From: Novosphingobium sp. 9
Lineage (GTDB): Bacteria; Pseudomonadota; Alphaproteobacteria; Sphingomonadales; Sphingomonadaceae
Length of the DNA: 64,000 bases
NCBI RefSeq assembly: GCF_025340265.1
Contig: NZ_CP022708.1
Location: forward strand, 581,501 to 645,500
Direction of reading: 5' to 3'
Below are positions 1-64,000 of this stretch, piece by piece; within the stretch, counting starts at the first letter, position 1; each line of letters opens with the position of its first letter. The position numbers were made by a program, and so were the translations under genes. The notes beneath the pieces are model-generated. The model had not been told where the DNA came from, made no database searches, and worked only from the letters and a program-made list of their open reading frames with translations.

Positions 1-726
1 AACCGGGGGCTGCCGTTCGGCCCGCATCCGCATCGCGGCTTCGAGACGGTCAGCTTCATCCTGACCGGCGAGATGGCGCACCTCGACAGCGGCGGTCACG
101 AAAGCGTGATCGCGGCGGGCGGGGTGCAATGGATGACGGCCGGATCGGGGCTCGTCCACGCCGAGATTTCGCCAGCCTCGTTCAAGCGCACGGGCGGTCA
201 GCTGGAAATCCTCCAGCTGTGGGTCAATCTGCCCGCGCGCCTCAAGATGACGCAGCCGAGCTATACCGGGCTTCAGCGCGCGGATATTCCCGCGATCGCG
301 CTGGAAGGCGAGCATGGCGCAGGCGGATCGCTGGACCTGATTTCGGGCAGCTTCGCCGGGCATGAAGGCGCCTATCGCTCGCTCACCGAGGTGATGATGA
401 GCACGGTCACGCTGGAGACGGGCGGCCACGCCGTGCTGCCCTCGCCCAGGGGGCGCACGGTGTTCCTCTACGTGGTTTCAGGCGCGCCCGAGATTGGCGG
501 CACGCCTGTCAGGGAAGCGCACCTGATCGAACTGGATGCCGAGGCGGAATACGTCCACGTCCGCGCGCCGAGCGGCCCGGTGCGGCTCGTCTTCGGCCAT
601 GCCGATCCGATCGGCGAGCCGGTGGTCAGCCACGGGCCTTTCGTGATGAACACGCGCGAGGAAATCGTGCAGGCGATCCACGATTATCAGGCGGGCAAGT
701 TCGGCGCGATCCCGCAGCTGGACTGA
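1..726 (+). CDS. Pirin family protein, 5' end cut by the window
   Basis: The reading frame is already open at base 1, so the true start lies outside the window. The first visible residues contain HPHRGFETVSFIL, the metal-binding signature of the N-terminal cupin of pirins, followed by GGVQWMTAGSGLVHAEIS, the second conserved pirin block. A C-terminal cupin half follows, ending near FGHADPIGEPVV. The 241 visible residues fall about 40 short of a usual pirin of roughly 280-290 aa. Pirins bind a metal in the cupin and some oxidise quercetin-like flavonols; others act as redox-linked regulators. Function here cannot be chosen between these. It converges with the Hsp70-like gene. Confidence 0.9.
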   Translation, partial: NRGLPFGPHPHRGFETVSFILTGEMAHLDSGGHESVIAAGGVQWMTAGSGLVHAEISPASFKRTGGQLEILQLWVNLPARLKMTQPSYTGLQRADIPAIALEGEHGAGGSLDLISGSFAGHEGAYRSLTEVMMSTVTLETGGHAVLPSPRGRTVFLYVVSGAPEIGGTPVREAHLIELDAEAEYVHVRAPSGPVRLVFGHADPIGEPVVSHGPFVMNTREEIVQAIHDYQAGKFGAIPQLD

Positions 727-759
727 CGGATCGCGCCTGCTGCCGGATCAGGAGTCGGA

Positions 760-2079
760 TCAGTCGGGGGCGATCCATTCGCTGAGATCGTCTGCCTGCC
801 CGATCAGCGCGAGGCCGTGGGCGATCGAGGTCAGCTCGTCGCCCGTGGCGATGCGCGAGGTGCCGAAACGCGCCTCGAACAGCGCGCGCACGGCGGGGAT
901 CAGCGAGGAACCGCCGGTCAGGAACACATGGTCGATGCCGCTTGCATCCAGCCCGGCGCTGGCGAGCGCCTCGCCCACCGTTTCGTCGATGCGGGCAAGG
1001 TCGGGCGCAATCCAGCCCTCGAAATCGGCGCGGGTGACGCGCGCTTCCAGCTCGATACCGTCCTCGTGGAAGGTGAGGGAGCCTTCCTCGTTCGAGGACA
1101 GCGTGCGCTTGAGGCGCCCGACCGCCTCGTAGAGCCCGTGGCCCAGTTCGTGTTCGACCACCGCGATCATCCGGGCGATGGCGGCGGGATCGGTGGCAGC
1201 GCGGTGCAGGCGGGCGAGTTCCTCCATCGTGCGGCGGTTGCGCATCATCGCAAGGCGCGACCAGTCGCCGAAATCCGCGAAGTGGCCGGGCGGAATTTCC
1301 AGCACCTTGTCGAACGAGCGATAGGTGCCGCCCTTGCCGAGCAGCGGCAGCACCAGATGGTCCATGATGCGGAAGTCGAAGCGGTCCCCGGCAATGCCGA
1401 TACCCGCCGAGCCCAGCGGCGTGCAGCGCTGCGCCGCACCCGGCGCCTCGATCCGCACCACCGAAAAGTCGCTGGTGCCGCCGCCGAAGTCGGCCACCAG
1501 CAGCGTTGCCGGCTCGCTCAGCCGCTGCGCGAAGCTGTAGGCCGCGCCGAGCGGCTCGTAGACGTAGTGGACCTGCCGCCGCAGCATCGCGAACATCGCA
1601 TCGTAACGCGTTTTGGCCAGTGCCGCATCGGGCCGCGCGCCGACATAGCGCACCGGTCGTCCGACGATCACCCGCTCAGGCAGATCGGCCAGCGCCTTGC
1701 CGCCGCGCGCGATCAGGTGGCGCAGGAACACCTGCCCCATATCCTCGAAACGCATCCGCTTTTCGAACAGGTTGGCGCTTTCGAACGCCGGGTTCGCCGC
1801 GACCGACTTGAACGACTGGATGAAGCGCGAGCCTTGCGGGAAGTCGAGGAATTCGGCGATAGCCCAAGGCCCCGCCTCGTGCGCCAGCGCGCCGCGCACG
1901 TCCTCGTCCTGCCAGAAGCACAGGGCGGAGCGGAACACCTGCGCGGTGCTGTTCTGCGGCGCCGCGAACGAGACCAGTTCGGCGCTCTCCGCCCCCGTAG
2001 TCCCTGCGACGACCGAATTGGTGGTGCCGAAGTCGATGCCGACCGCGTGGATCAGGTCGGATGCGGGAGAGGTCGGCAC
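760..2079 (-). CDS. Hsp70-family (YegD-like) ATPase protein
   Basis: About 439 residues. The three actin/Hsp70 nucleotide-binding blocks are visible: VGIDFGTTNSVVAG near residue 15, LLVADFGGGTSDFSVV near 190, and VFLTGGSSLIPAVRALF near 390. The protein ends after the ATPase fold, so it lacks the substrate-binding and lid domains of DnaK and resembles YegD-type Hsp70 relatives. I chose the GTG at 2079 because AAGGAG sits 10 bases upstream and the homologous part begins right after it. A longer open frame reaching 2178 adds a Pro/Arg-rich stretch that looks non-coding. Substrate unknown. It is convergent with the pirin gene and precedes no obvious operon partner. Confidence 0.85.
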   Translation of the reverse strand: MPTSPASDLIHAVGIDFGTTNSVVAGTTGAESAELVSFAAPQNSTAQVFRSALCFWQDEDVRGALAHEAGPWAIAEFLDFPQGSRFIQSFKSVAANPAFESANLFEKRMRFEDMGQVFLRHLIARGGKALADLPERVIVGRPVRYVGARPDAALAKTRYDAMFAMLRRQVHYVYEPLGAAYSFAQRLSEPATLLVADFGGGTSDFSVVRIEAPGAAQRCTPLGSAGIGIAGDRFDFRIMDHLVLPLLGKGGTYRSFDKVLEIPPGHFADFGDWSRLAMMRNRRTMEELARLHRAATDPAAIARMIAVVEHELGHGLYEAVGRLKRTLSSNEEGSLTFHEDGIELEARVTRADFEGWIAPDLARIDETVGEALASAGLDASGIDHVFLTGGSSLIPAVRALFEARFGTSRIATGDELTSIAHGLALIGQADDLSEWIAPD

Positions 2080-2196
2080 GGTGGGGAGGCTCCTTGGGCG
2101 AGGGTCCGGGAAGGGGGCGGCGCTATGGCAGGGCACCCTGCTACTCGCAACCCCCTGCCGTTCGAACCCGAGCCCCACCGTGCCCGGAGTTTTCCC

Positions 2197-3657
2197 TTAC
2201 TTCAAGCCGCCACCCAGCGCGCGGTAGAGTTCGACCGCGTTGCTCTGCCGCTCCAGCCGCGTCGAGACGAGGCTGACTTGCGCGGTGTACCATGAACGCT
2301 GCGAATCCAGCGTCGTCAGGAACGGATCGATGCCTTCGTCGTAGCGGGCCTGCGCGATCTTGTAGGCGCCCTTCGAGGCATCCTCCAGCGAGACCTGCGC
2401 CTTCAGCTGCTCGTCGATGGTGCCGCGCCGGGCAAGGGCATCGGCGACTTCGCGAAAGCCGGTCTGCACCGACTTCTCATAGGTCGCCACCATCGCATCA
2501 TAAGTCGCGCGAGCATAGCGCAGGTTGCCCTGATTGCGCCCGAAGTCGAAGATCGGCACGCTGGCGGTCGGCGCGACTGACCAGTAATCGCTGCCGTTCC
2601 CGAACAGGTTCGACAGGCCAAGGCTGAGCGTGCCGAAGGCAGCGGTCAGCGAGATCTTCGGGAAGAAAGCCGCGCGCGCCGCGCCGATATTGGCATTGGC
2701 GGCGCGTAGCTGGTGCTCTGCCGAAACGATGTCCGGGCGGCGCAGCAGCACCTCGGAGGGCAGGTTCGCGGGGAGATTGGCGATCGTCGCATCGTCGGTG
2801 CCGAGGCCATCGGGCAGCATCGCGGCGGGAACGGTGGTGCCCGCCAGCAGGTTCAGCAGGTTCTGGTCCTGCGCCACGGCGGTCGTTGCCGAGGCGAGGT
2901 CGCTGCGGGCCTGATCGTATGTCGTCTGCGCCTGCTTGATTTCGAGATCCGAGGCGATCCCTTCCTTGGCGCGGCTTTTCGTGATGTCGAGCGTCTGGCC
3001 GAACGCCTTCATCGTTTCGCGCGCGATGTTCAGGCGGTCCTGATCGGCGGCCATCGTCAGCCAGCCGGTGGCGATCTGCGAGATCAGCGTGACCTGCGCC
3101 GCATCGCGGTTCGCCTGGCTGGCGAAGTAGCTCTCCTGTGCGGCCTGCGTCAGGTTGCGGACCCGACCGAACAGGTCGATTTCCCACGCCGAGACGCCGA
3201 CATTGGCCTGATAGATATCGGCGCGGGTCGAGCTTCCCGCTGCGGCGCCTGCGCCGGTTCCCGTCCCGCCTGCCACGCCGCCAAGCCCTGCTGGCGTGCG
3301 CTGGTAGGTGGCGGTGCCGTTGGCGCCGAGCGTCGGGAACAGGTCCGCGCGCTGGACCTTGAACTGCGCGCGGGCCTGCTCGACGTTGGCGAGCGAAATG
3401 CGCAGGTCGCGGTTGTTCTGCAACGACAGGGCGATCAGCTGGCGCAGCCGCTCGTCGGTGAAGAAGTCATGCCAGGCAAGGCCCGCAGGCTGCACCGCTC
3501 CGCCCTGTTCCGGGCCATAGGCCGCGCCTTGCGGCGTGGTCTCGGGCACGGGAGCGGCAGGGCGGACATACTTGGGCGCCATGTTGCAGCCCGAGAGCAG
3601 CGCGGCGCCGGCAAGAGCAACAGTAAGGGTCGGGGTGAGAGCGAGGTGTTTGCGCAT
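2197..3657 (-). CDS. RND efflux outer-membrane channel, NodT/OprM family lipoprotein
   Basis: 486 residues. The N-terminus has a lipoprotein signal ending LLSGCNMAPKYVRP, so Cys24 would be lipidated. The rest shows the duplicated TolC/OprM pattern of long helical stretches (for example LALSLQNNRDLRISLANVEQARAQF and LLRRPDIVSAEHQLRAANANIGAARA) typical of the NodT subfamily. It forms the outer-membrane exit duct of a tripartite drug pump. Its start lies one base after the stop of the pump gene, so the two are translated as a unit; the order adaptor-pump-channel is the normal one. Regulation is probably from the divergent TetR gene at 8160. Length is normal for the family. Confidence 0.95.
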   Translation of the reverse strand: MRKHLALTPTLTVALAGAALLSGCNMAPKYVRPAAPVPETTPQGAAYGPEQGGAVQPAGLAWHDFFTDERLRQLIALSLQNNRDLRISLANVEQARAQFKVQRADLFPTLGANGTATYQRTPAGLGGVAGGTGTGAGAAAGSSTRADIYQANVGVSAWEIDLFGRVRNLTQAAQESYFASQANRDAAQVTLISQIATGWLTMAADQDRLNIARETMKAFGQTLDITKSRAKEGIASDLEIKQAQTTYDQARSDLASATTAVAQDQNLLNLLAGTTVPAAMLPDGLGTDDATIANLPANLPSEVLLRRPDIVSAEHQLRAANANIGAARAAFFPKISLTAAFGTLSLGLSNLFGNGSDYWSVAPTASVPIFDFGRNQGNLRYARATYDAMVATYEKSVQTGFREVADALARRGTIDEQLKAQVSLEDASKGAYKIAQARYDEGIDPFLTTLDSQRSWYTAQVSLVSTRLERQSNAVELYRALGGGLK

Positions 3658-3658
3658 G

Positions 3659-6600
3659 TCAGGCCTCCTGCCCGCTGGTGGTAGAGGGGCCGGTATCAGA
3701 GGGCGTGCGGCCGCCCACGTTGTCCTGCTTGAACAGCTGCTTCACCAGACGGAAGAAGGTGGGGACGAAGAAGATCGCCAGCACAGTTGCGGAGAGCATG
3801 CCGCCCACCACGGCCGTACCGATGGCGTTCTGGCCGCCCGCGCCCGCACCGGACGAGATCGCCAGCGGCAGCACGCCGAAGATGAACGCGAAGCTGGTCA
3901 TCAGGATCGGACGCAGGCGCAGCTTGGCGGCTTCCAGCGCCGCTTCGCCCGCGCTGAGCCCCTCGCGCATCTTCTCTTCCGCGAACTCGACGATCAGGAT
4001 CGCGTTCTTCGCAGAGACGCCGACCGTGGTGATCAGGCCCACCTGCAGGTAGATGTCGTTGTTGAGGCCGAACAGCCACGCGGCACCGACGGCACCCAGC
4101 ACGCCCAGCGGCACTACCAGCAGCACCGCAATCGGCACCGACCAGCTTTCGTAGAGCGCGGCAAGGCACAGGAACACGATCAGCAGCGAGAGCGCATAGA
4201 GCGCCGGAGCCTGCCCTGCCGAGAGCTGCTGCTCATAGCTGAGGCCGGTCCATTCGAAGCTGATCCCTGCGGGCAGCTTGGCGGCGAGTTCCGTCATTGC
4301 CTGCATCGCCTGTCCGGTGGAGTGACCCGGCGAGGGGCTGCCCATCAGCTCGATCGAAGGCACGCCGTTATAGCGCTCCAGCTTCGCCGGACCCGTGATC
4401 CAGTGCGAGGACGAGAACGAGGAGAACGGTGCCATCGTGCCGTTGGTGGCCCGCACATAGAGGTCGCCGATGGATTCGGGCGAGGTGCGGAAGGTATCGT
4501 CGGCCTGTACATAGACCTTCTTCACGCGGCCACGGTCGATGAAGTCGTTGACGTAGCTGCCACCGAACGCCGCGCTGAGCGTGGTGTTCACGTCGCCCAG
4601 ATTGAGGCCGAGCGAGCCTGCCTTCTCCTGATCGACATCGAGCTTGAGCTGCGGCGTATCTTCCAGACCGTTGGTACGCACCATCATCAGGCGCGGGTCC
4701 TTGGCGGCCATGCCGAGCAGCTGGTTGCGCGCGGCGATCAGCTTTTCGTGGCCAAGGTTTTCCTCGTCCTTCAACTCGAAGTCGAAGCCGTCCGCGTTGC
4801 CGAGTTCGAGCACGGCGGGCGGGTTGAAGGCGATGGCCATGCCGGTGCGGATCTTGGCGAAGGCGGCATTGGCGCGCGCGGCGATGGCATCGACCTTGTT
4901 GTCCTTGCCGCCGCGTTCCGACCAGTCCTTCATGCGCACGAAGGCGATGCCGACGTTCTGGCCCTGACCCACGAAGCCGTAGCCTGCGACGGTGAAGACC
5001 GAGGCGACGTTCTTGCCCTCGTCCTTGAGGTAATGGTCGTTCATGCGATCAAGCGTGCGCTGCGTTTCCTCGATCGAGCTGCCGACCGGCAGCGTGACCT
5101 GGCTGAACATCAGGCCCTGATCCTCGGCAGGCAGGAAGCCGCCGGGCAGGCGCCAGAAGATGAAGCCGACGCCGACGAGCACCAGCGCATAGACCACCAG
5201 CGTGCGGCCCCAGCTGCGCTCGACGCGTTCCACGCCCTTGCCGTAGCGATCGCGCGTGCGGTCGAAGGTGTCGTTGAACCAGGCGAAGAAGCGGCCGAAG
5301 ATCCCCTTGGGGCGGTCCTCGCCGTGGGCTTCCTTGTGCGGTTTCAGGATCGTGGCGCAGAGCGCGGGTGTCAGCACCAGCGCCACCAGCACCGAGAGCG
5401 CCATCGAGGAGACGATGGTGATCGAGAACTGGCGATAGATCACGCCGGTCGATCCGCCGAAGAAGGCCATCGGCAGGAACACCGCCGACAGCACCAGACC
5501 GATGCCGATCAGCGCGCCGGAGATTTCCTCCATCGACTTGAGCGCGGCTTCCTTCGGGGAAAGATGCTCCTCCTGGATCAGGCGCTCGACGTTCTCGACC
5601 ACGACGATGGCATCGTCGACCAAGAGGCCGATCGCCAGCACCATGCCGAACAGGGTGAGAGTGTTGATCGTGAACCCGGCCAGCTGGAGCACCGCGAAGC
5701 TGCCCAGCAGCACCACGGGCACCGCGATGGTGGGAATGATCGTCGCGCGCCAGTTCTGCAGAAACAGGAACATGACGAGGAACACCAGCACCACCGCCTC
5801 GACCAGCGTGTGAACCACTTCCTCCACCGAGAGGCGAACGAAGGTGGAGTTGTCGAGCGGGTAGGCGACCGTCACGTCAGGCGGGAAATCGCGCGAGAGC
5901 TTGGCGACTTCGGCCTTCACGTCGGCCACGGTCTGCAGCGCATTGGCGCCCGGCGCCAGCTTGATCGCGAAGCCCGAGGCCGGGTGGCCGTTGTAGCGGG
6001 CAAGGAAGCTGTAGTTCTCCGAGCCCAGTTCGACGCGCGCGACATCGCCCAGATGGACGACCGAGCCGTCGGTGCCGCTGCGCAGGATGATCTTGCGGAA
6101 CTGCTCGGCGGAGGTCAGGCGCGTCTGCGCGGTGATGATGGCGTTGAGTGCCTGCCCCTTGGGCGCGGGCAGCGAGCCGATCTGGCCTGCGGAAACCTGC
6201 GCGTTCTGGGCCTGAATGGCGCTCGTCACGTCCGCCATCGTCAGCGACAGGTTGGTCAGCTTGAGCGGATCGACCCAGATGCGCATTGCATACTGCGCGC
6301 CCAGCACCTGACTGTCACCCACGCCGGTGATGCGGCTGAGCGGGTCCTGCAGCTTCGAAGCGACATAGTCACCCAGATCGACCTGCGTGTGGCTGCCGTC
6401 CTTGGAATAGAGCGCGACGACGAGCAGGAAGTTCTTGGTCGCCTTGGTGACGCGCAGGCCCTGGGCCTGGATCTCCGAAGGCAGCATCGGCGTCGCCTGC
6501 GTCAGCTTGTTCTGCACCTGCACTTGCGCGATGTCGGGATCGGTCCCTTGCGCGAAGGTCAGCGTGATCGTCAGGTTGCCGGCGCTGTCCGACGAAGACG

Positions 6601-6838
6601 ACATGTATTCCAGATGGTCGAGGCCCTTCATCTGCTGCTCGATCACCTGCGTGGTGGTGTTTTCGAGCGTCTGGGCATCGGCGCCGGGATACAGTGTCTG
6701 GATGGCAATCGCGGGCGGGGCGATCTCGGGATACTGCGCGATCGACAGCGAGCGGATGGCAAGGCCACCCGCCAGCATGAGGATGATCGCGACGACCCAG
6801 GCGAAGATCGGCCTGTGGATGAAATAGCGGGAGATCAT
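3659..6838 (-). CDS. RND multidrug efflux pump, HAE1 (AcrB/MexB) family
   Basis: 1059 residues, the normal length for a hydrophobe/amphiphile efflux pump. It opens with [21 protein letters not shown], the usual first transmembrane helix, and has twelve predicted membrane segments around two large periplasmic loops. The proton-relay residues are visible: the Asp pair in [16 protein letters not shown] and the Lys in [16 protein letters not shown]. It works in the inner membrane, exporting lipophilic drugs, dyes, detergents or phenolics using proton import. It lies four bases after the adaptor gene and one base before the channel gene. The substrate cannot be read from the sequence. Confidence 0.97.
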
Positions 6839-6842
6839 CGGC

Positions 6843-8062
6843 TTACTTCCCGCCCTGCTGCGTTCCCGAAGTGTCGGCGCCGTTTGGCTGGCCGTTGGAG
6901 GGCTGATCCGCCACCGTCACCTGCTGCGGGGCCTTGGGCGTCACCGTCTGGCCGGGCTTGAGCATCAGCAGACCCTCGACGATCAGCTTGTCACCCGCCT
7001 TGAGGCCGCTGGTGACGACCCACTTGTCGCCCACGGCGCGGTCGGTGACGAGCTTGCGCTGTTCCACCTTGTTGTCAGGCCCGACGACCAGCGCGACCGA
7101 ATCGCCCTTCTCGTCGCGGGTCACGCCCTGCTGCGGGGCCATGATCGCCTGCTGGCGCACACCCTCGACCAGCTTGGCGCGCACGAACATGCCCGGAAGC
7201 AGCGTGCCGTCCGGGTTCGGGAAGGTGGCGCGCACCGTCACAGAGCCGGAGGACTGGTCCACCGTGACGTCGGAGAATTCCAGCTTGCCCTCGATCGGAT
7301 AGACCTTGCCGTTGGGCAGGATCAGCTGGACGCGCGCGGCATCGGGCGTGTCGCGGGTCACGGCACCGCCGTGGATCGCATCGCGCAGGTTGAGGAGGTC
7401 GGCGGCGGGCTGCGTCACGTCGACATAGACGTTGCCCATCGACTGGATGGTGGTCAGTGCCGTGGCCTGTCCGGTCTGCGCCAGCGCACCCACCGTCACC
7501 AGCGAGCGACCGATGCGGCCCGAGATCGGCGCGCGGATCGAGGTGTAGTTGAGGTTCACGCGCGCGGCCTCGACATCGGCCTTGCGGGCGGCGACGGTCG
7601 CCTGCGCCTCTTGCGCTGCGGCATCGGCATTATCGACGTCCTGCTGCGCCACACCCTTCACCGCGAGAAGGCGGTGATAGCGCTCGGCCTGCAGCTTCGT
7701 GGAGCGGATCTGCGCCTGTGCCATCGCCAGCGTGCCCAGCGCCGAGGCGAGGGCCGCACGATAGGGCGCGTCGTCGATCTTGTAGAGCACCTGCCCCTGC
7801 TTCACCATTGCGCCTTCGGTGAACAGGCGCTGGCGGATGATGCCGCTGACCTGCGGGCGCACTTCGGAGCTTTCCACGGCCAGGATGCGGCCCGGCAGCT
7901 CGGTGGAGAGCGTCACCGGCTCCGGCTTCAGTGTCACCACGCCGACTTCGGGCGGCGGCGGAGTGGCTGCCTTCTGGCCGCCACCGCAACTGGAGAGCAG
8001 CGCGCCCGAGAGCGCCAGCGTGGTCAGGCCCGCGATGGGGGGAAACGCAGAAGGTTGGCCAT
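6843..8062 (-). CDS. RND efflux periplasmic adaptor (membrane fusion protein), apparent frameshift near the start
   Basis: The body is a normal MFP: a lipoyl/hairpin region, a beta-barrel, and a Pro/Gln-rich tail. The frame downstream of 8037 is open upstream through a perfect lipoprotein signal ([18 protein letters not shown]) yet has no ATG, GTG or TTG before a TGA. A good start, ATG at 8062, lies in another frame and reads MANLLRF before reaching a run of six C (minus strand, 8042-8037). Adding one C joins the two into [20 protein letters not shown], an ideal lipoprotein signal. I therefore annotate from 8062 with a one-base deletion. The alternative, a GTG start at 7940, would leave a cytoplasmic adaptor, which would not function. 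Confidence 0.85.
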
Positions 8063-8086
8063 TTGTCGCAATACCGCCTAGAAATG

Positions 8087-8102
8087 GAATGAGCGTTCAT
8101 TC
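8087..8102. promoter_or_regulatory. Probable TetR-family operator
   Basis: The sequence GAATGAGCGTTCATTC is an imperfect 16-bp palindrome (GAATGA-N4-TCATTC) of the kind bound by AcrR/TtgR-type regulators. It lies between the divergent TetR gene and the efflux operon, 25 bases upstream of the adaptor ATG and 58 upstream of the TetR ATG, so one bound repressor could control both. Inferred from position and symmetry only. Confidence 0.55.
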
Positions 8103-8159
8103 ATGTAATTCGTGCCATAGGCGCGGTGCGAGTCGACGCACAAGAGAAAAGTAGGACTG

Positions 8160-8738
8160 ATGACCAAGAGATCGACGGACGGAGGGCGCGAGAAAGTCGT
8201 TGCAGCCGCACGTATGCTGTTCGAGCAGCGCGGTTTTCACCAGACCGCCATGTCCGAACTGTCGGAGCGGGCCGGGGTGAGCGTCGGCCAGATCTATCGC
8301 CTCTTCGCCAGCAAGAGCGAGATGATCCTGGCGATCATTCATGAAGATACCGAGGCAAAGCTGGTCCGATTCGGCCTGATCCGCGCCGATCTGGAAGCCG
8401 GGCGCATCACCGCGCGTGAGGCCTTGCGTCGGCTGGCCGCCGAAGCGCTCGCCCATGAGCAGCAGGCGCTGACGTTCGAGATACTCGCCGAAGGCTTTCG
8501 CAACCCCAGGACCGGCGACGAGATCGGCCAGTTCTGCGACCGTTATCGCGGTGCGCTGAGCGCGCTGATCCGCGCGGCGGCGGGCGAAATGGAGCCAGGG
8601 CGCCTTGCCGCTGCGGAGGAAGTGCTGATGGGCCTGCTGTTCGGCCTGGGCAATCGCGCGCTGTGCCGTCCACGACTTGGCCCCGAGGAAACCGCTGATT
8701 TCGCAGCGGACATGATGGTGGCGATGCTGCGCGGATGA
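8160..8738 (+). CDS. TetR/AcrR family transcriptional regulator
   Basis: 192 residues. The N-terminus carries the TetR DNA-binding domain: AAARMLFEQRGFHQTAMSEL, then SERAGVSVGQIYRLFASKSEM, the helix-turn-helix with the conserved YRLFASK(S) end. The C-terminal all-helical ligand domain is divergent, as is normal. The gene diverges from the three-gene RND efflux operon with a palindromic operator between, so it is most likely the local repressor, released by a pump substrate. It ends 42 bases before the convergent methyltransferase gene. Confidence 0.92.
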   Translation: MTKRSTDGGREKVVAAARMLFEQRGFHQTAMSELSERAGVSVGQIYRLFASKSEMILAIIHEDTEAKLVRFGLIRADLEAGRITAREALRRLAAEALAHEQQALTFEILAEGFRNPRTGDEIGQFCDRYRGALSALIRAAAGEMEPGRLAAAEEVLMGLLFGLGNRALCRPRLGPEETADFAADMMVAMLRG

Positions 8739-8780
8739 CGAGAAGGGGGCCATCAGGGCCCCCGGACGCCAGCTCCCGGT

Positions 8781-9638
8781 TCAGGCGCGTGCCGTCACGA
8801 TCCACGCGGCCCCGTCGATCAGCACGGAGCGCTCGCCCGGCTTCTTGTCGAAGGCCGCACGCACCGCTTCGGAAGCGCGGAGGCGGACTTCGGCATCCTG
8901 ATCGGCGAGCGCGCGCGAAAGCGGTCCGACTGCCGAGGCCATGCGCAGAGCATCGTCCAGCGCATCCTCGCGCGAGACACCCTGCCCGAAGGGAATCGTG
9001 AAATCATACGGGGTTATGTCGATCCGGTTGTAGCCGGCCTGCGTCAACATGCCCCTGATCCACGCGCGGTCGGCGAATGCGAACGGGCCGGGGGTATAGC
9101 CGGGAGGCGGGGCGGGCGGCGTAGGCACGATCCCGGCGAGGGCATCCAGCGGCAGGCGTACCCAATCGTTCTCCCGCGCGCCGCGCCAGCAGACGAAGGC
9201 CAGCCGTCCGCCCGGTTTCAGGGCGCGGTGCATATGCGCGAAGGCGAAAGTCGGATCGTCGAAGAACATCACCCCGAAGCGCGAGAACAGCAGGTCGAAC
9301 GCGGCATGGCGCAACCCCGCGCTCCCGGCATCGCAGATACTGAACGTGACCGAAGACCCGACCGGCATCCGCTCGCGCGCACGGCGGATCAGCGGCGCGG
9401 AAATATCGACGCCCAGAACCTGCCCGGCAGGGCCGACCCGTTGCGCCAGCGCCAGTGTCGAAGTCCCCGCGCCGCAACCGACATCCAGCACATGTTCGCC
9501 CTTGCGCGGCCATGCGGCGGCCAGCGCAGCCTCGCCGAACGGCGCCAGCATCGCATCGAGCCGTTGCTGGTGGTCCACCCAGCGCTGTCCGCTGCGACCG
9601 TTCCAATCCGAGACCTGATAAGCGTTCTGCTGGGCCAT
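8781..9638 (-). CDS. Class I SAM-dependent methyltransferase
   Basis: 285 residues. Motif I is clear (HVLDVGCGAGTSTLALAQRV), followed by motif II (VLGVDISAPLIRRAR), the acidic/aromatic loop FDLLFSRFGVMFFDDP and the post-motif LKPGGRLAFVCWRG. This is the Methyltransf_11/25 type that acts on small molecules. The start at 9638 (MAQQNAYQVSDWNG) is preceded by GGAG at a suitable distance; the frame stays open further upstream but without similarity. Substrate unknown. It stands alone between the TetR and M1-peptidase genes. Confidence 0.85.
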   Translation of the reverse strand: MAQQNAYQVSDWNGRSGQRWVDHQQRLDAMLAPFGEAALAAAWPRKGEHVLDVGCGAGTSTLALAQRVGPAGQVLGVDISAPLIRRARERMPVGSSVTFSICDAGSAGLRHAAFDLLFSRFGVMFFDDPTFAFAHMHRALKPGGRLAFVCWRGARENDWVRLPLDALAGIVPTPPAPPPGYTPGPFAFADRAWIRGMLTQAGYNRIDITPYDFTIPFGQGVSREDALDDALRMASAVGPLSRALADQDAEVRLRASEAVRAAFDKKPGERSVLIDGAAWIVTARA

Positions 9639-9651
9639 GCCTACTCCGTAT

Positions 9652-9669
9652 ATGCGAATGCGTCGCAAT
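9652..9669. promoter_or_regulatory. Palindrome resembling a Fur-type box
   Basis: ATGCGA-ATGCG-TCGCAAT lies 13 bases upstream of the methyltransferase start. Its half-sites and 5-base spacing resemble the site upstream of the TonB gene in this window (27229-27249). The symmetry is imperfect and the gene has no iron-related features, so this is only a weak call. Confidence 0.25.
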
Positions 9670-9769
9670 ATAAATAATGAGCCGGGTATGGCAATGGCTA
9701 AAGCCAAAGTTTGATGGTTCTGCCCCTCTTAGCCGCTGAGACCCTTGCGTCTTGTATAAGTCATAGAAT

Positions 9770-11134
9770 TCAGGCGGAATTTTCGGCGACGTCGGCGTCC
9801 GATCCGTAGACCCACAGGCCAAATATCTCTGCCAGACTGCGATGGCTTTCCACTTCCATCGCCACTTGCAGATCGCGACTGGTGACGGTGCCGCCCGCAT
9901 GTGCCCGCGTGTAGCGACGCAGGCCGCTCCAGAATGCGCGTTCGCCCAGGGTATGGCGCAACGCGTCCATGAACAGCGCGCCCTTGCTGTACTGCACCGC
10001 GCGACGGGTGCCGAGGTTGGGATATGTCCCGCCCCATGCCAGCGGCTTGTCGAACCCGGCGGCCCGCGCGCGGGCAAGCCGCGCACGGGCGAGATCGAGT
10101 TCCGCCTCGTAGGCGGCATGGCCGAAACGATGCTCTTTCCAGGCGGCGGTCATGAAGGTGGTGATGCCCTCGTTCAGCCAGAACTCGCGCAGGCTGGTGC
10201 AGGTGATCAGGTTGCCCCACCACTGGTGCGCCAGTTCGTGGGCGATGGCCCAGTCCTCTACCGGATCGCCGGGAGCCTGTGGCACGGCTTGGGTCCCGAC
10301 GACCGAATAAGTCGCGGCTTCCTGCGCCTCGTCGCCGGGAACGAGCAACTGGGCATAGCGCCGGGCGGGCAAGGCGACGCCTGCCTTGCCGGAGAAGAAC
10401 TCCGCGATGGCGCCGGTCTCGGCGAAGCGGCGGCGCAGGGACGTGGCATCGGTGCCAATGCCCCAGGTGGTCAGCCGCGCGGCACCGGCGCGTTCCTCGA
10501 CCCTTGTGAAATGCCCGATGGCGAAGCCGTAGAGGTAAGCGGAATAGGGCCGCGTCTTCCAGCGCTCGATCGAGGCCCCATCGGCTTGCGAGAGCGTGCG
10601 GACATGGCGGCCGACCGCCAGCGCGCGCATCCCGGCAGGTACCCGCAAGTCCAGCGTGAGCGGGGCCTTGTCCCCGAAAGCGTTCTGCGCGCAGACCATC
10701 CAGTCGCAGGCGAAATATCTGGTATAGAGCGACTCTCCAGCCACGACGAAGCCGCGCGCGGGAGTGCCGTGGTACGTCAGTTTCAAGGTGATACGCTGGC
10801 CGCGCGCGCCATCATCACCGGGAAGCGGAAATATCAGCGCGTCTCCGCGATGAACGGGCGTCACCGCTATGCCTCGCACCGTTGCGCTGTCGATCGTGAG
10901 GGTGTTGTCGCTGAACGCCAGCTCTCGCACGTTTGGCCGTGTGAGACGCAGGGTGATGACTTGCCGCGCCGTCAGCGACTTGCCGGCGATGTCCGGTGTC
11001 AGTTCCAGCCGCTGTGCAAGAACATCGTACCCTGCCGATGTCTGGCTGTCCTGCGTTACGGCCCGCGCGCTGACCGGCAGGCAGGCGATGCTCAGTGCCA
11101 CAAGCCCGGTGATCGTTTGCCGGTTGCCTTTCAT
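9770..11134 (-). CDS. Short M1-family metallopeptidase, exported
   Basis: About 454 residues from ATG 11134, chosen because GGAGA sits 9 bases upstream; a GTG nine bases earlier is possible. A signal peptide ends near VSARA. The zinc site HELAHQWWGN plus an Glu 18 residues later (FWLNEG) fits the M1 pattern HExxH-x18-E. The protein holds only the N-terminal beta domain and the catalytic domain, lacking the large helical C-terminal domain of PepN-like aminopeptidases. The GxMEN exopeptidase motif expected about 30 residues before the zinc site is not visible; the stretch there reads SVVGTQAVPQ. It should act in the periplasm; specificity is unknown. Confidence 0.85.
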   Translation of the reverse strand: MKGNRQTITGLVALSIACLPVSARAVTQDSQTSAGYDVLAQRLELTPDIAGKSLTARQVITLRLTRPNVRELAFSDNTLTIDSATVRGIAVTPVHRGDALIFPLPGDDGARGQRITLKLTYHGTPARGFVVAGESLYTRYFACDWMVCAQNAFGDKAPLTLDLRVPAGMRALAVGRHVRTLSQADGASIERWKTRPYSAYLYGFAIGHFTRVEERAGAARLTTWGIGTDATSLRRRFAETGAIAEFFSGKAGVALPARRYAQLLVPGDEAQEAATYSVVGTQAVPQAPGDPVEDWAIAHELAHQWWGNLITCTSLREFWLNEGITTFMTAAWKEHRFGHAAYEAELDLARARLARARAAGFDKPLAWGGTYPNLGTRRAVQYSKGALFMDALRHTLGERAFWSGLRRYTRAHAGGTVTSRDLQVAMEVESHRSLAEIFGLWVYGSDADVAENSA

Positions 11135-11315
11135 TCTTGTCACTCTCCGCCGTTTGTGCCGATGTACGCAAGAAATAGTATGTAAAATACAGAAAATGAG
11201 CGCCTTAAAAGTATTTACGATGCCTGCTGCCGAGTAATTTCCCTTGAGGCTTCGTTAAGGTGTCTGCACCATCCTCGGGAAAACGGGCGCATCAATTCTG
11301 ATTCGGGGAACTTGA

Positions 11316-13709
11316 ATGTTTCAAGTGTTCGATTGCGTCTGGACTCAACACGATCACCATGTGGTGGTTCTGGCAGCGCTGGTATGGATCGTGGCCAGCC
11401 TGGCGTTCTTCCTGGCTCTTGGCCGCGCGCAGGAATGCGGGCGGGAGCGGCGTGCTTCGTGGCTGGCGCTGGGCGGCCTTGCCGGAGGGCTGGGCGTCTG
11501 GGCCACGCACTTCGTCGGCATGCTGGCCTATCACGGCGCGCTGCCTGTCGATTACGATCCTGCAACGACAGTGGTATCTGCTGCTGTTGCGGTGGCGGGC
11601 TTCTGGGCTGCGCTGCGCTCGACCGAAACACGCATCGTTCCGGGCTGGCTCGCTGCGGGCACGGCGGCGACGGTCGCCGTCGGGGCGATGCACTTCATCG
11701 GCATGGCGGCGGTGCGGACGCAGGGACGGATCGCCTATGACTGGAGCGCGGTGGGGATCGCGGCGATCGTCTCGATCGTCCTGTTCAGCGCCGCGTTCTT
11801 GAGCTTTGCGCGTCTGCGCGGGGTGATGCGCATCGCGGGGGCGAGCCTGGCCTCGCTCTTGGCGATCTGCGCGCTGCACTTCACGGCGATGTCCGCGACC
11901 AGCCTGATCTATGATCCGACGCTGCCGCGCGTTCCCGATGGCGGTTCGCGCGACTGGCTGATCGCGGCGGTGGTGGGCACGACCATGGTGATCGTGCTGC
12001 TGACGGTCGCCTCCACGCTGCTCGATCGCTATCTCACCGATCTGCGCGGCTTTGCTGCAGCGACCATGGAAGGGCTGGTGATCCTGCGCGGCGGCACCAT
12101 TGTCGAGGCGAACGCGCAGTTCGCCGCGATCATGGGCGAGCCGGGCCGGGCCGAAAGCTTTGTCGGTCGCGATATCGAAACGCTGCTCGCCGCTGCCGAC
12201 GGCATGGAAGTGGGGCATCACCGCGACAAGCCAGTCGAGGCGCATCCGCGTGACGAGGAAGCCGCGCCTGCGATCGAGTTGGAGGAAGGCCTCATCGGTC
12301 TTGAACCCGAGCCGCGCAGTTTCGAGATTTCCGCGCGCGAGATCGAATATCGCGGGCGTCCGGCCACGGTCGTGGCGGTTCGCGACCTGACCGAAGCCAA
12401 GGCCGCGCGGCGCCAGATCGAATACCTTGCCCGCCACGACGGGCTTACAGACCTGCCCAACCGGGCCATGTTCCAGGAGCAGCTCGACCGTGCCCTGCGC
12501 CGGGCCGAACGCACGGGTGAGGCCGTGGCGCTGCTGGCGCTCGATCTCGATCGCTTCAAGGCGGTGAACGATATCTTCGGCCATGCCGAGGGTGACCGGG
12601 TGCTGCGGGCCGTGGCCGACATGCTGCGCCGCGCGGTCCGCAAGACCGATACCGTGGCGCGCATCGGCGGCGACGAGTTCGTCATTCTCCAGACGCTTTC
12701 GGACCAGCCCGAGGGCGCGCGCGCACTTTCTGCGCGGATTCTGGAGATGTTCCGCAGCGAAATGGACCCCGCGCATGATCCGATGGCAGTCGGGGTCAGC
12801 ATCGGTGTCGCGATGTCGCCGCATGACGGCAAGGATGCCGCTGCGCTGCGCCACGCCGCCGATATCGCGCTCTATCGCGCCAAGACGTCTGGCAAGGGCA
12901 CGGCGGCCTTCTTCGACAAGGAGATGGACATCGCCGCGCGGGCGCGCCGCCAGCTGGAGAGCGACTTGCGCTCGGCACTGGCCGAAGGGCAGCTCTATCT
13001 CGCCTACCAGCCGCTCGTCACGACACGCGAAGGGCTGCCGACCGGGTACGAGGCGCTGATCCGGTGGGATCATCCGGAACGCGGCTCGGTGGAGCCGGAA
13101 GTCTTCGTGCCGATGGCCGAGGAGACCGGGGCAATCATCACCATCGGTGAATGGGTGCTGCGCCGGGCCTGCCGCGATGCCGCGCGCTGGGCCGAGCCGC
13201 TGCGTCTGGCGGTCAATGTCTCGCCGGTACAGTTGCAAGTCGCCAACTTCGAGCACACCGTGCTCGCCGCGCTGCGCTCTGCGGGCCTGCCGCCCGAGCG
13301 GCTCGAACTGGAAGTGACCGAGACTGCGCTGATGAAGAACCGCGACGAGACGCTGCGAGTGCTGCTGGCGCTCAAGCGGCACGGCGTGCGGATCGTCATG
13401 GACGATTTCGGCACGGGTTACTCCTCGCTCAGCAATCTCCAGAGCTTCCCGTTCGACAAGATCAAGATCGACCGCAGCTTCGTGGCCAACATGGCCAGCG
13501 ACGAGGCCGCGCGCTCGATCGTGCGGGCGATCGTGGGGATCGGGCGCAGCCTGTCGATGCCGGTGGTGGCCGAGGGGATCGAGACCGAGGCACAGCGCCA
13601 GCAGGTGCTCGACGAGGGCTGCCTGCATGCGCAGGGCTTCCTCTATGGGCAGCCGGTCGAGTTTCCCGAGGAAACTTTTGCCGACAGCAGCGAGGGCAAG
13701 GCGGCCTGA
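11316..13709 (+). CDS. MHYT-GGDEF-EAL cyclic-di-GMP signalling protein
   Basis: 797 residues. The N-terminal ~230 residues form a membrane MHYT sensor with repeated His/Met motifs (THFVGMLAYHG, GAMHFIGMAAV, ALHFTAMSAT), thought to bind copper and sense a gas or redox state. A PAS-like linker follows. The diguanylate cyclase domain has an intact GGDEF in VARIGGDEFVIL and the inhibitory RxxD site (RKTD) five residues upstream. The EAL phosphodiesterase domain has an intact YEALIRW and DDFGTGYSSL loop. Both catalytic domains look active, so the net direction cannot be told. It is monocistronic or followed by the small gene at 13790. Confidence 0.95.
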   Translation: MFQVFDCVWTQHDHHVVVLAALVWIVASLAFFLALGRAQECGRERRASWLALGGLAGGLGVWATHFVGMLAYHGALPVDYDPATTVVSAAVAVAGFWAALRSTETRIVPGWLAAGTAATVAVGAMHFIGMAAVRTQGRIAYDWSAVGIAAIVSIVLFSAAFLSFARLRGVMRIAGASLASLLAICALHFTAMSATSLIYDPTLPRVPDGGSRDWLIAAVVGTTMVIVLLTVASTLLDRYLTDLRGFAAATMEGLVILRGGTIVEANAQFAAIMGEPGRAESFVGRDIETLLAAADGMEVGHHRDKPVEAHPRDEEAAPAIELEEGLIGLEPEPRSFEISAREIEYRGRPATVVAVRDLTEAKAARRQIEYLARHDGLTDLPNRAMFQEQLDRALRRAERTGEAVALLALDLDRFKAVNDIFGHAEGDRVLRAVADMLRRAVRKTDTVARIGGDEFVILQTLSDQPEGARALSARILEMFRSEMDPAHDPMAVGVSIGVAMSPHDGKDAAALRHAADIALYRAKTSGKGTAAFFDKEMDIAARARRQLESDLRSALAEGQLYLAYQPLVTTREGLPTGYEALIRWDHPERGSVEPEVFVPMAEETGAIITIGEWVLRRACRDAARWAEPLRLAVNVSPVQLQVANFEHTVLAALRSAGLPPERLELEVTETALMKNRDETLRVLLALKRHGVRIVMDDFGTGYSSLSNLQSFPFDKIKIDRSFVANMASDEAARSIVRAIVGIGRSLSMPVVAEGIETEAQRQQVLDEGCLHAQGFLYGQPVEFPEETFADSSEGKAA

Positions 13710-13789
13710 AAGCGGCGTTTGTGGAATTGCCCCTGATCGCCGAAGCTGTATGAGCGCGGCGAGACAGGCAATTTCAGGACTCTTCTTTC

Positions 13790-14131
13790 ATGCTGACCAC
13801 GATCGAACCGGGCGCGAGCTTCAAGGACAACCTTCAGGCGCTGCCGTCCATCGCCGGTCTGGACCGGATCGATCTGGTCGCGGTGGATAGCACTGTGGTG
13901 GCGAGCATTGCCAACCAGCCGGGGCAGCAGGGCTCGCTGGCAGTCTACAATTATCTGGCACAGGCCTTCGGCGCCGTGAATGCGCAGGCGGCGGCGCATG
14001 GCCTGCTGATCTTCGCCGAGCATGTGCCCGATGCGCAGGCGCGCCCCGGCGCCCATCCCAATATCGACCGCCTGCTGGCGATTGCCGCAGGGGGCGAGGC
14101 GCTGGCGGTGGAGACGGTCGCAGCGGCGTAA
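13790..14131 (+). CDS. Hypothetical protein, 113 aa
   Basis: A small acidic, Ala-rich protein without a signal peptide or membrane segment. It starts MLTTIEPGASFKDNLQAL and contains ERVDLVAVD-like alternating hydrophobic strands (DRIDLVAVDSTVV) and a short helix-rich end. It begins 80 bases after the cyclic-di-GMP gene on the same strand. I do not recognise the family. The codon pattern (third-position G/C) supports real coding, and the opposite strand does not offer a better gene. Confidence 0.6.
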   Translation: MLTTIEPGASFKDNLQALPSIAGLDRIDLVAVDSTVVASIANQPGQQGSLAVYNYLAQAFGAVNAQAAAHGLLIFAEHVPDAQARPGAHPNIDRLLAIAAGGEALAVETVAAA

Positions 14132-14192
14132 ATCGGGCGTCAGGAAGTTTCGCGATAGCCGGGGCGCGCAGGGTCGCGGCCCGGCCAGACGG

Positions 14193-14873
14193 TCAGCTTC
14201 CCCCGCCGCCCAGCACGTTGATCGTGAAGGCCAGCACGCCCAGATTGAACACGAAGGCGGCAAGGCAGTGGATCGTGGCGACGCGCCGGACCGGGGTGGA
14301 GGTCATCGCCACGTCCGAGGTCTGGAACGTCATCCCCAGCGTGAAGCTAAAGTAGACGAAATCCCAGTATGTCGGCTCGTGCGTGCCGGGAAAGTCGAGG
14401 CCCCGGCAGTCCTCGTCCCCCTTTCCGTCGCCGTTCGTGTCGACGCGGATATAGAACAGGTGCGCGTAGTGCAGCGCGTAGACCATGTTCGAGAACATCC
14501 ACGCCAGCGCCAGCGTGACGATCACCAGCGCCATCGCGGCGGCGCGCAGGGCGCCCCTGTCCTGCAACCCGGAGTCCTGCAACTCGGAAAACACCGCGAT
14601 CAGCACCACCAGCGAGACCGCGCCGGTCACGGCCAGCAGCAGCGAGCGGTTGGCATCGTTCTCCCGCGCGAAGCGGCGCATCCGGTCGGCCTCGGTGCAT
14701 TGCAGCAGGGGCCAGCTGGACAGCAGGAACACCGCAGAGGCCACATCGAACCCGGCCATCATCGCATGGCGCCAACCCAGCAGCGGGGCGAGGACGGGAA
14801 TGCCGCCTGCCAGCAGAGCCGCGAATACGAGAAAGCGCACGGGCGCCAGGCGATTGCCAAGATGAAGAGCCAT
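14193..14873 (-). CDS. DUF1345 membrane protein
   Basis: 226 residues from the ATG at 14873; an upstream in-frame start at 14936 is possible but adds a charged stretch and no ribosome site favours it. There are about five transmembrane segments. The conserved block WDFVYFSFTLGMTFQTSDV near residue 170 marks the DUF1345 family of predicted inner-membrane proteins. Its MTFQTSDV part resembles a potassium-channel pore region. Function is unknown. Transcribed alone, convergent with the gene at 13790. Confidence 0.85.
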   Translation of the reverse strand: MALHLGNRLAPVRFLVFAALLAGGIPVLAPLLGWRHAMMAGFDVASAVFLLSSWPLLQCTEADRMRRFARENDANRSLLLAVTGAVSLVVLIAVFSELQDSGLQDRGALRAAAMALVIVTLALAWMFSNMVYALHYAHLFYIRVDTNGDGKGDEDCRGLDFPGTHEPTYWDFVYFSFTLGMTFQTSDVAMTSTPVRRVATIHCLAAFVFNLGVLAFTINVLGGGGS

Positions 14874-15022
14874 TGCCCGCACTATAGCGGGCCGTGCGAT
14901 GCGGTCTTGCGAAATCTGGCGGCCATGTGGGCGCACCCTTTTTCGATAAGGCTTGTGTTCACTTTGGTGAAAGGCGCGAGGGGGCTATGACAGGCTCGGG
15001 GCGCCAAACAGGAGAAGTGACA

Positions 15023-15232
15023 ATGATTCGCAAGCTGATGACCGCCGTGGCTCTGGCCGGCATGATCGCTGCCACGCCGACGCTCGCCGCGCCGTGCAAG
15101 GATGCCAAGGGCAAGTTCGTCAAGTGCCCGCCCGTCGTGAAGAAGACGGTCGTCAAGAACGTGGTGAAGGGCAAGGACGGCAAGTGCCGCGTGGCCTCGG
15201 GTCCGAACAAGGGCAAGTTCACCAAGTGCTGA
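15023..15232 (+). CDS. Small exported Lys/Cys-rich protein, 69 aa
   Basis: The start at 15023 has AGGAG nine bases upstream. A signal peptide (MIRKLMTAVALAGMIAATPTLA) leaves a basic mature peptide of about 47 residues. The mature part has two similar ends: CKDAKGKFVKC and CRVASGPNKGKFTKC, each Cys-x(n)-GKF-x-K-Cys, joined by a PPVVKKTVVKNVVKG linker. Four Cys suggest two disulphides. Similar short exported proteins are seen in sphingomonads, without known role. A strong hairpin follows directly. Confidence 0.75.
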   Translation: MIRKLMTAVALAGMIAATPTLAAPCKDAKGKFVKCPPVVKKTVVKNVVKGKDGKCRVASGPNKGKFTKC

Positions 15233-15238
15233 CCGGAT

Positions 15239-15274
15239 CGGAAAGGCCCCTTGCGTAAATGCGGGGCCTTTCCG
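15239..15274 (+). terminator. Hairpin after the small exported protein gene
   Basis: A perfect 12-bp inverted repeat (CGGAAAGGCCCC / GGGGCCTTTCCG) separated by 12 bases, starting seven bases after the stop codon. No T-run follows, so it may act as a stabilising 3' hairpin or a weak bidirectional terminator. Confidence 0.6.
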
Positions 15275-15353
15275 GTACTCTGGAACCGATCCGGGCGCCC
15301 GGCGCTTACTCCCCCACGGTGCGGCCCGTGGATAGGGCGTGAGGGTTGATCTA

Positions 15354-15617
15354 GGGTCAGGCCCCGTTACTCGCATCGTCGAGGTTTGAAGCAAAATGGC
15401 TCAGCACAAGGAGGGAAGGCGCAGTAATATGCCGATATTTCAAGACTTTCCGACGAAGTGCCGGGCCATTTTGGTCAAATCCCTTCGGGACGCCCGAATG
15501 GCTTCCATCTCGAACCAAATCGCCCTTGGAAAGGCAACCAGCCTTCCCGGCGGGCGATTTGGCCCGATATGTTCGCCATTCGGGCGCCTCGACGGTGCGA
15601 GTAAGGGGGCCTGACCC
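15354..15617. mobile_element. MITE-like element with 31-bp terminal inverted repeats
   Basis: The ends are 31-bp inverted repeats starting GGGTCAGGCCCC (15354-15384 and 15587-15617), differing at two positions. The dinucleotide TA flanks both sides (15352-15353 and 15618-15619), the target duplication expected of IS630/Tc1-mariner transposition. Inside are two nested inverted repeats: GCCCGAATGGC (15492) with GCCATTCGGGC (15575), and CCAAATCGCCC (15515) with GGGCGATTTGG (15552). There is no transposase gene. The short open frames inside are not convincing. The right end stops four bases before the DUF4403 start codon, so that gene's ribosome site and perhaps promoter come from the element. 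Confidence 0.75.
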
Positions 15618-15621
15618 TAGC

Positions 15622-17103
15622 ATGCAGAAATCGCGTGATATCGGGCGTCTGGTTGTTGTGACAGGCGTGCTGGCGCTGCTGGCGGGATGCCACGCGCGGC
15701 ACAACGAGGGCGCGCCTCCACGGGCGGAGGATCGCTTCGATATCGAGGCGCAGCCCTCGACCATCGCGGTGCCGGTGCAGGCGGATCTGACGGCGCTGGC
15801 CGCGACACTGGAAACGCAAGTGCCGCGCACGCTCTACACCATCGAGAAGCCCGATCAGACCTGCGTGAAGGCGAAAGAGGTCGACCTCGGCATCGCCAGG
15901 CTGAAGACGCCCAAGCTGAAGTGCGATATCGTCGGCGAGGTGAAGCGCGGCGGCATGACGCTCTCGGGCTCCGGCCATACGATCGTGCTGACGATGCCGA
16001 TCCATGCCGTGGTGCATGCGCAGGACATCGGCGGGGTGCTGAGCCAGGAAACGGCGACGGCGGACGCCACCGCGCGTGCCGAGATCGCCCTCTCGCTCGC
16101 GCCCGACTGGACGCCGCGCGGCACAGTAAACATCCGTTACGACTGGACCAATTCGCCGCACATGGACTTTCTCGGCCAGCGGATCGACTTCACCGAGCAG
16201 GCCAACCAGAAGCTTGCCCCGGTGATCGCGAAGCTGGAGCGCGAACTGCCGGGGCAACTGGGCAAGCTGGCCCTGCGCGATCAGGTGGGCAAGGCCTGGG
16301 CAGGGGCGTTCACCACGCTCTCCCTCAATCGCGAAAATCCGCCGGTGTGGATGCGCGTGACGCCCAAAGCGCTGGAATACGGCGGTTATGAGGTGCGCGG
16401 CAACCGGCTGGTAATGAACCTGGGCCTCAAGGCCGTGACCGAGACTTTCGTGGGCAACAAGCCCGCCGACCCGCAGCCGACGCCGCTGCCGCAGGTCAAG
16501 CCGCTGGAGGGGCAGGCGGGGCAGCTCTCGTTCTTCATTCCGGTGATTGCCGACTACCACGAACTGGAACCGGTGCTGATGAAGGCGCTGGTCAAGCGCT
16601 CCGCGCGCCCCTTTACCGTACCCGGCGTGGGAGACGTGATGGCGAAATTCACCAAAGTCACGATTTACGGCACCACGCGGGCGCGGATCGCGGTGGGTGT
16701 GACCTTCGAGGCGCACGATGCGGCCAGACGGCTGGGCGGCACACGCGGCACCGTGTGGCTGGCGGGCAAGCCGGTGAACGCGCCCAATTCACGAAAAGTG
16801 GGCTTCGAGAACCTCGCGGTCACCGGGACCACCGACATGACCGGCGGAGATCTGATCCTGCGGCTCGCCAATGCCAGCGGCCTCAACGCCACGATCGCGG
16901 CGGGGCTGACGCAGAACTTCGAGCACGATTACGACAAGCTGCTGGGCAAGATCGGCAAGGCCATCGCCGAAAAGCGCGAAGGCGATCTGCTGATCCGCTC
17001 ACGCATCACCGCCACCCAGACCGGCACGATCGCGGCCTCGGGGCAGGGGCTCTACCTGCCGGTTCGCGCCACGGGCGAGGCATCGGTCACGGTGGCGAAG
17101 TGA
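15622..17103 (+). CDS. DUF4403 family lipoprotein
   Basis: 493 residues. The start MQKSRDIGRLVVV leads into a lipoprotein signal ending LALLAGCHARH. The rest shows the DUF4403 pattern: IYTIEKPD-like start of the mature part, long amphipathic beta-strands, and repeated pseudo-symmetric halves (RVTPKALEYGGYEV in the first, TRARIAVGVTFEAHD in the second). These features suggest a beta-rich lipid-binding (BPI/LBP-like) fold, which is inference. An open frame upstream to 15526 runs through the mobile element and is not coding. The nearest Shine-Dalgarno-like AAGGGGG (15603) lies inside the terminal repeat of that element. Confidence 0.85.
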   Translation: MQKSRDIGRLVVVTGVLALLAGCHARHNEGAPPRAEDRFDIEAQPSTIAVPVQADLTALAATLETQVPRTLYTIEKPDQTCVKAKEVDLGIARLKTPKLKCDIVGEVKRGGMTLSGSGHTIVLTMPIHAVVHAQDIGGVLSQETATADATARAEIALSLAPDWTPRGTVNIRYDWTNSPHMDFLGQRIDFTEQANQKLAPVIAKLERELPGQLGKLALRDQVGKAWAGAFTTLSLNRENPPVWMRVTPKALEYGGYEVRGNRLVMNLGLKAVTETFVGNKPADPQPTPLPQVKPLEGQAGQLSFFIPVIADYHELEPVLMKALVKRSARPFTVPGVGDVMAKFTKVTIYGTTRARIAVGVTFEAHDAARRLGGTRGTVWLAGKPVNAPNSRKVGFENLAVTGTTDMTGGDLILRLANASGLNATIAAGLTQNFEHDYDKLLGKIGKAIAEKREGDLLIRSRITATQTGTIAASGQGLYLPVRATGEASVTVAK

Positions 17104-17171
17104 CGCGGATCGGGCGCCGTTCAGGCGTGTCTCGTTAGGGGCATCGGCCAGACGATTCGAAAGGATTTCGC

Positions 17172-17741
17172 ATTTCCATCGACCAGATCATCGCGTCCTA
17201 CGGATTGCCCGCCGTGTTCCTCGGGTCCGGTATCGAGGGTGAAACGGCGGCGGTGATGGGCGGCATTCTGGCCCACCGGGGGACGCTCTCGCTCGGCCCG
17301 GCTCTGCTGGCGGCTTCGCTGGGATCGTTCGTGGTCGATCAGGGCTTCTTCCTGCTCGGCCGCTGCTTTCGTCACCGTCCGTTCGTGCAGCGCATGCAGG
17401 AGAAGGCCGTCTTCGCCAAGGCGCTCTCGGTGTTCGAGCGATACCCCTTGCGCTTCGTCTTCGGCTTTCGTTTCCTCACCGGCCTGCGTACGGTCAGCCC
17501 GTTGGCGATCGGCACGACCAAGATCCGCGCGCGCACGTTCCTGCTGGTGAACCTGATCGCCGCGCTGGTGTGGGGCGCGATCTTCGTGGGGCTCGGCTAT
17601 TGCTTCGGGCAGGCGATACAGGCGGCCTTCGGGCGGCTGCGCTCGGTCGTGCCGATCCTGCTCGGCGTCGCGGCGCTCGCCGGTCTCGGCACGCTGGCGA
17701 TGCGCTGGCGCAAACGCCGACGCGAGCGCAGGGAAGCCTGA
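17172..17741 (+). CDS. DedA family membrane protein, probable ATT start
   Basis: The family signature is clear: GLPAVFLGSGIEGETAAVMGG near the N-terminus and RFLTGLRTVSPLAIGTTK in the middle, with four to five membrane segments. DedA proteins are proton-driven flippases or transporters for lipid carriers, for example undecaprenyl phosphate or phosphatidylethanolamine. The usual N-terminus would be MSIDQIIASYGLPAVF; here the codon at the Met position is ATT, eight bases after AAGGA (17160-17164), an ideal ribosome site. The first standard start is TTG at 17205, which would lose eleven conserved residues and has no ribosome site. I therefore prefer the ATT start, or a base error at that codon. 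Confidence 0.8.
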   Translation: MSIDQIIASYGLPAVFLGSGIEGETAAVMGGILAHRGTLSLGPALLAASLGSFVVDQGFFLLGRCFRHRPFVQRMQEKAVFAKALSVFERYPLRFVFGFRFLTGLRTVSPLAIGTTKIRARTFLLVNLIAALVWGAIFVGLGYCFGQAIQAAFGRLRSVVPILLGVAALAGLGTLAMRWRKRRRERREA

Positions 17742-17750
17742 GGGCTGGTC

Positions 17751-18389
17751 CTAGCCCTTCTTCTTTTTCCCGCCCTGCGATGCCAGCATCGTCTTCCAGC
17801 GGGCATCGAGGCGCGGCAGGGCCTTGGCGGCGGTAGTCGAACTCACGAAGGAAAGGCCGCGCAGTTTCAGGCTGTGTCCGGCGAACCAGCGCCCGGTGAT
17901 GGTATAGCCCACGTCATAGAGCGAGACGTTTTCGAACGGCCTGCCATCGACCATGTACTGCGTGGTGATGACCACCGGCAGGCGCTCGTCGCCGCGGCTG
18001 TCGTCGGGGAGGCCTGCCTTGTCACGCGCCTGCTTGAGCGCGCTTTCAAACCACGATGCCTCGATGCGCGGCTCGCCGGTGGTGCTCGCGGGGGTGAGGT
18101 CGAGCGCGGAGGGGAAGGCGATTTCCTGGCTCTGCACCACCTGATCGGCGGACACGGGGCGCAGGGCCAGCCGGTCGCTGCCGGCGCCCGAAGCGCTCAG
18201 GACCAGCGTGCCCGCGCGGGTGGAGGCCTGTTCTGCAACGGCTGCCTTGTCGGCTTCGTCGTCGCTGCGCTGGCTCCAGTTGTTCCACAAGGTCAGCCCC
18301 GAGATCACCAGCGCAATCACCGCGACGATCTCGCCGAAGGTGATCCAGCGGCGACGGCTCGCCGTATCGTTGCCGGTTCCTGCACTCAT
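17751..18389 (-). CDS. Hypothetical membrane-anchored protein
   Basis: 212 residues. A single N-terminal transmembrane helix (FGEIVAVIALVISGLTLW) follows a short charged cytoplasmic start, so the remaining ~170 residues should sit in the periplasm. That part is mixed alpha/beta with an acidic middle and ends with GGKKKKG. No known motif is recognised. It converges with the DedA gene ten bases away and diverges from the FUSC gene. The tail of lysines may be exposed for interaction with acidic partners; that is a guess. Confidence 0.7.
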   Translation of the reverse strand: MSAGTGNDTASRRRWITFGEIVAVIALVISGLTLWNNWSQRSDDEADKAAVAEQASTRAGTLVLSASGAGSDRLALRPVSADQVVQSQEIAFPSALDLTPASTTGEPRIEASWFESALKQARDKAGLPDDSRGDERLPVVITTQYMVDGRPFENVSLYDVGYTITGRWFAGHSLKLRGLSFVSSTTAAKALPRLDARWKTMLASQGGKKKKG

Positions 18390-18710
18390 CGTCTTGCGCG
18401 CTCCTTGGCGTAGCCTCGGCAGAATGGCCTATGTCGCCGGACTACGCCAGCGCCCTGCGCGTGGATCGCTTTCCGAGGGCTGAATGATGTCGTGTCCTGG
18501 CAACGAACAGATATCGTCACGGCATGTTGCGGCAGGGGCTGTCGATATGGCAGAGCCTTTCTCCTGCCGTTCGTCGGGCTCCTCAAAGCCGTGAGACTGC
18601 CATCCGCGTTCCCTGGGCCATGCCTGTGCCGCTATTTGTGAGATATCTTCGCCGTGGGTGATCGTCCTGGGTCGAGCCTTGCGCATAAGGGGCGTGGTCT
18701 GTCGCGCTGG
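18390..18710. other. Divergent intergenic stretch, no gene seen
   Basis: This 321-bp gap lies between the divergent hypothetical gene and the FUSC gene and must hold both promoters. Short open frames occur on both strands but none has coding-like composition or a ribosome site. No clear operator or repeat was found. Confidence 0.5.
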
Positions 18711-20422
18711 ATGGAACTGCATGCCATCGGGCTGTCGCCAGAACTGGCGAACTGGGAGGATGGCGCGCGCGCCGCTTTCGTCGTCGCCTTACCTCTGGCG
18801 CTGCTGCTCGTCACGGGGCGCAGCGAGCTTGGCTGGGCGATTTTCGCGGCCTTCTGGACATGTCTTGCCGACAGCGGCGGGCCGCTGAAGCGCCGTATCG
18901 GGCTTTCGGCGCTTTTCGCCTTGCCGGGAGCCGTCGTCGCGTTTCTCGCTTCGTGGTTTGCGGGGCTGGGGATGGTCTGTGCGATTGTGGCGGGGCCGCT
19001 GCTCGTCTTCCTTTGCGGACTGCTGCCGTACTATCGCCCTGCGGCTGGGTTGGTGGCGACACTGCTGGCGGTGGTTGCCGTGGTCGCGGGGGGTATCCGC
19101 ACCATGCGATCGACGCGGCAACGCTTGGCGGCATGTTCCTCGGCGGAAGCGTCTGGGCGATGGTGGTGATCGAGGGCTTGTGGCGCGGCGATGTCAGTCG
19201 TCCGGCACGGCAGGCGGTCTCGGCAGTGTTCGCCCGGCTTTCCGACATGGCGTTTGACATCGCCTCTGGAGAGGTCGGTGAAGCAGACCAGCAGGCCGTG
19301 CATTACAGCCAGCACCGCCGCGCGGTGCGCGCAGCCATCGAGCGCGCGGAAATGCAGGTCGCGAACGGGCAGGGCCACGGTGCGATGATCGCGCGGCGGG
19401 CACTGGTATCGGCCGACGAGGTGTTTCATGCCTTGCTGGCGCTTGATCACCGGCGTTCCGGGGACCCGACGGTATGGGTGGATCTTCGGGACATTGGCGA
19501 TCGTCTCGCCGGTATCGCCCGGCAGTTGCGGCGTGGCAGTGCTGTCCAGCCGCAGGACGCCATCGCCGTGCGGCATGGTTCGGCAAGCGAAGCCGGGGCC
19601 TTCCGCGCCATCGATTCGGCGCTGGAGGCCATGACCGGGGGGCGTGGCACTGCGACGGCATATGAGGCACCAGTGCCGACGCCTGCTGCTGACGGGCATC
19701 GCCTGAAACGCACGGTCCTTCATGCCCTGCGCATTGCCGCTGTCGTGGCGATCGTCACGGCAACGGCGCATGCGCTGGGGCTTGGCTATCCCTATTGGGC
19801 GGCGATGGCGGTGATCGTGGTGCTGCACCCGGTCCGCCGTATGAGCGTGGCGCGCGGGGTGGAGCGCATCCTTGGCTCGGTGGCGGGCGGTGCCGTTGCC
19901 TCGCTGCTGCTCCCGTGGCTGGAGGCGCCTGCGGTCGTGGCTGGGCTGGTCCTTGGCGGAACACTGGCGACGATCGCGCTGCGCAGCGTGAATTACACGA
20001 TCTTCGTGGCCTTCCTGAGCGTGATCTTCGTACTGGTCATGCACATGCTGCATCCGGCTGAGGGCCTCGCCGGAATGCGCATTCTGGATAATGTAGTCGG
20101 CAGTGTCGCGGCGATTGCCTCTGTGCTGGTGTTCTCGCCTCGCGGTGGGCCGTCGCTGGCAACCCGCATCGCCGAGGCGGTCGCGGCGAACCGGGCCTAT
20201 CTCGAAGCGATCGAGAGCGAAGACCCGGCGAAAGTCACCTCCGCCCGTCGCGCGGCAGGGCTCGCCTCCATCGAGGCGGAAATGGCCGCGCACATGCCGG
20301 GGCATATATTCGGCGCCGCGATTTCCACGCAGGAGGCGCAAGGCCTTGCCGAAGCGCGTCGCCTCGCGGGGGAGGCTGCTGCGCGCTGGCATGATAAAGT
20401 TAGGGGTCAGAGCATTTTCTAA
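18711..20422 (+). CDS. FUSC family membrane protein, apparent frameshift
   Basis: Two open frames together make one FUSC-type aromatic-acid exporter/p-hydroxybenzoate efflux (AaeB/YccS-like) protein: the first half (MELHAIGLSPELANWEDGARAAF ... VVAVVAGG) and the second half (YPHHAIDAATLGGMFLGG ... to the end), each with a four-to-six-helix membrane bundle separated by a soluble helical linker. The frames switch at a run of six G (19088-19093); a seventh G joins them in register. The ATG at 18711 has no strong ribosome site, and a GTG at 18654 in the same frame is possible. The last residues (VRGQSIF) are encoded by the palindromic repeat at 20409. Confidence 0.8.
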
Positions 20423-20458
20423 TCAGGTGGAATCACCTGATGACTCGGAAACCGCTCC
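20409..20458. repeat. Palindromic intergenic repeat shared by two gene ends
   Basis: A 50-bp imperfect palindrome. Its core is ATCAGGTG-GAAT-CACCTGAT (8-bp perfect stem, 4-base loop), flanked by GAGCATTTTC on the left and GGAAACCGCTC on the right. Palindromes of this form recur between genes of alphaproteobacteria, to my recollection. It contains the stop codon of the plus-strand FUSC gene and of the minus-strand Gre gene, and could act as a bidirectional terminator. Confidence 0.6.
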
Positions 20459-20917
20459 AAGGGGCAGGATCTCCAGAATTTCGATCGCCTCTACCTGACC
20501 GCCGAAGTCCACACGCTCGCCGATCTCGGCGTCCATCATCGCGCGCGGAAGCGGGGCGGAAAAGGCCAGCTTGCCTGACGCCGGATCGGCCTCGTCATGC
20601 CCGACGATGGCGATGGTGCGCGTCTGGCCTTTCAGCGCGAACGTCACCCGGCAGCCGAAGGCGACGCAGGACAGGTCCGGTTCGGGCATGACGCGGGCCG
20701 AAGCCTGCCGTGTGCTCCAGTAGCGGTGCTCGCGACGCGCGGCCTTGATCTCGGCCTCATCCTCAAGGGCCTTCAAGGCTGTTTCAAGCGCATGCAACTG
20801 CGCTTCTATCAGCGTCAGCCCATGGGCGGTGGCAAGGTTGGGGCCGGGCGGGATCGGAATCTCGAACGTGGGTTCGAGGTGCTCCTCATCGCCATCGCGC
20901 CGAAACGCGACGCTCAT
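20423..20917 (-). CDS. GreA/GreB-family transcript cleavage factor
   Basis: 164 residues. The N-terminal part is helical and should form the Gre coiled coil that reaches into the RNA polymerase secondary channel (LTLIEAQLHALETALKALEDEAE). The C-terminal globular domain shows the Gre pattern: FGCRVTFALKGQTRTIAIVGHDEADPASGKLAFSAPLPRAMM, then IGERVDFGG. It is more like the GreB-type second copies than the housekeeping GreA. It would rescue backtracked polymerase. The C-terminus beyond LEILPLGAV is encoded by the palindromic repeat, so the last residues may differ from relatives. Confidence 0.8.
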   Translation of the reverse strand: MSVAFRRDGDEEHLEPTFEIPIPPGPNLATAHGLTLIEAQLHALETALKALEDEAEIKAARREHRYWSTRQASARVMPEPDLSCVAFGCRVTFALKGQTRTIAIVGHDEADPASGKLAFSAPLPRAMMDAEIGERVDFGGQVEAIEILEILPLGAVSESSGDST

Positions 20918-20974
20918 GCTGCGATACTCATCAGGTACTCGTTCGTAATGCTCGCCTTGATGGAGAGCCTTGGA

Positions 20975-23170
20975 TCAAACACCCGGACGATAGACCTTTT
21001 CGACGTGCCCGGCGAGGTCTTCGGGCCAGAAATAGACAGGCCGCAGCTTGCCTTCGGCGTACAACTGGGCCTCGTCGTCGAAGTGGGGCGAGGCCGGATC
21101 GCCGCTCTCGCCGCCTGCCGTCACCGCCCACGCCCGGACTTTCGGGCCGAATTCGACGACTGCGACGAAGCTGTTGCCGCTGGTGCCGTAGTATTTGCGG
21201 GTGTTCGGATAAGTCTTCGCGCCGAACGAGGCGAGCGAGCCCCAGACCGAGGAGACGAACGGCACCGGCAGGCTGGGTTTCGCATCGTCGAAATGCGGCG
21301 CGATGGAATCGTCGAGCCGCTGGAAGCGGTTGACGTCTCCCCATGCGACTTTCCAGGTCCCGAAGTCTCTGGTCAGCCGTTCGACGGTGGCCTGAAGCGC
21401 GGCAAGACGCACCTCGGCTGTCGTTTCCTTCGCGATGTAGTCGGGCAACTGCATGCGCGCGGCGCGGGCCTTGGCGCGCAAGGCATCGCCCAGCGTATCG
21501 CCCCAGAACACCGCCAGCGTGGTTTCCTGCGAGGCATAGCTCCAGCGCTGATCCCAGCGGCGCAGGCGTTCGATAGGCTCGGCCAGCGCGGCCTTCTTCG
21601 GATCGCTGGCGGCCAGCGCGTCGTAGTCGGCGATCAGTTGCGGCATCAGCATCGCGAAGGCGGGCAGGTGGCTGTCGAACGCGGCGGCGATCAGGCGCTG
21701 CGGCGTGAAGTCATGCTTGCCCGTGAGCACTTCGTCGGCATGGACGCCGCGATAGTTGGCGCCTGCCTGATCCATGTAACGCGGAAAGTCCGCCGCCTTC
21801 GGGCTCTCCGGGCCTGCCGCATCCCACGGCCAGTCGTTGGTGTTGTGGACCCAGCCGACGGCGGGATCGATGGCCTTGGGCAGGGCGTCCAGCGCGGTCA
21901 GGCCTTTCCAGTCGGTGGCGGGGTTCGCGCCGTCCACCGGATCGCGATAGTCGAACGTGTTGTCACGCACGGGCACGAACTGGGGGTGAAGATAGGCGAT
22001 TTCGCCCTTGGCATCGGCGAAGATCGTGTCGTTCGAGGAATTGGCCTTGAGGTCCGCGATCTTGAGATAGCTTGCCAGATCGTCGGCGCGGGTGCGCAGC
22101 CAGCTCTGTTCGAGCGCGGGGATCGGCTTCCACATCAGGGCCTCGGCCACCCACTTGCCGCCCCGCTCGGCAACGATGGGGCCGTGGTGCGTGCGATAGA
22201 CCGGAAAGCTGCGCCGGGCCATCGAACCGTCGGCCTTGCGATAGGAGAGCGAGACGGTGCTCTGGGCGATCGGGCGCAGTGCGGTGCCGTAGCGGTAGAA
22301 CAGCTTGCTGCCCTTGTGCTCGATCGTCTCCTCGAACTCGTCGATATTGTCGATGCCCGAAGAGGTGTGCATCCAGCCGATCTTCGGGTTGAAGCCCTGA
22401 TAGATGAAGAACTGGCCCCAGGTGCTGGCACCGTAGGCGTTGAGCCCGGCATCGCTGGTCATCTGCAGTTCGGAGCGGAAATAGAAGCTGGTGTGCGGGT
22501 TGATGAGCAGCAGCGCGTGGCCGTCGGCCGTGTTTTTGGGCGCAATGGCGATGCCGTTCGAGCCGCTCGGCTCGCGCTTCACGGCGCCTGTTTCCAGCGC
22601 GGTCAGCGCGATCGGGCGCTTTTCGTAGAAGCTCTGAAGCTGGGTGAGCGAAATGCGCTCGATATCGCCGCCGATGCTGCCTTCGGTGAAGGACAGCGCC
22701 ATCCACGGCTCGAAATGGGTCAGCACCCTGGGATGCACGTTCGGGTGGGTCGCGAGGTAGTAATTGAGCCCGTCCGCCCAGCTGTCCATCAGCGCGCGCA
22801 GCCATGCCGGGCTTTGGCGATACTGCGCCTGCAACTGCGCAGGATCGACATAGAGCCGCTGGCGCAGGTCCTGCCAGATCGCCTTCTCGCCATCGGCTTC
22901 CGCCGTGCGGCCCAGCGCGGTGAGATAGTTGGCCTCGATCCGGGGGAAGTCGTCCTCGGCCTGCGCATAGATCGCCCCGAACACGGCATCGGCATCGCTG
23001 CGCCCATGGACGTGGGCGATGCCCCAGTCGTCACGAGTGATGGTGACGCGTGCGGCTTGCGCCTGCCAGCGCGCCAGCTCTCCCGATGCGGCGGAGGCGG
23101 GAGAGGTGAGGCTGCATGCCATTGCGGTGGCGGCGAGCAGGAGCGGGCGGGTGAAGCGGCGTGCGATCAT
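20975..23170 (-). CDS. Penicillin-acylase-type (Ntn-hydrolase) periplasmic amidase
   Basis: 731 residues with a signal peptide ending SPASAAS. The N-terminal alpha chain carries RVTITRDDWGIAHVHG, typical of the family. Autoprocessing would occur before the Ser in PSGSNGIAIAP (about residue 204), which becomes the catalytic N-terminal nucleophile of the beta chain. Relatives cleave penicillin, cephalosporin side chains, or acyl-homoserine lactones; this one resembles the aculeacin/AHL-acylase branch by length, so either a side-chain amidase or quorum-quenching role is possible. The start at 23170 (MIARRFTRP) was chosen over a TTG three codons earlier. It follows apbE by 69 bases and may be co-transcribed. 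Confidence 0.88.
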   Translation of the reverse strand: MIARRFTRPLLLAATAMACSLTSPASAASGELARWQAQAARVTITRDDWGIAHVHGRSDADAVFGAIYAQAEDDFPRIEANYLTALGRTAEADGEKAIWQDLRQRLYVDPAQLQAQYRQSPAWLRALMDSWADGLNYYLATHPNVHPRVLTHFEPWMALSFTEGSIGGDIERISLTQLQSFYEKRPIALTALETGAVKREPSGSNGIAIAPKNTADGHALLLINPHTSFYFRSELQMTSDAGLNAYGASTWGQFFIYQGFNPKIGWMHTSSGIDNIDEFEETIEHKGSKLFYRYGTALRPIAQSTVSLSYRKADGSMARRSFPVYRTHHGPIVAERGGKWVAEALMWKPIPALEQSWLRTRADDLASYLKIADLKANSSNDTIFADAKGEIAYLHPQFVPVRDNTFDYRDPVDGANPATDWKGLTALDALPKAIDPAVGWVHNTNDWPWDAAGPESPKAADFPRYMDQAGANYRGVHADEVLTGKHDFTPQRLIAAAFDSHLPAFAMLMPQLIADYDALAASDPKKAALAEPIERLRRWDQRWSYASQETTLAVFWGDTLGDALRAKARAARMQLPDYIAKETTAEVRLAALQATVERLTRDFGTWKVAWGDVNRFQRLDDSIAPHFDDAKPSLPVPFVSSVWGSLASFGAKTYPNTRKYYGTSGNSFVAVVEFGPKVRAWAVTAGGESGDPASPHFDDEAQLYAEGKLRPVYFWPEDLAGHVEKVYRPGV

Positions 23171-23239
23171 CGTTTGCAAGGGCTATCGGCCAAGGCCGAA
23201 GCTGGCAAGCGGGGAACGCCAACCTCTGGGGTTAGGACC

Positions 23240-24229
23240 CTAGCTCAGCATCGCCTTCAGCGCGGGAGAGAGATATTCGCGCAGCATATTGTCTTCGAGC
23301 AGGATAATGCGCGCTGCGATGCCGTGATGCGCGGCGAACAGCGGGGCACCGGCGCCCATCACCATCAGCGCGGTGGCAAGGGCATCGGCGCGCATGGCGG
23401 TGGGGGCGATGACGCTGACCGATTCCGCGCCCTGCCGAACCGGCGCGCCGGTTCGCGGGTCGAGCGTGTGGCCCAGCCGCACTTCGCCCAGATCGTGATA
23501 GCGCCGATAATCCGCGCTGGTGGCCACGGCCCCGTCCGGCAGCGCGATATGCAGCGGAAGAAACAGGCCCCCCGGCGGGTCTTCGATCGCCACCCACCAG
23601 GGTTGCAGGTCTGGCCGCAGACCGGTGCCGCGCAACTCGCCCCCCACTTCGACAAGGCAGGAGGTCACATCCGCCTCGCCGAGCACGCGTGCGGCCTCAT
23701 CGACGCCAAAGCCCTTGGCGATGGCGCTGAAATCGAGCTGAAGGCCGCCGGGCTGAAGCAGCACGCGGGTTTCCGGATCGAAGTCGATCGATGGCCGGGC
23801 GCGGAGTGCCAATGCCGTTTCCGGCAGCGCCGAGGGCGCCGAGGCGCCGAAGCCCCATGCCTCGCTGGCGGCGCCCAGTGCGGGATCGAACGCGCCTTCG
23901 GTCATGTCGGCGATGGCGATCGCTTCGGTCAGAACGGAGGCGAAACCCTGGGGAAGTCGATGCTGCGTGCCCGCGTCGGCGCGATTGAACTGCGAGAGGT
24001 CGGAGGAGGGCTCCCACTGGCTCATTTGCGCCACCACGGCGTCCAGCGCCGCCTGCACGGCGGAGCGCAGCTCAGGAATTGCGCTGTCATCCAGCGCGAC
24101 CATGCGGACGGACCATGTGGTTCCCATGGTCCGTCCGCCGAAGTCGAAGACCCTGCCGCCGCGCAAGGGTCTCGCGATCCGCGCCGCATCGAGCGGCGGG
24201 ATGGCGAGGCGGGCGTCTTCGTCGGTCAT
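23240..24229 (-). CDS. apbE: FAD:protein FMN transferase (flavinyltransferase)
   Basis: 329 residues. The ApbE blocks are visible: GTTWSVRMV near the start, DFSAIAKGFGVDEAARVL in the middle and LGHTLDPRTGAPV late, followed by the magnesium-binding region near ADALATALMVMG. The enzyme moves FMN from FAD to a Ser or Thr in exported proteins bearing a D-x-x-[ST]-G-A-[ST] motif. The neighbouring DUF2271 protein has exactly such a motif (DGISGATR), which makes it the likely substrate. No signal peptide is apparent in the N-terminus, unusual for ApbE in other groups, though cytosolic forms with Sec/Tat-less starts exist in alphaproteobacteria. It is last but one of the iron/flavin operon. Confidence 0.92.
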   Translation of the reverse strand: MTDEDARLAIPPLDAARIARPLRGGRVFDFGGRTMGTTWSVRMVALDDSAIPELRSAVQAALDAVVAQMSQWEPSSDLSQFNRADAGTQHRLPQGFASVLTEAIAIADMTEGAFDPALGAASEAWGFGASAPSALPETALALRARPSIDFDPETRVLLQPGGLQLDFSAIAKGFGVDEAARVLGEADVTSCLVEVGGELRGTGLRPDLQPWWVAIEDPPGGLFLPLHIALPDGAVATSADYRRYHDLGEVRLGHTLDPRTGAPVRQGAESVSVIAPTAMRADALATALMVMGAGAPLFAAHHGIAARIILLEDNMLREYLSPALKAMLS

Positions 24230-24255
24230 CGTCGGATTGCTCTATGCAGGCTGGC

Positions 24256-25080
24256 TTACGGCGCCTGCACTTCGAGCGTGGCGACGTAGCTCAGGCCGCG
24301 ATCGGTCGCGCCGGGGATCGAGACCTTGTTGTCGCTGGCGCGTGCTTCCATCCAGTACATGCCCGGACCCGACCATGTGACCTTGGCCTGCCCCTTGGCA
24401 TCGGTGGTGACGTCCTGCTTGATCGGCGTTGCCGCCCAGCGGTCGTCCTTGGTGACGGAGACCTTCAGGCCCGCTGCGGGCTGGCCGTCGACGAGGAAGG
24501 TGAACACGCCCGGCTCGTTGGCGACGAGATCGTCAGGATGGGTGACGGGGACCATCTCAAGACCCTTGCCGGTGGGCTTGAACACGGCATTGTCCGGCAC
24601 GCCCAGCGTCACGAAGACCTGATTGGTCGACTGGTTCTCGCGCAGCTGCACGTCGGTTGCCCCCTGCGGGATCAGCGAGGCGATCTTGTCTGCGGTGACG
24701 CCGCGCGGCAGGCGCTTCTTCTCGCCGTTCAGGGTGTAGCCGCCGAACACGCCGGTGTTGGTCGAACCGATGCGATAGGTGCCGGGCTTGGTCAGGTGAA
24801 CCTCGAACATCGAGCGGACCTGGCCCTTGACGGCGTTCTCGATGGGAACGCTCTGGCCATCGGGGCCGGTGGCGGTGAAGTTCTGCGGATCAAGCGAGTG
24901 GAAGTTCGAGATGAACAGTTCGCTGGAGACGGCGGCGTCGATCGAGACCCAGGCTTCCTCGCCCGAGAACGTGGTTTCGGAGGGCAGCAGCCACTGGCTG
25001 TGCGCAAAAGCCGTGGCGGGCGCGGCAAGGGCAAGAAGCGCGGGGACCGCGAGCAGGGTGGAACGGAGACGAGTGTTCAC
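24256..25080 (-). CDS. DUF4198 family exported protein
   Basis: 274 residues with a clear signal peptide ending AATAFAHSQWLLPSET; the mature start His is a typical feature of DUF4198 and NikM/CbiK-like metal-binding proteins. The remaining part has two Ig-like beta domains, including GVFTFLVDGQPAAGLKV. The family is often found beside TonB receptors and PepSY proteins, and is linked to metal uptake. It lies between apbE (26 bases) and DUF2271 (11 bases) in a minus-strand operon, consistent with a periplasmic iron/flavin role. Confidence 0.88.
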   Translation of the reverse strand: MNTRLRSTLLAVPALLALAAPATAFAHSQWLLPSETTFSGEEAWVSIDAAVSSELFISNFHSLDPQNFTATGPDGQSVPIENAVKGQVRSMFEVHLTKPGTYRIGSTNTGVFGGYTLNGEKKRLPRGVTADKIASLIPQGATDVQLRENQSTNQVFVTLGVPDNAVFKPTGKGLEMVPVTHPDDLVANEPGVFTFLVDGQPAAGLKVSVTKDDRWAATPIKQDVTTDAKGQAKVTWSGPGMYWMEARASDNKVSIPGATDRGLSYVATLEVQAP

Positions 25081-25091
25081 AAAGTGTCCTT

Positions 25092-25601
25092 TCAGGGCTT
25101 CACGGATGCAGTGACGGTGCCGAGTTCGGTCGCGCCCTTGGCGGAGGTGGTGGCAGGGCGCTTGCCGCCCAGCGTGACGGGAACGGTGACGCTCTCACGC
25201 CCGCCGGATTCGCGCGCGGCCTCGACCGTCAGCTTGTACTGGCCGCCCGGCAGACCGCGCAGGGCAGCGGCGGGGATCGTCAGCTTCTGCGGGCCGGGCG
25301 CGCGGGTGGCGCCGGAAATGCCGTCGATCTGCGCGCTGCGACCGCCCTTGCGCCACCAGGTGCGCATGTCGGAAAGCCACTTGGTGCCGTGGCCTTCGCG
25401 GTTGTCGCTGTCGTACCACACGGCGAGCGTCTTGAACGGCTGGCCGGTCGCGCCTTCAAGCCAGATCGCCACGTAGGGGCGGTGGTACTCGGCCACGCTC
25501 GGGCGCGGGAGAGTGACCGTGAGGTCGATGGTGTCGGCCATGGCCGGTGCGGCGATCGTGGTCGCAGCGCCGGTCAGTACCAGCAGCGAAGTCTTGCGCA
25601 T
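25092..25601 (-). CDS. DUF2271 family exported protein with a flavinylation-type motif
   Basis: 169 residues with a signal peptide ending PAMADTIDL. The DUF2271 core shows YHRPYVAIWLEG, the conserved RPYVA strand, and TLAVWYDSDNREGHGTKWL. Residues 93-100 read DGISGATR, matching the D-x-x-[ST]-G-A-T pattern used by ApbE; Thr99 would carry FMN. Together with neighbouring ApbE, DUF4198 and PepSY proteins this suggests a periplasmic electron-transfer protein for ferric reduction. The gene is in a tight operon with gaps of 11-28 bases. Confidence 0.9.
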   Translation of the reverse strand: MRKTSLLVLTGAATTIAAPAMADTIDLTVTLPRPSVAEYHRPYVAIWLEGATGQPFKTLAVWYDSDNREGHGTKWLSDMRTWWRKGGRSAQIDGISGATRAPGPQKLTIPAAALRGLPGGQYKLTVEAARESGGRESVTVPVTLGGKRPATTSAKGATELGTVTASVKP

Positions 25602-25629
25602 GCGTGTGCTCCCTAGTGAATGACGAACT

Positions 25630-26352
25630 TTAGTGAATGAAGAACAGGGCGAGGATGAACGGGATCAGCAGACCCAGCCCCGTCAGCGGCCAGGTCGAGG
25701 GGCGATGGCGTCCGTGCATCCACAGCAGGGCAAAGCCGGTGCCCACGAAGATCAGCGCGGAAATCACGAACCCGTCGATGAACCAGTGCCAGACCCAACC
25801 GGCGTTGCGGCCCTTGTGAAGGTCGTTGAAGTAGGCGATCCAGCCCTGATCGGTGGTTTCCCAGCTGATCGCGCCGTCGCCGCGCTCGACGCTGATCCAG
25901 GCATCGCCGCCGGGGCGCGGCATGGCGAGGTAGACCTCGTCCGAAGACCATTCCGCTGCCGTGTCCGCCGGGATCGACATCCTGCTCTGGCGCGCCAGTT
26001 CGTCGCGCACGGCGATGGGAACGGGAACCTTGGCACCATCGCCGGGACCCTTGGCGAGAAGCGCGATGAAGGCGGGGGCAAGCTGGCCGGAGCCGTCGAC
26101 GACCTTGGGCTTGGCGAGGATATCGCCCGCGTGGTTCAGCGTGAAGCCGGTGGCGACGAACAGGAACAGCGCCATCAGCGACAGCGCCGAGCTGACCCAG
26201 TGCCAAGTGTGCAGCTGGCGCAGCCAGAAGCCGCGCGTCCAGCCTCCCTTGCGGCGGACTGGCGCGGCGGTGCCGGTGGTGGGGGCTTTGGCGGGCGCAG
26301 CGATGGGCTGCGCGGTACGGACCGCGCTGTCTGAAGTGGTCATGTCATGCAT
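25630..26352 (-). CDS. PepSY-associated transmembrane protein
   Basis: 240 residues. Three to four membrane helices surround a periplasmic PepSY-like segment; SWETTDQGWIAYFNDLHKGRNAGWVWHWFIDGF shows the conserved LHKGRN/WHW block of this family, with His residues suited to bind heme or flavin-linked metal. The N-terminal ~25 residues are Ala/Pro-rich and cytoplasmic. It belongs between TonB (19 bases upstream) and DUF2271 (28 bases downstream) and probably passes electrons across the inner membrane to the flavinylated partner. The exact start (26352 or 26343) is not decided by a ribosome site. Confidence 0.85.
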   Translation of the reverse strand: MHDMTTSDSAVRTAQPIAAPAKAPTTGTAAPVRRKGGWTRGFWLRQLHTWHWVSSALSLMALFLFVATGFTLNHAGDILAKPKVVDGSGQLAPAFIALLAKGPGDGAKVPVPIAVRDELARQSRMSIPADTAAEWSSDEVYLAMPRPGGDAWISVERGDGAISWETTDQGWIAYFNDLHKGRNAGWVWHWFIDGFVISALIFVGTGFALLWMHGRHRPSTWPLTGLGLLIPFILALFFIH

Positions 26353-26371
26353 CGTGGTTGTTCGGTTCAGG

Positions 26372-27199
26372 TCAGGCGAGCGAGAAGCCGACGGGCACGA
26401 TCACCCAGGCGTCGACGGCCTTGCCCGCCTGCTTGGCAGGGGCGAAGCGCCAGGCGGAAACCGCCTTGATCGCGGCCTGATCGAGTTCGTCGAAGCCGCT
26501 CGAATGGCTGATCTTGACCTGTCCGGCCTTGCCGCCCGCCGTCACCAGAACCTTGAGCAGCACGGTGCCCTGATGGTGGCTGTGGCGCGCCTCATAGGGG
26601 TATTTTGGCCCGGCATTGCCCAACTGGGCAGCGGAGAAGTCCGGCGGCGTGATCGGTGCCGGCGGGGCGGGAGGCGCCGGCGGTGCCGGTGGGGCCGCCA
26701 CGACGGCGACCGGCGGTGCGGGCGGCGCGGGTGGCGTAACGGAAAGCGTGGGCGCCGTGCTGGGCAGCTCGATCATCGGCTTGATCGCAACGACCTGCGT
26801 TTTCACTTCCGGCGTCTGGATCAGCTGTGGCTCGGTCTGGTCGGGCACCTGCTTGGTGGGCGACGGCGGTGGAGGCGGCGGCGAGGTGATGTCGAAGGTT
26901 GTCAGCTTCTTGTGATGGGCTGCAGCGGGTCCGACCACGCCGATCGTCACGAGCACTATAAAGGCAGCGACATGGACGGCGGCAGCGATGCCGAGCGCGC
27001 GCCAGTTGAGCGTCGCGCCTTGATAACCGGTGTTGGCGGGCACGGACGCTGTAGCCAGATCCGCAACACGACCGGCATCGCCCATGGATGGCTCGGTCGC
27101 GGAATCCTCGAACAGGACCCGGCGCAAGCCCTGCGCCTTGCCGCTCGCATCGATGTCATCGCGCGCGCCATAAGCCCCATTATAAAGGCTCGCTTCCAT
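26372..27199 (-). CDS. Energy transducer TonB
   Basis: 276 residues from ATG 27199, chosen for AGGAG ten bases upstream; an earlier in-frame start at 27247 is less likely. A ~65-residue cytoplasmic N-terminus precedes the membrane anchor (LGIAAAVHVAAFIVLVTIGVV), then a long Pro-rich periplasmic spacer, and a C-terminal TonB domain (YPYEARHSHHQGTVLLKVLV ... FDELDQAAIKAVSAWRFAPAK). The extended cytoplasmic start is longer than in typical TonB. It powers outer-membrane receptors. It is first in the iron/flavin operon behind a Fur-like site. Confidence 0.92.
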   Translation of the reverse strand: MEASLYNGAYGARDDIDASGKAQGLRRVLFEDSATEPSMGDAGRVADLATASVPANTGYQGATLNWRALGIAAAVHVAAFIVLVTIGVVGPAAAHHKKLTTFDITSPPPPPPSPTKQVPDQTEPQLIQTPEVKTQVVAIKPMIELPSTAPTLSVTPPAPPAPPVAVVAAPPAPPAPPAPPAPITPPDFSAAQLGNAGPKYPYEARHSHHQGTVLLKVLVTAGGKAGQVKISHSSGFDELDQAAIKAVSAWRFAPAKQAGKAVDAWVIVPVGFSLA

Positions 27200-27228
27200 T
27201 GCGATCGTGCTCCTGTTGTCCCTGACTC

Positions 27229-27249
27229 TAATGCGAGGCAGTCGCATTA
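27229..27249. promoter_or_regulatory. Fur-like operator upstream of tonB
   Basis: TAATGCGA-GGCAG-TCGCATTA is a perfect 8-bp inverted repeat with a 5-base spacer, 30 bases upstream of the TonB start. Its half-sites (AATGCGA / TCGCATT) match, as I recall them, Fur boxes upstream of TonB receptors in sphingomonads and relatives. It would make the operon iron-repressed. Inferred, not tested. Confidence 0.55.
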
Positions 27250-27479
27250 GCCGGTATCAGCAATGGTGCTGCGAGGCAAGAGCAACAACAGTATGTAAGG
27301 GGTTTGTTACAATTCGATAAAGTGTTGTATATCAGCGTCTTGCATGGACTATCCGGTGTCGTCGTCCGACTACGATACGCGAATGACGTTTATTCATGAC
27401 AAAATGCGTCAATCGCAAGATCGAGAATCGCTATCGGTTGGGATAGGGCCGGGTCATGCCCACACTTCGGGCCGGTCTT

Positions 27480-29021
27480 TCAAGCGCCGAGAGCGCGTCC
27501 GGCGGCATCGAGGGACGCAGGGGATGTCGAGCCTGTGCGCCGAACCCTGTGGCGAAGGGCAGGAGCAGCCAGGATCAGGCCTCCGCCGATAAGGCACAGG
27601 TCAATAATCGCCGAACTGCTCGGCCATTGACCACTCAGCAGGGCATGGCCAAGTCCGGTGGGGATCATCGCTGCGGCGAGCGCCATGCGAAGATAGGCTG
27701 CAAGCCGGGCGATCGGACGGATCGCGGCCACCGCCATGGCGAACACCAGTGCGGACCAGAAGGCTATCGCCAGCGGGGCACTGCCGCCTGCGACAAGGCG
27801 CAGCCAATAGGTGGCGATCAGCAGAATCGGGCTACCCCAGACGACGATGGCCCACATGGCCTCGATGCGCGGCGCGGGATGCCCGCGCCGGGCACGCTTG
27901 GTCAGCCAGATGTTGGTGCCTGTCACGACGATCGCGCACAGGGCAAGCCCGAACAGGAACCACGCCACAAGCACCGGCACGCCGCCGAAGGTGCCGAAGT
28001 GTATCTTGTAGATCGAGGACAGCGCCTGCTGGCCCTTCGGCCCGTCGGAAATGCCCACGTCGTCGGTATAGTGCCCGGTTCCGTCGAAGCGGTAGGTGTC
28101 GCCATAAGACAGGTTTTTGTCGTTCAAGGTCAACAGCGCGATGCGCTGGCCTTTGGTGCCGGGCGCTTCGATGGTGATGTAGTTCAGTGTATTCTGCGGC
28201 CGGTTTCGGGCAAGCCAGCCCATTGCCACATCGACACGCGGCCCCGAGGCTCTGGTCGCATCGGGCACGGCCGGTGAACCGTAAAGCGAGGCATAGCTCT
28301 TGGCGATCTGGCCGCCGTAGCGCTCCGTCGCGATCGATTGGAACACGATCTGCCCAAGGCCCAGCATGGCGCCGGTGATCGCCAGCGCCATGATGAACGG
28401 CAGGAGCCAGGTGCCCATGCGGTTGTGCAGATCGGCCTGCGCCAGTTGCGTCATCGCCGCGCCGTCTTCACGGCCCTTGGCGCGGAAGCGGAAGGCGTCG
28501 CGCAGGATGCGCGGGTGGGCAAGGACGCCGGTGAGGGAAGCCGCCGCCATCATCGCCCCCAGCGCGCCGGTCAGCATGATGCCCCAGGTGCCGGGAAGAT
28601 TGAGATAATAGTGCATGTCCAGCATGAAGCTGGTCCAGGGATCGGCCTGCTCCCCGGCCAGACTGCCCGCGGGGGTGACGTAATGCGGCTCGCCACTGCC
28701 GGTCAGCGTCGTGCGGGGATTTGCCGGACTGGGCATCTGCAGGGCTATATACGCGGGAGGCGTAGCCTCTGTGCGCATGGCCGAGTCCACTGCGCGTTGC
28801 ACAGCCTGTGGCGACATGGCCTGCATTTCAGGGGCTTGCGGTTGTTCCCAGCGCTCCCACCGGGCGCCGAACACCGCGAGCATGCCGGTGAGGCAGACGA
28901 GGTAGAGCAGGGCACAGGCGACCAGCCCGATCGCGGTATGACCGCCCAGTGCGCGCCGGACGAAGCCGGTTCCGGGGGCGTCGATTCCCTTGAAGTCAGG
29001 ATGCTTCACGCTGCCAGACAC
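27480..29021 (-). CDS. PepSY domain membrane protein, iron-uptake associated
   Basis: 513 residues. The start is GTG at 29021, with GGAGG six bases upstream; it overlaps the upstream gene by 16 bases. A first membrane helix (GLVACALLYLVCLTGMLAVF) is followed by a periplasmic PepSY region (VTPAGSLAGEQADPWTSFMLDMHYYLNLPGTWG) and several more helices, ending in a His-containing bundle. Proteins of this type (PiuB/FoxB-like) reduce iron held by siderophores in the periplasm. With the smaller PepSY gene, DUF2271 and ApbE nearby this supports a flavin-heme ferric reductase chain. Confidence 0.9.
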   Translation of the reverse strand: MSGSVKHPDFKGIDAPGTGFVRRALGGHTAIGLVACALLYLVCLTGMLAVFGARWERWEQPQAPEMQAMSPQAVQRAVDSAMRTEATPPAYIALQMPSPANPRTTLTGSGEPHYVTPAGSLAGEQADPWTSFMLDMHYYLNLPGTWGIMLTGALGAMMAAASLTGVLAHPRILRDAFRFRAKGREDGAAMTQLAQADLHNRMGTWLLPFIMALAITGAMLGLGQIVFQSIATERYGGQIAKSYASLYGSPAVPDATRASGPRVDVAMGWLARNRPQNTLNYITIEAPGTKGQRIALLTLNDKNLSYGDTYRFDGTGHYTDDVGISDGPKGQQALSSIYKIHFGTFGGVPVLVAWFLFGLALCAIVVTGTNIWLTKRARRGHPAPRIEAMWAIVVWGSPILLIATYWLRLVAGGSAPLAIAFWSALVFAMAVAAIRPIARLAAYLRMALAAAMIPTGLGHALLSGQWPSSSAIIDLCLIGGGLILAAPALRHRVRRTGSTSPASLDAAGRALGA

Positions 29022-29581
29022 AGGGTGCCTCCGATTACGGTCGTTACCAGCAAGGGTATGAATTTGCCCTTTAATCCGGTGGCGATCATCTGCCAGCTCA
29101 TCACGCAGATCCACAGCAAGGGCAGGCCGAACAGCGCCAGCGCGCTGGAGTTCGCCTCACGCCAGCCGCCGTGCCAGGCCATGCGCTGGAGCGCCCAGGC
29201 GGCGAAGGCGCAGGCGGCCAGAGCGACGGGACCGCAGAGCAGGAATACCGCGATCCGGCGACCAAGGCCGCGCCAGTCCATCGGGGCTTTCGGAGGCGGT
29301 GGCGGCGGGGCGGAAGGCTCTGTACGCTCACGCTTTTTGCGGGGGGCGCGAACTTTGGGGGCAGGGCTTTGCCAGCCTGCCCAGCACACGATCACGGCGG
29401 CGCTGGCCATCGCGGCGGTGATGCCGAGCGCCAGCCCGCGCGCGCCAGCCATCTGGAGCAGGGCGACGGCTGCGAAAGCCAGTATCAGCCAGCCCAGCAG
29501 CACCGGCCAGCGTTCCCGCTGCCAGCCATAGCGCAGCAGCACCGGCCCCACTGCACTGGCCAGAAGCGGTAGTGCGATCAC
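29006..29581 (-). CDS. Hypothetical membrane protein of the PepSY cluster
   Basis: About 191 residues from GTG 29581, where AGAGG precedes the start by seven bases; the frame stays open to 29674 with weaker starts. Two pairs of membrane helices are separated by a basic, Pro-rich loop (RAPRKKRERTEPSAPPPPPPKAPMDW). Its 3' end overlaps the PepSY gene, so the two are translationally coupled, and it probably helps iron reduction or assembly of the PepSY protein. Small membrane proteins of this kind commonly accompany PepSY genes; the family is not further recognised. Confidence 0.75.
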   Translation of the reverse strand: MIALPLLASAVGPVLLRYGWQRERWPVLLGWLILAFAAVALLQMAGARGLALGITAAMASAAVIVCWAGWQSPAPKVRAPRKKRERTEPSAPPPPPPKAPMDWRGLGRRIAVFLLCGPVALAACAFAAWALQRMAWHGGWREANSSALALFGLPLLWICVMSWQMIATGLKGKFIPLLVTTVIGGTLCLAA

Positions 29582-29946
29582 CTGCAAGCCTCTGCCTTGA
29601 AAGCGGAATTTGACGCCACGATAACCTCTTCGCACCCATTGTCCGAGGGCGATCGAGCCTCGAAAACCTTGCAACTGATTTGCATTATGGCTGCGATCTA
29701 CGGGGGAGGAAGGGGTGAGTCAATGGGTTGGAGAGGCGCTGCCCGGCCCACGAACACAGCAGAATTGAACCAGACATAAACGGGGGCAAAGAGGGGGCTA
29801 AAGGGGGTATAGACGGACCTAAGGGGGGGCGAGACCGACAGAGACGCCCCGAACGCGCCCCGGCATGGCCCGAATACGCAAAGGGCGGACCTTCCCGCCG
29901 GAAGACCCGCCCTTTTATGTATTCCTGTCCCGTCGCAGACCGAAGA
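29582..29946. other. Intergenic stretch with four long G runs
   Basis: No gene is seen. The plus strand has runs of five, five, five and seven G at 29782, 29793, 29803 and 29823, spaced by 5-15 bases, which fits a DNA G-quadruplex (29782-29829). The stretch also holds a hairpin at 29880-29915 next to rlmN and presumably the promoter of the minus-strand PepSY pair. Short plus-strand open frames here lack coding character. Confidence 0.5.
29880..29915 (-). terminator. Hairpin downstream of rlmN
   Basis: Inverted repeat AAAGGGCGG / CCGCCCTTT, nine base pairs with an 18-base loop, begins about 30 bases after the rlmN stop on the minus strand. The TTT at the end of the stem gives only a short T run. 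A likely terminator. Confidence 0.6.
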
Positions 29947-31290
29947 TCACACTGCCAGCGCGGCATCCTTCTCGGCATAGAGACGGTCCATCTCGGCGCG
30001 GCTGCGCTTTTCGGCAGCGGTCTTGAGCTGGCCGCAGGCGGCGTCGATATCGCGCCCGCGCGGCGTGCGCACCGGGGCCGAGATTCCCGCTTCGAACACG
30101 ATATTCGAAAAGGCCCTGATCCGCTCGGGCGTCGAGCATTCGTAGGCCGCGCCGGGCCAGGGGTTGAAGGGGATCAGGTTGACCTTGGCGGGCAGCTTGT
30201 AGTGCTTGAGCAGGCGCACCAGTTCGCGCGCGTCCTCGTCGCTGTCGTTCTTGTCCTTGAGCATCACGTATTCGAACGTGATGCGGCGGGCATTGCTGGC
30301 GCCGTGGTACGAGGCACAGGCCGCGAGCAGGTCCTCGATGCCGTACTTTTTGTTGATCGGCACGATCTCGTCGCGCACTTCCTTGGTCACGGCATGGAGC
30401 GAGACCGCGAGGTTGACGCCGATCTCCTGCCCGCAGCGTTCCATCTGCGGGATCACGCCCGAGGTGGAGAGCGTGATGCGGCGGCGCGAGAGGGCAAGGC
30501 CCTCGCCATCCATCACCAGCTTGAGCGCATCGCGCACGTTATCGAAGTTGTAGAGCGGCTCGCCCATGCCCATCATCACGATGTTGGTGAGCAGGCGCCC
30601 GCTGGCGTGGTAGTCGCCCTGATATTCGCCGTTCTCATCCTCGTCCTGATCGAGCCCCGCCATCGTCTTGCTGGCGGCCTCGGCGGCGGTCCGGGGCCAT
30701 TCGCCCAGCGAATCGCGCGCCAGCATCACTTGCCCGACGATCTCGCCCACGGTCAGGTTGCGCACGAGGCGCATCGTGCCGGTGTGGCAGAAGCGGCAGT
30801 TGAGCGTGCAGCCGACCTGCGAGGAGACGCACAGCGTGCCGCGATCGGCGTCGGGGATGAACACCATCTCGAAATCGTGGCCATCCGCCGTGCGCAGCAG
30901 CCACTTGCGGGTGCCGTCGGTCGAGTGCTGGGCCTCGACAATCTCGGGACGGCCGATCACGAAACGCTCGGCCAGCCAGGGACGCATCGTCTTGGCGATA
31001 TCGGTCATCGCCTCGAAATCGGTGACGCCGCGATGATAGAGCCAGTGGTAGACCTGCTTGCCGCGCAGCTTGGCCGCCTTGGCGTCCAGCCCTGCCGCCT
31101 CGAACAGTTCGGCGATGCGCTTCTTGGGCAGGCCGAGCACGTCGATGCGCCCGTCTTCGCGCGGGGTCACGCCGTCTACCAGCGTGGGGCGCGGCACCGG
31201 CACCGGATCGATATGTCCGGGGATCGGCATCTGCGCCGAAAGCGGAGCGGCGGTCTGGCCGGCCCCTTCGAGAGTGGTCGTGTCTGTCAT
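29947..31290 (-). CDS. rlmN: 23S rRNA A2503 / tRNA A37 C2-methyltransferase, radical SAM
   Basis: 447 residues. The radical-SAM cluster ligands are in CTLNCRFC (CxxxCxxC), and [14 protein letters not shown] and [15 protein letters not shown] are conserved. The two methyl-carrying Cys should be the one near AACGQL at the C-terminus and a second in the CSTPER region. It methylates C2 of A2503 in 23S rRNA and A37 in some tRNAs. The start at 31290 was chosen; the open frame reaches 31323 but homologues begin near MTDT. A ~25-residue acidic insertion ([13 protein letters not shown]) is common in the alphaproteobacterial form. Confidence 0.95.
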
Positions 31291-31351
31291 GATTGCGCGC
31301 GGCCATAGCCGATTCCCGCGCAAAACGGAAGATGGCGGAAACGCAGAGGTT

Positions 31352-31876
31352 CTAGCGCAGGTCGGCGCAGCCCAGCAGCGCTGCGTCCATTGCCGAGGCC
31401 GCGCCCGCCAGTTGCCATGTGTCGGCGAAGGGCAGGCCTTTCGTGTCGCGGCTGGAGGCGGTCATCGTCGGGGCCGACCGCATGGCGGCAAGGATCGCGG
31501 CATTGTCGGTCGGACTTGCTGCCCAGGCATCGGCCCCGCCGCCGGTCAGGGTGAAGCGCTGATCGCCAAGGCGCAGGAAGATCGGTGCGCCCGAGGCGAT
31601 ATTGCGCGAAAGGCGGATATGGACTTCGTTGCGAACGCTGCGCCGGGGCCATGTTCCAACAGTGGCATAAGGCCGGGTATCGCGTGCCTTCGCACTCGGC
31701 TGGGCCATGGCGATGGCATAGCAGCGCGGCACCACCGGATCGCGAAAGGCACCCCATTGCGCATAGAGGCCAAGACTCTCCCGCGCGAGTGCGGGCGCCG
31801 CCACCAGAGCTACGGCGGAGGCGAACAGCAGCATCAGGCGGAGGTGCAGGCAGGGCAGGGCACGGGGCGGCATCAT
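31352..31876 (-). CDS. Invasion-associated-locus-B (IalB)-like exported protein
   Basis: About 174 residues. A signal peptide ([20 protein letters not shown]) is preceded by a short N-terminus, and the true start may be 31876, 31873 or the later Met. The mature part opens with [20 protein letters not shown], which fits the IalB pattern of Trp-x-x-F and one early Cys, and ends in a second Cys (LLGCADLR) that may form a disulphide. IalB-like proteins are small periplasmic proteins with a role in host entry in Bartonella but no known role in free-living alphaproteobacteria. It sits next to rlmN, a common pairing in this group by memory. Confidence 0.7.
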
Positions 31877-31987
31877 ACCCGCGGCTATAGCGGGCCCCGG
31901 CGCGGCTTGCCTAGGCGGCGTGGACGAATTCGAATGGCCTGCAACTGCCCCATTGCTGACCTTCAATCGCCACGGTAGCATCGTGGA

Positions 31988-32281
31988 ATGTTCGAAAGCC
32001 CTCCATACATGTTCATCGCGACCGTCTTCGGTCTAGCGGTGCTTGTAGGGTTCTTGCCCGCCAGAAAGTACCGGACGGCGATAATCGGATTCATCGCCTT
32101 GGGTCCGCTTTGGTTTGGCCTATGGCTCACGTTTCACGATTGGACCGGGATAGAGCAAGAATTCGGCACCGGACTGGCACTCCTGCTGTTCGTCCCTGTC
32201 TTTCTTGCCGTGTGGGCGACGATCACGATTTGGCCATTTATGCTGACGGTTCGTCTGCGGAGAATCCATCGCAATGGATAG
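31988..32281 (+). CDS. Small hypothetical membrane protein, 97 aa
   Basis: Three predicted transmembrane helices (MFIATVFGLAVLVGFL, YRTAIIGFIALGPLWFGLWL, GLALLLFVPVFLAVWATITIW) and a basic tail RLRRIHRNG, consistent with an inner-membrane protein whose C-terminus is cytoplasmic. No family is recognised. It is transcribed divergently from the IalB-like gene, with about 110 bases between them. The codon pattern is less GC-biased than neighbours (many AT third bases), hinting at recent acquisition. Confidence 0.55.
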   Translation: MFESPPYMFIATVFGLAVLVGFLPARKYRTAIIGFIALGPLWFGLWLTFHDWTGIEQEFGTGLALLLFVPVFLAVWATITIWPFMLTVRLRRIHRNG

Positions 32282-32332
32282 TCGCTATCCGCATTTCTGC
32301 CATTCCGGTCAGCCCGCAAACGCCCCTTTCCT

Positions 32333-32546
32333 CGTCATTCCCGCGAAGGCGGGAATCCAGTAGCGACCTTGCGATAAGGGATGCCTGCTGACCTGATCCC
32401 TCCATTCTCGCCCTGGCACAAAACATTACCTCCTGCGCAAGCACCGCACCTGATCGAAAAGGGAAATCCGCCGTGGTGCGATCTCGCCAGCGATCTCGGT
32501 TTCGACGCGTTGCGCCGACTGGATTCCCGCCTTCGCGGGAATGACG
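32333..32546. repeat. Inverted pair of dRS3-like 29-bp repeats
   Basis: A 29-bp sequence with the core ATTCCC-GCGAAGGC-GGGAAT occurs at 32333-32361 and, inverted, at 32518-32546. The core matches the pattern ATTCCC-N8-GGGAAT known as dRS3 in Neisseria and widespread in other proteobacteria. The two copies enclose 156 bases with no gene, so the whole may be one mobile cassette. The full 516-base gap 32282-32797 holds only this and the promoter of the cdh gene. Confidence 0.65.
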
Positions 32547-32797
32547 AAAGTTGAAGTGAATCGGTCGTATGACCGCAATCCACCCATAACAGACGTTGCC
32601 TTGAACTTGGTTCAGGGGGCATCCAGCCGGTGACTTAGGCTTACCAGGACGATAGCGCTTGCTGTTTGCGCATCCTCGCTCGGCAGCGCCTGACACGCGC
32701 CGCTCGGTGCTCTCGTCCTTCTTTCGGGAGCGCAGCCTTGCCGACACAAGCCTGTCTGAGGCATGGGGCAGCATTGTCGTCAGGAGATCGGAAAGCT

Positions 32798-33646
32798 GTG
32801 AAGAGTCGAGGCAATTGGCAGCTGGTCTGGGGTGCGCTGGCAATGCTTGTGGCGGGTTGCACGAACGCGCCGGTCAGGCCGGTCGCGTCGCTTCCGCTGC
32901 CGCCGGTCCATGCCAACGGGCAGGCCCTGTGGCGCATCGTCGATCAGAAATGCGTTCCGGGGCGGCTTCGTGCGGGCGATCCGGCGCCTTGCGCGGCGGT
33001 CTCGCTCGCCGGAGGACGCACTCGCGGTTATGCGGTGTTGAAGGATCGCGCCGGCATCGCCCAGTACCTGGTGATGCCGACGATCCTGATCTCCGGGATC
33101 GAGGACCCGCGCGTAACGGGACCGGGCGCAGCGGACTATTTCACGCCCGCCTGGAAGGCGCGCCATCTTGTGGAAGCGAGGGCGGGGCGGGCGTTGCAGC
33201 GAGACGAGATCGGGATCGCGGTGAACTCGCAATATGGTCGCAGTCAGGACTTGCTGCATCTTCATGTGGATTGCATGCGCCGGGACGTGCGCGATGCGCT
33301 GCACGATCTCGTCCCGGTCGTGGGCGACAGCTGGTCGCACCGGACGGTGAGCCTCGAAGGGCGCAGCTTTTATGTCCGGCGTGTCGGCGGCGATGAGACT
33401 GTATCGGCGAACCCCTTCGAGCTGGTCCGTACCGGCTTTCATGTTCCGCAAGGCGAGATGAAGGCCTGGACGGTGTTGCTGACCGGTGCGGACTTTGCAG
33501 GGCGCCCCGGCTTCCTGCTGCTGGCCGCGCGGGCGGACCCTGACCACGGCAACCGGGGCGCATCGGAAATCCTGCTCGATCACCAGTGCGGTGTGGCGGG
33601 CGCGGTCGATGCAAAGGGGGCGGATGCGAGGGCAGGCTCGAACTGA
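32798..33646 (+). CDS. cdh: CDP-diacylglycerol pyrophosphatase
   Basis: 282 residues with a lipoprotein-like signal ending LAMLVAGCTNAPVRP. The Cdh pattern is clear: ALWRIVDQKCVPG, PAPCAAVSLAGG, YAVLKDRAGIAQYLVMPTILISGIEDP, and the HIT-like active site DLLHLHVDCMRRDVRDAL with HxH. The enzyme splits CDP-diacylglycerol into CMP and phosphatidate at the periplasmic face. The GTG start at 32798 has AGGAG upstream; the frame stays open to 32666 without homology. It converges with the NlpC/P60-type gene, leaving 21 bases. Confidence 0.85.
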   Translation: MKSRGNWQLVWGALAMLVAGCTNAPVRPVASLPLPPVHANGQALWRIVDQKCVPGRLRAGDPAPCAAVSLAGGRTRGYAVLKDRAGIAQYLVMPTILISGIEDPRVTGPGAADYFTPAWKARHLVEARAGRALQRDEIGIAVNSQYGRSQDLLHLHVDCMRRDVRDALHDLVPVVGDSWSHRTVSLEGRSFYVRRVGGDETVSANPFELVRTGFHVPQGEMKAWTVLLTGADFAGRPGFLLLAARADPDHGNRGASEILLDHQCGVAGAVDAKGADARAGSN

Positions 33647-33667
33647 CCGGGGCGTCCTTGCGAGGTT

Positions 33668-35619
33668 CTATCGAAGCTCGCGCCCGATCCGGGGAACCCG
33701 GTCTTCCAGCCACTCCGGGCAGTTGGCGCCGGTGCCGTCGGTATCCAGCCGCAGCATCCACCATCCGGCGAAATAGGTCGGATCGTAGGTGCTTTCGCAA
33801 ACCGCGCCGCAACGCGACGTCGCCTCGAACACCGTCATTGTGCGTGAGCGGTTCGTCGCGCGTGCGACGGTGGTGAAGCCGTTGAAGATCACCACGTGCC
33901 CGTCGCGCAGCAGGATGTCGCCGGGGCGCAGGTCGTTGATGGTGCGCACCGGGCTGGGGCAGGCATGGTCGGGGCCGGTCGGCACGGCATAAGTGCCGCC
34001 GTCGCGCGCCTTCACCGTGCGCGGGCGGACCATGGCTCCGGTCGAGCGGATGCGAAGGTTGAACACTCGCGCGACCAGCGCCGAGCAGTCTATGCCGAGC
34101 GGGTAGTTCGCAGTGTTCTCCTTCCAGCCGCCGGCGCTTTCCGGCTGCCGCCATTCGAGCCCTTCGCCGATATGGCCGATGGGTGGCGGCGTTCCCGTTG
34201 CGCCCGGAGCATAACCGGCAAGACGCTTCGCAAAGCTGTCGGCCAGATCCTGCCCGCCGATAGAATAGGGGACGGACCGGAGCTGGGCGCCGGGCAGCAG
34301 GTCGACCAGTTGCCGCGGGCGCACCCAATGCGCCCCGCCATCGGGATTGGGGCCGTCGCGCACAAGGACCGGGAAATCGGGACCAGTGCCGAGCGCACCG
34401 CTGGCGTCGGCGCCGATCCGGCACTTGCTGCGGCCTTCGCAGGGGCGGTTGTCGGCGCCTTCGGGATAGTGCCAGCGAAACGCGATCTGCGCTTCGAGCG
34501 TCTTGCGGGCCTCGTCGTAGCCAACGACGGGGTGGCGTGCGGTGCGGCAACGTCGGCTTCTTCGGGGGCGTTGCCGGGGGCGGGATCGTTGCGATCGACA
34601 TCGAGCGGGTCGGTGGCGTGATGGCCATCGACCAGCGCGATGCGGCCCTGGCGGGCGTCCCCCAGATCGGCGAGGTCGTAGCGCTGCAACTCGAAGTGCC
34701 CGCGTCCGGGCGCGCTATGGTCTGCCGTGGCGATCCAGATCGCATCGCCGCGCGGGCCAATGGCGCCGGCGATATAGTCCAGCCCCGGCTTCTTGAGCAG
34801 CGTCGTGACCGGGATCGAGCGGTCGGGACGCAAGGCGGGCACGTCGGCGACATCGATGCGCACGGTCTGTGTCGGGGTGCCGCCATCGGGCGCGAATACC
34901 CCGACGTATTGCGTAACCATCAGGCGTCCATCCGTAGCAGCAACGGCCTCGCCTTGAGGCCCCGCCCGCGCGATCTCGCTCCACCACAGCAATGTGCGAC
35001 CCTGCCCAAGCTGCCCGACAAAGCGAACGGCGAAAACCTCGTGCCCATCGTGCGCAGGCACGTGCGCGCGGCGTCCGCCGGGCAGTGGCCAGAACGCGTC
35101 GGGGGTGGAGGCCTTGCCGGACCGGATGGCGGGCGGCGTATCCGCGAGAGGATGTACCGGCCCCATGGCGAAGCGGCAGGGGCCGACGATCGGCATCGCG
35201 GCGACGGCGGTCCGGGTGATCGTCATCGCGCGTCGCTCGCGCAGATCGTATCCGCCTTTTTCGTCGGGGCCATAGGGCTCGGCGATCAGGCGGGCGCCCG
35301 TGGCGGTATAGACGGTTCGCCCCGGCTCGAAGCTGTCGGGCATAAGGCAGATGGCCGGTGGCCGGTCGAGCGCCTCGGCTTCATAGCGGCGGATCTCGCG
35401 GTTCCAGGGATCGACGACAAGGATATATTGCCCCATGGCGACGACGTGGCTGGGCCCGGCACCATCGGCGACTTCGCGCAGGAAAGCCCTTGCCTGCGGC
35501 GTCATCGGCGCATCCTTGGCCTGCTGGGCCTGAGCGGGTAGTCCGCTCAAGGCCGTCAGGCCCAGACCGAGGCCGATATTGCGGAACAGGGCAGTGAGGC
35601 CGAAAGAAGGGTTCAACAC
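33668..35619 (-). CDS. Exported protein with C-terminal NlpC/P60-like domain, apparent frameshift
   Basis: A signal peptide (IGLGLGLTALSGLPAQAQQ) starts a ~400-residue beta-rich region with repeated short strands, perhaps a propeller. The frame then shifts between about 34529 and 34590; inserting one C in the minus-strand CCCC run (34532-34529) gives a continuous ATPVVGYDEARKTLEAQ and a second part with LGIDCSALVARVF and DLRPGDILLRDGHVVIFNG. These carry the Cys and His of an NlpC/P60 (CHAP-like) peptidase that cuts peptidoglycan peptides. Total about 650 residues. The GTG start at 35619 has AGGA upstream. It is convergent with the cdh gene. Confidence 0.7.
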
Positions 35620-35953
35620 GAGGTCCTAGTTGCGCGTCCGAAGCCCATCGCGCGGATCGGCCGACAATATGAGACGAGAGGCCGCGAGGAAAGGAATGGA
35701 CTTGCGATCGGAGATATGGAGCATCCTCGTATCAGCCTTCACTCGCCTGTGACATCCCGCGCCTGAAGCAGACAGGCCATCATCTTGACGCAGGCAGGGA
35801 AGGCCACCCCGAAACGGTTCGCAAGGGTATAGCCTGAAGGCAAAGGGCCGGGCCGTTCGCGATGGAGGCGCAGGATCGCGGCGCGCGCGGGTGCGTGATC
35901 GGCAGGGCGGGAACAGGTGTCGTGTGGTTCTATTCGCCTGACGCCCCGATCGT
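35620..35953. other. Intergenic stretch, no gene seen
   Basis: 334 bases between the NlpC-type gene and the FAH-hydrolase gene, both on the minus strand. It should hold the promoter of the former and the 3' end of the catabolic operon. No clear hairpin, repeat or open frame with coding character was found. Confidence 0.5.
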
Positions 35954-36922
35954 TCAGGCAGCAGCGCCTGTGGCCATGACGACCTGCTCGATGATGCCGA
36001 AGGGCATGGTATCGGACACGATGCCTGTCATTTTCACCTGTTGGCCGAAATGCAGGAAAGGCGTCGGTTGGCGCGCCTCGATTACGTCAATCGCGCGTCG
36101 TTCGGACAGGCAGGAGGAGCCGACGCTGGCATAGTCGCGCGAGGAAACCGTGCCGGAGCCGATGACCGTGCCGGCCACCAGATCGCGCGTGCGGGCGGCG
36201 TGGGCGATCAATTCGTGAAAGCCGAAGGCCATCTCCGGGCCGGAGGGCACATCGCCAAAGCGTTCGCCGTCGATCCACGAGGCGAGGCGACCGTGAACGC
36301 GCCCGTCGCGCCAGTTTTTGCCCAGCATGTCGGGTGTCACGGCAAAGGGCGCCATCGAGCAGGGCGGCTTGGCCTGTACCCAGCCGAAGCCGGTCTTCAT
36401 CTCGATGGGCGCGATCGTGCGCAGCGACCAGTCGTTGATCTGGACGATCAGGCGAATGTGATCGAGCGCCTCGGCAGCGGAGGTGCCCATCCGCACGGCA
36501 TCGACGATCACGCCGAACTCGCCTTCGAAATCGATGCCGTCGTCTTCCGAGGGGAAGGGGATGGGATCGTTCGGGCCGTAGAACCGGTCGGACAGGCCCT
36601 GATACATCAGCGGGCGTTCGCTATCGATCGGCGGCAGGCCGAAGGCGCGCTGCATCAGTTCGCCATGCTGCGGATAGGCCGACCCGTCTAGCCACTGCCA
36701 AGTGCGCGGCAGCGGCGCCATCAGGAGGGCCGGATCGAGCGGATCGCCTTCGCCGCTCTCCAGCCTGTCAGCCAGTTCGCCGAGGCGCGGGGCGGTGATC
36801 GCCCATTGCTCGACCGCGCCCAGCAGCGTGCCATCGGCCAGCGGCAGGCAGCGCGCGCCGTCCTGCGAGACGGCCACCAGTTGCCCGTCTGGCCGTCCGT
36901 TGCGCAAGGTCGCAAGGCGCAT
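35954..36922 (-). CDS. Fumarylacetoacetate hydrolase family protein
   Basis: 322 residues. The FAH-family metal site is visible in GIDFEGEFGVIVDAVRMG (E-x-E) and in the later SWSLR / GSGTVSS block. These hydrolases break C-C bonds of ring-fission products (fumarylpyruvate, acylpyruvates) or act as decarboxylases. It is the last gene of the minus-strand catabolic series, following the cyclase-family gene after four bases. The start at 36922 (MRLATLRNGR) is near the expected beginning; the frame opens 18 bases earlier. It probably finishes the degradation of a ring-cleavage product. Confidence 0.88.
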   Translation of the reverse strand: MRLATLRNGRPDGQLVAVSQDGARCLPLADGTLLGAVEQWAITAPRLGELADRLESGEGDPLDPALLMAPLPRTWQWLDGSAYPQHGELMQRAFGLPPIDSERPLMYQGLSDRFYGPNDPIPFPSEDDGIDFEGEFGVIVDAVRMGTSAAEALDHIRLIVQINDWSLRTIAPIEMKTGFGWVQAKPPCSMAPFAVTPDMLGKNWRDGRVHGRLASWIDGERFGDVPSGPEMAFGFHELIAHAARTRDLVAGTVIGSGTVSSRDYASVGSSCLSERRAIDVIEARQPTPFLHFGQQVKMTGIVSDTMPFGIIEQVVMATGAAA

Positions 36923-36926
36923 CGGC

Positions 36927-37721
36927 TCAGGCGTCCTCAAGGATGGCGACGGCGCGGGTCCACCCGGCCGAGGCGCCCTTGATCTTGTGCGGGAAGCACG
37001 AGACGATGAACCCGTGCGGCGGCAGGGCTTCCAGATTGTGCATCTTTTCGAGGTGGCAATAGCCGATGTCGCGACCCGCCTTGTGACCTTCCCATATCAG
37101 CGAGGTGTCGCCGGTGTCCTTCACCTTCTGCGCGGTATGCGCGAAGGGCGCGTCCCACGACCAGGCATCGGTGCCGGTGACGCGCACGCCGCGCGTCGTC
37201 AGGTACATCGTCGCCTCATAGCCCATGCCGCAGCCGACATTGACGAAATCGGGGCGTCCCAAGGCCTTCCCCGCCGCCGTGTTCACCAGAACGATGTCGA
37301 GCGGCTGGAGATCGTGGCCGATCCGCGCCAGCTCGTCTTCCACGTCCTGCGCGGTCACGACATAGCCATCGGGAAAGTGCCGGAAATCCAGCTTCACGCC
37401 GGGCTGGAAGCACCATTCGAGCGGCACTTCGTCGATGGTGATCGAGCGCTCGGGCTCGCCGTCCTGGCCGTTCATCGTCGGATGGTAGTGATAGGGCGCA
37501 TCGAGGTGCGTGCCGTTGTGGGTGGTCAGCTTCACCCATTCGGAGGCCGCGAACCCGGCGCCATCGGGCGTATCCGCGGCCGTGACGCCGGGGAAGAACA
37601 TGTCCAGCTCGGGCGCGGTGTCCATGTGGTTCTGGTAGGTGATCTCGGGCCGCAGGAACGGCGGGTCGCTCACCACGTCGTTGCACAAGGTGATCGAGAG
37701 GTCGATGAAACGGCGAGTCAT
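36927..37721 (-). CDS. Cyclase / kynurenine-formamidase-like metal-dependent hydrolase
   Basis: 264 residues. The family signature HNGTHLDAPYHY (H-x-G-T-H-x-D-x-P) holds the metal ligands, with a further His in the later WSWDAPFAHT region. Members hydrolyse formylkynurenine, isatin or other amides and lactones of aromatic intermediates. It overlaps the alpha/beta hydrolase gene by four bases and is followed by the FAH hydrolase after four, so it is translationally coupled in the catabolic operon. Its substrate is probably a lactone or ring-opened intermediate, which is inference. Confidence 0.88.
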   Translation of the reverse strand: MTRRFIDLSITLCNDVVSDPPFLRPEITYQNHMDTAPELDMFFPGVTAADTPDGAGFAASEWVKLTTHNGTHLDAPYHYHPTMNGQDGEPERSITIDEVPLEWCFQPGVKLDFRHFPDGYVVTAQDVEDELARIGHDLQPLDIVLVNTAAGKALGRPDFVNVGCGMGYEATMYLTTRGVRVTGTDAWSWDAPFAHTAQKVKDTGDTSLIWEGHKAGRDIGYCHLEKMHNLEALPPHGFIVSCFPHKIKGASAGWTRAVAILEDA

Positions 37722-38874
37722 GCGGTGGTTCCTCCCAGGGTCTCGGCAAACCAGTCCGCGATCAGGTCGCGGCCATAGGCCATGTTGTCGGCGCCGACAT
37801 GTTCGACGCCGCCTTCGCGCGGGGTGAAGATCACTTTTTCGCGGCGGGGCGAGTTCACCAACTGATCGAACAGATCGTCGGCATAGCCCACGCTGATCTG
37901 GCGATCATTGGCGCCGTGGGTGACAAGGAAGGGCACCTTGATGCCATCCATGTGACCGTTGAGGTTCATCGCTTCCGATTTGGCCAAGAAGTCCGCCTGA
38001 TCGCTGGCGCCAAAGGCCCAGTGGACGTGCGCCCAGTAATGGGGGACGGGGTTTTCGCCCTCGCGCGCCATGCGCTTGTCCTGCACTTCGCGCCAGTTGT
38101 GGTTGGCGCCCCAGACCGCGCCGCTGGCAAAGCGCGGCTCGTAGGCGACCGCGCGCGGCGCGAAGTGCCCGCCGAGCGAGATGCCGGTCATGCCGATGGC
38201 CTTGGGATCGACCTCGTCCTGCGCCTCCAGCCAGTCGACCGCCTTGCTGGCCCAGTGTTCCGCATGGGGATCGACGGGCAGCCCCTGCAGGCGCAGTGCC
38301 TCGCCCGAGCCGGGCTGATCGACGCACAGGGTCGAAATGCCGCGCCGCGCCAGTTCCTGCGGCAGGCGGGTCCAGTAGAGCAGTTCCTTGCAGCTATCGA
38401 GGCCGTTGCAGAACACCACCACCGGCTTGCGCCCCTCACCCGGCGCGCGGGTGAACAGCGCGGGCATGGTGCCGGTGTCGAGCGGGATTTCCACCCGCTC
38501 GCGATTGATCGCGCCGAGCACGGTCGACCGGTCGAACGCCTCGCGCGCCTTCGCATAGGTTTCCTGACGACCGGGTGGCCATGGCCCTGCATGCGTTCGG
38601 CGGTGATGAGATAGAGCGAGGCGCGCTCCAGCTTGTTCGAGGCGGAGAACGTGCGGCCCTTCGCCTCATCCTCTGCGGCCAGTGCGAGCAGCTTGTCGCC
38701 CATCGCTGCCCAGGCCTTCATGAACTGCGGCGTCCCGGCATCGGCGCCGTTGTTCGCGGCCTCACGGATCGGCTGGCACATGTCGACGATCTCGCCAAGT
38801 TGCGCGCCCGATTCCATCGCGATCGCGACCGACAGGTTCCAGATATAGTTCGGGAAATACTCGAAGAGTGCCAT
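37718..38874 (-). CDS. Alpha/beta hydrolase of the C-C hydrolase type, apparent frameshift
   Basis: About 385 residues in two frames: the N-terminal lid (MALFEYFPNYIWNLSVAIAM ... ERMQGHGHP) and the alpha/beta core (VLGAINRERVEIPLD ... TLGGTTA). They join into RQETYAKAREAFDRSTVLG when one base is added in the minus-strand CCC or GG at 38575-38571. The nucleophile is Ser in MTGISLGGHFAP. The lid plus core layout matches 2,6-dihydroxypseudooxynicotine hydrolase and related enzymes that split a C-C bond beside a phenol. It overlaps the cyclase gene by four bases and follows the dioxygenase gene by six, so a meta-cleavage role is plausible. Confidence 0.8.
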
Positions 38875-38880
38875 GGGAAA

Positions 38881-39792
38881 TCAGACCTCGGCCGGCTGGA
38901 ACAGCTTTGCGTCGGGTGCGGGGTGGGGCATCGTCTGCGGGCCGCCGACGCCGATGCCCCACTGGTCCATCACCGTGGGGGCGGGCACGTGGACCTTGTC
39001 CTCGTGCAGCTCGAAATCGACTTCCTCCAGTTCCGCGCTGTATTCGACCACGAAGCCGCCCGGCGTCACGAAATAGCTGAAGGTGTTGTTGCCCGCCGTA
39101 TGCCGCCCCGGTCCCCAGCGGATATCGGTGCCGCGCTTCTTGAGGCGGCTGGCGCCCCGGAACATGTCGTCCACGGTCAGCATGTCGTAGGCGACATGAT
39201 TGAGGCACGGCGGTCCGGGCAGGATGGCAACGCGGTGATGCGCGGAATTGCAGCGCAGGAAGCACATGAAATCGCCCAGCCAGTCACTGACCCGGAAGCC
39301 CAGCACATCGGTGAAGAAGCGCACCATCGCCGGATGATCGGGGGAGTGCAGGACGATGTGGCTGATCTTTACAGGAACGCCTTCCCAGCGCGCCATCTCG
39401 CGCTTGTCCAACGCTTCGACGCCAGCCGAAATCTCGAAGGGCAGGCCATCGGGCGAGAAGAAGCGGAAGCCGTAGCCGCCGCCCGGCGCATCGAGATCGC
39501 GCGGCGCGAAGATCACCTTGCAGCCGGCGGCCTGCACCTTTTCGTGCAGCGTATCGACATCGGCGGCGCTGTCGGCGGCGAAGGCGATCACCTCGACGTG
39601 GTTCACCTCGGCCTTGTGGAGGCGCACCACGTGATGCTCGTCATGCCCCTGCGTCTTGAACCACGCCATGTCGTTGGTCGCGTCGACTTCCGTCAGGCCC
39701 CAGTCGTCCCTGTAGAACGCGCGTTCGGCCTCGAAATCCTGCACAGCGTATCCGACGTAGCGGATTTCGGTCACTCGGCTGGTATCGGTCAT
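38881..39792 (-). CDS. Extradiol (VOC) ring-cleavage dioxygenase
   Basis: 303 residues with two VOC modules. The iron ligands of type I extradiol dioxygenases are present: His in VKISHIVLHSPDH, His in CLNHVAYDM, and Glu in GGFVVEYSAELEE. The enzyme opens a catechol-type ring next to the hydroxyl pair, using Fe(II) and oxygen. The start MTDTSRVTEIRYVG at 39792 is the first in frame with homology; the open frame goes further upstream without similarity. It follows the FAD monooxygenase after 25 bases and precedes the C-C hydrolase, in the classical order of a meta-cleavage pathway. Confidence 0.9.
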   Translation of the reverse strand: MTDTSRVTEIRYVGYAVQDFEAERAFYRDDWGLTEVDATNDMAWFKTQGHDEHHVVRLHKAEVNHVEVIAFAADSAADVDTLHEKVQAAGCKVIFAPRDLDAPGGGYGFRFFSPDGLPFEISAGVEALDKREMARWEGVPVKISHIVLHSPDHPAMVRFFTDVLGFRVSDWLGDFMCFLRCNSAHHRVAILPGPPCLNHVAYDMLTVDDMFRGASRLKKRGTDIRWGPGRHTAGNNTFSYFVTPGGFVVEYSAELEEVDFELHEDKVHVPAPTVMDQWGIGVGGPQTMPHPAPDAKLFQPAEV

Positions 39793-39817
39793 GTTCGGTG
39801 CCTTTCGGGCGAATGTG

Positions 39818-40933
39818 TCAGATGGGCTGCGAGACGACCGCGAACATTTCCGCAGTGGCCTTGTGGTTGTCGACCGGCGGGCCCTTGCCGATCTGGCCGT
39901 GGCAGATGGCGAGCGAGCTTTCGACGATGTAGCGGCAGCGTTCGTAGCGGCGCGCGCGATAGGCGGTGAACGCGGATTCGGGTGTTTCATGGCGCGCCAG
40001 TTCCTCCGCCAGCACGAGCGCGTCCTCCACCGCCATGCCCGCGCCCTGTCCCAGATGCGGGGTGGTCGCATGGACGGCATCGCCCAGCAGGACGACGCGG
40101 CCCGCATGCCAGGCGCCATGCACCATCACCCCTTCGAGGGGACGGTAGACGACAGCGGCATCGTCGGTGATCTGCTCGGCCAGTGCGCGGATCTGCGGGG
40201 CGGTGTGGGCCAGCTTGCCGCGCATCACCCCGGCGATGCCATCGAGCGGATACCAGGGATTGTCCGGTTCGCGCGTGGTGACGAACATGTACATCGTCTC
40301 CGGGCTGATCGGCACAAGGCCCAACCCGGTCGGCCCGTTGAAGACTTGCAGCGCGTCCATGCCTTTGGGGCGCGGGAAGTTGTAGCGCCATACCGACTGG
40401 CCGGTGAACTCCGGGCGTTCGGCATCGGGCAGGATCATCGTGCGGGTCTGCGAATAGACGCCATCGGCGCCGATCACGATGTCGAAGCGCTGTTCCTGGC
40501 CGTCGGAAAAGCGGACGCTCACGCCTGCGCCATCGTCCTCGAAGCCCTCCGCCGTCACGCCAAGGCGGATTTGTGCGCCCAGACCCTTCGCGCTGTCGCC
40601 CAGTACCTTTTGCAGTGCGCGGCGACCGATGCCGACATTGGCGGGCTTGCCTTCGACCAGCGCGGGCGAGGGGACGCGGGCCACCATCGTGCCATCGGGA
40701 ATGTATATCTCCACCGCGTCGAAACCGCTGGCGGCATCGAGGAAGGCATCGAGCACGCCCAGTTGTTCCATCGCGCGCACCACGTTCGACTGCTGGATGA
40801 TGCCGACGCCGTAGACGGACCATTCAGGGTCCTTCTCGATCACCGTGACCGTGTGCCCGCTGCGTCGCAGCGCTATCGCCGCCGAGAGGCCGCCAATGCC
40901 GCCACCGACGACAAGAATGTCGAGTCCGTTCAA
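39818..40933 (-). CDS. FAD-dependent aromatic monooxygenase (PHBH/UbiH fold)
   Basis: 371 residues. The FAD-binding N-terminus GGGIGGLSAAIALRRSGHTVTVIEKD, the DG motif IGADGVYSQTR and the GD motif VVLLGDAVHATTPHLGQGAGMAVEDA are all present. The enzyme hydroxylates a phenol or aromatic acid with NAD(P)H and oxygen to create the diol for the dioxygenase. It begins 83 bases after the LysR gene, and a LysR-type site lies 46 bases upstream of its start. It heads the second half of the minus-strand catabolic series. Confidence 0.92.
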   Translation of the reverse strand: MNGLDILVVGGGIGGLSAAIALRRSGHTVTVIEKDPEWSVYGVGIIQQSNVVRAMEQLGVLDAFLDAASGFDAVEIYIPDGTMVARVPSPALVEGKPANVGIGRRALQKVLGDSAKGLGAQIRLGVTAEGFEDDGAGVSVRFSDGQEQRFDIVIGADGVYSQTRTMILPDAERPEFTGQSVWRYNFPRPKGMDALQVFNGPTGLGLVPISPETMYMFVTTREPDNPWYPLDGIAGVMRGKLAHTAPQIRALAEQITDDAAVVYRPLEGVMVHGAWHAGRVVLLGDAVHATTPHLGQGAGMAVEDALVLAEELARHETPESAFTAYRARRYERCRYIVESSLAICHGQIGKGPPVDNHKATAEMFAVVSQPI

Positions 40934-40978
40934 GTCCGTCTCCCGCCGTGTCCTTTATTCTTCAGGGACCATAGCGGG

Positions 40979-40994
40979 TTATGTTCATGCATAA
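40979..40994. promoter_or_regulatory. Candidate LysR-type binding site
   Basis: TTATG-TTCATG-CATAA is a perfect 5-bp inverted repeat and fits the T-N11-A rule of LysR regulators. It lies between the LysR gene and the monooxygenase gene, 46 bases upstream of the latter. It could let the regulator activate the downstream catabolic genes. Based on symmetry and position. Confidence 0.5.
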
Positions 40995-41016
40995 ATTCGA
41001 TTGTTTTTATCGATAT

Positions 41017-41937
41017 CTATTCGTCATTTCTATGCGCTTGTGAGGCGGCTTCGCGCAGCTTCGACAGCAGCCATTGCAGGCCCTCGTCGGACGCGCGGCT
41101 GCGGTGGAACTGGATCATCTCGCGCATCGGCGCAAAGGCGAAAGGGATCTGGGCCCAGCGCAGCGGGAAACTCTCGACCATGCGCCGGGCGAGGCGCTCC
41201 TGCATCAGCGCGAGGCGCGGCGTGCCTGCCAGCAGCCAAGGGACGGTCGTGAACGAAGGCGTCTCGATCTCGATCCGGCGTTCGAGGCCCATCTGGTTGA
41301 GCTGGCGGTCGGCGAAGGCGAAATCGCGTCGTCCGCCGATACGTACGGCGACATGCCCTGCGGCGAGGAAGGCCTTGCGATCCAGCACGGGCTCGAACAC
41401 CGGGTTCTCGCGCCAGCCGACGACGACATGGCGTTCCTCGAAGAACAGGTCGCTGGGATGTTCGGCCACCACGAACTGCTCTGGCGCGACGAAGATATCC
41501 GCGCGCCCTTCGCGGAAATCGGCCTGCGCGGCATCGCTGGGCAGCGTCAGTTCGATGCGGATGTTGGGAGCAATGCTGGAGAGCTGCTGGAGCACCGGCG
41601 CGATCACCGCCGTCACCACATAGTCCGATACCACCAGCCGGAAGGTGCGGTGCGTCGTCGCCGGATCGAAGCGGCTGGCCGTGACCAGCATCGCCTCGAC
41701 CGAGCGCAGGCATTCGCGCACCTGCGGCACCAGCGCCTCGGCGTAGGCGGTAGGATACATGCGCTTGCCCTGCACGACGAGCAACTCGTCGTCGAAAAAC
41801 TCGCGCAGGCGCATCAGCGCGGCGCTCATCGCAGGCTGGCTGAGGTTCATCTGTCGGGCAGCATGCGACACGCTGCGGGTTTCCAGCAGCACGTCGAACG
41901 CGCCCAGCAGATTGAGATCGAGACCCTTGAAACGCAC
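41017..41937 (-). CDS. LysR family transcriptional regulator
   Basis: 306 residues. The winged HTH is clear: LNLLGAFDVLLETRSVSHAARQMNLSQPAMSAALMRLREFFDDELLV. The C-terminal co-inducer domain follows (FRLVVSDYVVTAVIAPVLQQL). It lies inside the catabolic series, in the same direction, between the GMC-oxidoreductase and monooxygenase genes, instead of divergent as is more usual. An inducer from the degraded compound is likely but not known. It is the only regulator in the catabolic island (36-53 kb). Confidence 0.93.
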   Translation of the reverse strand: MRFKGLDLNLLGAFDVLLETRSVSHAARQMNLSQPAMSAALMRLREFFDDELLVVQGKRMYPTAYAEALVPQVRECLRSVEAMLVTASRFDPATTHRTFRLVVSDYVVTAVIAPVLQQLSSIAPNIRIELTLPSDAAQADFREGRADIFVAPEQFVVAEHPSDLFFEERHVVVGWRENPVFEPVLDRKAFLAAGHVAVRIGGRRDFAFADRQLNQMGLERRIEIETPSFTTVPWLLAGTPRLALMQERLARRMVESFPLRWAQIPFAFAPMREMIQFHRSRASDEGLQWLLSKLREAASQAHRNDE

Positions 41938-42026
41938 TACAGTCTATCCTCTCTACCGATCATATCCTGTTTGATGGATCGATAGCATGGATCGTTATCC
42001 CCTGTCCCGCGTCTCGTAAGACTGTT

Positions 42027-43673
42027 TCAGTCGCGGTCCTCAAGCATCAGTTCGGCAGCGCGCCAGCCGATCACCATCGCGGGGCCGTTGGTGTTGCCCG
42101 CAGGCGGCACCGGCATGACCGAACAGTCGACCACGCGCAGGCCCTCGATACCGTGGACGCGCAGCCGTGAATCGACAACGCCGCTCTCAGGGCCATCCTC
42201 GGGCGTACCCATGCGGCAAGTGCCGGTGGCATGGACGCCGGGGCTGGTGAGCCATTCGAGCACGCTGCCGATCTCCTGGTCGCTTTCGACAGCGGCGCCC
42301 GGCACCACTTCCTCGCCCACGAAGCGCGAGAGGGCAGGGCTGGCCATGAAGCGGCGCACGAGGCGGACCATCTCGATCATGAAAGCCTTGTCGGCAGGAT
42401 CGCCCCACCAGTTTGCATCGAGATCGATCCCGTCCGCCACATCGGCGGAGCGGATCGCCACGCTGCCCCGGCTTTTGGGGCGCAGCGAGATCGCGTTGAC
42501 GGTGATGCCCGGCTTGTCTTCCAGCGCGCCGCGTCCCGGATCGGCCTTGATCTCTTCGCTCGATCGCATCGAGAACGGACCGATGCCGAACTGCACGTCG
42601 GGCCAGTCCGGCGCGGAATGGAGCGAGAGCAGCGCGGTCACTTCGGGCGAGGTATAGGCCATCAGGCCCTTGCGGGTCAGGTAATAGCGCAGGACATGCG
42701 TCATCAGCCGCCAGCCCGAGAACTCGCGGTTGGCGCCCGGATCGTTGTGCAGCCGCCACGACATCGAGAACATCGCATGATCGGCCAGATTGCGCCCGAC
42801 GCTTGGAGCCTCGTGCAGCACGGGCACACCGGCGCGCTCCAGCACCTCGCGCGGGCCGATGCCTGAGAGTTGCAGCAGCTTGGGGCTCTGCAAGGCGCCT
42901 GCCGAGAGCACCGCCTCGCGATTTACGCCGATGGTGCGCCGGTTCCCGGCAGCATCGCGCACGGCCACACCGGTAACGCGGCTGCCGGCCAGCAGCACGC
43001 GTTCGACCAGCGTATCGGTGAGGACGGTCAGGTTCGGGCGGCCCATCGCGGGCTTCAGGAAGGCCTGATAGCTCGACGCGCGGCGGCCCTTCCGGCTGAC
43101 CGTCGCCTGCGTATAGCCGATACCGGTAGTGCCCGGCGTGTTGATGTCGGCAAGCCGGGGCAGGCCCATCTCGACCCCGGCTTCCACCGTCGCGGCAATC
43201 GCGGGGGAGCGATAGGGCAACTGCGTGACCTGCAAGGGCCCGTCGCGACCGCGCGAGGCATCGGCCCCGTCGCCGCGATAGCTCTCCATCGCCTTGAAGC
43301 AGCGCTCGATCTCGGACCAGCGCCATTCGGTCATGCCCTGCGCGGCCCAGCCATCGTAATCGGCGGGCATGCCGCGCAGATACCAGGTGCCGTTGGTCGA
43401 ACTCGATCCGCCAAGGCCGCGCCCATAGGGCCAGACTTCCCCGGCAGGACGGCCCGGCTGTTCCTTCACCGGGAAGTGCCAGAAGTGTGTGGGGTTGCCG
43501 AACATCTTCATGAAGGCGCGCGGCATGTTGACGAGTTCGGTCTCGTTGTCGCCGCCGGCCTCGATCAGCAGCACGCTGGAGCGGCCATCGGCGCTGAGCC
43601 GTTCGGCCAGCGTACAGCCGGACGAACCGGCGCCGATCACGATGTAATCGTAGTCCTGCAGGGTATCGGTCAT
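42027..43673 (-). CDS. GMC-family FAD-dependent alcohol oxidoreductase
   Basis: 548 residues. FAD-binding GAGSSGCTLAERLSADG near residue 12, the GMC signature GRGLGGSSSTNG, and the C-terminal HATGTCRMG with the catalytic His-Asn region near NTNGPAMVIGW. It is closer to choline-dehydrogenase/aryl-alcohol-type enzymes than to the pyranose-oxidase-like C-glycoside 3-oxidases, judging from its length and motifs. It oxidises an alcohol, perhaps on the sugar or a benzylic position. It follows the MFS gene by 19 bases in the catabolic operon. No signal peptide, so it is cytoplasmic. Confidence 0.9.
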   Translation of the reverse strand: MTDTLQDYDYIVIGAGSSGCTLAERLSADGRSSVLLIEAGGDNETELVNMPRAFMKMFGNPTHFWHFPVKEQPGRPAGEVWPYGRGLGGSSSTNGTWYLRGMPADYDGWAAQGMTEWRWSEIERCFKAMESYRGDGADASRGRDGPLQVTQLPYRSPAIAATVEAGVEMGLPRLADINTPGTTGIGYTQATVSRKGRRASSYQAFLKPAMGRPNLTVLTDTLVERVLLAGSRVTGVAVRDAAGNRRTIGVNREAVLSAGALQSPKLLQLSGIGPREVLERAGVPVLHEAPSVGRNLADHAMFSMSWRLHNDPGANREFSGWRLMTHVLRYYLTRKGLMAYTSPEVTALLSLHSAPDWPDVQFGIGPFSMRSSEEIKADPGRGALEDKPGITVNAISLRPKSRGSVAIRSADVADGIDLDANWWGDPADKAFMIEMVRLVRRFMASPALSRFVGEEVVPGAAVESDQEIGSVLEWLTSPGVHATGTCRMGTPEDGPESGVVDSRLRVHGIEGLRVVDCSVMPVPPAGNTNGPAMVIGWRAAELMLEDRD

Positions 43674-43692
43674 GGAAGGTCGGTCTTTTCGA

Positions 43693-44928
43693 TCAGGCGG
43701 CGGCGCGGCTTGCGCGGCCAAACAGGAAGGGAGGGACGAGCGCCAGAACCAGCGTCAGCGCACCGAACAGCAGTAGCGAGGGTTGCAGGCCGCCGAGCAT
43801 CGAAGCGCCAGCGCTCACCAACGGCGGGCAGACGAACAACCCGGCGAAGAAGGCGGTCGCCCAGATGCCCATGCCGCGCCCGCGCTGCTCGATGGGCAGA
43901 AGTGCCTGCCCCCAGGCGAGCAGCGAGGGGATCACCATGCCGCCGCCCAGTTGCTGGATCGCTGCCCCTACGGCGACGCCGTGCCAGGTGGGGGACAGCG
44001 CGATCACCAGCACGCCTGCACCGATCAGCAGCCCGGCAAGGCCCAGCAGTTGCCCGATCGAGCGCGCATGCATCCGGCGATAGAGGATGGCGCCCAGAAT
44101 GTAGCCGAGGCTGGTGACGGACTGGATCAGTCCGACCCGCGTGGCGGACCCTGCACCCTTGTCGGTCAGCACGGTCGCGACGTGCAGCGGCTCCACGTAA
44201 TAGAGCACGGAGGTGACGATGGTGATCGCACCGATGATGGAGGCCGCCTTCCACGGAAAGCCAAGGCGCGGACCGGCGGGGTCGGCGGACTGGCGTGCAG
44301 GCTCTTCTATGAACACCAGCGCCAGCAGGAAGGCCGGGATGGCGAGGGCGTAGATTGCGAAAGGTCCGCGCCAGCTAAGGTCCGCCAGCGCACCGCCTGC
44401 CGCGATCAGCAGCGTCCCGGCGATGGAGGTGGATACACCCACCCACGTTACCCAGCGATAGCGCCGCTCGCCGAAGTAATCGCCGATCAGTGCGCTGGAG
44501 ATGGTGATGATCGCGGCCTCGGCCATGCCCAGCAGCGCGCGGCTCAGCACGATCAGGTAGAGGTTGTCGAGTACCAGCGGCGCAAGGCCTGTCAGCACGT
44601 ACAGGCCCATCGCGCCGACGAAGGTGGGGCGGCGGCCAAAACGATCGGCGGCCCACCCCGCGAGCGGCGCGAAGATCGCCACGCACAGCGAGGGGATCGT
44701 CACGATCATCGGCACCAGCAGCCCGGCATGCGGGTGCGGCCCGAAGTGTGCGAACAGGCGCGGGATCGCCGGGAACAGCGAGACGATCGCCATGACCGGC
44801 AGGACTTGCGCGAAGATCAGTGTCAGGCCCTTGCCGGTCTCGCCACGGATGGCGTCAGGCTGTGCGGCGGGGAAAGCGGTGGTGGCCATGGCGGCAGGGT
44901 TCCCGATGGCGGCTGCGGGGCGGCTCAT
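43693..44928 (-). CDS. MFS transporter
   Basis: 411 residues, twelve predicted membrane helices. The MFS loop motif GWAADRFGRRPTFVG follows helix 2. The start at 44928 overlaps the stop of the upstream sugar-isomerase gene (ATGA), showing translational coupling. Its position between sugar-modifying and alcohol-oxidising genes suggests import of the glycoside or its products across the inner membrane. Its relation to the TonB-dependent receptor (outer membrane) would give a full uptake route. The substrate is inferred only. Confidence 0.88.
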   Translation of the reverse strand: MSRPAAAIGNPAAMATTAFPAAQPDAIRGETGKGLTLIFAQVLPVMAIVSLFPAIPRLFAHFGPHPHAGLLVPMIVTIPSLCVAIFAPLAGWAADRFGRRPTFVGAMGLYVLTGLAPLVLDNLYLIVLSRALLGMAEAAIITISSALIGDYFGERRYRWVTWVGVSTSIAGTLLIAAGGALADLSWRGPFAIYALAIPAFLLALVFIEEPARQSADPAGPRLGFPWKAASIIGAITIVTSVLYYVEPLHVATVLTDKGAGSATRVGLIQSVTSLGYILGAILYRRMHARSIGQLLGLAGLLIGAGVLVIALSPTWHGVAVGAAIQQLGGGMVIPSLLAWGQALLPIEQRGRGMGIWATAFFAGLFVCPPLVSAGASMLGGLQPSLLLFGALTLVLALVPPFLFGRASRAAA

Positions 44929-45980
44929 GCGTCCAGCCCCAGCAGGCGGCGGTTGGCGGCAGCATCGATGCCGCTGGCGGCGAAGTCGTCGAAAGCGCGT
45001 TCGGTGACGCGGATGATATGGTCGCGGATGAACGGGGCTCCCTCGGCAGCGCCCTGCTCGGGGTGCTTGAGCGCGCATTCCCATTCGAGCACGGCCCAGC
45101 CGGGAAAATCGTATTGCGCCATCTTCGAGAAGATCGCCGCGAAATCGACCTGCCCGTCGCCCAGCGAACGGAAGCGGCCGGGGCGGTCTACCCAGCCCTG
45201 ATAGCCGCCGTAGACGCCCGAACGTCCATCGTAACGCAGTTCGGCATCCTTGACGTGGAAGCAGCGGATGCGCTCGTGATAGATGTCGATGAAGCGCAGA
45301 TAGTCGAGGTGCTGAAGCACAAAGTGGCTGGGATCGTAGAGGATCGCCGTGCGCGACAGATTGCCGGTCGCCTCAAGGAACCGCTCGAAGGTCACGCCGT
45401 CGTGCAGGTCCTCGCCGGGATGGAGTTCATAGGCGCAGTCGACCCCGGCATCCTCGAAGGCATGCAGGATCGGCGTCCAGCGGCGCGCGAGTTCGGCGAA
45501 GGCTTCCTCGACCAGACCCGCCGGACGCTGCGGCCAGGGGTAGACGTATGGCCATGCCAGCGCGCCGGAAAAGGTCGCATGGGCGGTGAGGCCAAGGCGG
45601 GCGCTGGCCTGTGCCGCCAGCGTGACTTGCCGGATCGCCCATTCGGTGCGCGCCCTGGGATTGTCGCGAACCTCAGGCGCGGCGAAGGCATCGAACAGGC
45701 TGTCGTAAGCAGGGTGGACCGCCACGAGCTGGCCTTGCAGGTGCGTGGAAAGTTCGGTGATCTCGACGCCGCATTCGCGCACGCGGCCCAGCAGGTCTTC
45801 GCAATAGCCTTGCGAGGCGGCGGCCTGCTCCAGATCGATCAGGCGCGGATCGCAGGGCACCTGAATGCCCTCGTAGCCGAGCGAGGCCGCCCAGCGCGCG
45901 AGGTTCTCCAGCGTGTCGAACGGAGCCTCTGCGCCCATGAACTGCGCGAGGAAAATGGCAGGGCCCTTGATCGTCTTCAT
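44925..45980 (-). CDS. Sugar phosphate isomerase/epimerase-like TIM barrel protein (first copy)
   Basis: 351 residues. The metal-binding pattern of the xylose-isomerase-like family is visible: CAYELHPGEDLHDG (Glu, His), ILYDPSHFVLQHLD (Asp, His), CFHVKDAEL (His) and VLEWEC (Glu). The start MKTIKGPAIFLAQ at 45980 has AAGGAG eight bases upstream and overlaps the stop of the Gfo/Idh/MocA gene (ATGA). Such enzymes isomerise or epimerise 3-keto or keto sugars. It pairs naturally with the upstream oxidoreductase. The second copy of this fold, at 51871, is a better match to the C-glycoside deglycosidase large subunit. Confidence 0.85.
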   Translation of the reverse strand: MKTIKGPAIFLAQFMGAEAPFDTLENLARWAASLGYEGIQVPCDPRLIDLEQAAASQGYCEDLLGRVRECGVEITELSTHLQGQLVAVHPAYDSLFDAFAAPEVRDNPRARTEWAIRQVTLAAQASARLGLTAHATFSGALAWPYVYPWPQRPAGLVEEAFAELARRWTPILHAFEDAGVDCAYELHPGEDLHDGVTFERFLEATGNLSRTAILYDPSHFVLQHLDYLRFIDIYHERIRCFHVKDAELRYDGRSGVYGGYQGWVDRPGRFRSLGDGQVDFAAIFSKMAQYDFPGWAVLEWECALKHPEQGAAEGAPFIRDHIIRVTERAFDDFAASGIDAAANRRLLGLDA

Positions 45981-47122
45981 GCCACGCACTCCTTGTCATG
46001 CTCGTGCAGGGCAACCCACCCGAGCCCGTCGCGACTGGCGATGACCGCGCGCTCGACGAAGCGCATCGAACGTACGCCGTCCGCGATGCCGGGCAGGATA
46101 TCGCTGCCTTCGCCGCGCAGACGCTGCGCGAAATCGCGATAGAGGTTGGCGAAGGCTTCGAGATAGCCTTCGGGGTGTCCGGCGGGCAGGCGCGTTGCCG
46201 CCGTGGCCAGCGGAGAGAGGTGGCCGAGCCCGGTCGTGAGGATTTCGCAGCGCCCGTCGAGATGGCGATACTCCAGCCGGTTGGGGCTCTCCTGCCGCCA
46301 GATCAGCGCACCGTGCGTGCCGTAGATCCGCAAGGACAGCCCGTTGGCCTCACCCACGGCCACTTGACTGGCGAGCAGAACGCCGCGTGCGCCGTTATCG
46401 AAGCGCAGGAGCACCGAGGCATCGTCATCCAGCGCGCGTCCTTCGACCACGGCGGCGAGATCGGCGCAGAGCGTGCGCACCTCAAGCCCGGTGACGAACT
46501 CGGCAAGGTGGAAGGCGTGGACACCGATGTCGCCGATCGCGCCGCCAAGCCCGGACTTGCCGGGTTGCGTGCGCCAGCCGGCCTGCTTGTTGCCGTCCAT
46601 CTCGATCGGTTCGGCCAGCCAGCCCTGAAGGTATTCGGCAACGACCTTTCGGACCGGGCCGATCGCCCCGGCAGCGATCATCTCGCGCGCCTGCCGGACC
46701 ATCGGATAGCCCGAGTAGGTATAGCTCAGCGCGTAGGGCGCGTTGGCCTCGTCCACCACGTCTGCCAGCGCAAGCGCTTCGTCGAGCGTAGCGGTGGCGG
46801 GCTTGTCGCTCATCACCGCGATCCCGGCTTCCAGCGCCGCGCGGGCGATGGGCAAGTGGGTGTGATTGGGCGTGGCGATCGTCACGAAATCGATGCCGTC
46901 TTCGCGCTGGCGTTCGGCAGCGAACATCTCGGCATAGGAGGCATAGGCGCGTTCAGGCGCGATACCGTAAATCTCGCCTGCCTGGCGCGAACGCTCCGGG
47001 TCGGAACTGAAGGCTCCCGCGACCAGTTCGATCTCGCCATCCAGTTCGGCGGCGATACGGTGAACCGGGCCGATGAAGGCACCGGGCCCGCCGCCGACAA
47101 GGCCCATGCGCAGCCGCTTCAT
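45977..47122 (-). CDS. Gfo/Idh/MocA family sugar oxidoreductase
   Basis: 381 residues. The Rossmann start MGLVGGGPGAFIGPVH binds NAD(P); the conserved MSDKPATATL corresponds to the usual EKP block, and GDIGVHAFHLAEF is the C-terminal substrate block. The family oxidises or reduces sugar carbonyls and alcohols; one member, DgpA, forms 3-keto glucosides from plant C-glucosides. It begins the minus-strand catabolic operon, divergent from the TonB-dependent receptor gene across a 344-base gap. The start at 47122 (MKRLRMGLVGGG) was chosen; the frame goes upstream without homology. Confidence 0.9.
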   Translation of the reverse strand: MKRLRMGLVGGGPGAFIGPVHRIAAELDGEIELVAGAFSSDPERSRQAGEIYGIAPERAYASYAEMFAAERQREDGIDFVTIATPNHTHLPIARAALEAGIAVMSDKPATATLDEALALADVVDEANAPYALSYTYSGYPMVRQAREMIAAGAIGPVRKVVAEYLQGWLAEPIEMDGNKQAGWRTQPGKSGLGGAIGDIGVHAFHLAEFVTGLEVRTLCADLAAVVEGRALDDDASVLLRFDNGARGVLLASQVAVGEANGLSLRIYGTHGALIWRQESPNRLEYRHLDGRCEILTTGLGHLSPLATAATRLPAGHPEGYLEAFANLYRDFAQRLRGEGSDILPGIADGVRSMRFVERAVIASRDGLGWVALHEHDKECVA

Positions 47123-47466
47123 GCGATGCGTTCCGACTTGGTTGTGATGGCTATTGGTGATCTGGCCTTGAACATGGCGCCTGTGCTCTCCCGCTTCCCT
47201 TTTCATGGGCTTGCATGAACTCAATACTATGCGCTCGAAATTTTGAAAATCTATTGCTTCAATCGTCATCGATCCAAATTGCTGATGACATTGATGATAG
47301 ATTTTTCGGATTTGATCGGATCAAAACAATCAATTTCTGAAATCCTGCGACTATGGTCTAGCACAAGCATCGATGGTGATGGCGCTGCGGCGTACATCGC
47401 TCAACGACAAGCGCAGCGGACCGATCGGCCACATGAAGGGCCGCGGCCGAATTGGGAGATTGGGAT
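47123..47466. promoter_or_regulatory. Divergent control region of the catabolic island
   Basis: 344 bases, AT-richer than its surroundings, between the two divergent operons (Gfo/Idh/MocA and TonB-dependent receptor). A perfect 7-bp inverted repeat with a one-base centre, TTTGATC-G-GATCAAA, occurs at 47311-47325 and is a candidate operator. Both promoters should lie here. No open frame with coding character was found. Confidence 0.5.
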
Positions 47467-49800
47467 ATGCGCCTCGCACGAATTGCATTCTTGACGTCGA
47501 TCAGCGCGGCAGCGCTCGGCTTTGCTTCCGGCGCGATGGCGCAGCAGGCTGCACCTTCGGCAACGCCCAGTGCCGACGAGAACACTGGTATCGCCGACAT
47601 CGTCGTGACCGCGCAGCGCCGTTCAGAGCGCTTGCAGGACGTGCCGGTCAGCGTCACGGCCATCAGCGCCGATGCGCTCAAGGATCGTGGCCTCAACGAT
47701 GCCAGCCAGTTGACGCTGGCGGCACCCAGCATGCAGCTGGGCAAGGACAATACCTTCACCATTCGCGGTATTGGCACGCTGGCCTTCGCAGGAACGATCG
47801 ATTCCAGCGTCGCCACCGCGATCGACGAAGTGAACATCGGCCGCCCGCTCGCCAGTTCGCCGATCTTCTTCGACATTTCGCAGGTCGAGGTGCTGAACGG
47901 ACCGCAGGGCCTGCTGTTCGGCAAGAACGCCTCGGCGGGTCTCGTCAACATCCGCAGCACCGATCCGGTGCTCGGCAAGTTCGGCGGCTCGTTCGATCTG
48001 GAAGGCGACAGCCGCCCGCGTCCCGGTAGCGATGGCCAGGGCGTGATCGCCCGGTCCGCGCTGAACATCCCGGTCTCGGAGAATTCGGCGCTGCGCATCG
48101 CCGGGGTCTATTCCTATCAGGACCCGTTGACCCAGCATGTGGGCGGCATCGGCAACCGCTATGACGGGGCGCTGCGCCAGTACGGCGTACGGGCCAAGTA
48201 CCTGTGGGAACCAACCGACGCGCTGACTATCCGGCTTCAGGGCGACTACGCGGAATCCCATGGTATTTCCGGCTATTATGACTCAACCTATCGTGAACTT
48301 GCCGATGGCAGCATCGATGCCGCGCCGCTGGCGGCAGATGGTGTCGTGCCGAGCGACAAGAACCTGGTTCATGCCTCGGATGCGCCGGAATATCGCGATC
48401 TGAAGAATGGCGGTGCGCAGGCAAAAGTCGCTTATGTTCTCGGCAACGGCATGGAGCTGAGCAATATCTTCGCCTGGCGGTTCTATGATCTGGACCAGCA
48501 GATCGATGCCGATTCCACGGGTCAGGACGGCGCCAACGTCAATCATAACATCTCCAGCTATAACCAGTACTCGAATGAACTGCGTCTGGCCTTGCCCGCG
48601 GGCAATCGACTGAGCGGACAAATGGGCCTGTTCTGGTTCCACTCGACGCTGAACACGTACCTCAATATCGCGGGCAGCAATTTCGTGCCCTCGTTCCTCT
48701 TGCCGACCTATCCCTTTTGCGTGGGTGCCGACGTGAGCGCGCCGTGTACCTCCTCGAACGACTATTTCCTTGGCATCGACAAGGACTATACGCTCGATAC
48801 CGATAGCTATGCGGCTTTCGGTCAATTGACTTATGAACTGACCGACAAGCTCAAGCTGATCGCCGGAGGCCGCGTGACGCATGACAAGATCAGCATTGAT
48901 CTTGCGCAGAACCAGCTCAGCTATTTCGTGCCGCTGGCGATCACGGGCACGTTCGACCAGTCCTATGCGCACACCGATTTCAGCTGGCGCGGCGGTGCGC
49001 AGTATAACTTCACCCGCGATACGATGCTCTATGCTTCATACGCGCGCGGCTACAAGGGGCCGGGCTTCAACGATACCGCGCCTGTCGCGGATGCGGACCT
49101 CCGCATCAAACCGGAAACTTCCCATACGCTGGAAGTCGGTTTCAAAGGCAGCTTCCTGAACCGACACCTCGTCATCGATCTGTCGGCGTTCCATACAAAA
49201 TTCCGGAACTACCAGTCGCAGTCCTTCGATTCGACCCTGCGAACTTTCCTTATCAGCAATGCGGCCAGCCTTACGAGCAAGGGCGTGGAAGTGGATGTGA
49301 CGGCCAAGCCTTTCGAGGGGCTGACACTGCACGGTAATGCCACACTGCTCGATGCCAAGTTCGGAGATTTTCCCGGTGTGCAGTGCTATGCCGGGCAGGG
49401 GGGCTGCTCCAGCGATGGCACGTTCAATGCCAAGGGCATGACCGCGCCATCCTCGCCCAAGTTCACCTCGACGCTGGGCGCACGTTATGAACACCCGGTC
49501 GGCGGCGATCTGACCGCCTTCGTTGCGGGCGACTGGTATCACCGTTCGTCGATCTACTATCTCGTCAACCATGCACCGGGCGCGATGCTGGACGCGGTGG
49601 ACATCTTCGGTGCAAGCATCGGCGTTCGGGGAGATCACTGGAAGTTCTCGGTGTTCTGCAAGAATTGCACGAACAAGCTGATGCCCAACTCCATCGATCT
49701 GGAATCGGGCGATCAGGCCGCTGGCAAGTCGAGCTATCTTCAGACCTTCGGCTATAATTCGGTGCGGACAATCGGCGTCCAGCTCGGTTTCGACTTCTAA
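47467..49800 (+). CDS. TonB-dependent outer-membrane receptor
   Basis: 777 residues. A signal peptide ends GFASGAMAQQ; a TonB box-like segment (DIVVTAQRRSERLQDVPVSV) and the plug domain follow, then a beta-barrel ending VQLGFDF. The start at 47467 has GGGAG upstream. It brings a large substrate across the outer membrane using TonB, and its barrel plus plug form fits receptors of sphingomonad catabolic clusters rather than classical siderophore receptors. It is divergent from the Gfo/Idh/MocA operon and precedes GH3, so the ligand is probably an aromatic glycoside. Confidence 0.93.
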   Translation: MRLARIAFLTSISAAALGFASGAMAQQAAPSATPSADENTGIADIVVTAQRRSERLQDVPVSVTAISADALKDRGLNDASQLTLAAPSMQLGKDNTFTIRGIGTLAFAGTIDSSVATAIDEVNIGRPLASSPIFFDISQVEVLNGPQGLLFGKNASAGLVNIRSTDPVLGKFGGSFDLEGDSRPRPGSDGQGVIARSALNIPVSENSALRIAGVYSYQDPLTQHVGGIGNRYDGALRQYGVRAKYLWEPTDALTIRLQGDYAESHGISGYYDSTYRELADGSIDAAPLAADGVVPSDKNLVHASDAPEYRDLKNGGAQAKVAYVLGNGMELSNIFAWRFYDLDQQIDADSTGQDGANVNHNISSYNQYSNELRLALPAGNRLSGQMGLFWFHSTLNTYLNIAGSNFVPSFLLPTYPFCVGADVSAPCTSSNDYFLGIDKDYTLDTDSYAAFGQLTYELTDKLKLIAGGRVTHDKISIDLAQNQLSYFVPLAITGTFDQSYAHTDFSWRGGAQYNFTRDTMLYASYARGYKGPGFNDTAPVADADLRIKPETSHTLEVGFKGSFLNRHLVIDLSAFHTKFRNYQSQSFDSTLRTFLISNAASLTSKGVEVDVTAKPFEGLTLHGNATLLDAKFGDFPGVQCYAGQGGCSSDGTFNAKGMTAPSSPKFTSTLGARYEHPVGGDLTAFVAGDWYHRSSIYYLVNHAPGAMLDAVDIFGASIGVRGDHWKFSVFCKNCTNKLMPNSIDLESGDQAAGKSSYLQTFGYNSVRTIGVQLGFDF

Positions 49801-49819
49801 GGTCAGGGGGCCAGGCATC

Positions 49820-51871
49820 ATGATCGACAGGCGGGAACAGCGACGGATCGCAGGGCAGCATGTCCCGGCGCGGATGCTGGCTCCGCTTGCCGTCATGGTG
49901 TCGATGGCCCTGATGACGGCAGGGACGGGCTGGGCGGATGCGCCGGGCCAGTCTTACCGGCAGCCCGAGATTGCCTCGCATGGTGTACCGGTATTGACCG
50001 TGGATGGCCTGCGCTTCCGCGATCTGAACCGGAACGGTCGTCTCGACCGATACGAGGACTGGCGGCTGTCGCCAAAAGTGCGCGCTCAGGATCTCCTTGC
50101 GCGCATGACGCTGGAGGAAAAGGCCGGGCAGATGGTTCTGCCGATCGCCTTTGCCGATGCGCCGTTCGGTCAACCGGCGCATGGATACGATCCGGCGCAG
50201 GTGCGGAGGCTGGCGCTGGAAAGCCATGTCACGGCGTTCAGTTCGATGCTGACGCTTGCGCCCGCCGATCTCGCCCGCGCCGCCAATGCGGTGCAGGACG
50301 TGGCCGAACAGGGGCGCCTCGGCATCCCGGCAACGCTCGCCACCGATCCGCGCCATGGCTATCACAAGACCGTGGGCGCCAGTGTCGCCACGGCAGGCTT
50401 CAGCCAGTGGCCCGATCCCACCGGGCTCGGTGCCATCGGCGATCCTGCGCTGGTGTATCGTTTCGCCGATATTGTTCGGCGCGACTATCGCGCGGTCGGC
50501 TTCACCATCTCGCTGGGGCCGCAGGCCGACCTTGCCACCGAGCCGCGCTGGCCGCGTATCGACGGCACTTTCGGAGAAGATCCGGCAAGTGTCGGCCCGC
50601 TGGTGGCGGCCTATGTCGAGGGGGCGCAGGGTAGCCGGTACGGTGTGACGCCGGACGGTATCGCTGCCGTCGTCAAGCACTGGGTCGGCTATGGCGCGGC
50701 GCAGGACGGCTGGGACTCGCACAACTATTACGGTCGCTTTTCCGCGCTGCGAACGCAGGCACTGCCGCTGCACCTCAAGCCCTTCGCGGCAGCCTTCGCA
50801 GTCCAACCGGCAGCGGTGATGCCCAGCTATTCGGTGTTCGCGAAGCTGACTATCGATGGCAAGCCTGCGGGACCGACCGGGGCCGCCTTCAGCGCGCCGA
50901 TGATCCATGATCTGCTGCGCGGGCGTTATCACTATCAGGGCATCGTCCTGTCCGACTGGGCAGTGACGGCGGATTGCACGGCGGTATGCCGGGATGGTGT
51001 TCCAGCCGGGCAGCGCCCCGGTTTCGAGGGGATCGCCATGCCCTGGGGCGTGGAAGGGCTGACCCGTCCGCAGCGCTATGCCCGTGCGATCAACGCTGGG
51101 GTCGACCAGTTCGGCGGCGAGAGCGATCCCGCGCCGATCGTCGCTGCGGTCAGGGCCGGGCTGGTGTCGCAGGCCCGGATCGACGAGGCGGTGCTGCGGA
51201 TACTTACCCAGACGTTCCGCCTCGGGCTGTTCGAGCATCCGTTCGTGTCGCCCGAAGCCGCAGCGCGCGATGTGGGGGCGGCAGCGGATCGCGAAGCGGG
51301 GTTGACGGCGCAGGCTCAGGCGATGGTGGTGCTGAAGAGCGCCAGGGCCATTCCGTTTGCGCGCGGTGCGCGCGTGTATCTGCGCGGGGTAGATCCGCAA
51401 GCGGCACGCACCGCCGGGTTCACGGTGGTCGCCGCGCCGGAAAAAGCCGACTTCGCGATTGTCAGGATGAGCGCGCCGCATCAGAATCTGCATCGCGGTT
51501 ATTTCTTCGGGGCGATGCAGCACGAAGGTTCGCTGGCGTTTCCGGCCTCCGATCCGGACCTCGTTTGGCTGCGCGCGCATGCGGGCAAGCTGCCGGTCAT
51601 CGTCGATGTCTATCTGGATCGTCCGGCGGTCCTGACCCCGCTGGTGTCGCTCTCGACCGCGCTTGTGGTCGACTTCGGGGCCTGCGACGAGGCGCTTTTC
51701 GCGGCGCTTGCAGGCCGCGTGCCGCCGCAAGGACGTTTGCCTTTCGAACTGCCGCGCAGCGAGGCGGCAGTCGAGGCACAGGCGAGCGATCTTCCTGCAG
51801 ATAGTCACAACCCTCTATTCCCGATACATTTTCGCAGTCTTGCACTGCCCCGCACGCAACCGGAGACCTGA
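49820..51871 (+). CDS. Glycoside hydrolase family 3 beta-glucosidase-like protein, exported
   Basis: 683 residues. A signal peptide with a long start (MIDRREQRR ...) ends near GWADAPG. The catalytic nucleophile Asp is in YQGIVLSDWAVTADC, the usual GH3 SDW motif, after GFTISLGPQADLATEPRW and KHWVGYGAAQDGWDSHNYYGRF, which form the sugar-binding site. It should cleave beta-glucosides of plant compounds in the periplasm. The stop overlaps the next start (TGATG), so it is coupled to the TIM-barrel gene. Length is close to the short GH3 form without a fibronectin domain. Confidence 0.92.
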   Translation: MIDRREQRRIAGQHVPARMLAPLAVMVSMALMTAGTGWADAPGQSYRQPEIASHGVPVLTVDGLRFRDLNRNGRLDRYEDWRLSPKVRAQDLLARMTLEEKAGQMVLPIAFADAPFGQPAHGYDPAQVRRLALESHVTAFSSMLTLAPADLARAANAVQDVAEQGRLGIPATLATDPRHGYHKTVGASVATAGFSQWPDPTGLGAIGDPALVYRFADIVRRDYRAVGFTISLGPQADLATEPRWPRIDGTFGEDPASVGPLVAAYVEGAQGSRYGVTPDGIAAVVKHWVGYGAAQDGWDSHNYYGRFSALRTQALPLHLKPFAAAFAVQPAAVMPSYSVFAKLTIDGKPAGPTGAAFSAPMIHDLLRGRYHYQGIVLSDWAVTADCTAVCRDGVPAGQRPGFEGIAMPWGVEGLTRPQRYARAINAGVDQFGGESDPAPIVAAVRAGLVSQARIDEAVLRILTQTFRLGLFEHPFVSPEAAARDVGAAADREAGLTAQAQAMVVLKSARAIPFARGARVYLRGVDPQAARTAGFTVVAAPEKADFAIVRMSAPHQNLHRGYFFGAMQHEGSLAFPASDPDLVWLRAHAGKLPVIVDVYLDRPAVLTPLVSLSTALVVDFGACDEALFAALAGRVPPQGRLPFELPRSEAAVEAQASDLPADSHNPLFPIHFRSLALPRTQPET

Positions 51872-52899
51872 TGCCCGTGTCCAAAATCCAGCGAGGCGTC
51901 AGCCTCTACAGTTTTCAGGAAGAGATGTTCCTGGGCAAGATGTCCGTGGAGGACGTCATCGCCTTTGCCGCAACGCTCGGTGCGCAGGGAATCGAGATTC
52001 TGCCTGAGCAGAACATGCCCACGTTCCCGTATGTCAGCGATGCGCAGATCGGCGAATGGCGCGACATGCTGGACCGGCATGGGGCGCACTTCACCTGCTA
52101 TGACATGTTCCTCGACACCAAGCTGCGTAAGGGCGAGCTTCTGTCGGACGAGGAGCAGGTGGAAAGCATCAAGCGCGATCTTACGCTGTGCAACCGCCTC
52201 GGCATCCGCAACATGCGCGTGCTGATCTTCGTGCGTCCGGATATCCTCGAAAAATGCGTGCCTTATGCTGAGAAGATGGATGTTCACATGGGTGTGGAGG
52301 TCCATGCGCCCTGGCATCTGGAGCACGCCTGGATACTGCGCACGATCGACGTCGCCGATCGCCTGGCCACGAAGCACCTCGGTATCCTGCCGGACATGGG
52401 CGTGTTCATGAAGCACTATCCGCCCGCCTTCCGCGCCCGTTTCGAGCGCCAGGGCGCGCGGCCCGAGATCACCCAGTTCATCGTCGATCAGCATGAACAG
52501 AAGATCATGTGCGAATACACGATCTACGAAGTCGCGGTGAAGATGGGCGGCAACAAGGCGGAAATCGCGATGGCGGAAACCCTGCGCCATGCACCCTACG
52601 CCAATCCGAAGCGTCTCAAGGACTACGCGCCGTACTTCCGCCATATCCAGGCCAAGTTCTACGAAATGAACGAGGATTATACCGATCCCGCGATTGCTTA
52701 CGATGAAGTGATCCCTGAACTGGTGAAGTGCGGCTGGGAAGGCACGCTTTCTAGCGAATACGAAGGCAATCGCTGGATTCAGGATGTGATGGAAGTCGAC
52801 AGTCGCGAGCAGGTCCGTCGCCAGCATGAGATGTTCAAGCGCCTGATCGCCAAGGCCGAAGCAGAACTGGAGGTCGCGAGATGTTCGACAAGTATCTGA
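51871..52899 (+). CDS. TIM-barrel sugar isomerase-like protein, candidate C-glycoside deglycosidase large subunit
   Basis: 342 residues. The metal-site residues of the xylose-isomerase-like fold are visible: GVEVHAPWH (Glu, His), ILPDMGVFMKHY (Asp) and LSSEYEGNR (Glu). Its length and its adjacency to DUF6379 (start overlaps its 3' end by 19 bases) match the two-subunit C-glycoside deglycosidases (for example DgpC/DgpB and DfgA/DfgB), which split the C-C bond of a 3-keto C-glucoside. That assignment is from family and context, not from activity. It has no signal peptide. Confidence 0.8.
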   Translation: MPVSKIQRGVSLYSFQEEMFLGKMSVEDVIAFAATLGAQGIEILPEQNMPTFPYVSDAQIGEWRDMLDRHGAHFTCYDMFLDTKLRKGELLSDEEQVESIKRDLTLCNRLGIRNMRVLIFVRPDILEKCVPYAEKMDVHMGVEVHAPWHLEHAWILRTIDVADRLATKHLGILPDMGVFMKHYPPAFRARFERQGARPEITQFIVDQHEQKIMCEYTIYEVAVKMGGNKAEIAMAETLRHAPYANPKRLKDYAPYFRHIQAKFYEMNEDYTDPAIAYDEVIPELVKCGWEGTLSSEYEGNRWIQDVMEVDSREQVRRQHEMFKRLIAKAEAELEVARCSTSI

Positions 52900-53287
52900 T
52901 TGACGAGACTTCGCTTCGTAACGTCGGTCCGGTCGAGGCACCGACCGGCTTCGCCTTCGAGACCAAGCTGGGCTATTATCGTGGCCTCGGACTTTCGATG
53001 ATCGAGGAGCTGGCCGTCTCGGTGGATGGCGTGGCGATCGATCGCGGTGGCGTGACCTTCGACGAGTTCTGCGGTGAAGGTGGGCCGGGGCCGCTGACGC
53101 TGGACGAAATGGAAACTGCCTATGACAGACGCTGGCCGTTTGGGGCGGCCGCGACGATCAGCGTTGCCTATCCGGGGGGTATCCGGCGGGAGAGCATGAG
53201 CTGTCGCTGCTGCAACGTCTGCGCGTATCTTATCTTCCGTTCCCCTCGATCAATACCGATGCCAAGCGGGTTACGCTCGAAAAGTGA
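52881..53287 (+). CDS. DUF6379 protein, candidate C-glycoside deglycosidase small subunit, apparent frameshift
   Basis: About 135 residues in the repaired form. The frame starts MFDKYLIDETSLRNVGPVEAP and shifts at a run of six G (53174-53179); one more G gives YPGGYPAGEHELSLLQRLRV and a natural end ALKRVTLEK at 53287 (stop TGA 53285). Without it the frame runs to 53345 through an unrelated Cys-rich stretch. DUF6379 is the small beta-rich partner of the TIM-barrel large subunit in C-glycoside deglycosidases. The start overlaps the large-subunit gene, and the pair is the best marker of C-glycoside use in this window. Confidence 0.8.
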
Positions 53288-53355
53288 CAGCCATGGTGGT
53301 GCAACGTCATCCGTGCGCAGATCGATGTTGCACCATTTTTCCTAAGGGCAGGATG

Positions 53356-54408
53356 TTAGCTCGACACTGGAACCGCCCTTGTCCGCACAAGAACGGATAG
53401 CGTGTACATCAGCCACAAGGCTGCGCCGACGGCGAAGCCTGCCAGGGCATATCGGGCAAACCCGGCAAGGATCAGGACGCATGCCAGCGCCGCAATGAAA
53501 TCGCGCATCGTCAGCCAGATAAGGCACTGCATCAGGAACGAGGGCTTGCGCCGTGCATGATGCTTGATCACGTCGAAGGTGAACGGTCCACCTTGCCGGG
53601 CTGACCGCAGCCCGATGGCAAGAAGGCCTGTTGCGAGCATGGCGAGACCGGAGGCGCCGGCGATGGCTGCCGCTCCTTCGCCTGCAAGCGCGAGATTGGC
53701 CGTGACGCCGCCGATGAAGGCCAGGTTAGTTACGGCGTCGATCAGGCTGTCGATCATGGCGCCTTTCGCGGATGTGCGGAAGGTCGCGCGGGCAATTTCG
53801 CCATCCACGCCATCGAAGATCGACGCTGCCTGGAACAGCAGCGCGCCTGCGATCAGGCCGGAAGGTCCGCCGAGCAAAAGGCTGGCGGCCATCATGATCC
53901 CGAGAAGCGCTGTGCCCACGCTTGCATGATTTGGGGTAATACCAGCAATAGCCAGTAACCGGCCCGAGATCGCCTGCGAGATCGGACGGTTGAAATAGCG
54001 TGAGACCACGCCGTCACCGGGTTTGGTCGTGGCGGCCAGTATGCTTCGGCCGGCGAGCCGAAGCGCGCGAAGTTGCTGCTTCTCGTCCGCATCGCGCAAG
54101 ATCTGCTCTGGAGAAAGCGATGCGGCGTGTAGGACAAGGGTTGTGCCATTGTGAACAGGCGCGGTGGCGTCCGGCAGGTTCGGTGCCTCGGCCGCTACGC
54201 TGCAAGTGATACCGGGCGTCAGCCTTGCCCATTCGGCGCGGCAGAAGCTGCCGGGTTCCCATAAGTCCGGCGTAATGAAAATGCAGGACGTGAAAGGCGC
54301 ATCGGTTTCACGAACGGCTTGCAACAGCGCGCGGGCGGCGGCAGGTATTCCTGCCACGAGAACGGCGGCTGATCTGGCCGAGGGAAAGGCGATCACCAGA
54401 CTAGACAC
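53356..54408 (-). CDS. CDP-alcohol phosphatidyltransferase with a degenerate N-terminal nucleotidyltransferase-like region
   Basis: 350 residues from GTG 54408 (GGAG ten bases upstream). The C-terminal membrane domain has the full family motif: DGVDGEIAR, then G eight residues later, then D-x3-D (GAMIDSLIDAV). The N-terminal ~140 residues look like the shrunken nucleotidyltransferase part of DIPP-synthase fusions but lack the AAG-x-G-[ST]-R binding loop, so it should not charge CTP. The linker SRYFNRPISQAIS is typical of the DIPP-synthase-like branch. It probably uses CDP-inositol from the enzyme at 58134. It diverges from the second CDP-alcohol gene over 120 bases. Confidence 0.85.
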   Translation of the reverse strand: MSSLVIAFPSARSAAVLVAGIPAAARALLQAVRETDAPFTSCIFITPDLWEPGSFCRAEWARLTPGITCSVAAEAPNLPDATAPVHNGTTLVLHAASLSPEQILRDADEKQQLRALRLAGRSILAATTKPGDGVVSRYFNRPISQAISGRLLAIAGITPNHASVGTALLGIMMAASLLLGGPSGLIAGALLFQAASIFDGVDGEIARATFRTSAKGAMIDSLIDAVTNLAFIGGVTANLALAGEGAAAIAGASGLAMLATGLLAIGLRSARQGGPFTFDVIKHHARRKPSFLMQCLIWLTMRDFIAALACVLILAGFARYALAGFAVGAALWLMYTLSVLVRTRAVPVSS

Positions 54409-54528
54409 GATGTGAGGACTCCGAATTTCCGGTGAAGCGCTTTTCGCGGCAGAGCGGATGCGTATAAGTCGCCTGAGCGGGATGGCCAAGGCTGTTGGGC
54501 AGAACACGTTGACAAGTAGGCAAGAACG

Positions 54529-55446
54529 ATGAGCGTACAACGTCGGCACGCTGGCACGGCATCGCCGGTATCGCCATCGCGCCCGCGCGAATTGCAGGAC
54601 GGATTGAACCGTTGGCTGTACCATCCGCTGGCATGGCGTCTGGCGATATCCCTGTCGGCCACGCCGATCACGCCGAATGCGGTTTCCGTGGCCGGAGCGG
54701 CCATCGTTGTCATGGCAGGTTTGTCCTATATCGGCCTGAGCTGGCCGTTCGGCGCACTTCTGGGGCTGCTGCTGCATATGACCTGGCATGTGGTCGATGG
54801 GGCGGACGGCGATCTGGCCAGACTTACCGGCCGCTCCAGCCCGCGCGGTGAGTTGGTCGATGGCATTTGCGATTATGCCAGCCATCTGGTTCTGTATCTG
54901 TTGCTGGGCTTCCAGTTGCAGCACTTCATCGGCGTGCTGGCGTGGTTGCCGACGATTGCGGCCGGAGGGAGCCGGATCGTTCAGGCAAACCGCTATGAAG
55001 CGCAACGTCGCGAATATCAGTGGTGGGCTTACGGCGTGCCGTGGCTGCGCCATTCCCGGCAGGACGGCGCGGGCACAACGCCAACCGGAATGGTCGGAGG
55101 ATTGAGCAGGGCTTATCTGGCGCTGGCAGACGCCACGGCGCCGAAAGAGCGTTCGCTCGATACGGTGCTGGCCGAAGTCGGCACCGATCCGGCTAGCTTG
55201 TCGCGGGCGAGGCAGATCGTGCGGGCCAATGCCGCAACGCTGCTGCCACGCTCGCCGCTTCTGGGGGCAAACTATCGCACGATTGGCCTGGGGCTTTCGA
55301 TGCTCGCGGGCTCGCCCTTGTGGTATTTCCTCTACGAAGCCGTGATCCTCAACATCGTTCTTGCATGGTCGTGGGTGCGGGTTCCCGTTGCCGAGCGTGC
55401 GGTCGCGACAAGCATTGTTCAGGCATTCGCCAGCACGCGTCGATAG
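54529..55446 (+). CDS. Second CDP-alcohol phosphatidyltransferase family protein
   Basis: 305 residues, with five to six membrane helices. The catalytic motif is complete: DGADGDLAR, then G eight residues on, then D-x3-D (GELVDGICD). A soluble C-terminal tail with a helical region (SLDTVLAEVGTDPASLSRARQIVR) is longer than in most members. The enzyme joins a CDP-activated alcohol to an acceptor alcohol. The acceptor or donor is unknown, and an inositol-linked role is inferred from neighbours. Its 3' end overlaps the convergent glycosyltransferase gene by 28 bases. Confidence 0.88.
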   Translation: MSVQRRHAGTASPVSPSRPRELQDGLNRWLYHPLAWRLAISLSATPITPNAVSVAGAAIVVMAGLSYIGLSWPFGALLGLLLHMTWHVVDGADGDLARLTGRSSPRGELVDGICDYASHLVLYLLLGFQLQHFIGVLAWLPTIAAGGSRIVQANRYEAQRREYQWWAYGVPWLRHSRQDGAGTTPTGMVGGLSRAYLALADATAPKERSLDTVLAEVGTDPASLSRARQIVRANAATLLPRSPLLGANYRTIGLGLSMLAGSPLWYFLYEAVILNIVLAWSWVRVPVAERAVATSIVQAFASTRR

Positions 55447-56546
55447 ACCTCCAGATGCCCTGCGGCGAACTGCTGCCAGTTGAGCCGGGCAGCACGCGCA
55501 AAGCCACGTTGCCTCATAGTGTCTGCCAGGCGGGCATCCGTAAGAGTTCGGCGCAGTTGGATGCCCAGCGCCGAAGGATCATATGGCGAAGCTGTCAGAG
55601 CTGCGCCCCCGGTCACTTCGGGCATGGCCGACACGTCGCTGGTCACGACGGGACAGCCGCAGGCCATCGCTTCGACCAGCGGATTGCCGAAGCCTTCGCA
55701 GAACGAGGGATGCAGCAGGGCTTGGGCATTGCAGTAGAGGGCAATGAGGTCGTCCATCGCGACCCCTTGCAGCAGGCGCACGCGGCCTTGCAGTCCGAGC
55801 TCGTTTGCGAGGACAAGGAGGGCCTGCGCGCGTCGTCCCATGCGCTGGACGAGGATCAGGTCGATATCGGGCATGTCCGCGCAGGCCAACGCGAAAGCGC
55901 GGATAGCGCCTTCATGGTTCTTGTAGGGCGCATACTGGCCGACCGTCAGGACATAGCGCCGGGATGGCGGCAGTCCGAGCGATGCCAGTCTTTCGTATGA
56001 TCCGGGGGTTGGGCGAAAGCGCGCAGAGACACCTGACGGCGTGATGAACGTGCGGGCGGCGGCAGAAGGTGAAATCCGCGCGATCTCTGCTGCGCTGGCG
56101 GCACTGACGGTGGTGATGGCTGCCGCTGACTTCAATGCGCGACGGATGCCATGGCTATAAAAGGCGCGATCGATCAGGCCTCGCGTGCCAGATCGGCACC
56201 ACGCCGGATTTGTCAGCCACATGACGTCGTGAATGGTTGTCACGCAGGGCATCGCCAGGCGTGCAGGCATGATGTTGGCTGGAGCATGGAACAGATCGAT
56301 CCGGGAAAGATCGACGGCCTGCGGGAGCCACCACATGGTCGACGGGCCATTGGCTGCCTGTGGGACGATGATTTCGGTGACGTTGTCTGCCGTGCAGAGA
56401 GGCGTTCGTCGCCTGGGGTTGCGCAGGAGAACGAAATGCGTGTCCGGCGCCAGTGCCGGGACGAAGTCGATCAGCCCCTGGACTACCTCGCCGATGCCGC
56501 TGGGGCGATCCGCAATATAGCGGGAGTCGATGCACACGGTATTCAT
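55419..56546 (-). CDS. Family 4 (GT-B) glycosyltransferase
   Basis: 375 residues. The start at 56546 (MNTVCIDSRYIADRPSGIGEV) has AAGG seven bases upstream. The E-x7-E motif of retaining GT4 enzymes is in CEGFGNPLVEAMACGCPVV, and the donor-binding VLTVGQYAPYKNHEG block is in the middle. It transfers a sugar to a growing glycan at the cytoplasmic face. Context (kps genes, inositol module) makes it part of capsule or surface-polysaccharide assembly. Its donor and acceptor are unknown. Confidence 0.9.
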   Translation of the reverse strand: MNTVCIDSRYIADRPSGIGEVVQGLIDFVPALAPDTHFVLLRNPRRRTPLCTADNVTEIIVPQAANGPSTMWWLPQAVDLSRIDLFHAPANIMPARLAMPCVTTIHDVMWLTNPAWCRSGTRGLIDRAFYSHGIRRALKSAAAITTVSAASAAEIARISPSAAARTFITPSGVSARFRPTPGSYERLASLGLPPSRRYVLTVGQYAPYKNHEGAIRAFALACADMPDIDLILVQRMGRRAQALLVLANELGLQGRVRLLQGVAMDDLIALYCNAQALLHPSFCEGFGNPLVEAMACGCPVVTSDVSAMPEVTGGAALTASPYDPSALGIQLRRTLTDARLADTMRQRGFARAARLNWQQFAAGHLEVYRRVLANA

Positions 56547-57036
56547 CAGGCGGCCTTCGAAAGGGGCGCGCATAGGCGCGTATGGGCATTCCGACTAGGA
56601 TTAAAATTAATTCATCGCGATACGATAATAAGGATAATTGCGTATCAATTTTATATGATTTTATTGAGATGTTCGCCAAAATTTCTCAATCTAAATTCTT
56701 GTTAGAATTTGAAATAAATCTGAAACACGGATGAGATCGTCTCAGGCAATTGCTTTTGGACGGCGCAGATGGCTATCTGTTCCAGCATGTGAAGGCATAA
56801 TGATCTCGGTTCGTCGCATTTTGTTTGATTCCATGGCGCTTCCTGTTCCCTCATGTGCAACTGTCTGTGTGGATGAGGGTTTCGCTCGCGAAGTCCTTTG
56901 CGAGCAGGCGCAGGGCAGGAATGATGGTTGAATTCAGGCTTTAAGTGATGTGAACCAAGGTTCGTTTTGCACTGACATCTGCGGTGATGGTGCGATTCAG
57001 GAATTAGTTGCGATCTGATTTGGAGTAAAGTCTGAA
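56547..57036. promoter_or_regulatory. AT-rich divergent control region before the inositol/capsule operon
   Basis: 490 bases with long A/T-rich stretches, unlike the GC-rich surroundings (for example around 56600-56720). No gene is seen; one short open frame at 56731 lacks coding character. It should hold the promoters of the glycosyltransferase (minus) and the ino1 operon (plus). The low GC suggests binding of an H-NS/MucR-like silencer or recent transfer. Confidence 0.5.
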
Positions 57037-58137
57037 ATGACAGTAATAAAGGTCGCCGTAGTAGGCTTGGGTAATTGCGCGAGTTCGCTTATACAGGGGG
57101 TTGCTTATTATGCTGCAACCCAATCCAGCCGTGGCGTTATCCATGAAAAGATCGGCGGGTATGGCGTGTCCGACGTTCAATTCGTGATGGGTGTGGATGT
57201 CGATGACCGCAAGGTCGGCCTTGATATTGCTGATGCCATTTTTTCTGCTCCCAATAATACCACCGTGTTCCATCGCGATGTCCCTGCGACCGGTGTCAAG
57301 GTGATGAAGGGCGTGGTGCTTGACGGTGTCGCTCGCCACATGACGGGTGTGGGAGAGCGTGGCTTCATCGTTTCGCAGGACGCTGAAGCGTCCAAGGACG
57401 ATATCGTTGCTGCCCTGCGTGCCTCGCGCGCGGATATTCTCGTCAATTTCCTCCCGGTCGGATCGCAGAAGGCGACCGAGTTCTACATGGAATGCGCGCT
57501 TGAGGCAGGCGTTGGCGTGGTCAATTGCATTCCCGTGTTCATCGCCAGTGATCCGATGTGGGAAGCGCGTTTCCGTGAAAAGCGCCTGCCGATCGTCGGC
57601 GATGACATCAAGGCTCAGGTCGGCGCGACCATCGTCCATCGCACGCTGTCCAGCCTGTTTACCGTTCGTGGCGTCACCACCGAACGGACGTATCAGCTCA
57701 ACACCGGCGGCAACACCGACTTCATGAACATGCTCGATCGCGAACGCCTTTCGAGCAAGAAGGAATCGAAGACCGAAGCGGTTCAGGCCGCTCTGGCACA
57801 ACGCCTCGCGGAGGAGAACATTCTCATCGGCCCGTCCGAATATGTGCCGTGGCAGAAGGATAACAAGATATGTTTCCTTCGCATGGAAGGCGTGCAGTGG
57901 GGCGATGTGCCGATGAACCTCGAGCTGCGCCTTTCCGTCGAAGACAGCCCCAATGCGGCGGCTTGCGTGATGGATGCGATCCGTTGCTGCAAGGTCGCGC
58001 TGGAGCGAGGGGAAAGCGGTGCACTGATCCCGCCATCGGCGAGTTTCTGCAAGCACCCGCCGCAGCAGTTCCCTGACGAAACTGCGATGCGCATGCTCGA
58101 CAGCTACCTTGACGGGCAGATGCGGGCGGCCGGATGA
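57037..58137 (+). CDS. ino1: Inositol-3-phosphate synthase, actinobacterial/archaeal type
   Basis: 366 residues. The NAD site IKVAVVGLGNCASSLIQGVAYY starts the protein; LPIVGDDIKAQVGATIVHRTL, YQLNTGGNTDFMNM and KTEAVQAAL are the conserved substrate-binding blocks, and DSPNAAACVMDAIRC follows. It converts glucose 6-phosphate to inositol 3-phosphate (1L-myo-inositol 1-phosphate). The start has TTGGAG nine to eleven bases upstream. The stop overlaps the start of the next gene (ATGA), so it is coupled to the cytidylyltransferase. The first codons are richer in AT than the later part. Confidence 0.95.
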   Translation: MTVIKVAVVGLGNCASSLIQGVAYYAATQSSRGVIHEKIGGYGVSDVQFVMGVDVDDRKVGLDIADAIFSAPNNTTVFHRDVPATGVKVMKGVVLDGVARHMTGVGERGFIVSQDAEASKDDIVAALRASRADILVNFLPVGSQKATEFYMECALEAGVGVVNCIPVFIASDPMWEARFREKRLPIVGDDIKAQVGATIVHRTLSSLFTVRGVTTERTYQLNTGGNTDFMNMLDRERLSSKKESKTEAVQAALAQRLAEENILIGPSEYVPWQKDNKICFLRMEGVQWGDVPMNLELRLSVEDSPNAAACVMDAIRCCKVALERGESGALIPPSASFCKHPPQQFPDETAMRMLDSYLDGQMRAAG

Positions 58138-59005
58138 GCCTCGCCGCTGTCACCGCGTCGGCGCGGTGCGGCCGGTCCAAAGCGCCCAAGGACGCGTTGA
58201 TTCTGGCTGCCGGTTACGGCAGCCGGTTGCGTCAGCTTGGACCGTCCAAACCGCTCACGCCGATCGCGGGTATCGCTCTTATCGAATTGGGCATTCGGCA
58301 GGCCGCATCGGCTGGTGTTGAGCGCGTCGTCGTGGTGACGGGGCACGAAGCACCCCGTGTCGAGGCGGCGCTGCCGGACATTGCGGCTCGCGCGGGTGTT
58401 CGAGCCGATGTTCGGCGCGTCGGCGACTGGTCGCAGCCGAACGGCTGGTCCGTGCTGGCCGGTGCCGAGGCGATCGAGGGCGATTATCTGCTGATGATGG
58501 CCGATCATATCTTCTCGGGCACCATTCTGGCGCGCCTTGCCGATCAGGGGGAAGCGATCGGGGCGTGACGTTGGCGATCGACCGCCGGACGGATCACGAA
58601 CTTGTCGATCCCGAAGATGCCACTTGGGTGCGGACCGGCAAGGATAGCGCAATTCGCGAGATCGGCAAGACGATCGCGGTGTTCGATGCCGTCGATTGCG
58701 GCGCGTTCCTGGCTACTCCTGAACTGGCACAGGCCATTCGCGAGGCGATCGCAGCGGGGCAGGGCGGTAGCCTTTCCGACGGTATGCAGGTTCTGGCAAA
58801 TCGCGGGCGGGCCGCGACCATGGACATCGGCAGTGCCTGGTGGATCGATGTAGACGATGCCCGGATGCATGCTCTGGCCGAGCGGGTGGTGCATCGCGAG
58901 TTGCCGGAAATTTACGAGACCGCGCCTCAGTCGAGTGCCGTGCCGCCTGTCGGAGGACGCAAAGCGGTCGCGTCATCGTCGATGCCGTGGTCGGCGGATA
59001 TTTGA
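58134..59005 (+). CDS. CTP:inositol-1-phosphate cytidylyltransferase-like nucleotidyltransferase, apparent frameshift
   Basis: About 290 residues in repaired form. The nucleotide-binding loop is ALILAAGYGSRLRQLGPSKPL and a metal-binding Asp follows in LLMMADHIFSG. The frame breaks at a run of four G (58558-58561): adding one gives EAIGGVTLAIDRRTDHELVD and continuation to 59005, matching one continuous NTP-transferase domain. The alternative is a second gene starting GTG 58565 with TGA overlap, which would split a single fold. By position after ino1 it would make CDP-inositol. The end of the open frame (SSMPWSADI) may be off by a few residues. Confidence 0.75.
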
Positions 59006-59013
59006 GGCGGGCG

Positions 59014-60240
59014 ATGATAGCCGAACGCCCCTTGTTGCTGGATGTCACGCGACTGGTCGCGCGCAGCTGGTCGCGGCGCCTGTCGACGGGGATCGACCGT
59101 GTCGCCTATGCCTATCTGCGCCGGTTTGCGGCCCGTGCTCAGGCCGTGGTCCAGCACCGGGGCTTCGTCCGTGTGCTGGATCGCCGCCATTCCGATGATC
59201 TTTTCGACCTCCTGCTCGGACGCGATGAAAGCTTTCGCCGGCAGGTGACGGCTCTCACCGCGCGCGCGCTGATGACAGGCAGTCCTGCTGCAGCCCTGCG
59301 TGGTGCGACATATCTGAACGTCAATCACACCGATTTCGATCTGGAAAGCCACCAGCGGTGGATCCGGATGGCGGGTCTGCGCAGCGCTTACTTGTTGCAC
59401 GACCTTATTCCCATTACCCACGGCGAGCATTGCAGTGCGCATGCGGTCCGGCGCCATCGCGGGCGCGTGCTCGGCGCACTTCAGCATGGGTCCGGGATCG
59501 TGGTCAGCACGGCTGCCGTCGCGCAGGATCTGAAGGCTTTTGCTCGTTCCCAGCGATTGCCGGTGCCGCCGCTGCTGGTTGCACCCATTGCCGGAAACGC
59601 GATGACTCCCCGAGTCCCCAATGGAGAGCCCGGCGGTTATTTCGTGTGTCTGGGCACGATCGAGAGCCGTAAGAACCATCGCCTGCTCCTTGATGTGTGG
59701 AGTGGTCTCGTCGCCCGGTTGGGCAGTGCGGCGCCGCGACTGGTGATCGTAGGTCAGTGGGGCTATGGATCGGAGCCCGTGCGCAGGCGTCTGGATAGTG
59801 ATCTGGCGTTGCGTGGGCATGTGACCATGTACCAGCGGCATGACGATGCCGGGGTGGCTCGGTTGCTGGCAGGCGCCCGCGCAGTGGTGATGCCAACCCT
59901 GGCCGAAGGTTATGGCTTGCCCATGGTCGAGGCGTTGCACGCAGGCGTTCCGGTGATCGCCAGCGATCTGCCGTGCCTGCGTGAAGTGGGACAAGGTATT
60001 CCGACATTTTTGCCGACAGACAATGCCGCTGTCTGGCAGGCCGCCATTGCCCGTTTTGCGCCCGGTGCGCCGGAGTTCGACCGACAGCGGGCGGCGATGC
60101 ATCGGTTCCGGGCGCCGACGTGGGACCGACATTTCGAACATCTGGAGGAATGGCTTCCCCAGTTGCATCCGATGTCGGAATTCCGCGCTTCGACTGGCTC
60201 CCCGGACGCATTGCGTCCTGCGCTCGTTCCGGCGGAGTGA
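59014..60240 (+). CDS. GT4-type glycosyltransferase with N-terminal extension
   Basis: 408 residues. The start MIAERPLLLDVTRLV at 59014 has GAGG eight bases upstream. The core includes FVCLGTIESRKNHRLLLDVW (donor site) and the E-x7-E of LAEGYGLPMVEALHAGVPV. The first 100 residues are rich in Arg/Leu and not recognised. It is in the plus-strand series with ino1, the cytidylyltransferase and kps genes, and so probably works in capsule synthesis. Spacing to the previous stop is eight bases. Confidence 0.88.
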   Translation: MIAERPLLLDVTRLVARSWSRRLSTGIDRVAYAYLRRFAARAQAVVQHRGFVRVLDRRHSDDLFDLLLGRDESFRRQVTALTARALMTGSPAAALRGATYLNVNHTDFDLESHQRWIRMAGLRSAYLLHDLIPITHGEHCSAHAVRRHRGRVLGALQHGSGIVVSTAAVAQDLKAFARSQRLPVPPLLVAPIAGNAMTPRVPNGEPGGYFVCLGTIESRKNHRLLLDVWSGLVARLGSAAPRLVIVGQWGYGSEPVRRRLDSDLALRGHVTMYQRHDDAGVARLLAGARAVVMPTLAEGYGLPMVEALHAGVPVIASDLPCLREVGQGIPTFLPTDNAAVWQAAIARFAPGAPEFDRQRAAMHRFRAPTWDRHFEHLEEWLPQLHPMSEFRASTGSPDALRPALVPAE

Positions 60241-60247
60241 GCGCCGG

Positions 60248-61441
60248 ATGAACACTTTCGTTTCTGCGCAAACGCGCAAACCTGACGGTGATGACAACGA
60301 TCACCCGCAACCCGGCTTGACGATGAAGGATACCGTGCTGGACCGTCTTATTTTGCGCCTCAAGTCTCTCGGCCCGCTCTTTCTGATTACCGTTGTTATC
60401 CCGACGGTTGTGGCCATCCTGTACTTCGGCATCTTCGCCAGCGACGTCTACGTCTCGGAATCCCGGTTTGTGGTGCGTGGCTCCAACAAGAGCAGCATGT
60501 CTCCGCTAGGGCTGATGCTGAGCGGCGGCGGCCTGAGCGGGGCGAGCGAGGAAGGCAACGCGGTCGAGGAATATCTCAGCTCGCGTCTGGCGCTCAAGGA
60601 AGCGGATAGCGATGGGCTGCTGACGCGGGCCTACACGGCGCCCTCGATTTTCTGGTTCGATCGTTTCGGTGCCGGTGGCAAGCGTGATCGCGAACACTTC
60701 TACGACTATTTCCTGAACCATGTGAAGGTCGAGGACGAGACGACGACGCAGGTTCTCTATCTGACGGTGCGGGCCTACGGGGCCAAGCAGGCGCATGATA
60801 TCAACGAGCGGCTGCTCGAGCGCTCGGAAGCACTGGTGAACCGCATGTCGGATCGTGCGCGTCAGGACGCGGTGGCCTCGGCCCAGGCCGAAGTGAACCA
60901 GGCACAGGACCGTGCGCGCGGCGCGGCCAGGGCGCTGGCGGACTATCGCGATCGTGAAGGCGTGATCGATCCCGAAAAGGAAGCGACCGTGCGCCTGCAG
61001 ATGATCTCCAAGCTGCAGGATGAACTGATCTCGGTGCAGACGCAGCTCAGCCAGCTGACCAGTTACACGCCGCAGGCCTCGCAGATCCCCTATCTGCGGA
61101 CGCAGGCGAACAAATTGCAGCAGGAGATCGATGCCCAGACTGCAGGTATCGCAGGGGGACGCAAGTCGCTCTCGTCGGCTTCGGCGCGCTATCAGGAGCT
61201 GGAACTCGATACCGAGATTGCCGGCAAGCAGCTGGCGACGGCGCTGGCATCTTTGCAGGATGCGCGGACCGATGCAGAGCGCAAGCGCGCCTATGTGCAG
61301 CGTATCGCCGATCCGAGTACACCTGATTATGCCATGGAGCCCCGGCGGATCGGCGGCATCTTTGCCACGCTGCTGCTGGGCCTGATCGCCTGGGGCGTGC
61401 TTTCGACCCTGCTCATCGGCATTCGCGAGCATCGTGACTGA
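60248..61441 (+). CDS. kpsE: KpsE-like capsule polysaccharide export protein
   Basis: 397 residues. One transmembrane helix near the N-terminus (PLFLITVVIPTVVAILYFGIF) and one at the C-terminus (GGIFATLLLGLIAWGVLSTLL) flank a long periplasmic coiled-coil region (about residues 190-340). The pattern DVYVSESRFVVRG after the first helix is typical of the KpsE/RkpR/Wza-partner export family. It forms an inner-membrane periplasmic adaptor of group 2/3 capsule export with KpsM and KpsT. The start at 60248 is seven bases after the previous stop. The stop shares a base with the kpsM start. Confidence 0.93.
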   Translation: MNTFVSAQTRKPDGDDNDHPQPGLTMKDTVLDRLILRLKSLGPLFLITVVIPTVVAILYFGIFASDVYVSESRFVVRGSNKSSMSPLGLMLSGGGLSGASEEGNAVEEYLSSRLALKEADSDGLLTRAYTAPSIFWFDRFGAGGKRDREHFYDYFLNHVKVEDETTTQVLYLTVRAYGAKQAHDINERLLERSEALVNRMSDRARQDAVASAQAEVNQAQDRARGAARALADYRDREGVIDPEKEATVRLQMISKLQDELISVQTQLSQLTSYTPQASQIPYLRTQANKLQQEIDAQTAGIAGGRKSLSSASARYQELELDTEIAGKQLATALASLQDARTDAERKRAYVQRIADPSTPDYAMEPRRIGGIFATLLLGLIAWGVLSTLLIGIREHRD

Positions 61442-62274
61442 TGGCCGACACCATGGAGCAGTCTTTGCCGGCATCGCCCGACAGCCAGACCAGTCCGCCG
61501 CTTTCGCAGAGCCTGCGTATCCAGCGGCGGGTGCTGGGGGCGTTGCTGATCCGCGAGATGCTGACGCGCTATGGGCGGCATAACATCGGCTTTCTCTGGC
61601 TGTTCGTGGAGCCGATGCTTTATACGCTGGGCGTCACGGCGCTCTGGACAGCGACGAAATCGGTCCACGGCAGCGACCTTCCGATCGTGGCCTTTGCCCT
61701 GACCGGCTATTCGAGCGTGTTGTTGTGGCGCAATATGCCCGGACGATGCATCGGTGCGCTGTGGAGCAACCTGCCGCTGTTGTACCACCGCAATATCCGG
61801 GTGTTCGACATCTATCTTGCGCGCGTCTTGCTGGAGTTCGGCGGGGCGACGATCTCGTTCGCCACGCTAAGTGTGTTCTTCATCGCGATCGGCTGGCTCA
61901 AGCCGCCTGAGAACGTGCTGGAAGTGGCCGGCGGATGGCTGTTGATCGCGTGGTTCGGCGGGGCGCTGGCGATCACGCTGGGCGCTCTGTCGCATGAGAG
62001 TGAACTCGTCGACAAGTTGTGGCATCCGTTCTCGTACCTGTTGTTTCCGATGTCCGGCGCGGCGTTCATGGTCGATGCCTTGCCCAAGGTCGCACAGGAT
62101 TACGTTCTGTATGTGCCAATGGTCCATGGGACTGAAATCGTACGCGAAGGTTATTTCGGGATGCGTGCCCATGCGCACTACGATCTGGCCTATGTCATCC
62201 CTTTCAGTCTGGTGCTGACGCTGACCGGGCTGCTGGCTGTGCGCTGGGTGTCGGGCAGGGTGGTTCCCGAATGA
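61441..62274 (+). CDS. kpsM: ABC-2 capsule export permease, KpsM family
   Basis: 277 residues. Six predicted membrane helices with the family core SLRIQRRVLGALLIREMLTRYGRHNIGFLWLFVEPML near the start. It forms the channel through which a lipid-anchored polysaccharide passes, driven by KpsT. The start overlaps kpsE by one base and the stop overlaps kpsT by four bases (ATGA), so the three are translationally coupled. The conserved amphipathic start before the first helix is present. Export substrate is presumably the capsule glycan of this locus. Confidence 0.95.
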   Translation: MADTMEQSLPASPDSQTSPPLSQSLRIQRRVLGALLIREMLTRYGRHNIGFLWLFVEPMLYTLGVTALWTATKSVHGSDLPIVAFALTGYSSVLLWRNMPGRCIGALWSNLPLLYHRNIRVFDIYLARVLLEFGGATISFATLSVFFIAIGWLKPPENVLEVAGGWLLIAWFGGALAITLGALSHESELVDKLWHPFSYLLFPMSGAAFMVDALPKVAQDYVLYVPMVHGTEIVREGYFGMRAHAHYDLAYVIPFSLVLTLTGLLAVRWVSGRVVPE

Positions 62275-63791
62275 TCCGCCTTACCGATGTGCGCAAGGTG
62301 TACCGGACCCGGTTCGGACAGAACGTTGTGCTCGATAATATCGGCTTCGAAATGCACAAGGGCGAGCGCCTTGGCGTGCTGGGCCGGAATGGTGCCGGCA
62401 AGTCGACGATGCTGCGCCTGATCAGTGGCGCCGAGAAGCCTACGGCCGGGCGGATCGAGCGGACGATGTCGGTGTCCTGGCCGCTGGCTTTCGGCGGCGC
62501 CTTCCAGACGATGCTGACGGGCGTCGACAACATTCGCTTTATCAGCCACATCTATGCGCAGGACTTTGAACGCAATCTGGCATTCGTGCAGGATTTTTCG
62601 GAGCTGGGCGCCTATCTGCGCGAACCGGTGCGGACCTATTCCTCCGGTATGCGTGCGCGTCTTGCCTTTGCCATTTCGATGATCATCGAGTTCGACTGTT
62701 TCCTGATCGACGAAATCGGCGCGGTGGGCGATGCGCGGTTCCACGACCGCTGCAATCAGGAATTGTTTGGCAAGCGGGGCGACCGCGCGATGATCATCAT
62801 CTCGCACGATGCCGCTTACGTGCGTGACCATTGCAACCGCTTTGCCGTGCTGCATGGCGGACGGCTGGACCTATATGACGACTTCGAGGACGCCTACAGC
62901 GATTTTCGCGAAAAGATCGGCCTGTCCAACCGGGCGCCGCGTCCTGCGCCCGCAGGAATGTCTCCGGCAGACATGGAGGCCGTCACCAGCACGGACCCGG
63001 TCAAGAGCCTTGCCATCACGCCCAATCGCAATGCGATGATCGAAGTGGCGCAGCATCGCGCGCTGCAGGACGATCGTTTCCGCGCGCTGGTCATGGAAGG
63101 CGACTGGCGCCGCGACGCCAAGGCGTGGGAAGAAGCGGACGAGCGTTATGCCGCGGGCCTGACGCTCCACCCCTACCAACGTTCCTACTGGGTGCAACTC
63201 GGCCACGTCAGCAAGGAGCGCGATCTGTTCGAACGGGCGGAGATCGCCTATCGCACCGCCTGCGCGCTGGGAGAGCCGGTGCAGGATGTCGAAGAGCATC
63301 TTGCCTTCGTTGTCGCGCGTCAGGGCATGGATCTCGATGCCTGTCCGCCCGGCCGCTATCGCAAGGGCGATGTGCCAAGGCAGGCACCTGGTCGGCCTGA
63401 CCTCGAACTGTTTGCCCGGATAGCGTGGCATCTCTCGCCGATCGGCGACGAAGATGCTGCGCGTCTATTGCGGGATCATCCCACGCTCGATCATCTGCTG
63501 GCGGCGATGGTGCGAGACCCGCGTTTCCAGCAGGCCAACGGACCTGTGATGGAGGAACGACCCGATACTGGCGAGGCTGCCGTTCGTGATCCGGCCGATG
63601 TCGACTGGATTCGCGCGATCTGCGTGATTGCGCTGGCGACAACAGATGCAGAACGCATGGCGCAGGTCGCGGCAGGCATTTCCGGCATGCAGGACGCCTG
63701 GCGGCGGCTGACGGCGGCCGGTGCCTTCGAGGACTGGCCTTTCACCCAGATGGCGGTGCGACAGACAAGATTGCCGGAACCCCTTACATGA
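62271..63791 (+). CDS. kpsT: KpsT-like ABC ATPase with a C-terminal helical repeat extension
   Basis: 506 residues. The first ~220 are a normal KpsT: Walker A GRNGAGKSTMLRLI, signature YSSGMRARLAFAI, Walker B CFLIDEIGAVGD. The family is usually about 220-250 residues, so ~270 residues are extra. The extra part holds TPR-like helices (for example EEADERYAAGLTLHPYQRSYWVQLGHV and ERAEIAYRTACALGEP) and a final domain without recognised family. It overlaps the start of the following glycosyltransferase by four bases. The extension may bind the glycan or a partner enzyme. Confidence 0.9.
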   Translation: MIRLTDVRKVYRTRFGQNVVLDNIGFEMHKGERLGVLGRNGAGKSTMLRLISGAEKPTAGRIERTMSVSWPLAFGGAFQTMLTGVDNIRFISHIYAQDFERNLAFVQDFSELGAYLREPVRTYSSGMRARLAFAISMIIEFDCFLIDEIGAVGDARFHDRCNQELFGKRGDRAMIIISHDAAYVRDHCNRFAVLHGGRLDLYDDFEDAYSDFREKIGLSNRAPRPAPAGMSPADMEAVTSTDPVKSLAITPNRNAMIEVAQHRALQDDRFRALVMEGDWRRDAKAWEEADERYAAGLTLHPYQRSYWVQLGHVSKERDLFERAEIAYRTACALGEPVQDVEEHLAFVVARQGMDLDACPPGRYRKGDVPRQAPGRPDLELFARIAWHLSPIGDEDAARLLRDHPTLDHLLAAMVRDPRFQQANGPVMEERPDTGEAAVRDPADVDWIRAICVIALATTDAERMAQVAAGISGMQDAWRRLTAAGAFEDWPFTQMAVRQTRLPEPLT

Positions 63792-64000
63792 CTGCAACTA
63801 ACCGGACCATTCTGATCGACGGCTACAACCTGAGCCTTCAGAAGGGGACAGGCGTGGCCACATATGCCCGCAATCTGAGCAAGGAGATCGGCGCGATCGG
63901 CCATGACGTGGCCGTGCTGTACGGCAGCCGCTCCAGCATGTCGCGCGATGCGCTGCTGCGTGAGGTGTCGTTCTTCGATACCGATGCGCACAGGCAGCCG
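63788..64000 (+). CDS. Glycosyltransferase, 3' end cut by the window
   Basis: Starts with ATG at 63788 overlapping the kpsT stop (ATGA). The visible 71 residues open TILIDGYNLSLQKGTGVATY, which resembles the N-terminus of GT4-type enzymes (the G-x-G-x-A-TY loop that binds the acceptor). The rest is outside the window. Coupling to kpsT makes it a part of the capsule operon. Confidence 0.8.
   Translation, partial: MTATNRTILIDGYNLSLQKGTGVATYARNLSKEIGAIGHDVAVLYGSRSSMSRDALLREVSFFDTDAHRQP

What the first reader, a model, noticed from the sequence alone, without database searches (positions are those of the whole stretch)
53356..61441. Inositol-phosphate module embedded in a capsule export locus
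Myo-inositol-phosphate synthase, a cytidylyltransferase of the CTP:inositol-1-phosphate type and two CDP-alcohol phosphatidyltransferases sit among KpsE/M/T and three glycosyltransferases. In archaea the same two activities (CDP-inositol formation and transfer) make di-myo-inositol phosphate; in Bacteroides inositol goes into lipids. In a capsule locus the product could be a phosphoinositol-decorated capsule, a phosphatidylinositol-like lipid anchor, or an osmolyte. No phosphatase is seen in this window.
Basis: partly seen in the sequence, partly recalled or inferred. Interest (0 to 1): 0.87.

Follow-up and report, generated by a model that had tools for sequence, protein, structure and literature searches.

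The report
Inositol genes replacing a capsule anchor
Genes that make activated inositol sit inside a capsule-export cluster of sphingomonad bacteria that lack the usual enzymes for fixing a capsule to a lipid, so these bacteria may anchor a surface sugar chain on an inositol lipid.

Summary
The genes form one conserved cluster: CAP1 and CAP2 (CDP-alcohol phosphotransferases), GT1, inositol-phosphate synthase (MIPS), inositol-1-phosphate cytidylyltransferase (NT), GT2, KpsE, KpsM, KpsT, GT3, KpsD; the last two run past the window. NT and GT3 are frameshifted in this assembly. Most sampled genus genomes carry CAP2, and where looked at it sits with MIPS and NT outside capsule loci, so the core product is not capsule-specific. 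The capsule version recurs in Novosphingobium, Croceibacterium, Aurantiacibacter, Erythrobacter and unnamed genera. It goes with absence of the Kdo-linker enzymes KpsC/KpsS (PF05159): in the genus 0 of 8 genomes with CAP1 near KpsE have PF05159, against 62 of 69 other strong-KpsE genomes; outside the genus 0 of 9 have a strong match, against 63 of 72. Best reading: CDP-inositol is used to make an inositol phospholipid on which a Kps-exported glycan is built, an anchor unlike Kdo-phosphatidylglycerol or the Vi diacyl-HexNAc. The chemistry is inferred, and kinship is not corrected for. Published lead: Novosphingobium acidiphilum makes a PI-dihydroceramide-like lipid with no known genes (PMC9246714); whether it has this module stayed unresolved.

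The parts
53356..54408 (-). CAP1: CDP-alcohol phosphotransferase with a reduced cytidylyltransferase-like N-terminal domain; closest to IPCT-DIPPS (4mnd) and AF2299
54529..55446 (+). CAP2: CDP-alcohol phosphotransferase, the member conserved with MIPS and NT across the genus
55419..56573 (-). GT1: GT4-family glycosyltransferase; best PDB match a D-inositol 3-phosphate glycosyltransferase, a generic family resemblance
   Evidence: PF00534; 7qsg E 7.4e-18; below all NCBIfam cut-offs
57037..58137 (+). MIPS: myo-inositol-1-phosphate (inositol-3-phosphate) synthase; only PF01658 match in the genome
   Evidence: 1gr0 E 4.7e-113
58134..58568 (+). NT, first part: CTP:inositol-1-phosphate cytidylyltransferase-like, holds the nucleotide loop
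   Evidence: PF12804 and NF041135; 80% identical to the intact NT of a relative
58565..59005 (+). NT, second part, in another frame; the gene is frameshifted in this assembly
   Evidence: NF041135; 71% identical to the intact NT of a relative
59014..60240 (+). GT2: GT4-family glycosyltransferase
   Evidence: PF13692 and PF00534
60248..61441 (+). KpsE/CtrB/BexC-type inner-membrane export protein
   Evidence: TIGR01010 325.7 bits, E 3.6e-97, below its cut-off of 437.5
61441..62274 (+). KpsM-type ABC-2 permease
   Evidence: PF01061; NF050053 98.4 bits, below its cut-off
62271..63791 (+). KpsT-type ATPase with a long C-terminal extension that has no Pfam match
   Evidence: PF00005; polysaccharide-export ATPases lead the NCBIfam list
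63788..64000 (+). Start of GT3 (GT4 family), which runs off the window and is frameshifted here; KpsD follows outside
   Evidence: ORFs of L002, intact relative, NCBIfam of the relative and of KpsD, coordinates

Best explanation
The cluster makes and exports a surface glycan built on an inositol phospholipid instead of the usual Kdo-phosphatidylglycerol anchor. Steps: MIPS turns glucose-6-phosphate into inositol-1-phosphate; NT and CTP give CDP-inositol; a CDP-alcohol phosphotransferase moves phosphoinositol onto a membrane lipid (diacylglycerol or ceramide), giving phosphatidylinositol or inositol-phosphoceramide; GT1 starts a glycan on the inositol and GT2 and GT3 extend it; KpsM, KpsT, KpsE and KpsD export it. 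CAP1, which travels with GT1-GT2-Kps even where MIPS, NT and CAP2 lie elsewhere, is either the capsule-specific anchor enzyme or adds a further phosphoinositol. Shown here: gene content, conserved clustering, intact motifs, association with absence of KpsC/KpsS. Inferred: every chemical step, the lipid acceptor, which phosphotransferase does which transfer, and attachment of the glycan to the lipid.
For: PF05159 is absent from the own genome. Of 77 genus genomes with a strong KpsE (TIGR01010 E <= 1e-50, lists typed by hand) 62 have PF05159; the 8 with CAP1 near KpsE have none (p 3e-7, or 2.7e-6 without the borderline G066). Outside the genus 0 of 9 CAP1-linked genomes have a strong match against 63 of 72 others (p 1.9e-7). 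The loci of those 9 hold CAP1, GT1, MIPS, NT, GT2, KpsE, KpsM and KpsT in 9 of 9 and CAP2 in 8 of 9. G082 and G145 have CAP1-GT1-GT2-KpsE-M-T without MIPS, NT and CAP2 in the stretch, with CAP2 elsewhere in the genome. CAP motifs are intact in 20 of 20 CAP1 and 16 of 16 CAP2 copies found among 22 loci.
Against: Associations are not corrected for kinship: the capsule-type MIPS form one clade. G313 has a weak PF05159 match (4.6e-11; p 6e-6 if counted). G066's KpsE is divergent (31%) and over 9 kb from CAP1; G156, which has PF05159, has a CAP1 about 11.5 kb from a divergent KpsE with other genes between. Seven genus and seven other strong-KpsE genomes lack PF05159 without CAP1 in the stretch seen and mostly have divergent or cut Kps loci, so lack of PF05159 is not special to this cluster. 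CAP1 and CAP2 models are closest to enzymes with soluble substrates, and PMC4634129 (passages) ties lipid acceptors to extra helices. GT1's likeness to inositol glycosyltransferases is generic. NT and GT3 are frameshifted in this assembly.
Confidence: 0.4

Rival explanations
1. The module makes a free membrane lipid (phosphatidylinositol or inositol-phosphoceramide) that is not attached to the glycan; it shares an envelope gene island with an exporter whose anchor is something else.
For: MIPS, NT and CAP2 lie together in 20 of 20 fetched relative loci and only one of these is capsule-linked; 7 of 80 named loci are of the capsule type. N. acidiphilum makes a PI-dihydroceramide-like lipid (PMC9246714 section 10). 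The own genome encodes a serine palmitoyltransferase.
Against: Does not explain why CAP1-GT1-GT2 travels with KpsEMT in G082 and G145 without MIPS, NT and CAP2 in the stretch, nor the association with missing KpsC/KpsS.
Confidence: 0.27
2. Phosphoinositol is part of the glycan itself, as backbone or side group, added from CDP-inositol by CAP1 or CAP2; the anchor is unrelated.
For: CAP1's nearest solved relatives use soluble CDP-alcohol donors (PMC4634129 passages). CAP1 is tied to the glycosyltransferases.
Against: Does not by itself explain missing KpsC/KpsS; the core module without a capsule locus is more common.
Confidence: 0.2
3. Di-myo-inositol phosphate osmolyte pathway that happens to lie beside capsule genes.
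For: CAP1 and NT match the IPCT-DIPPS family.
Against: No phosphatase family among the cluster's proteins; CAP1 reaches 90 bits of the 580 needed for NF041135; conserved linkage to an exporter and glycosyltransferases.
Confidence: 0.03
4. NT activates another phospho-alcohol (phosphoglycerate, phosphocholine or the like), and MIPS serves a separate purpose.
For: CpgD of Caulobacter, related to IPCT, makes CDP-glycerate (PMC12275187, abstract and part 1 of 4).
Against: MIPS and NT lie together in 20 of 20 relative loci and both CAPs resemble inositol-handling enzymes best.
Confidence: 0.1

Closest known systems
ABC-transporter-dependent (KpsMTED) capsules with a Kdo-phosphatidylglycerol terminus
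   Same: KpsM, KpsT, KpsE and a KpsD-type exporter
   Different: No KpsC/KpsS (PF05159) in the genome; an inositol module instead
Vi antigen capsule (VexABCD, VexE)
   Same: KpsMTED-like export without KpsC/KpsS; another lipid anchor is known there (PMC12220298 and PMC9597891, passages)
   Different: Inositol module and two CDP-alcohol phosphotransferases; no VexE-like acyltransferase family among the cluster's proteins, genome not searched for it
IPCT-DIPPS pathway of di-myo-inositol phosphate (Archaeoglobus 4mnd, NF041135)
   Same: MIPS, inositol-1-phosphate cytidylyltransferase and DIPPS-like transferase
   Different: Cytidylyltransferase and transferase are separate genes, CAP1's own cytidylyltransferase domain is reduced, no phosphatase in the cluster, far below the equivalog cut-off
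Alternative inositol-lipid cluster of Bacteroides vulgatus and Prevotella (PMC9246714)
   Same: MIPS, NTP transferase and CDP-alcohol phosphotransferase, with a proposed CDP-inositol route
   Different: No HAD hydrolase family hit among the cluster's proteins; linked to capsule export; direct homology to the BVU genes was not tested
Phosphatidylinositol-based glycans of mycobacteria
   Same: The idea of glycans built on an inositol phospholipid; MIPS of the same type; GT1 resembles inositol glycosyltransferases
   Different: Mycobacteria use CDP-DAG and inositol phosphate (PMC4634129 passages); CAP1 and CAP2 are below the PIPSynth cut-off

Membership tests
ABC-transporter-dependent (Kps) capsule system | ABC exporter KpsM and KpsT | tested here: met
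   PF01061 and PF00005, NF050053 match below cut-off
ABC-transporter-dependent (Kps) capsule system | Periplasmic adaptor KpsE and outer-membrane exporter KpsD | tested here: met
   TIGR01010 E 3.6e-97, below cut-off; PF02563 and SLBB in the KpsD-type gene outside the window
ABC-transporter-dependent (Kps) capsule system | KpsC and KpsS Kdo-linker enzymes (PF05159) | tested here: not met
   No match in the own genome; the same search finds it in 69 of 149 genus genomes
ABC-transporter-dependent (Kps) capsule system | Exported polysaccharide on the cell surface | not testable with these tools
   Needs glycan chemistry
IPCT-DIPPS (di-myo-inositol phosphate) | Equivalog score of NF041135 (580 bits) | tested here: not met
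   CAP1 90.2 bits, NT parts 50.8 and 30.6
IPCT-DIPPS (di-myo-inositol phosphate) | DIPPS-like CDP-alcohol phosphotransferase fold | tested here: met
IPCT-DIPPS (di-myo-inositol phosphate) | Phosphatase for the DIPP intermediate | tested here: inconclusive
   None among the cluster's proteins; the rest of the genome was not searched
CDP-DAG-dependent PIP synthase pathway | PIP synthase equivalog (NF045883 170 bits, NF052561 350 bits) | tested here: not met
   CAP1 37.6 and 22 bits; CAP2 29.1 bits and no NF052561 match
B. vulgatus/Prevotella alternative inositol-lipid cluster | MIPS, NTP transferase and CDP-alcohol phosphotransferase together | tested here: met
B. vulgatus/Prevotella alternative inositol-lipid cluster | HAD hydrolase | tested here: not met
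   No such family among the cluster's proteins; genome not searched
Vi capsule | VexE acyltransferase and diacyl-HexNAc anchor | not tested
   No such family among the cluster's proteins, but the genome was not searched and the anchor needs chemistry

The most novel reading that the evidence does not exclude
A further lipid-anchor class for ABC-exported bacterial glycans: a capsule built on phosphatidylinositol or inositol-phosphoceramide made by a CDP-inositol route, a Gram-negative counterpart of the PI-based glycans of mycobacteria and the GPI anchors of eukaryotes. The same core module would also be the unknown inositol-sphingolipid pathway of Novosphingobium.
Probability: 0.36. Interest if true: 0.88.

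Novelty: new variant of a known kind. Interest (0 to 1): 0.72.

Why it matters
A 2025 review describes a Kdo and phosphatidylglycerol terminus as conserved in ABC-dependent capsules, with Vi as the exception; phosphatidylinositol occurs nowhere in the text held (PMC12220298, passages). A further anchor type would change how such loci are read and gives a simple genomic marker: CAP1-GT1-GT2-KpsEMT without KpsC/KpsS. Separately, the genus-wide module makes a published loose end directly testable: which genes make the PI-dihydroceramide-like lipid of N. acidiphilum (PMC9246714).

Tried and rejected
Osmolyte reading: weak (no phosphatase family in the cluster, low equivalog score, linkage to export). 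CDP-DAG-dependent PIP synthase: not supported by scores. Which of CAP1 and CAP2 has a lipid acceptor: not decided; CAP2's profile also hits CEPT1 at 2.8e-7, but its model is closest to AF2299. Finding N. acidiphilum: the one named-genome scan kept the best 80 of 219 relatives and it was not among them; a MIPS search from N. lentum did not list it among the best 120. Both are inconclusive. Of the 15 other species listed with it in the emended genus (PMC12210278 passage) 9 are in that scan. Plasmid search: of the five MIPS records opened, one (S. parapaucimobilis) has CDP-alcohol phosphotransferase, MIPS and NTP transferase together, one has no annotation, three are other contexts.

Papers: searches listed no paper that I recognised as describing an inositol-linked Kps locus; subscription journals and preprints are not held. 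Seen: PMC9246714, section 10 in full and passages; PMC12275187, abstract, passages and part 1 of 4; PMC4634129, PMC12210278, PMC12583986, PMC11665390, PMC12220298 and PMC9597891, passages; PMC7179689, the term sought was not in the part held; other papers, listings only.

Limits of the counts: a strong KpsE means TIGR01010 E <= 1e-50; lists of genome handles were typed by hand into. Genus KpsE loci reach about 9 kb each side, many cut by contig ends, so CAP1 further off is missed. In one search the PF- label of row L126 (G156b) is an artefact of my label; G156 is PF05159-positive, and its L198 was fetched round its PF05159 genes. The CAP1 tally of 61 includes weak hits on CAP2 and is not used. 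In one search three duplicate loci were dropped before the trees, the loci were not yet in them, and the CAP2 tree's summary was cut from the output. Of the 23 relatives with MIPS, 20 loci were fetched.
Full report
Setting. The window lies on the second contig of a two-contig, 4.39-Mb genome. CAP1 is 67% identical to a protein named for N. clariflavum, and the genome is placed with Novosphingobium-like relatives.

What is there. Left to right: CAP1 (-), CAP2 (+), GT1 (-), MIPS (+), NT (+, split), GT2, KpsE, KpsM, KpsT, and outside the window GT3 (split) and a KpsD/Wza-type gene, then unrelated genes. MIPS is of the actinobacterial Ino1 type (1gr0 E 4.7e-113) and the only PF01658 match in the genome. 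The two NT frames match successive parts of the IPCT domain and of the intact NT of a relative. In 18 of 18 other capsule-type loci with MIPS, NT is found in one piece, one of them with a stop; a pattern for its nucleotide loop matched in 15 of the 18. A third frameshift shows in the neighbouring unrelated gene at 52881-53345. Three indels in about 12 kb, in unrelated genes, favour assembly error over decay; this is not shown.

The core module is wider than the capsule. A CAP2 ortholog (49-100% identical) is in 93 of 149 sampled genus genomes (hand count). MIPS matched in 24 of 41 genomes, the own included. In the 20 relative loci fetched, MIPS, NT and CAP2 lie in the same stretch in 20 of 20, and Kps genes are linked in one, G005. 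Among 80 named loci brought in by CAP2 (the best 80 of 219), MIPS was found in 76 and NT in 67, some contigs being short; 7 also carry GT1, GT2, KpsE, KpsM and KpsT: Sphingomonas sp. IC081, N. clariflavum, Croceibacterium xixiisoli, N. guangzhouense, Novosphingobium sp. PC22D, Aurantiacibacter sp. 219JJ12-13 and Erythrobacter longus. Elsewhere the module sits beside DUF2141, Rpe, heparinase, PurH, NadA, M20 or MFS genes, in some loci beside a weakly Wzx-like gene.

The capsule version and the missing linker. KpsC/KpsS (PF05159) are absent from the own genome but found in 69 of 149 genus genomes. Of 77 genus genomes with a strong KpsE, 62 have PF05159 and 15 do not. I fetched a stretch for each of the 77. 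CAP1 lies near KpsE in 8: five with the whole cluster (G000, G005, G064, G138, G139), two with CAP1-GT1-GT2-KpsE-M-T and no MIPS, NT or CAP2 in the stretch (G082, G145), and G066, where CAP1-GT1-GT2 lies over 9 kb from a divergent KpsE (31%). All 8 lack PF05159. Among the 62 PF05159-positive genomes only G156 has a CAP1 in the stretch, about 11.5 kb from a divergent KpsE with other genes between. Fisher: 0 of 8 against 62 of 69, p 3e-7; without G066 p 2.7e-6; with G156 counted as linked p 2.5e-6. Of the other 7 negatives, G164 has KpsD-GT3-KpsT-M-E at a contig end and G095 a partial KpsE beside a GT2-like gene; five have divergent or no hits.

Replicate outside the genus. In 296 genomes of the order 10 have CAP1 within about 10.5 kb of KpsE, 9 of them outside the genus. 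None of the 9 has a strong PF05159 match (G313 has one at 4.6e-11), against 63 of 72 other strong-KpsE genomes outside the genus (p 1.9e-7; 6e-6 if the weak match counts). Their loci hold CAP1, GT1, MIPS, NT, GT2, KpsE, KpsM, KpsT and a GT3-like gene in 9 of 9, CAP2 in 8 of 9 (not G313) and KpsD in 8 of 9 (not G401); in G399 and G364 the Kps block is turned round. Of the 9 unlinked genomes without PF05159, G389 and G370 turned out to hold MIPS-NT-GT2-KpsE at contig ends; the other seven have no KpsE hit to this query or one of 24-33%. None of this corrects for kinship: in the MIPS tree the 8 capsule-type rows form one clade (95/84) that spans two families by their names, and the CAP1 tree needs three changes of the label.

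Mechanism. KpsC and KpsS put the Kdo linker on phosphatidylglycerol; Vi lacks both and uses a diacyl-HexNAc (PMC12220298, passages). A cluster that keeps KpsMTED-type export, lacks KpsC/KpsS and comes with CDP-inositol enzymes is most simply read as having an inositol-phospholipid anchor. GT1's best solved relative is a D-inositol 3-phosphate glycosyltransferase (7qsg, E 7.4e-18), but GT4 enzymes resemble each other widely. A free inositol lipid, and phosphoinositol inside the glycan, stay open.

A published lead. Heaver et al. 2022 (PMC9246714, section 10 in full and passages) report that N. acidiphilum makes a sphingolipid with PI-dihydroceramide fragmentation despite lacking homologues of either inositol-lipid cluster they know, that S. 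paucimobilis lacks the m/z 241 fragment, and propose a CDP-inositol route for B. vulgatus and Prevotella. The module here is a candidate for the missing genes. The window's genome encodes a serine palmitoyltransferase (2x8u 1.9e-201, 2jg2 2.9e-187). CpgD of Caulobacter, a relative of IPCT, makes CDP-glycerate for a sphingolipid headgroup (PMC12275187), so NT's substrate must be tested.

Verdict. Ordinary parts, unusual combination. The cluster and its association with missing KpsC/KpsS are solid as sequence facts; the anchor reading is a testable inference.

Noticed in passing
window 43693-53345: Genes that look like a C-glycoside catabolism island: MFS, two xylose-isomerase-like proteins, a Gfo/Idh oxidoreductase, TonB receptor, GH3 and a CGDB (C-glycoside deglycosidase beta) gene that is frameshifted near its end.
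   Followed up: partly
window 52881-59005 and L002 12789-14095: Three frameshifts in about 12 kb in unrelated genes (CGDB, NT, GT3), which suggests assembly indels rather than decay.
   Followed up: partly
L127, L128, L129: CAP1-GT1-GT2 capsule-type loci without MIPS, NT and CAP2 in the stretch; in L129 the KpsE is divergent and distant.
   Followed up: partly
L036 4700-13184: In another family of the order the CAP2 and CAP1-like genes lie beside an HpnN-like RND transporter, MIPS, NT and a Wzx-like gene.
   Followed up: no
L119 8055-12687 and L121 6024-11704: On Sphingobium and Paracoccus plasmids a MIPS about 59% identical sits with a zinc-binding dehydrogenase, Gfo/Idh oxidoreductase, TIGR04290 methyltransferase and glycosyltransferases, possibly a cyclitol-containing glycan.
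   Followed up: no
L118 8150-10817: S. parapaucimobilis plasmid: CDP-alcohol phosphotransferase, MIPS and NTP transferase in a row without capsule genes.
   Followed up: no
L007 1276-2451: The genome has another CDP-alcohol phosphotransferase-family protein with a long N-terminal part, away from this locus.
   Followed up: no
L122 7001-8068: S. meliloti pSymB carries a MIPS 52% identical to this one; the record shows no annotation and its role was not examined.
   Followed up: no
window 62271-63791: The KpsT-type ATPase has a C-terminal extension of roughly 290 residues with no Pfam match.
   Followed up: no
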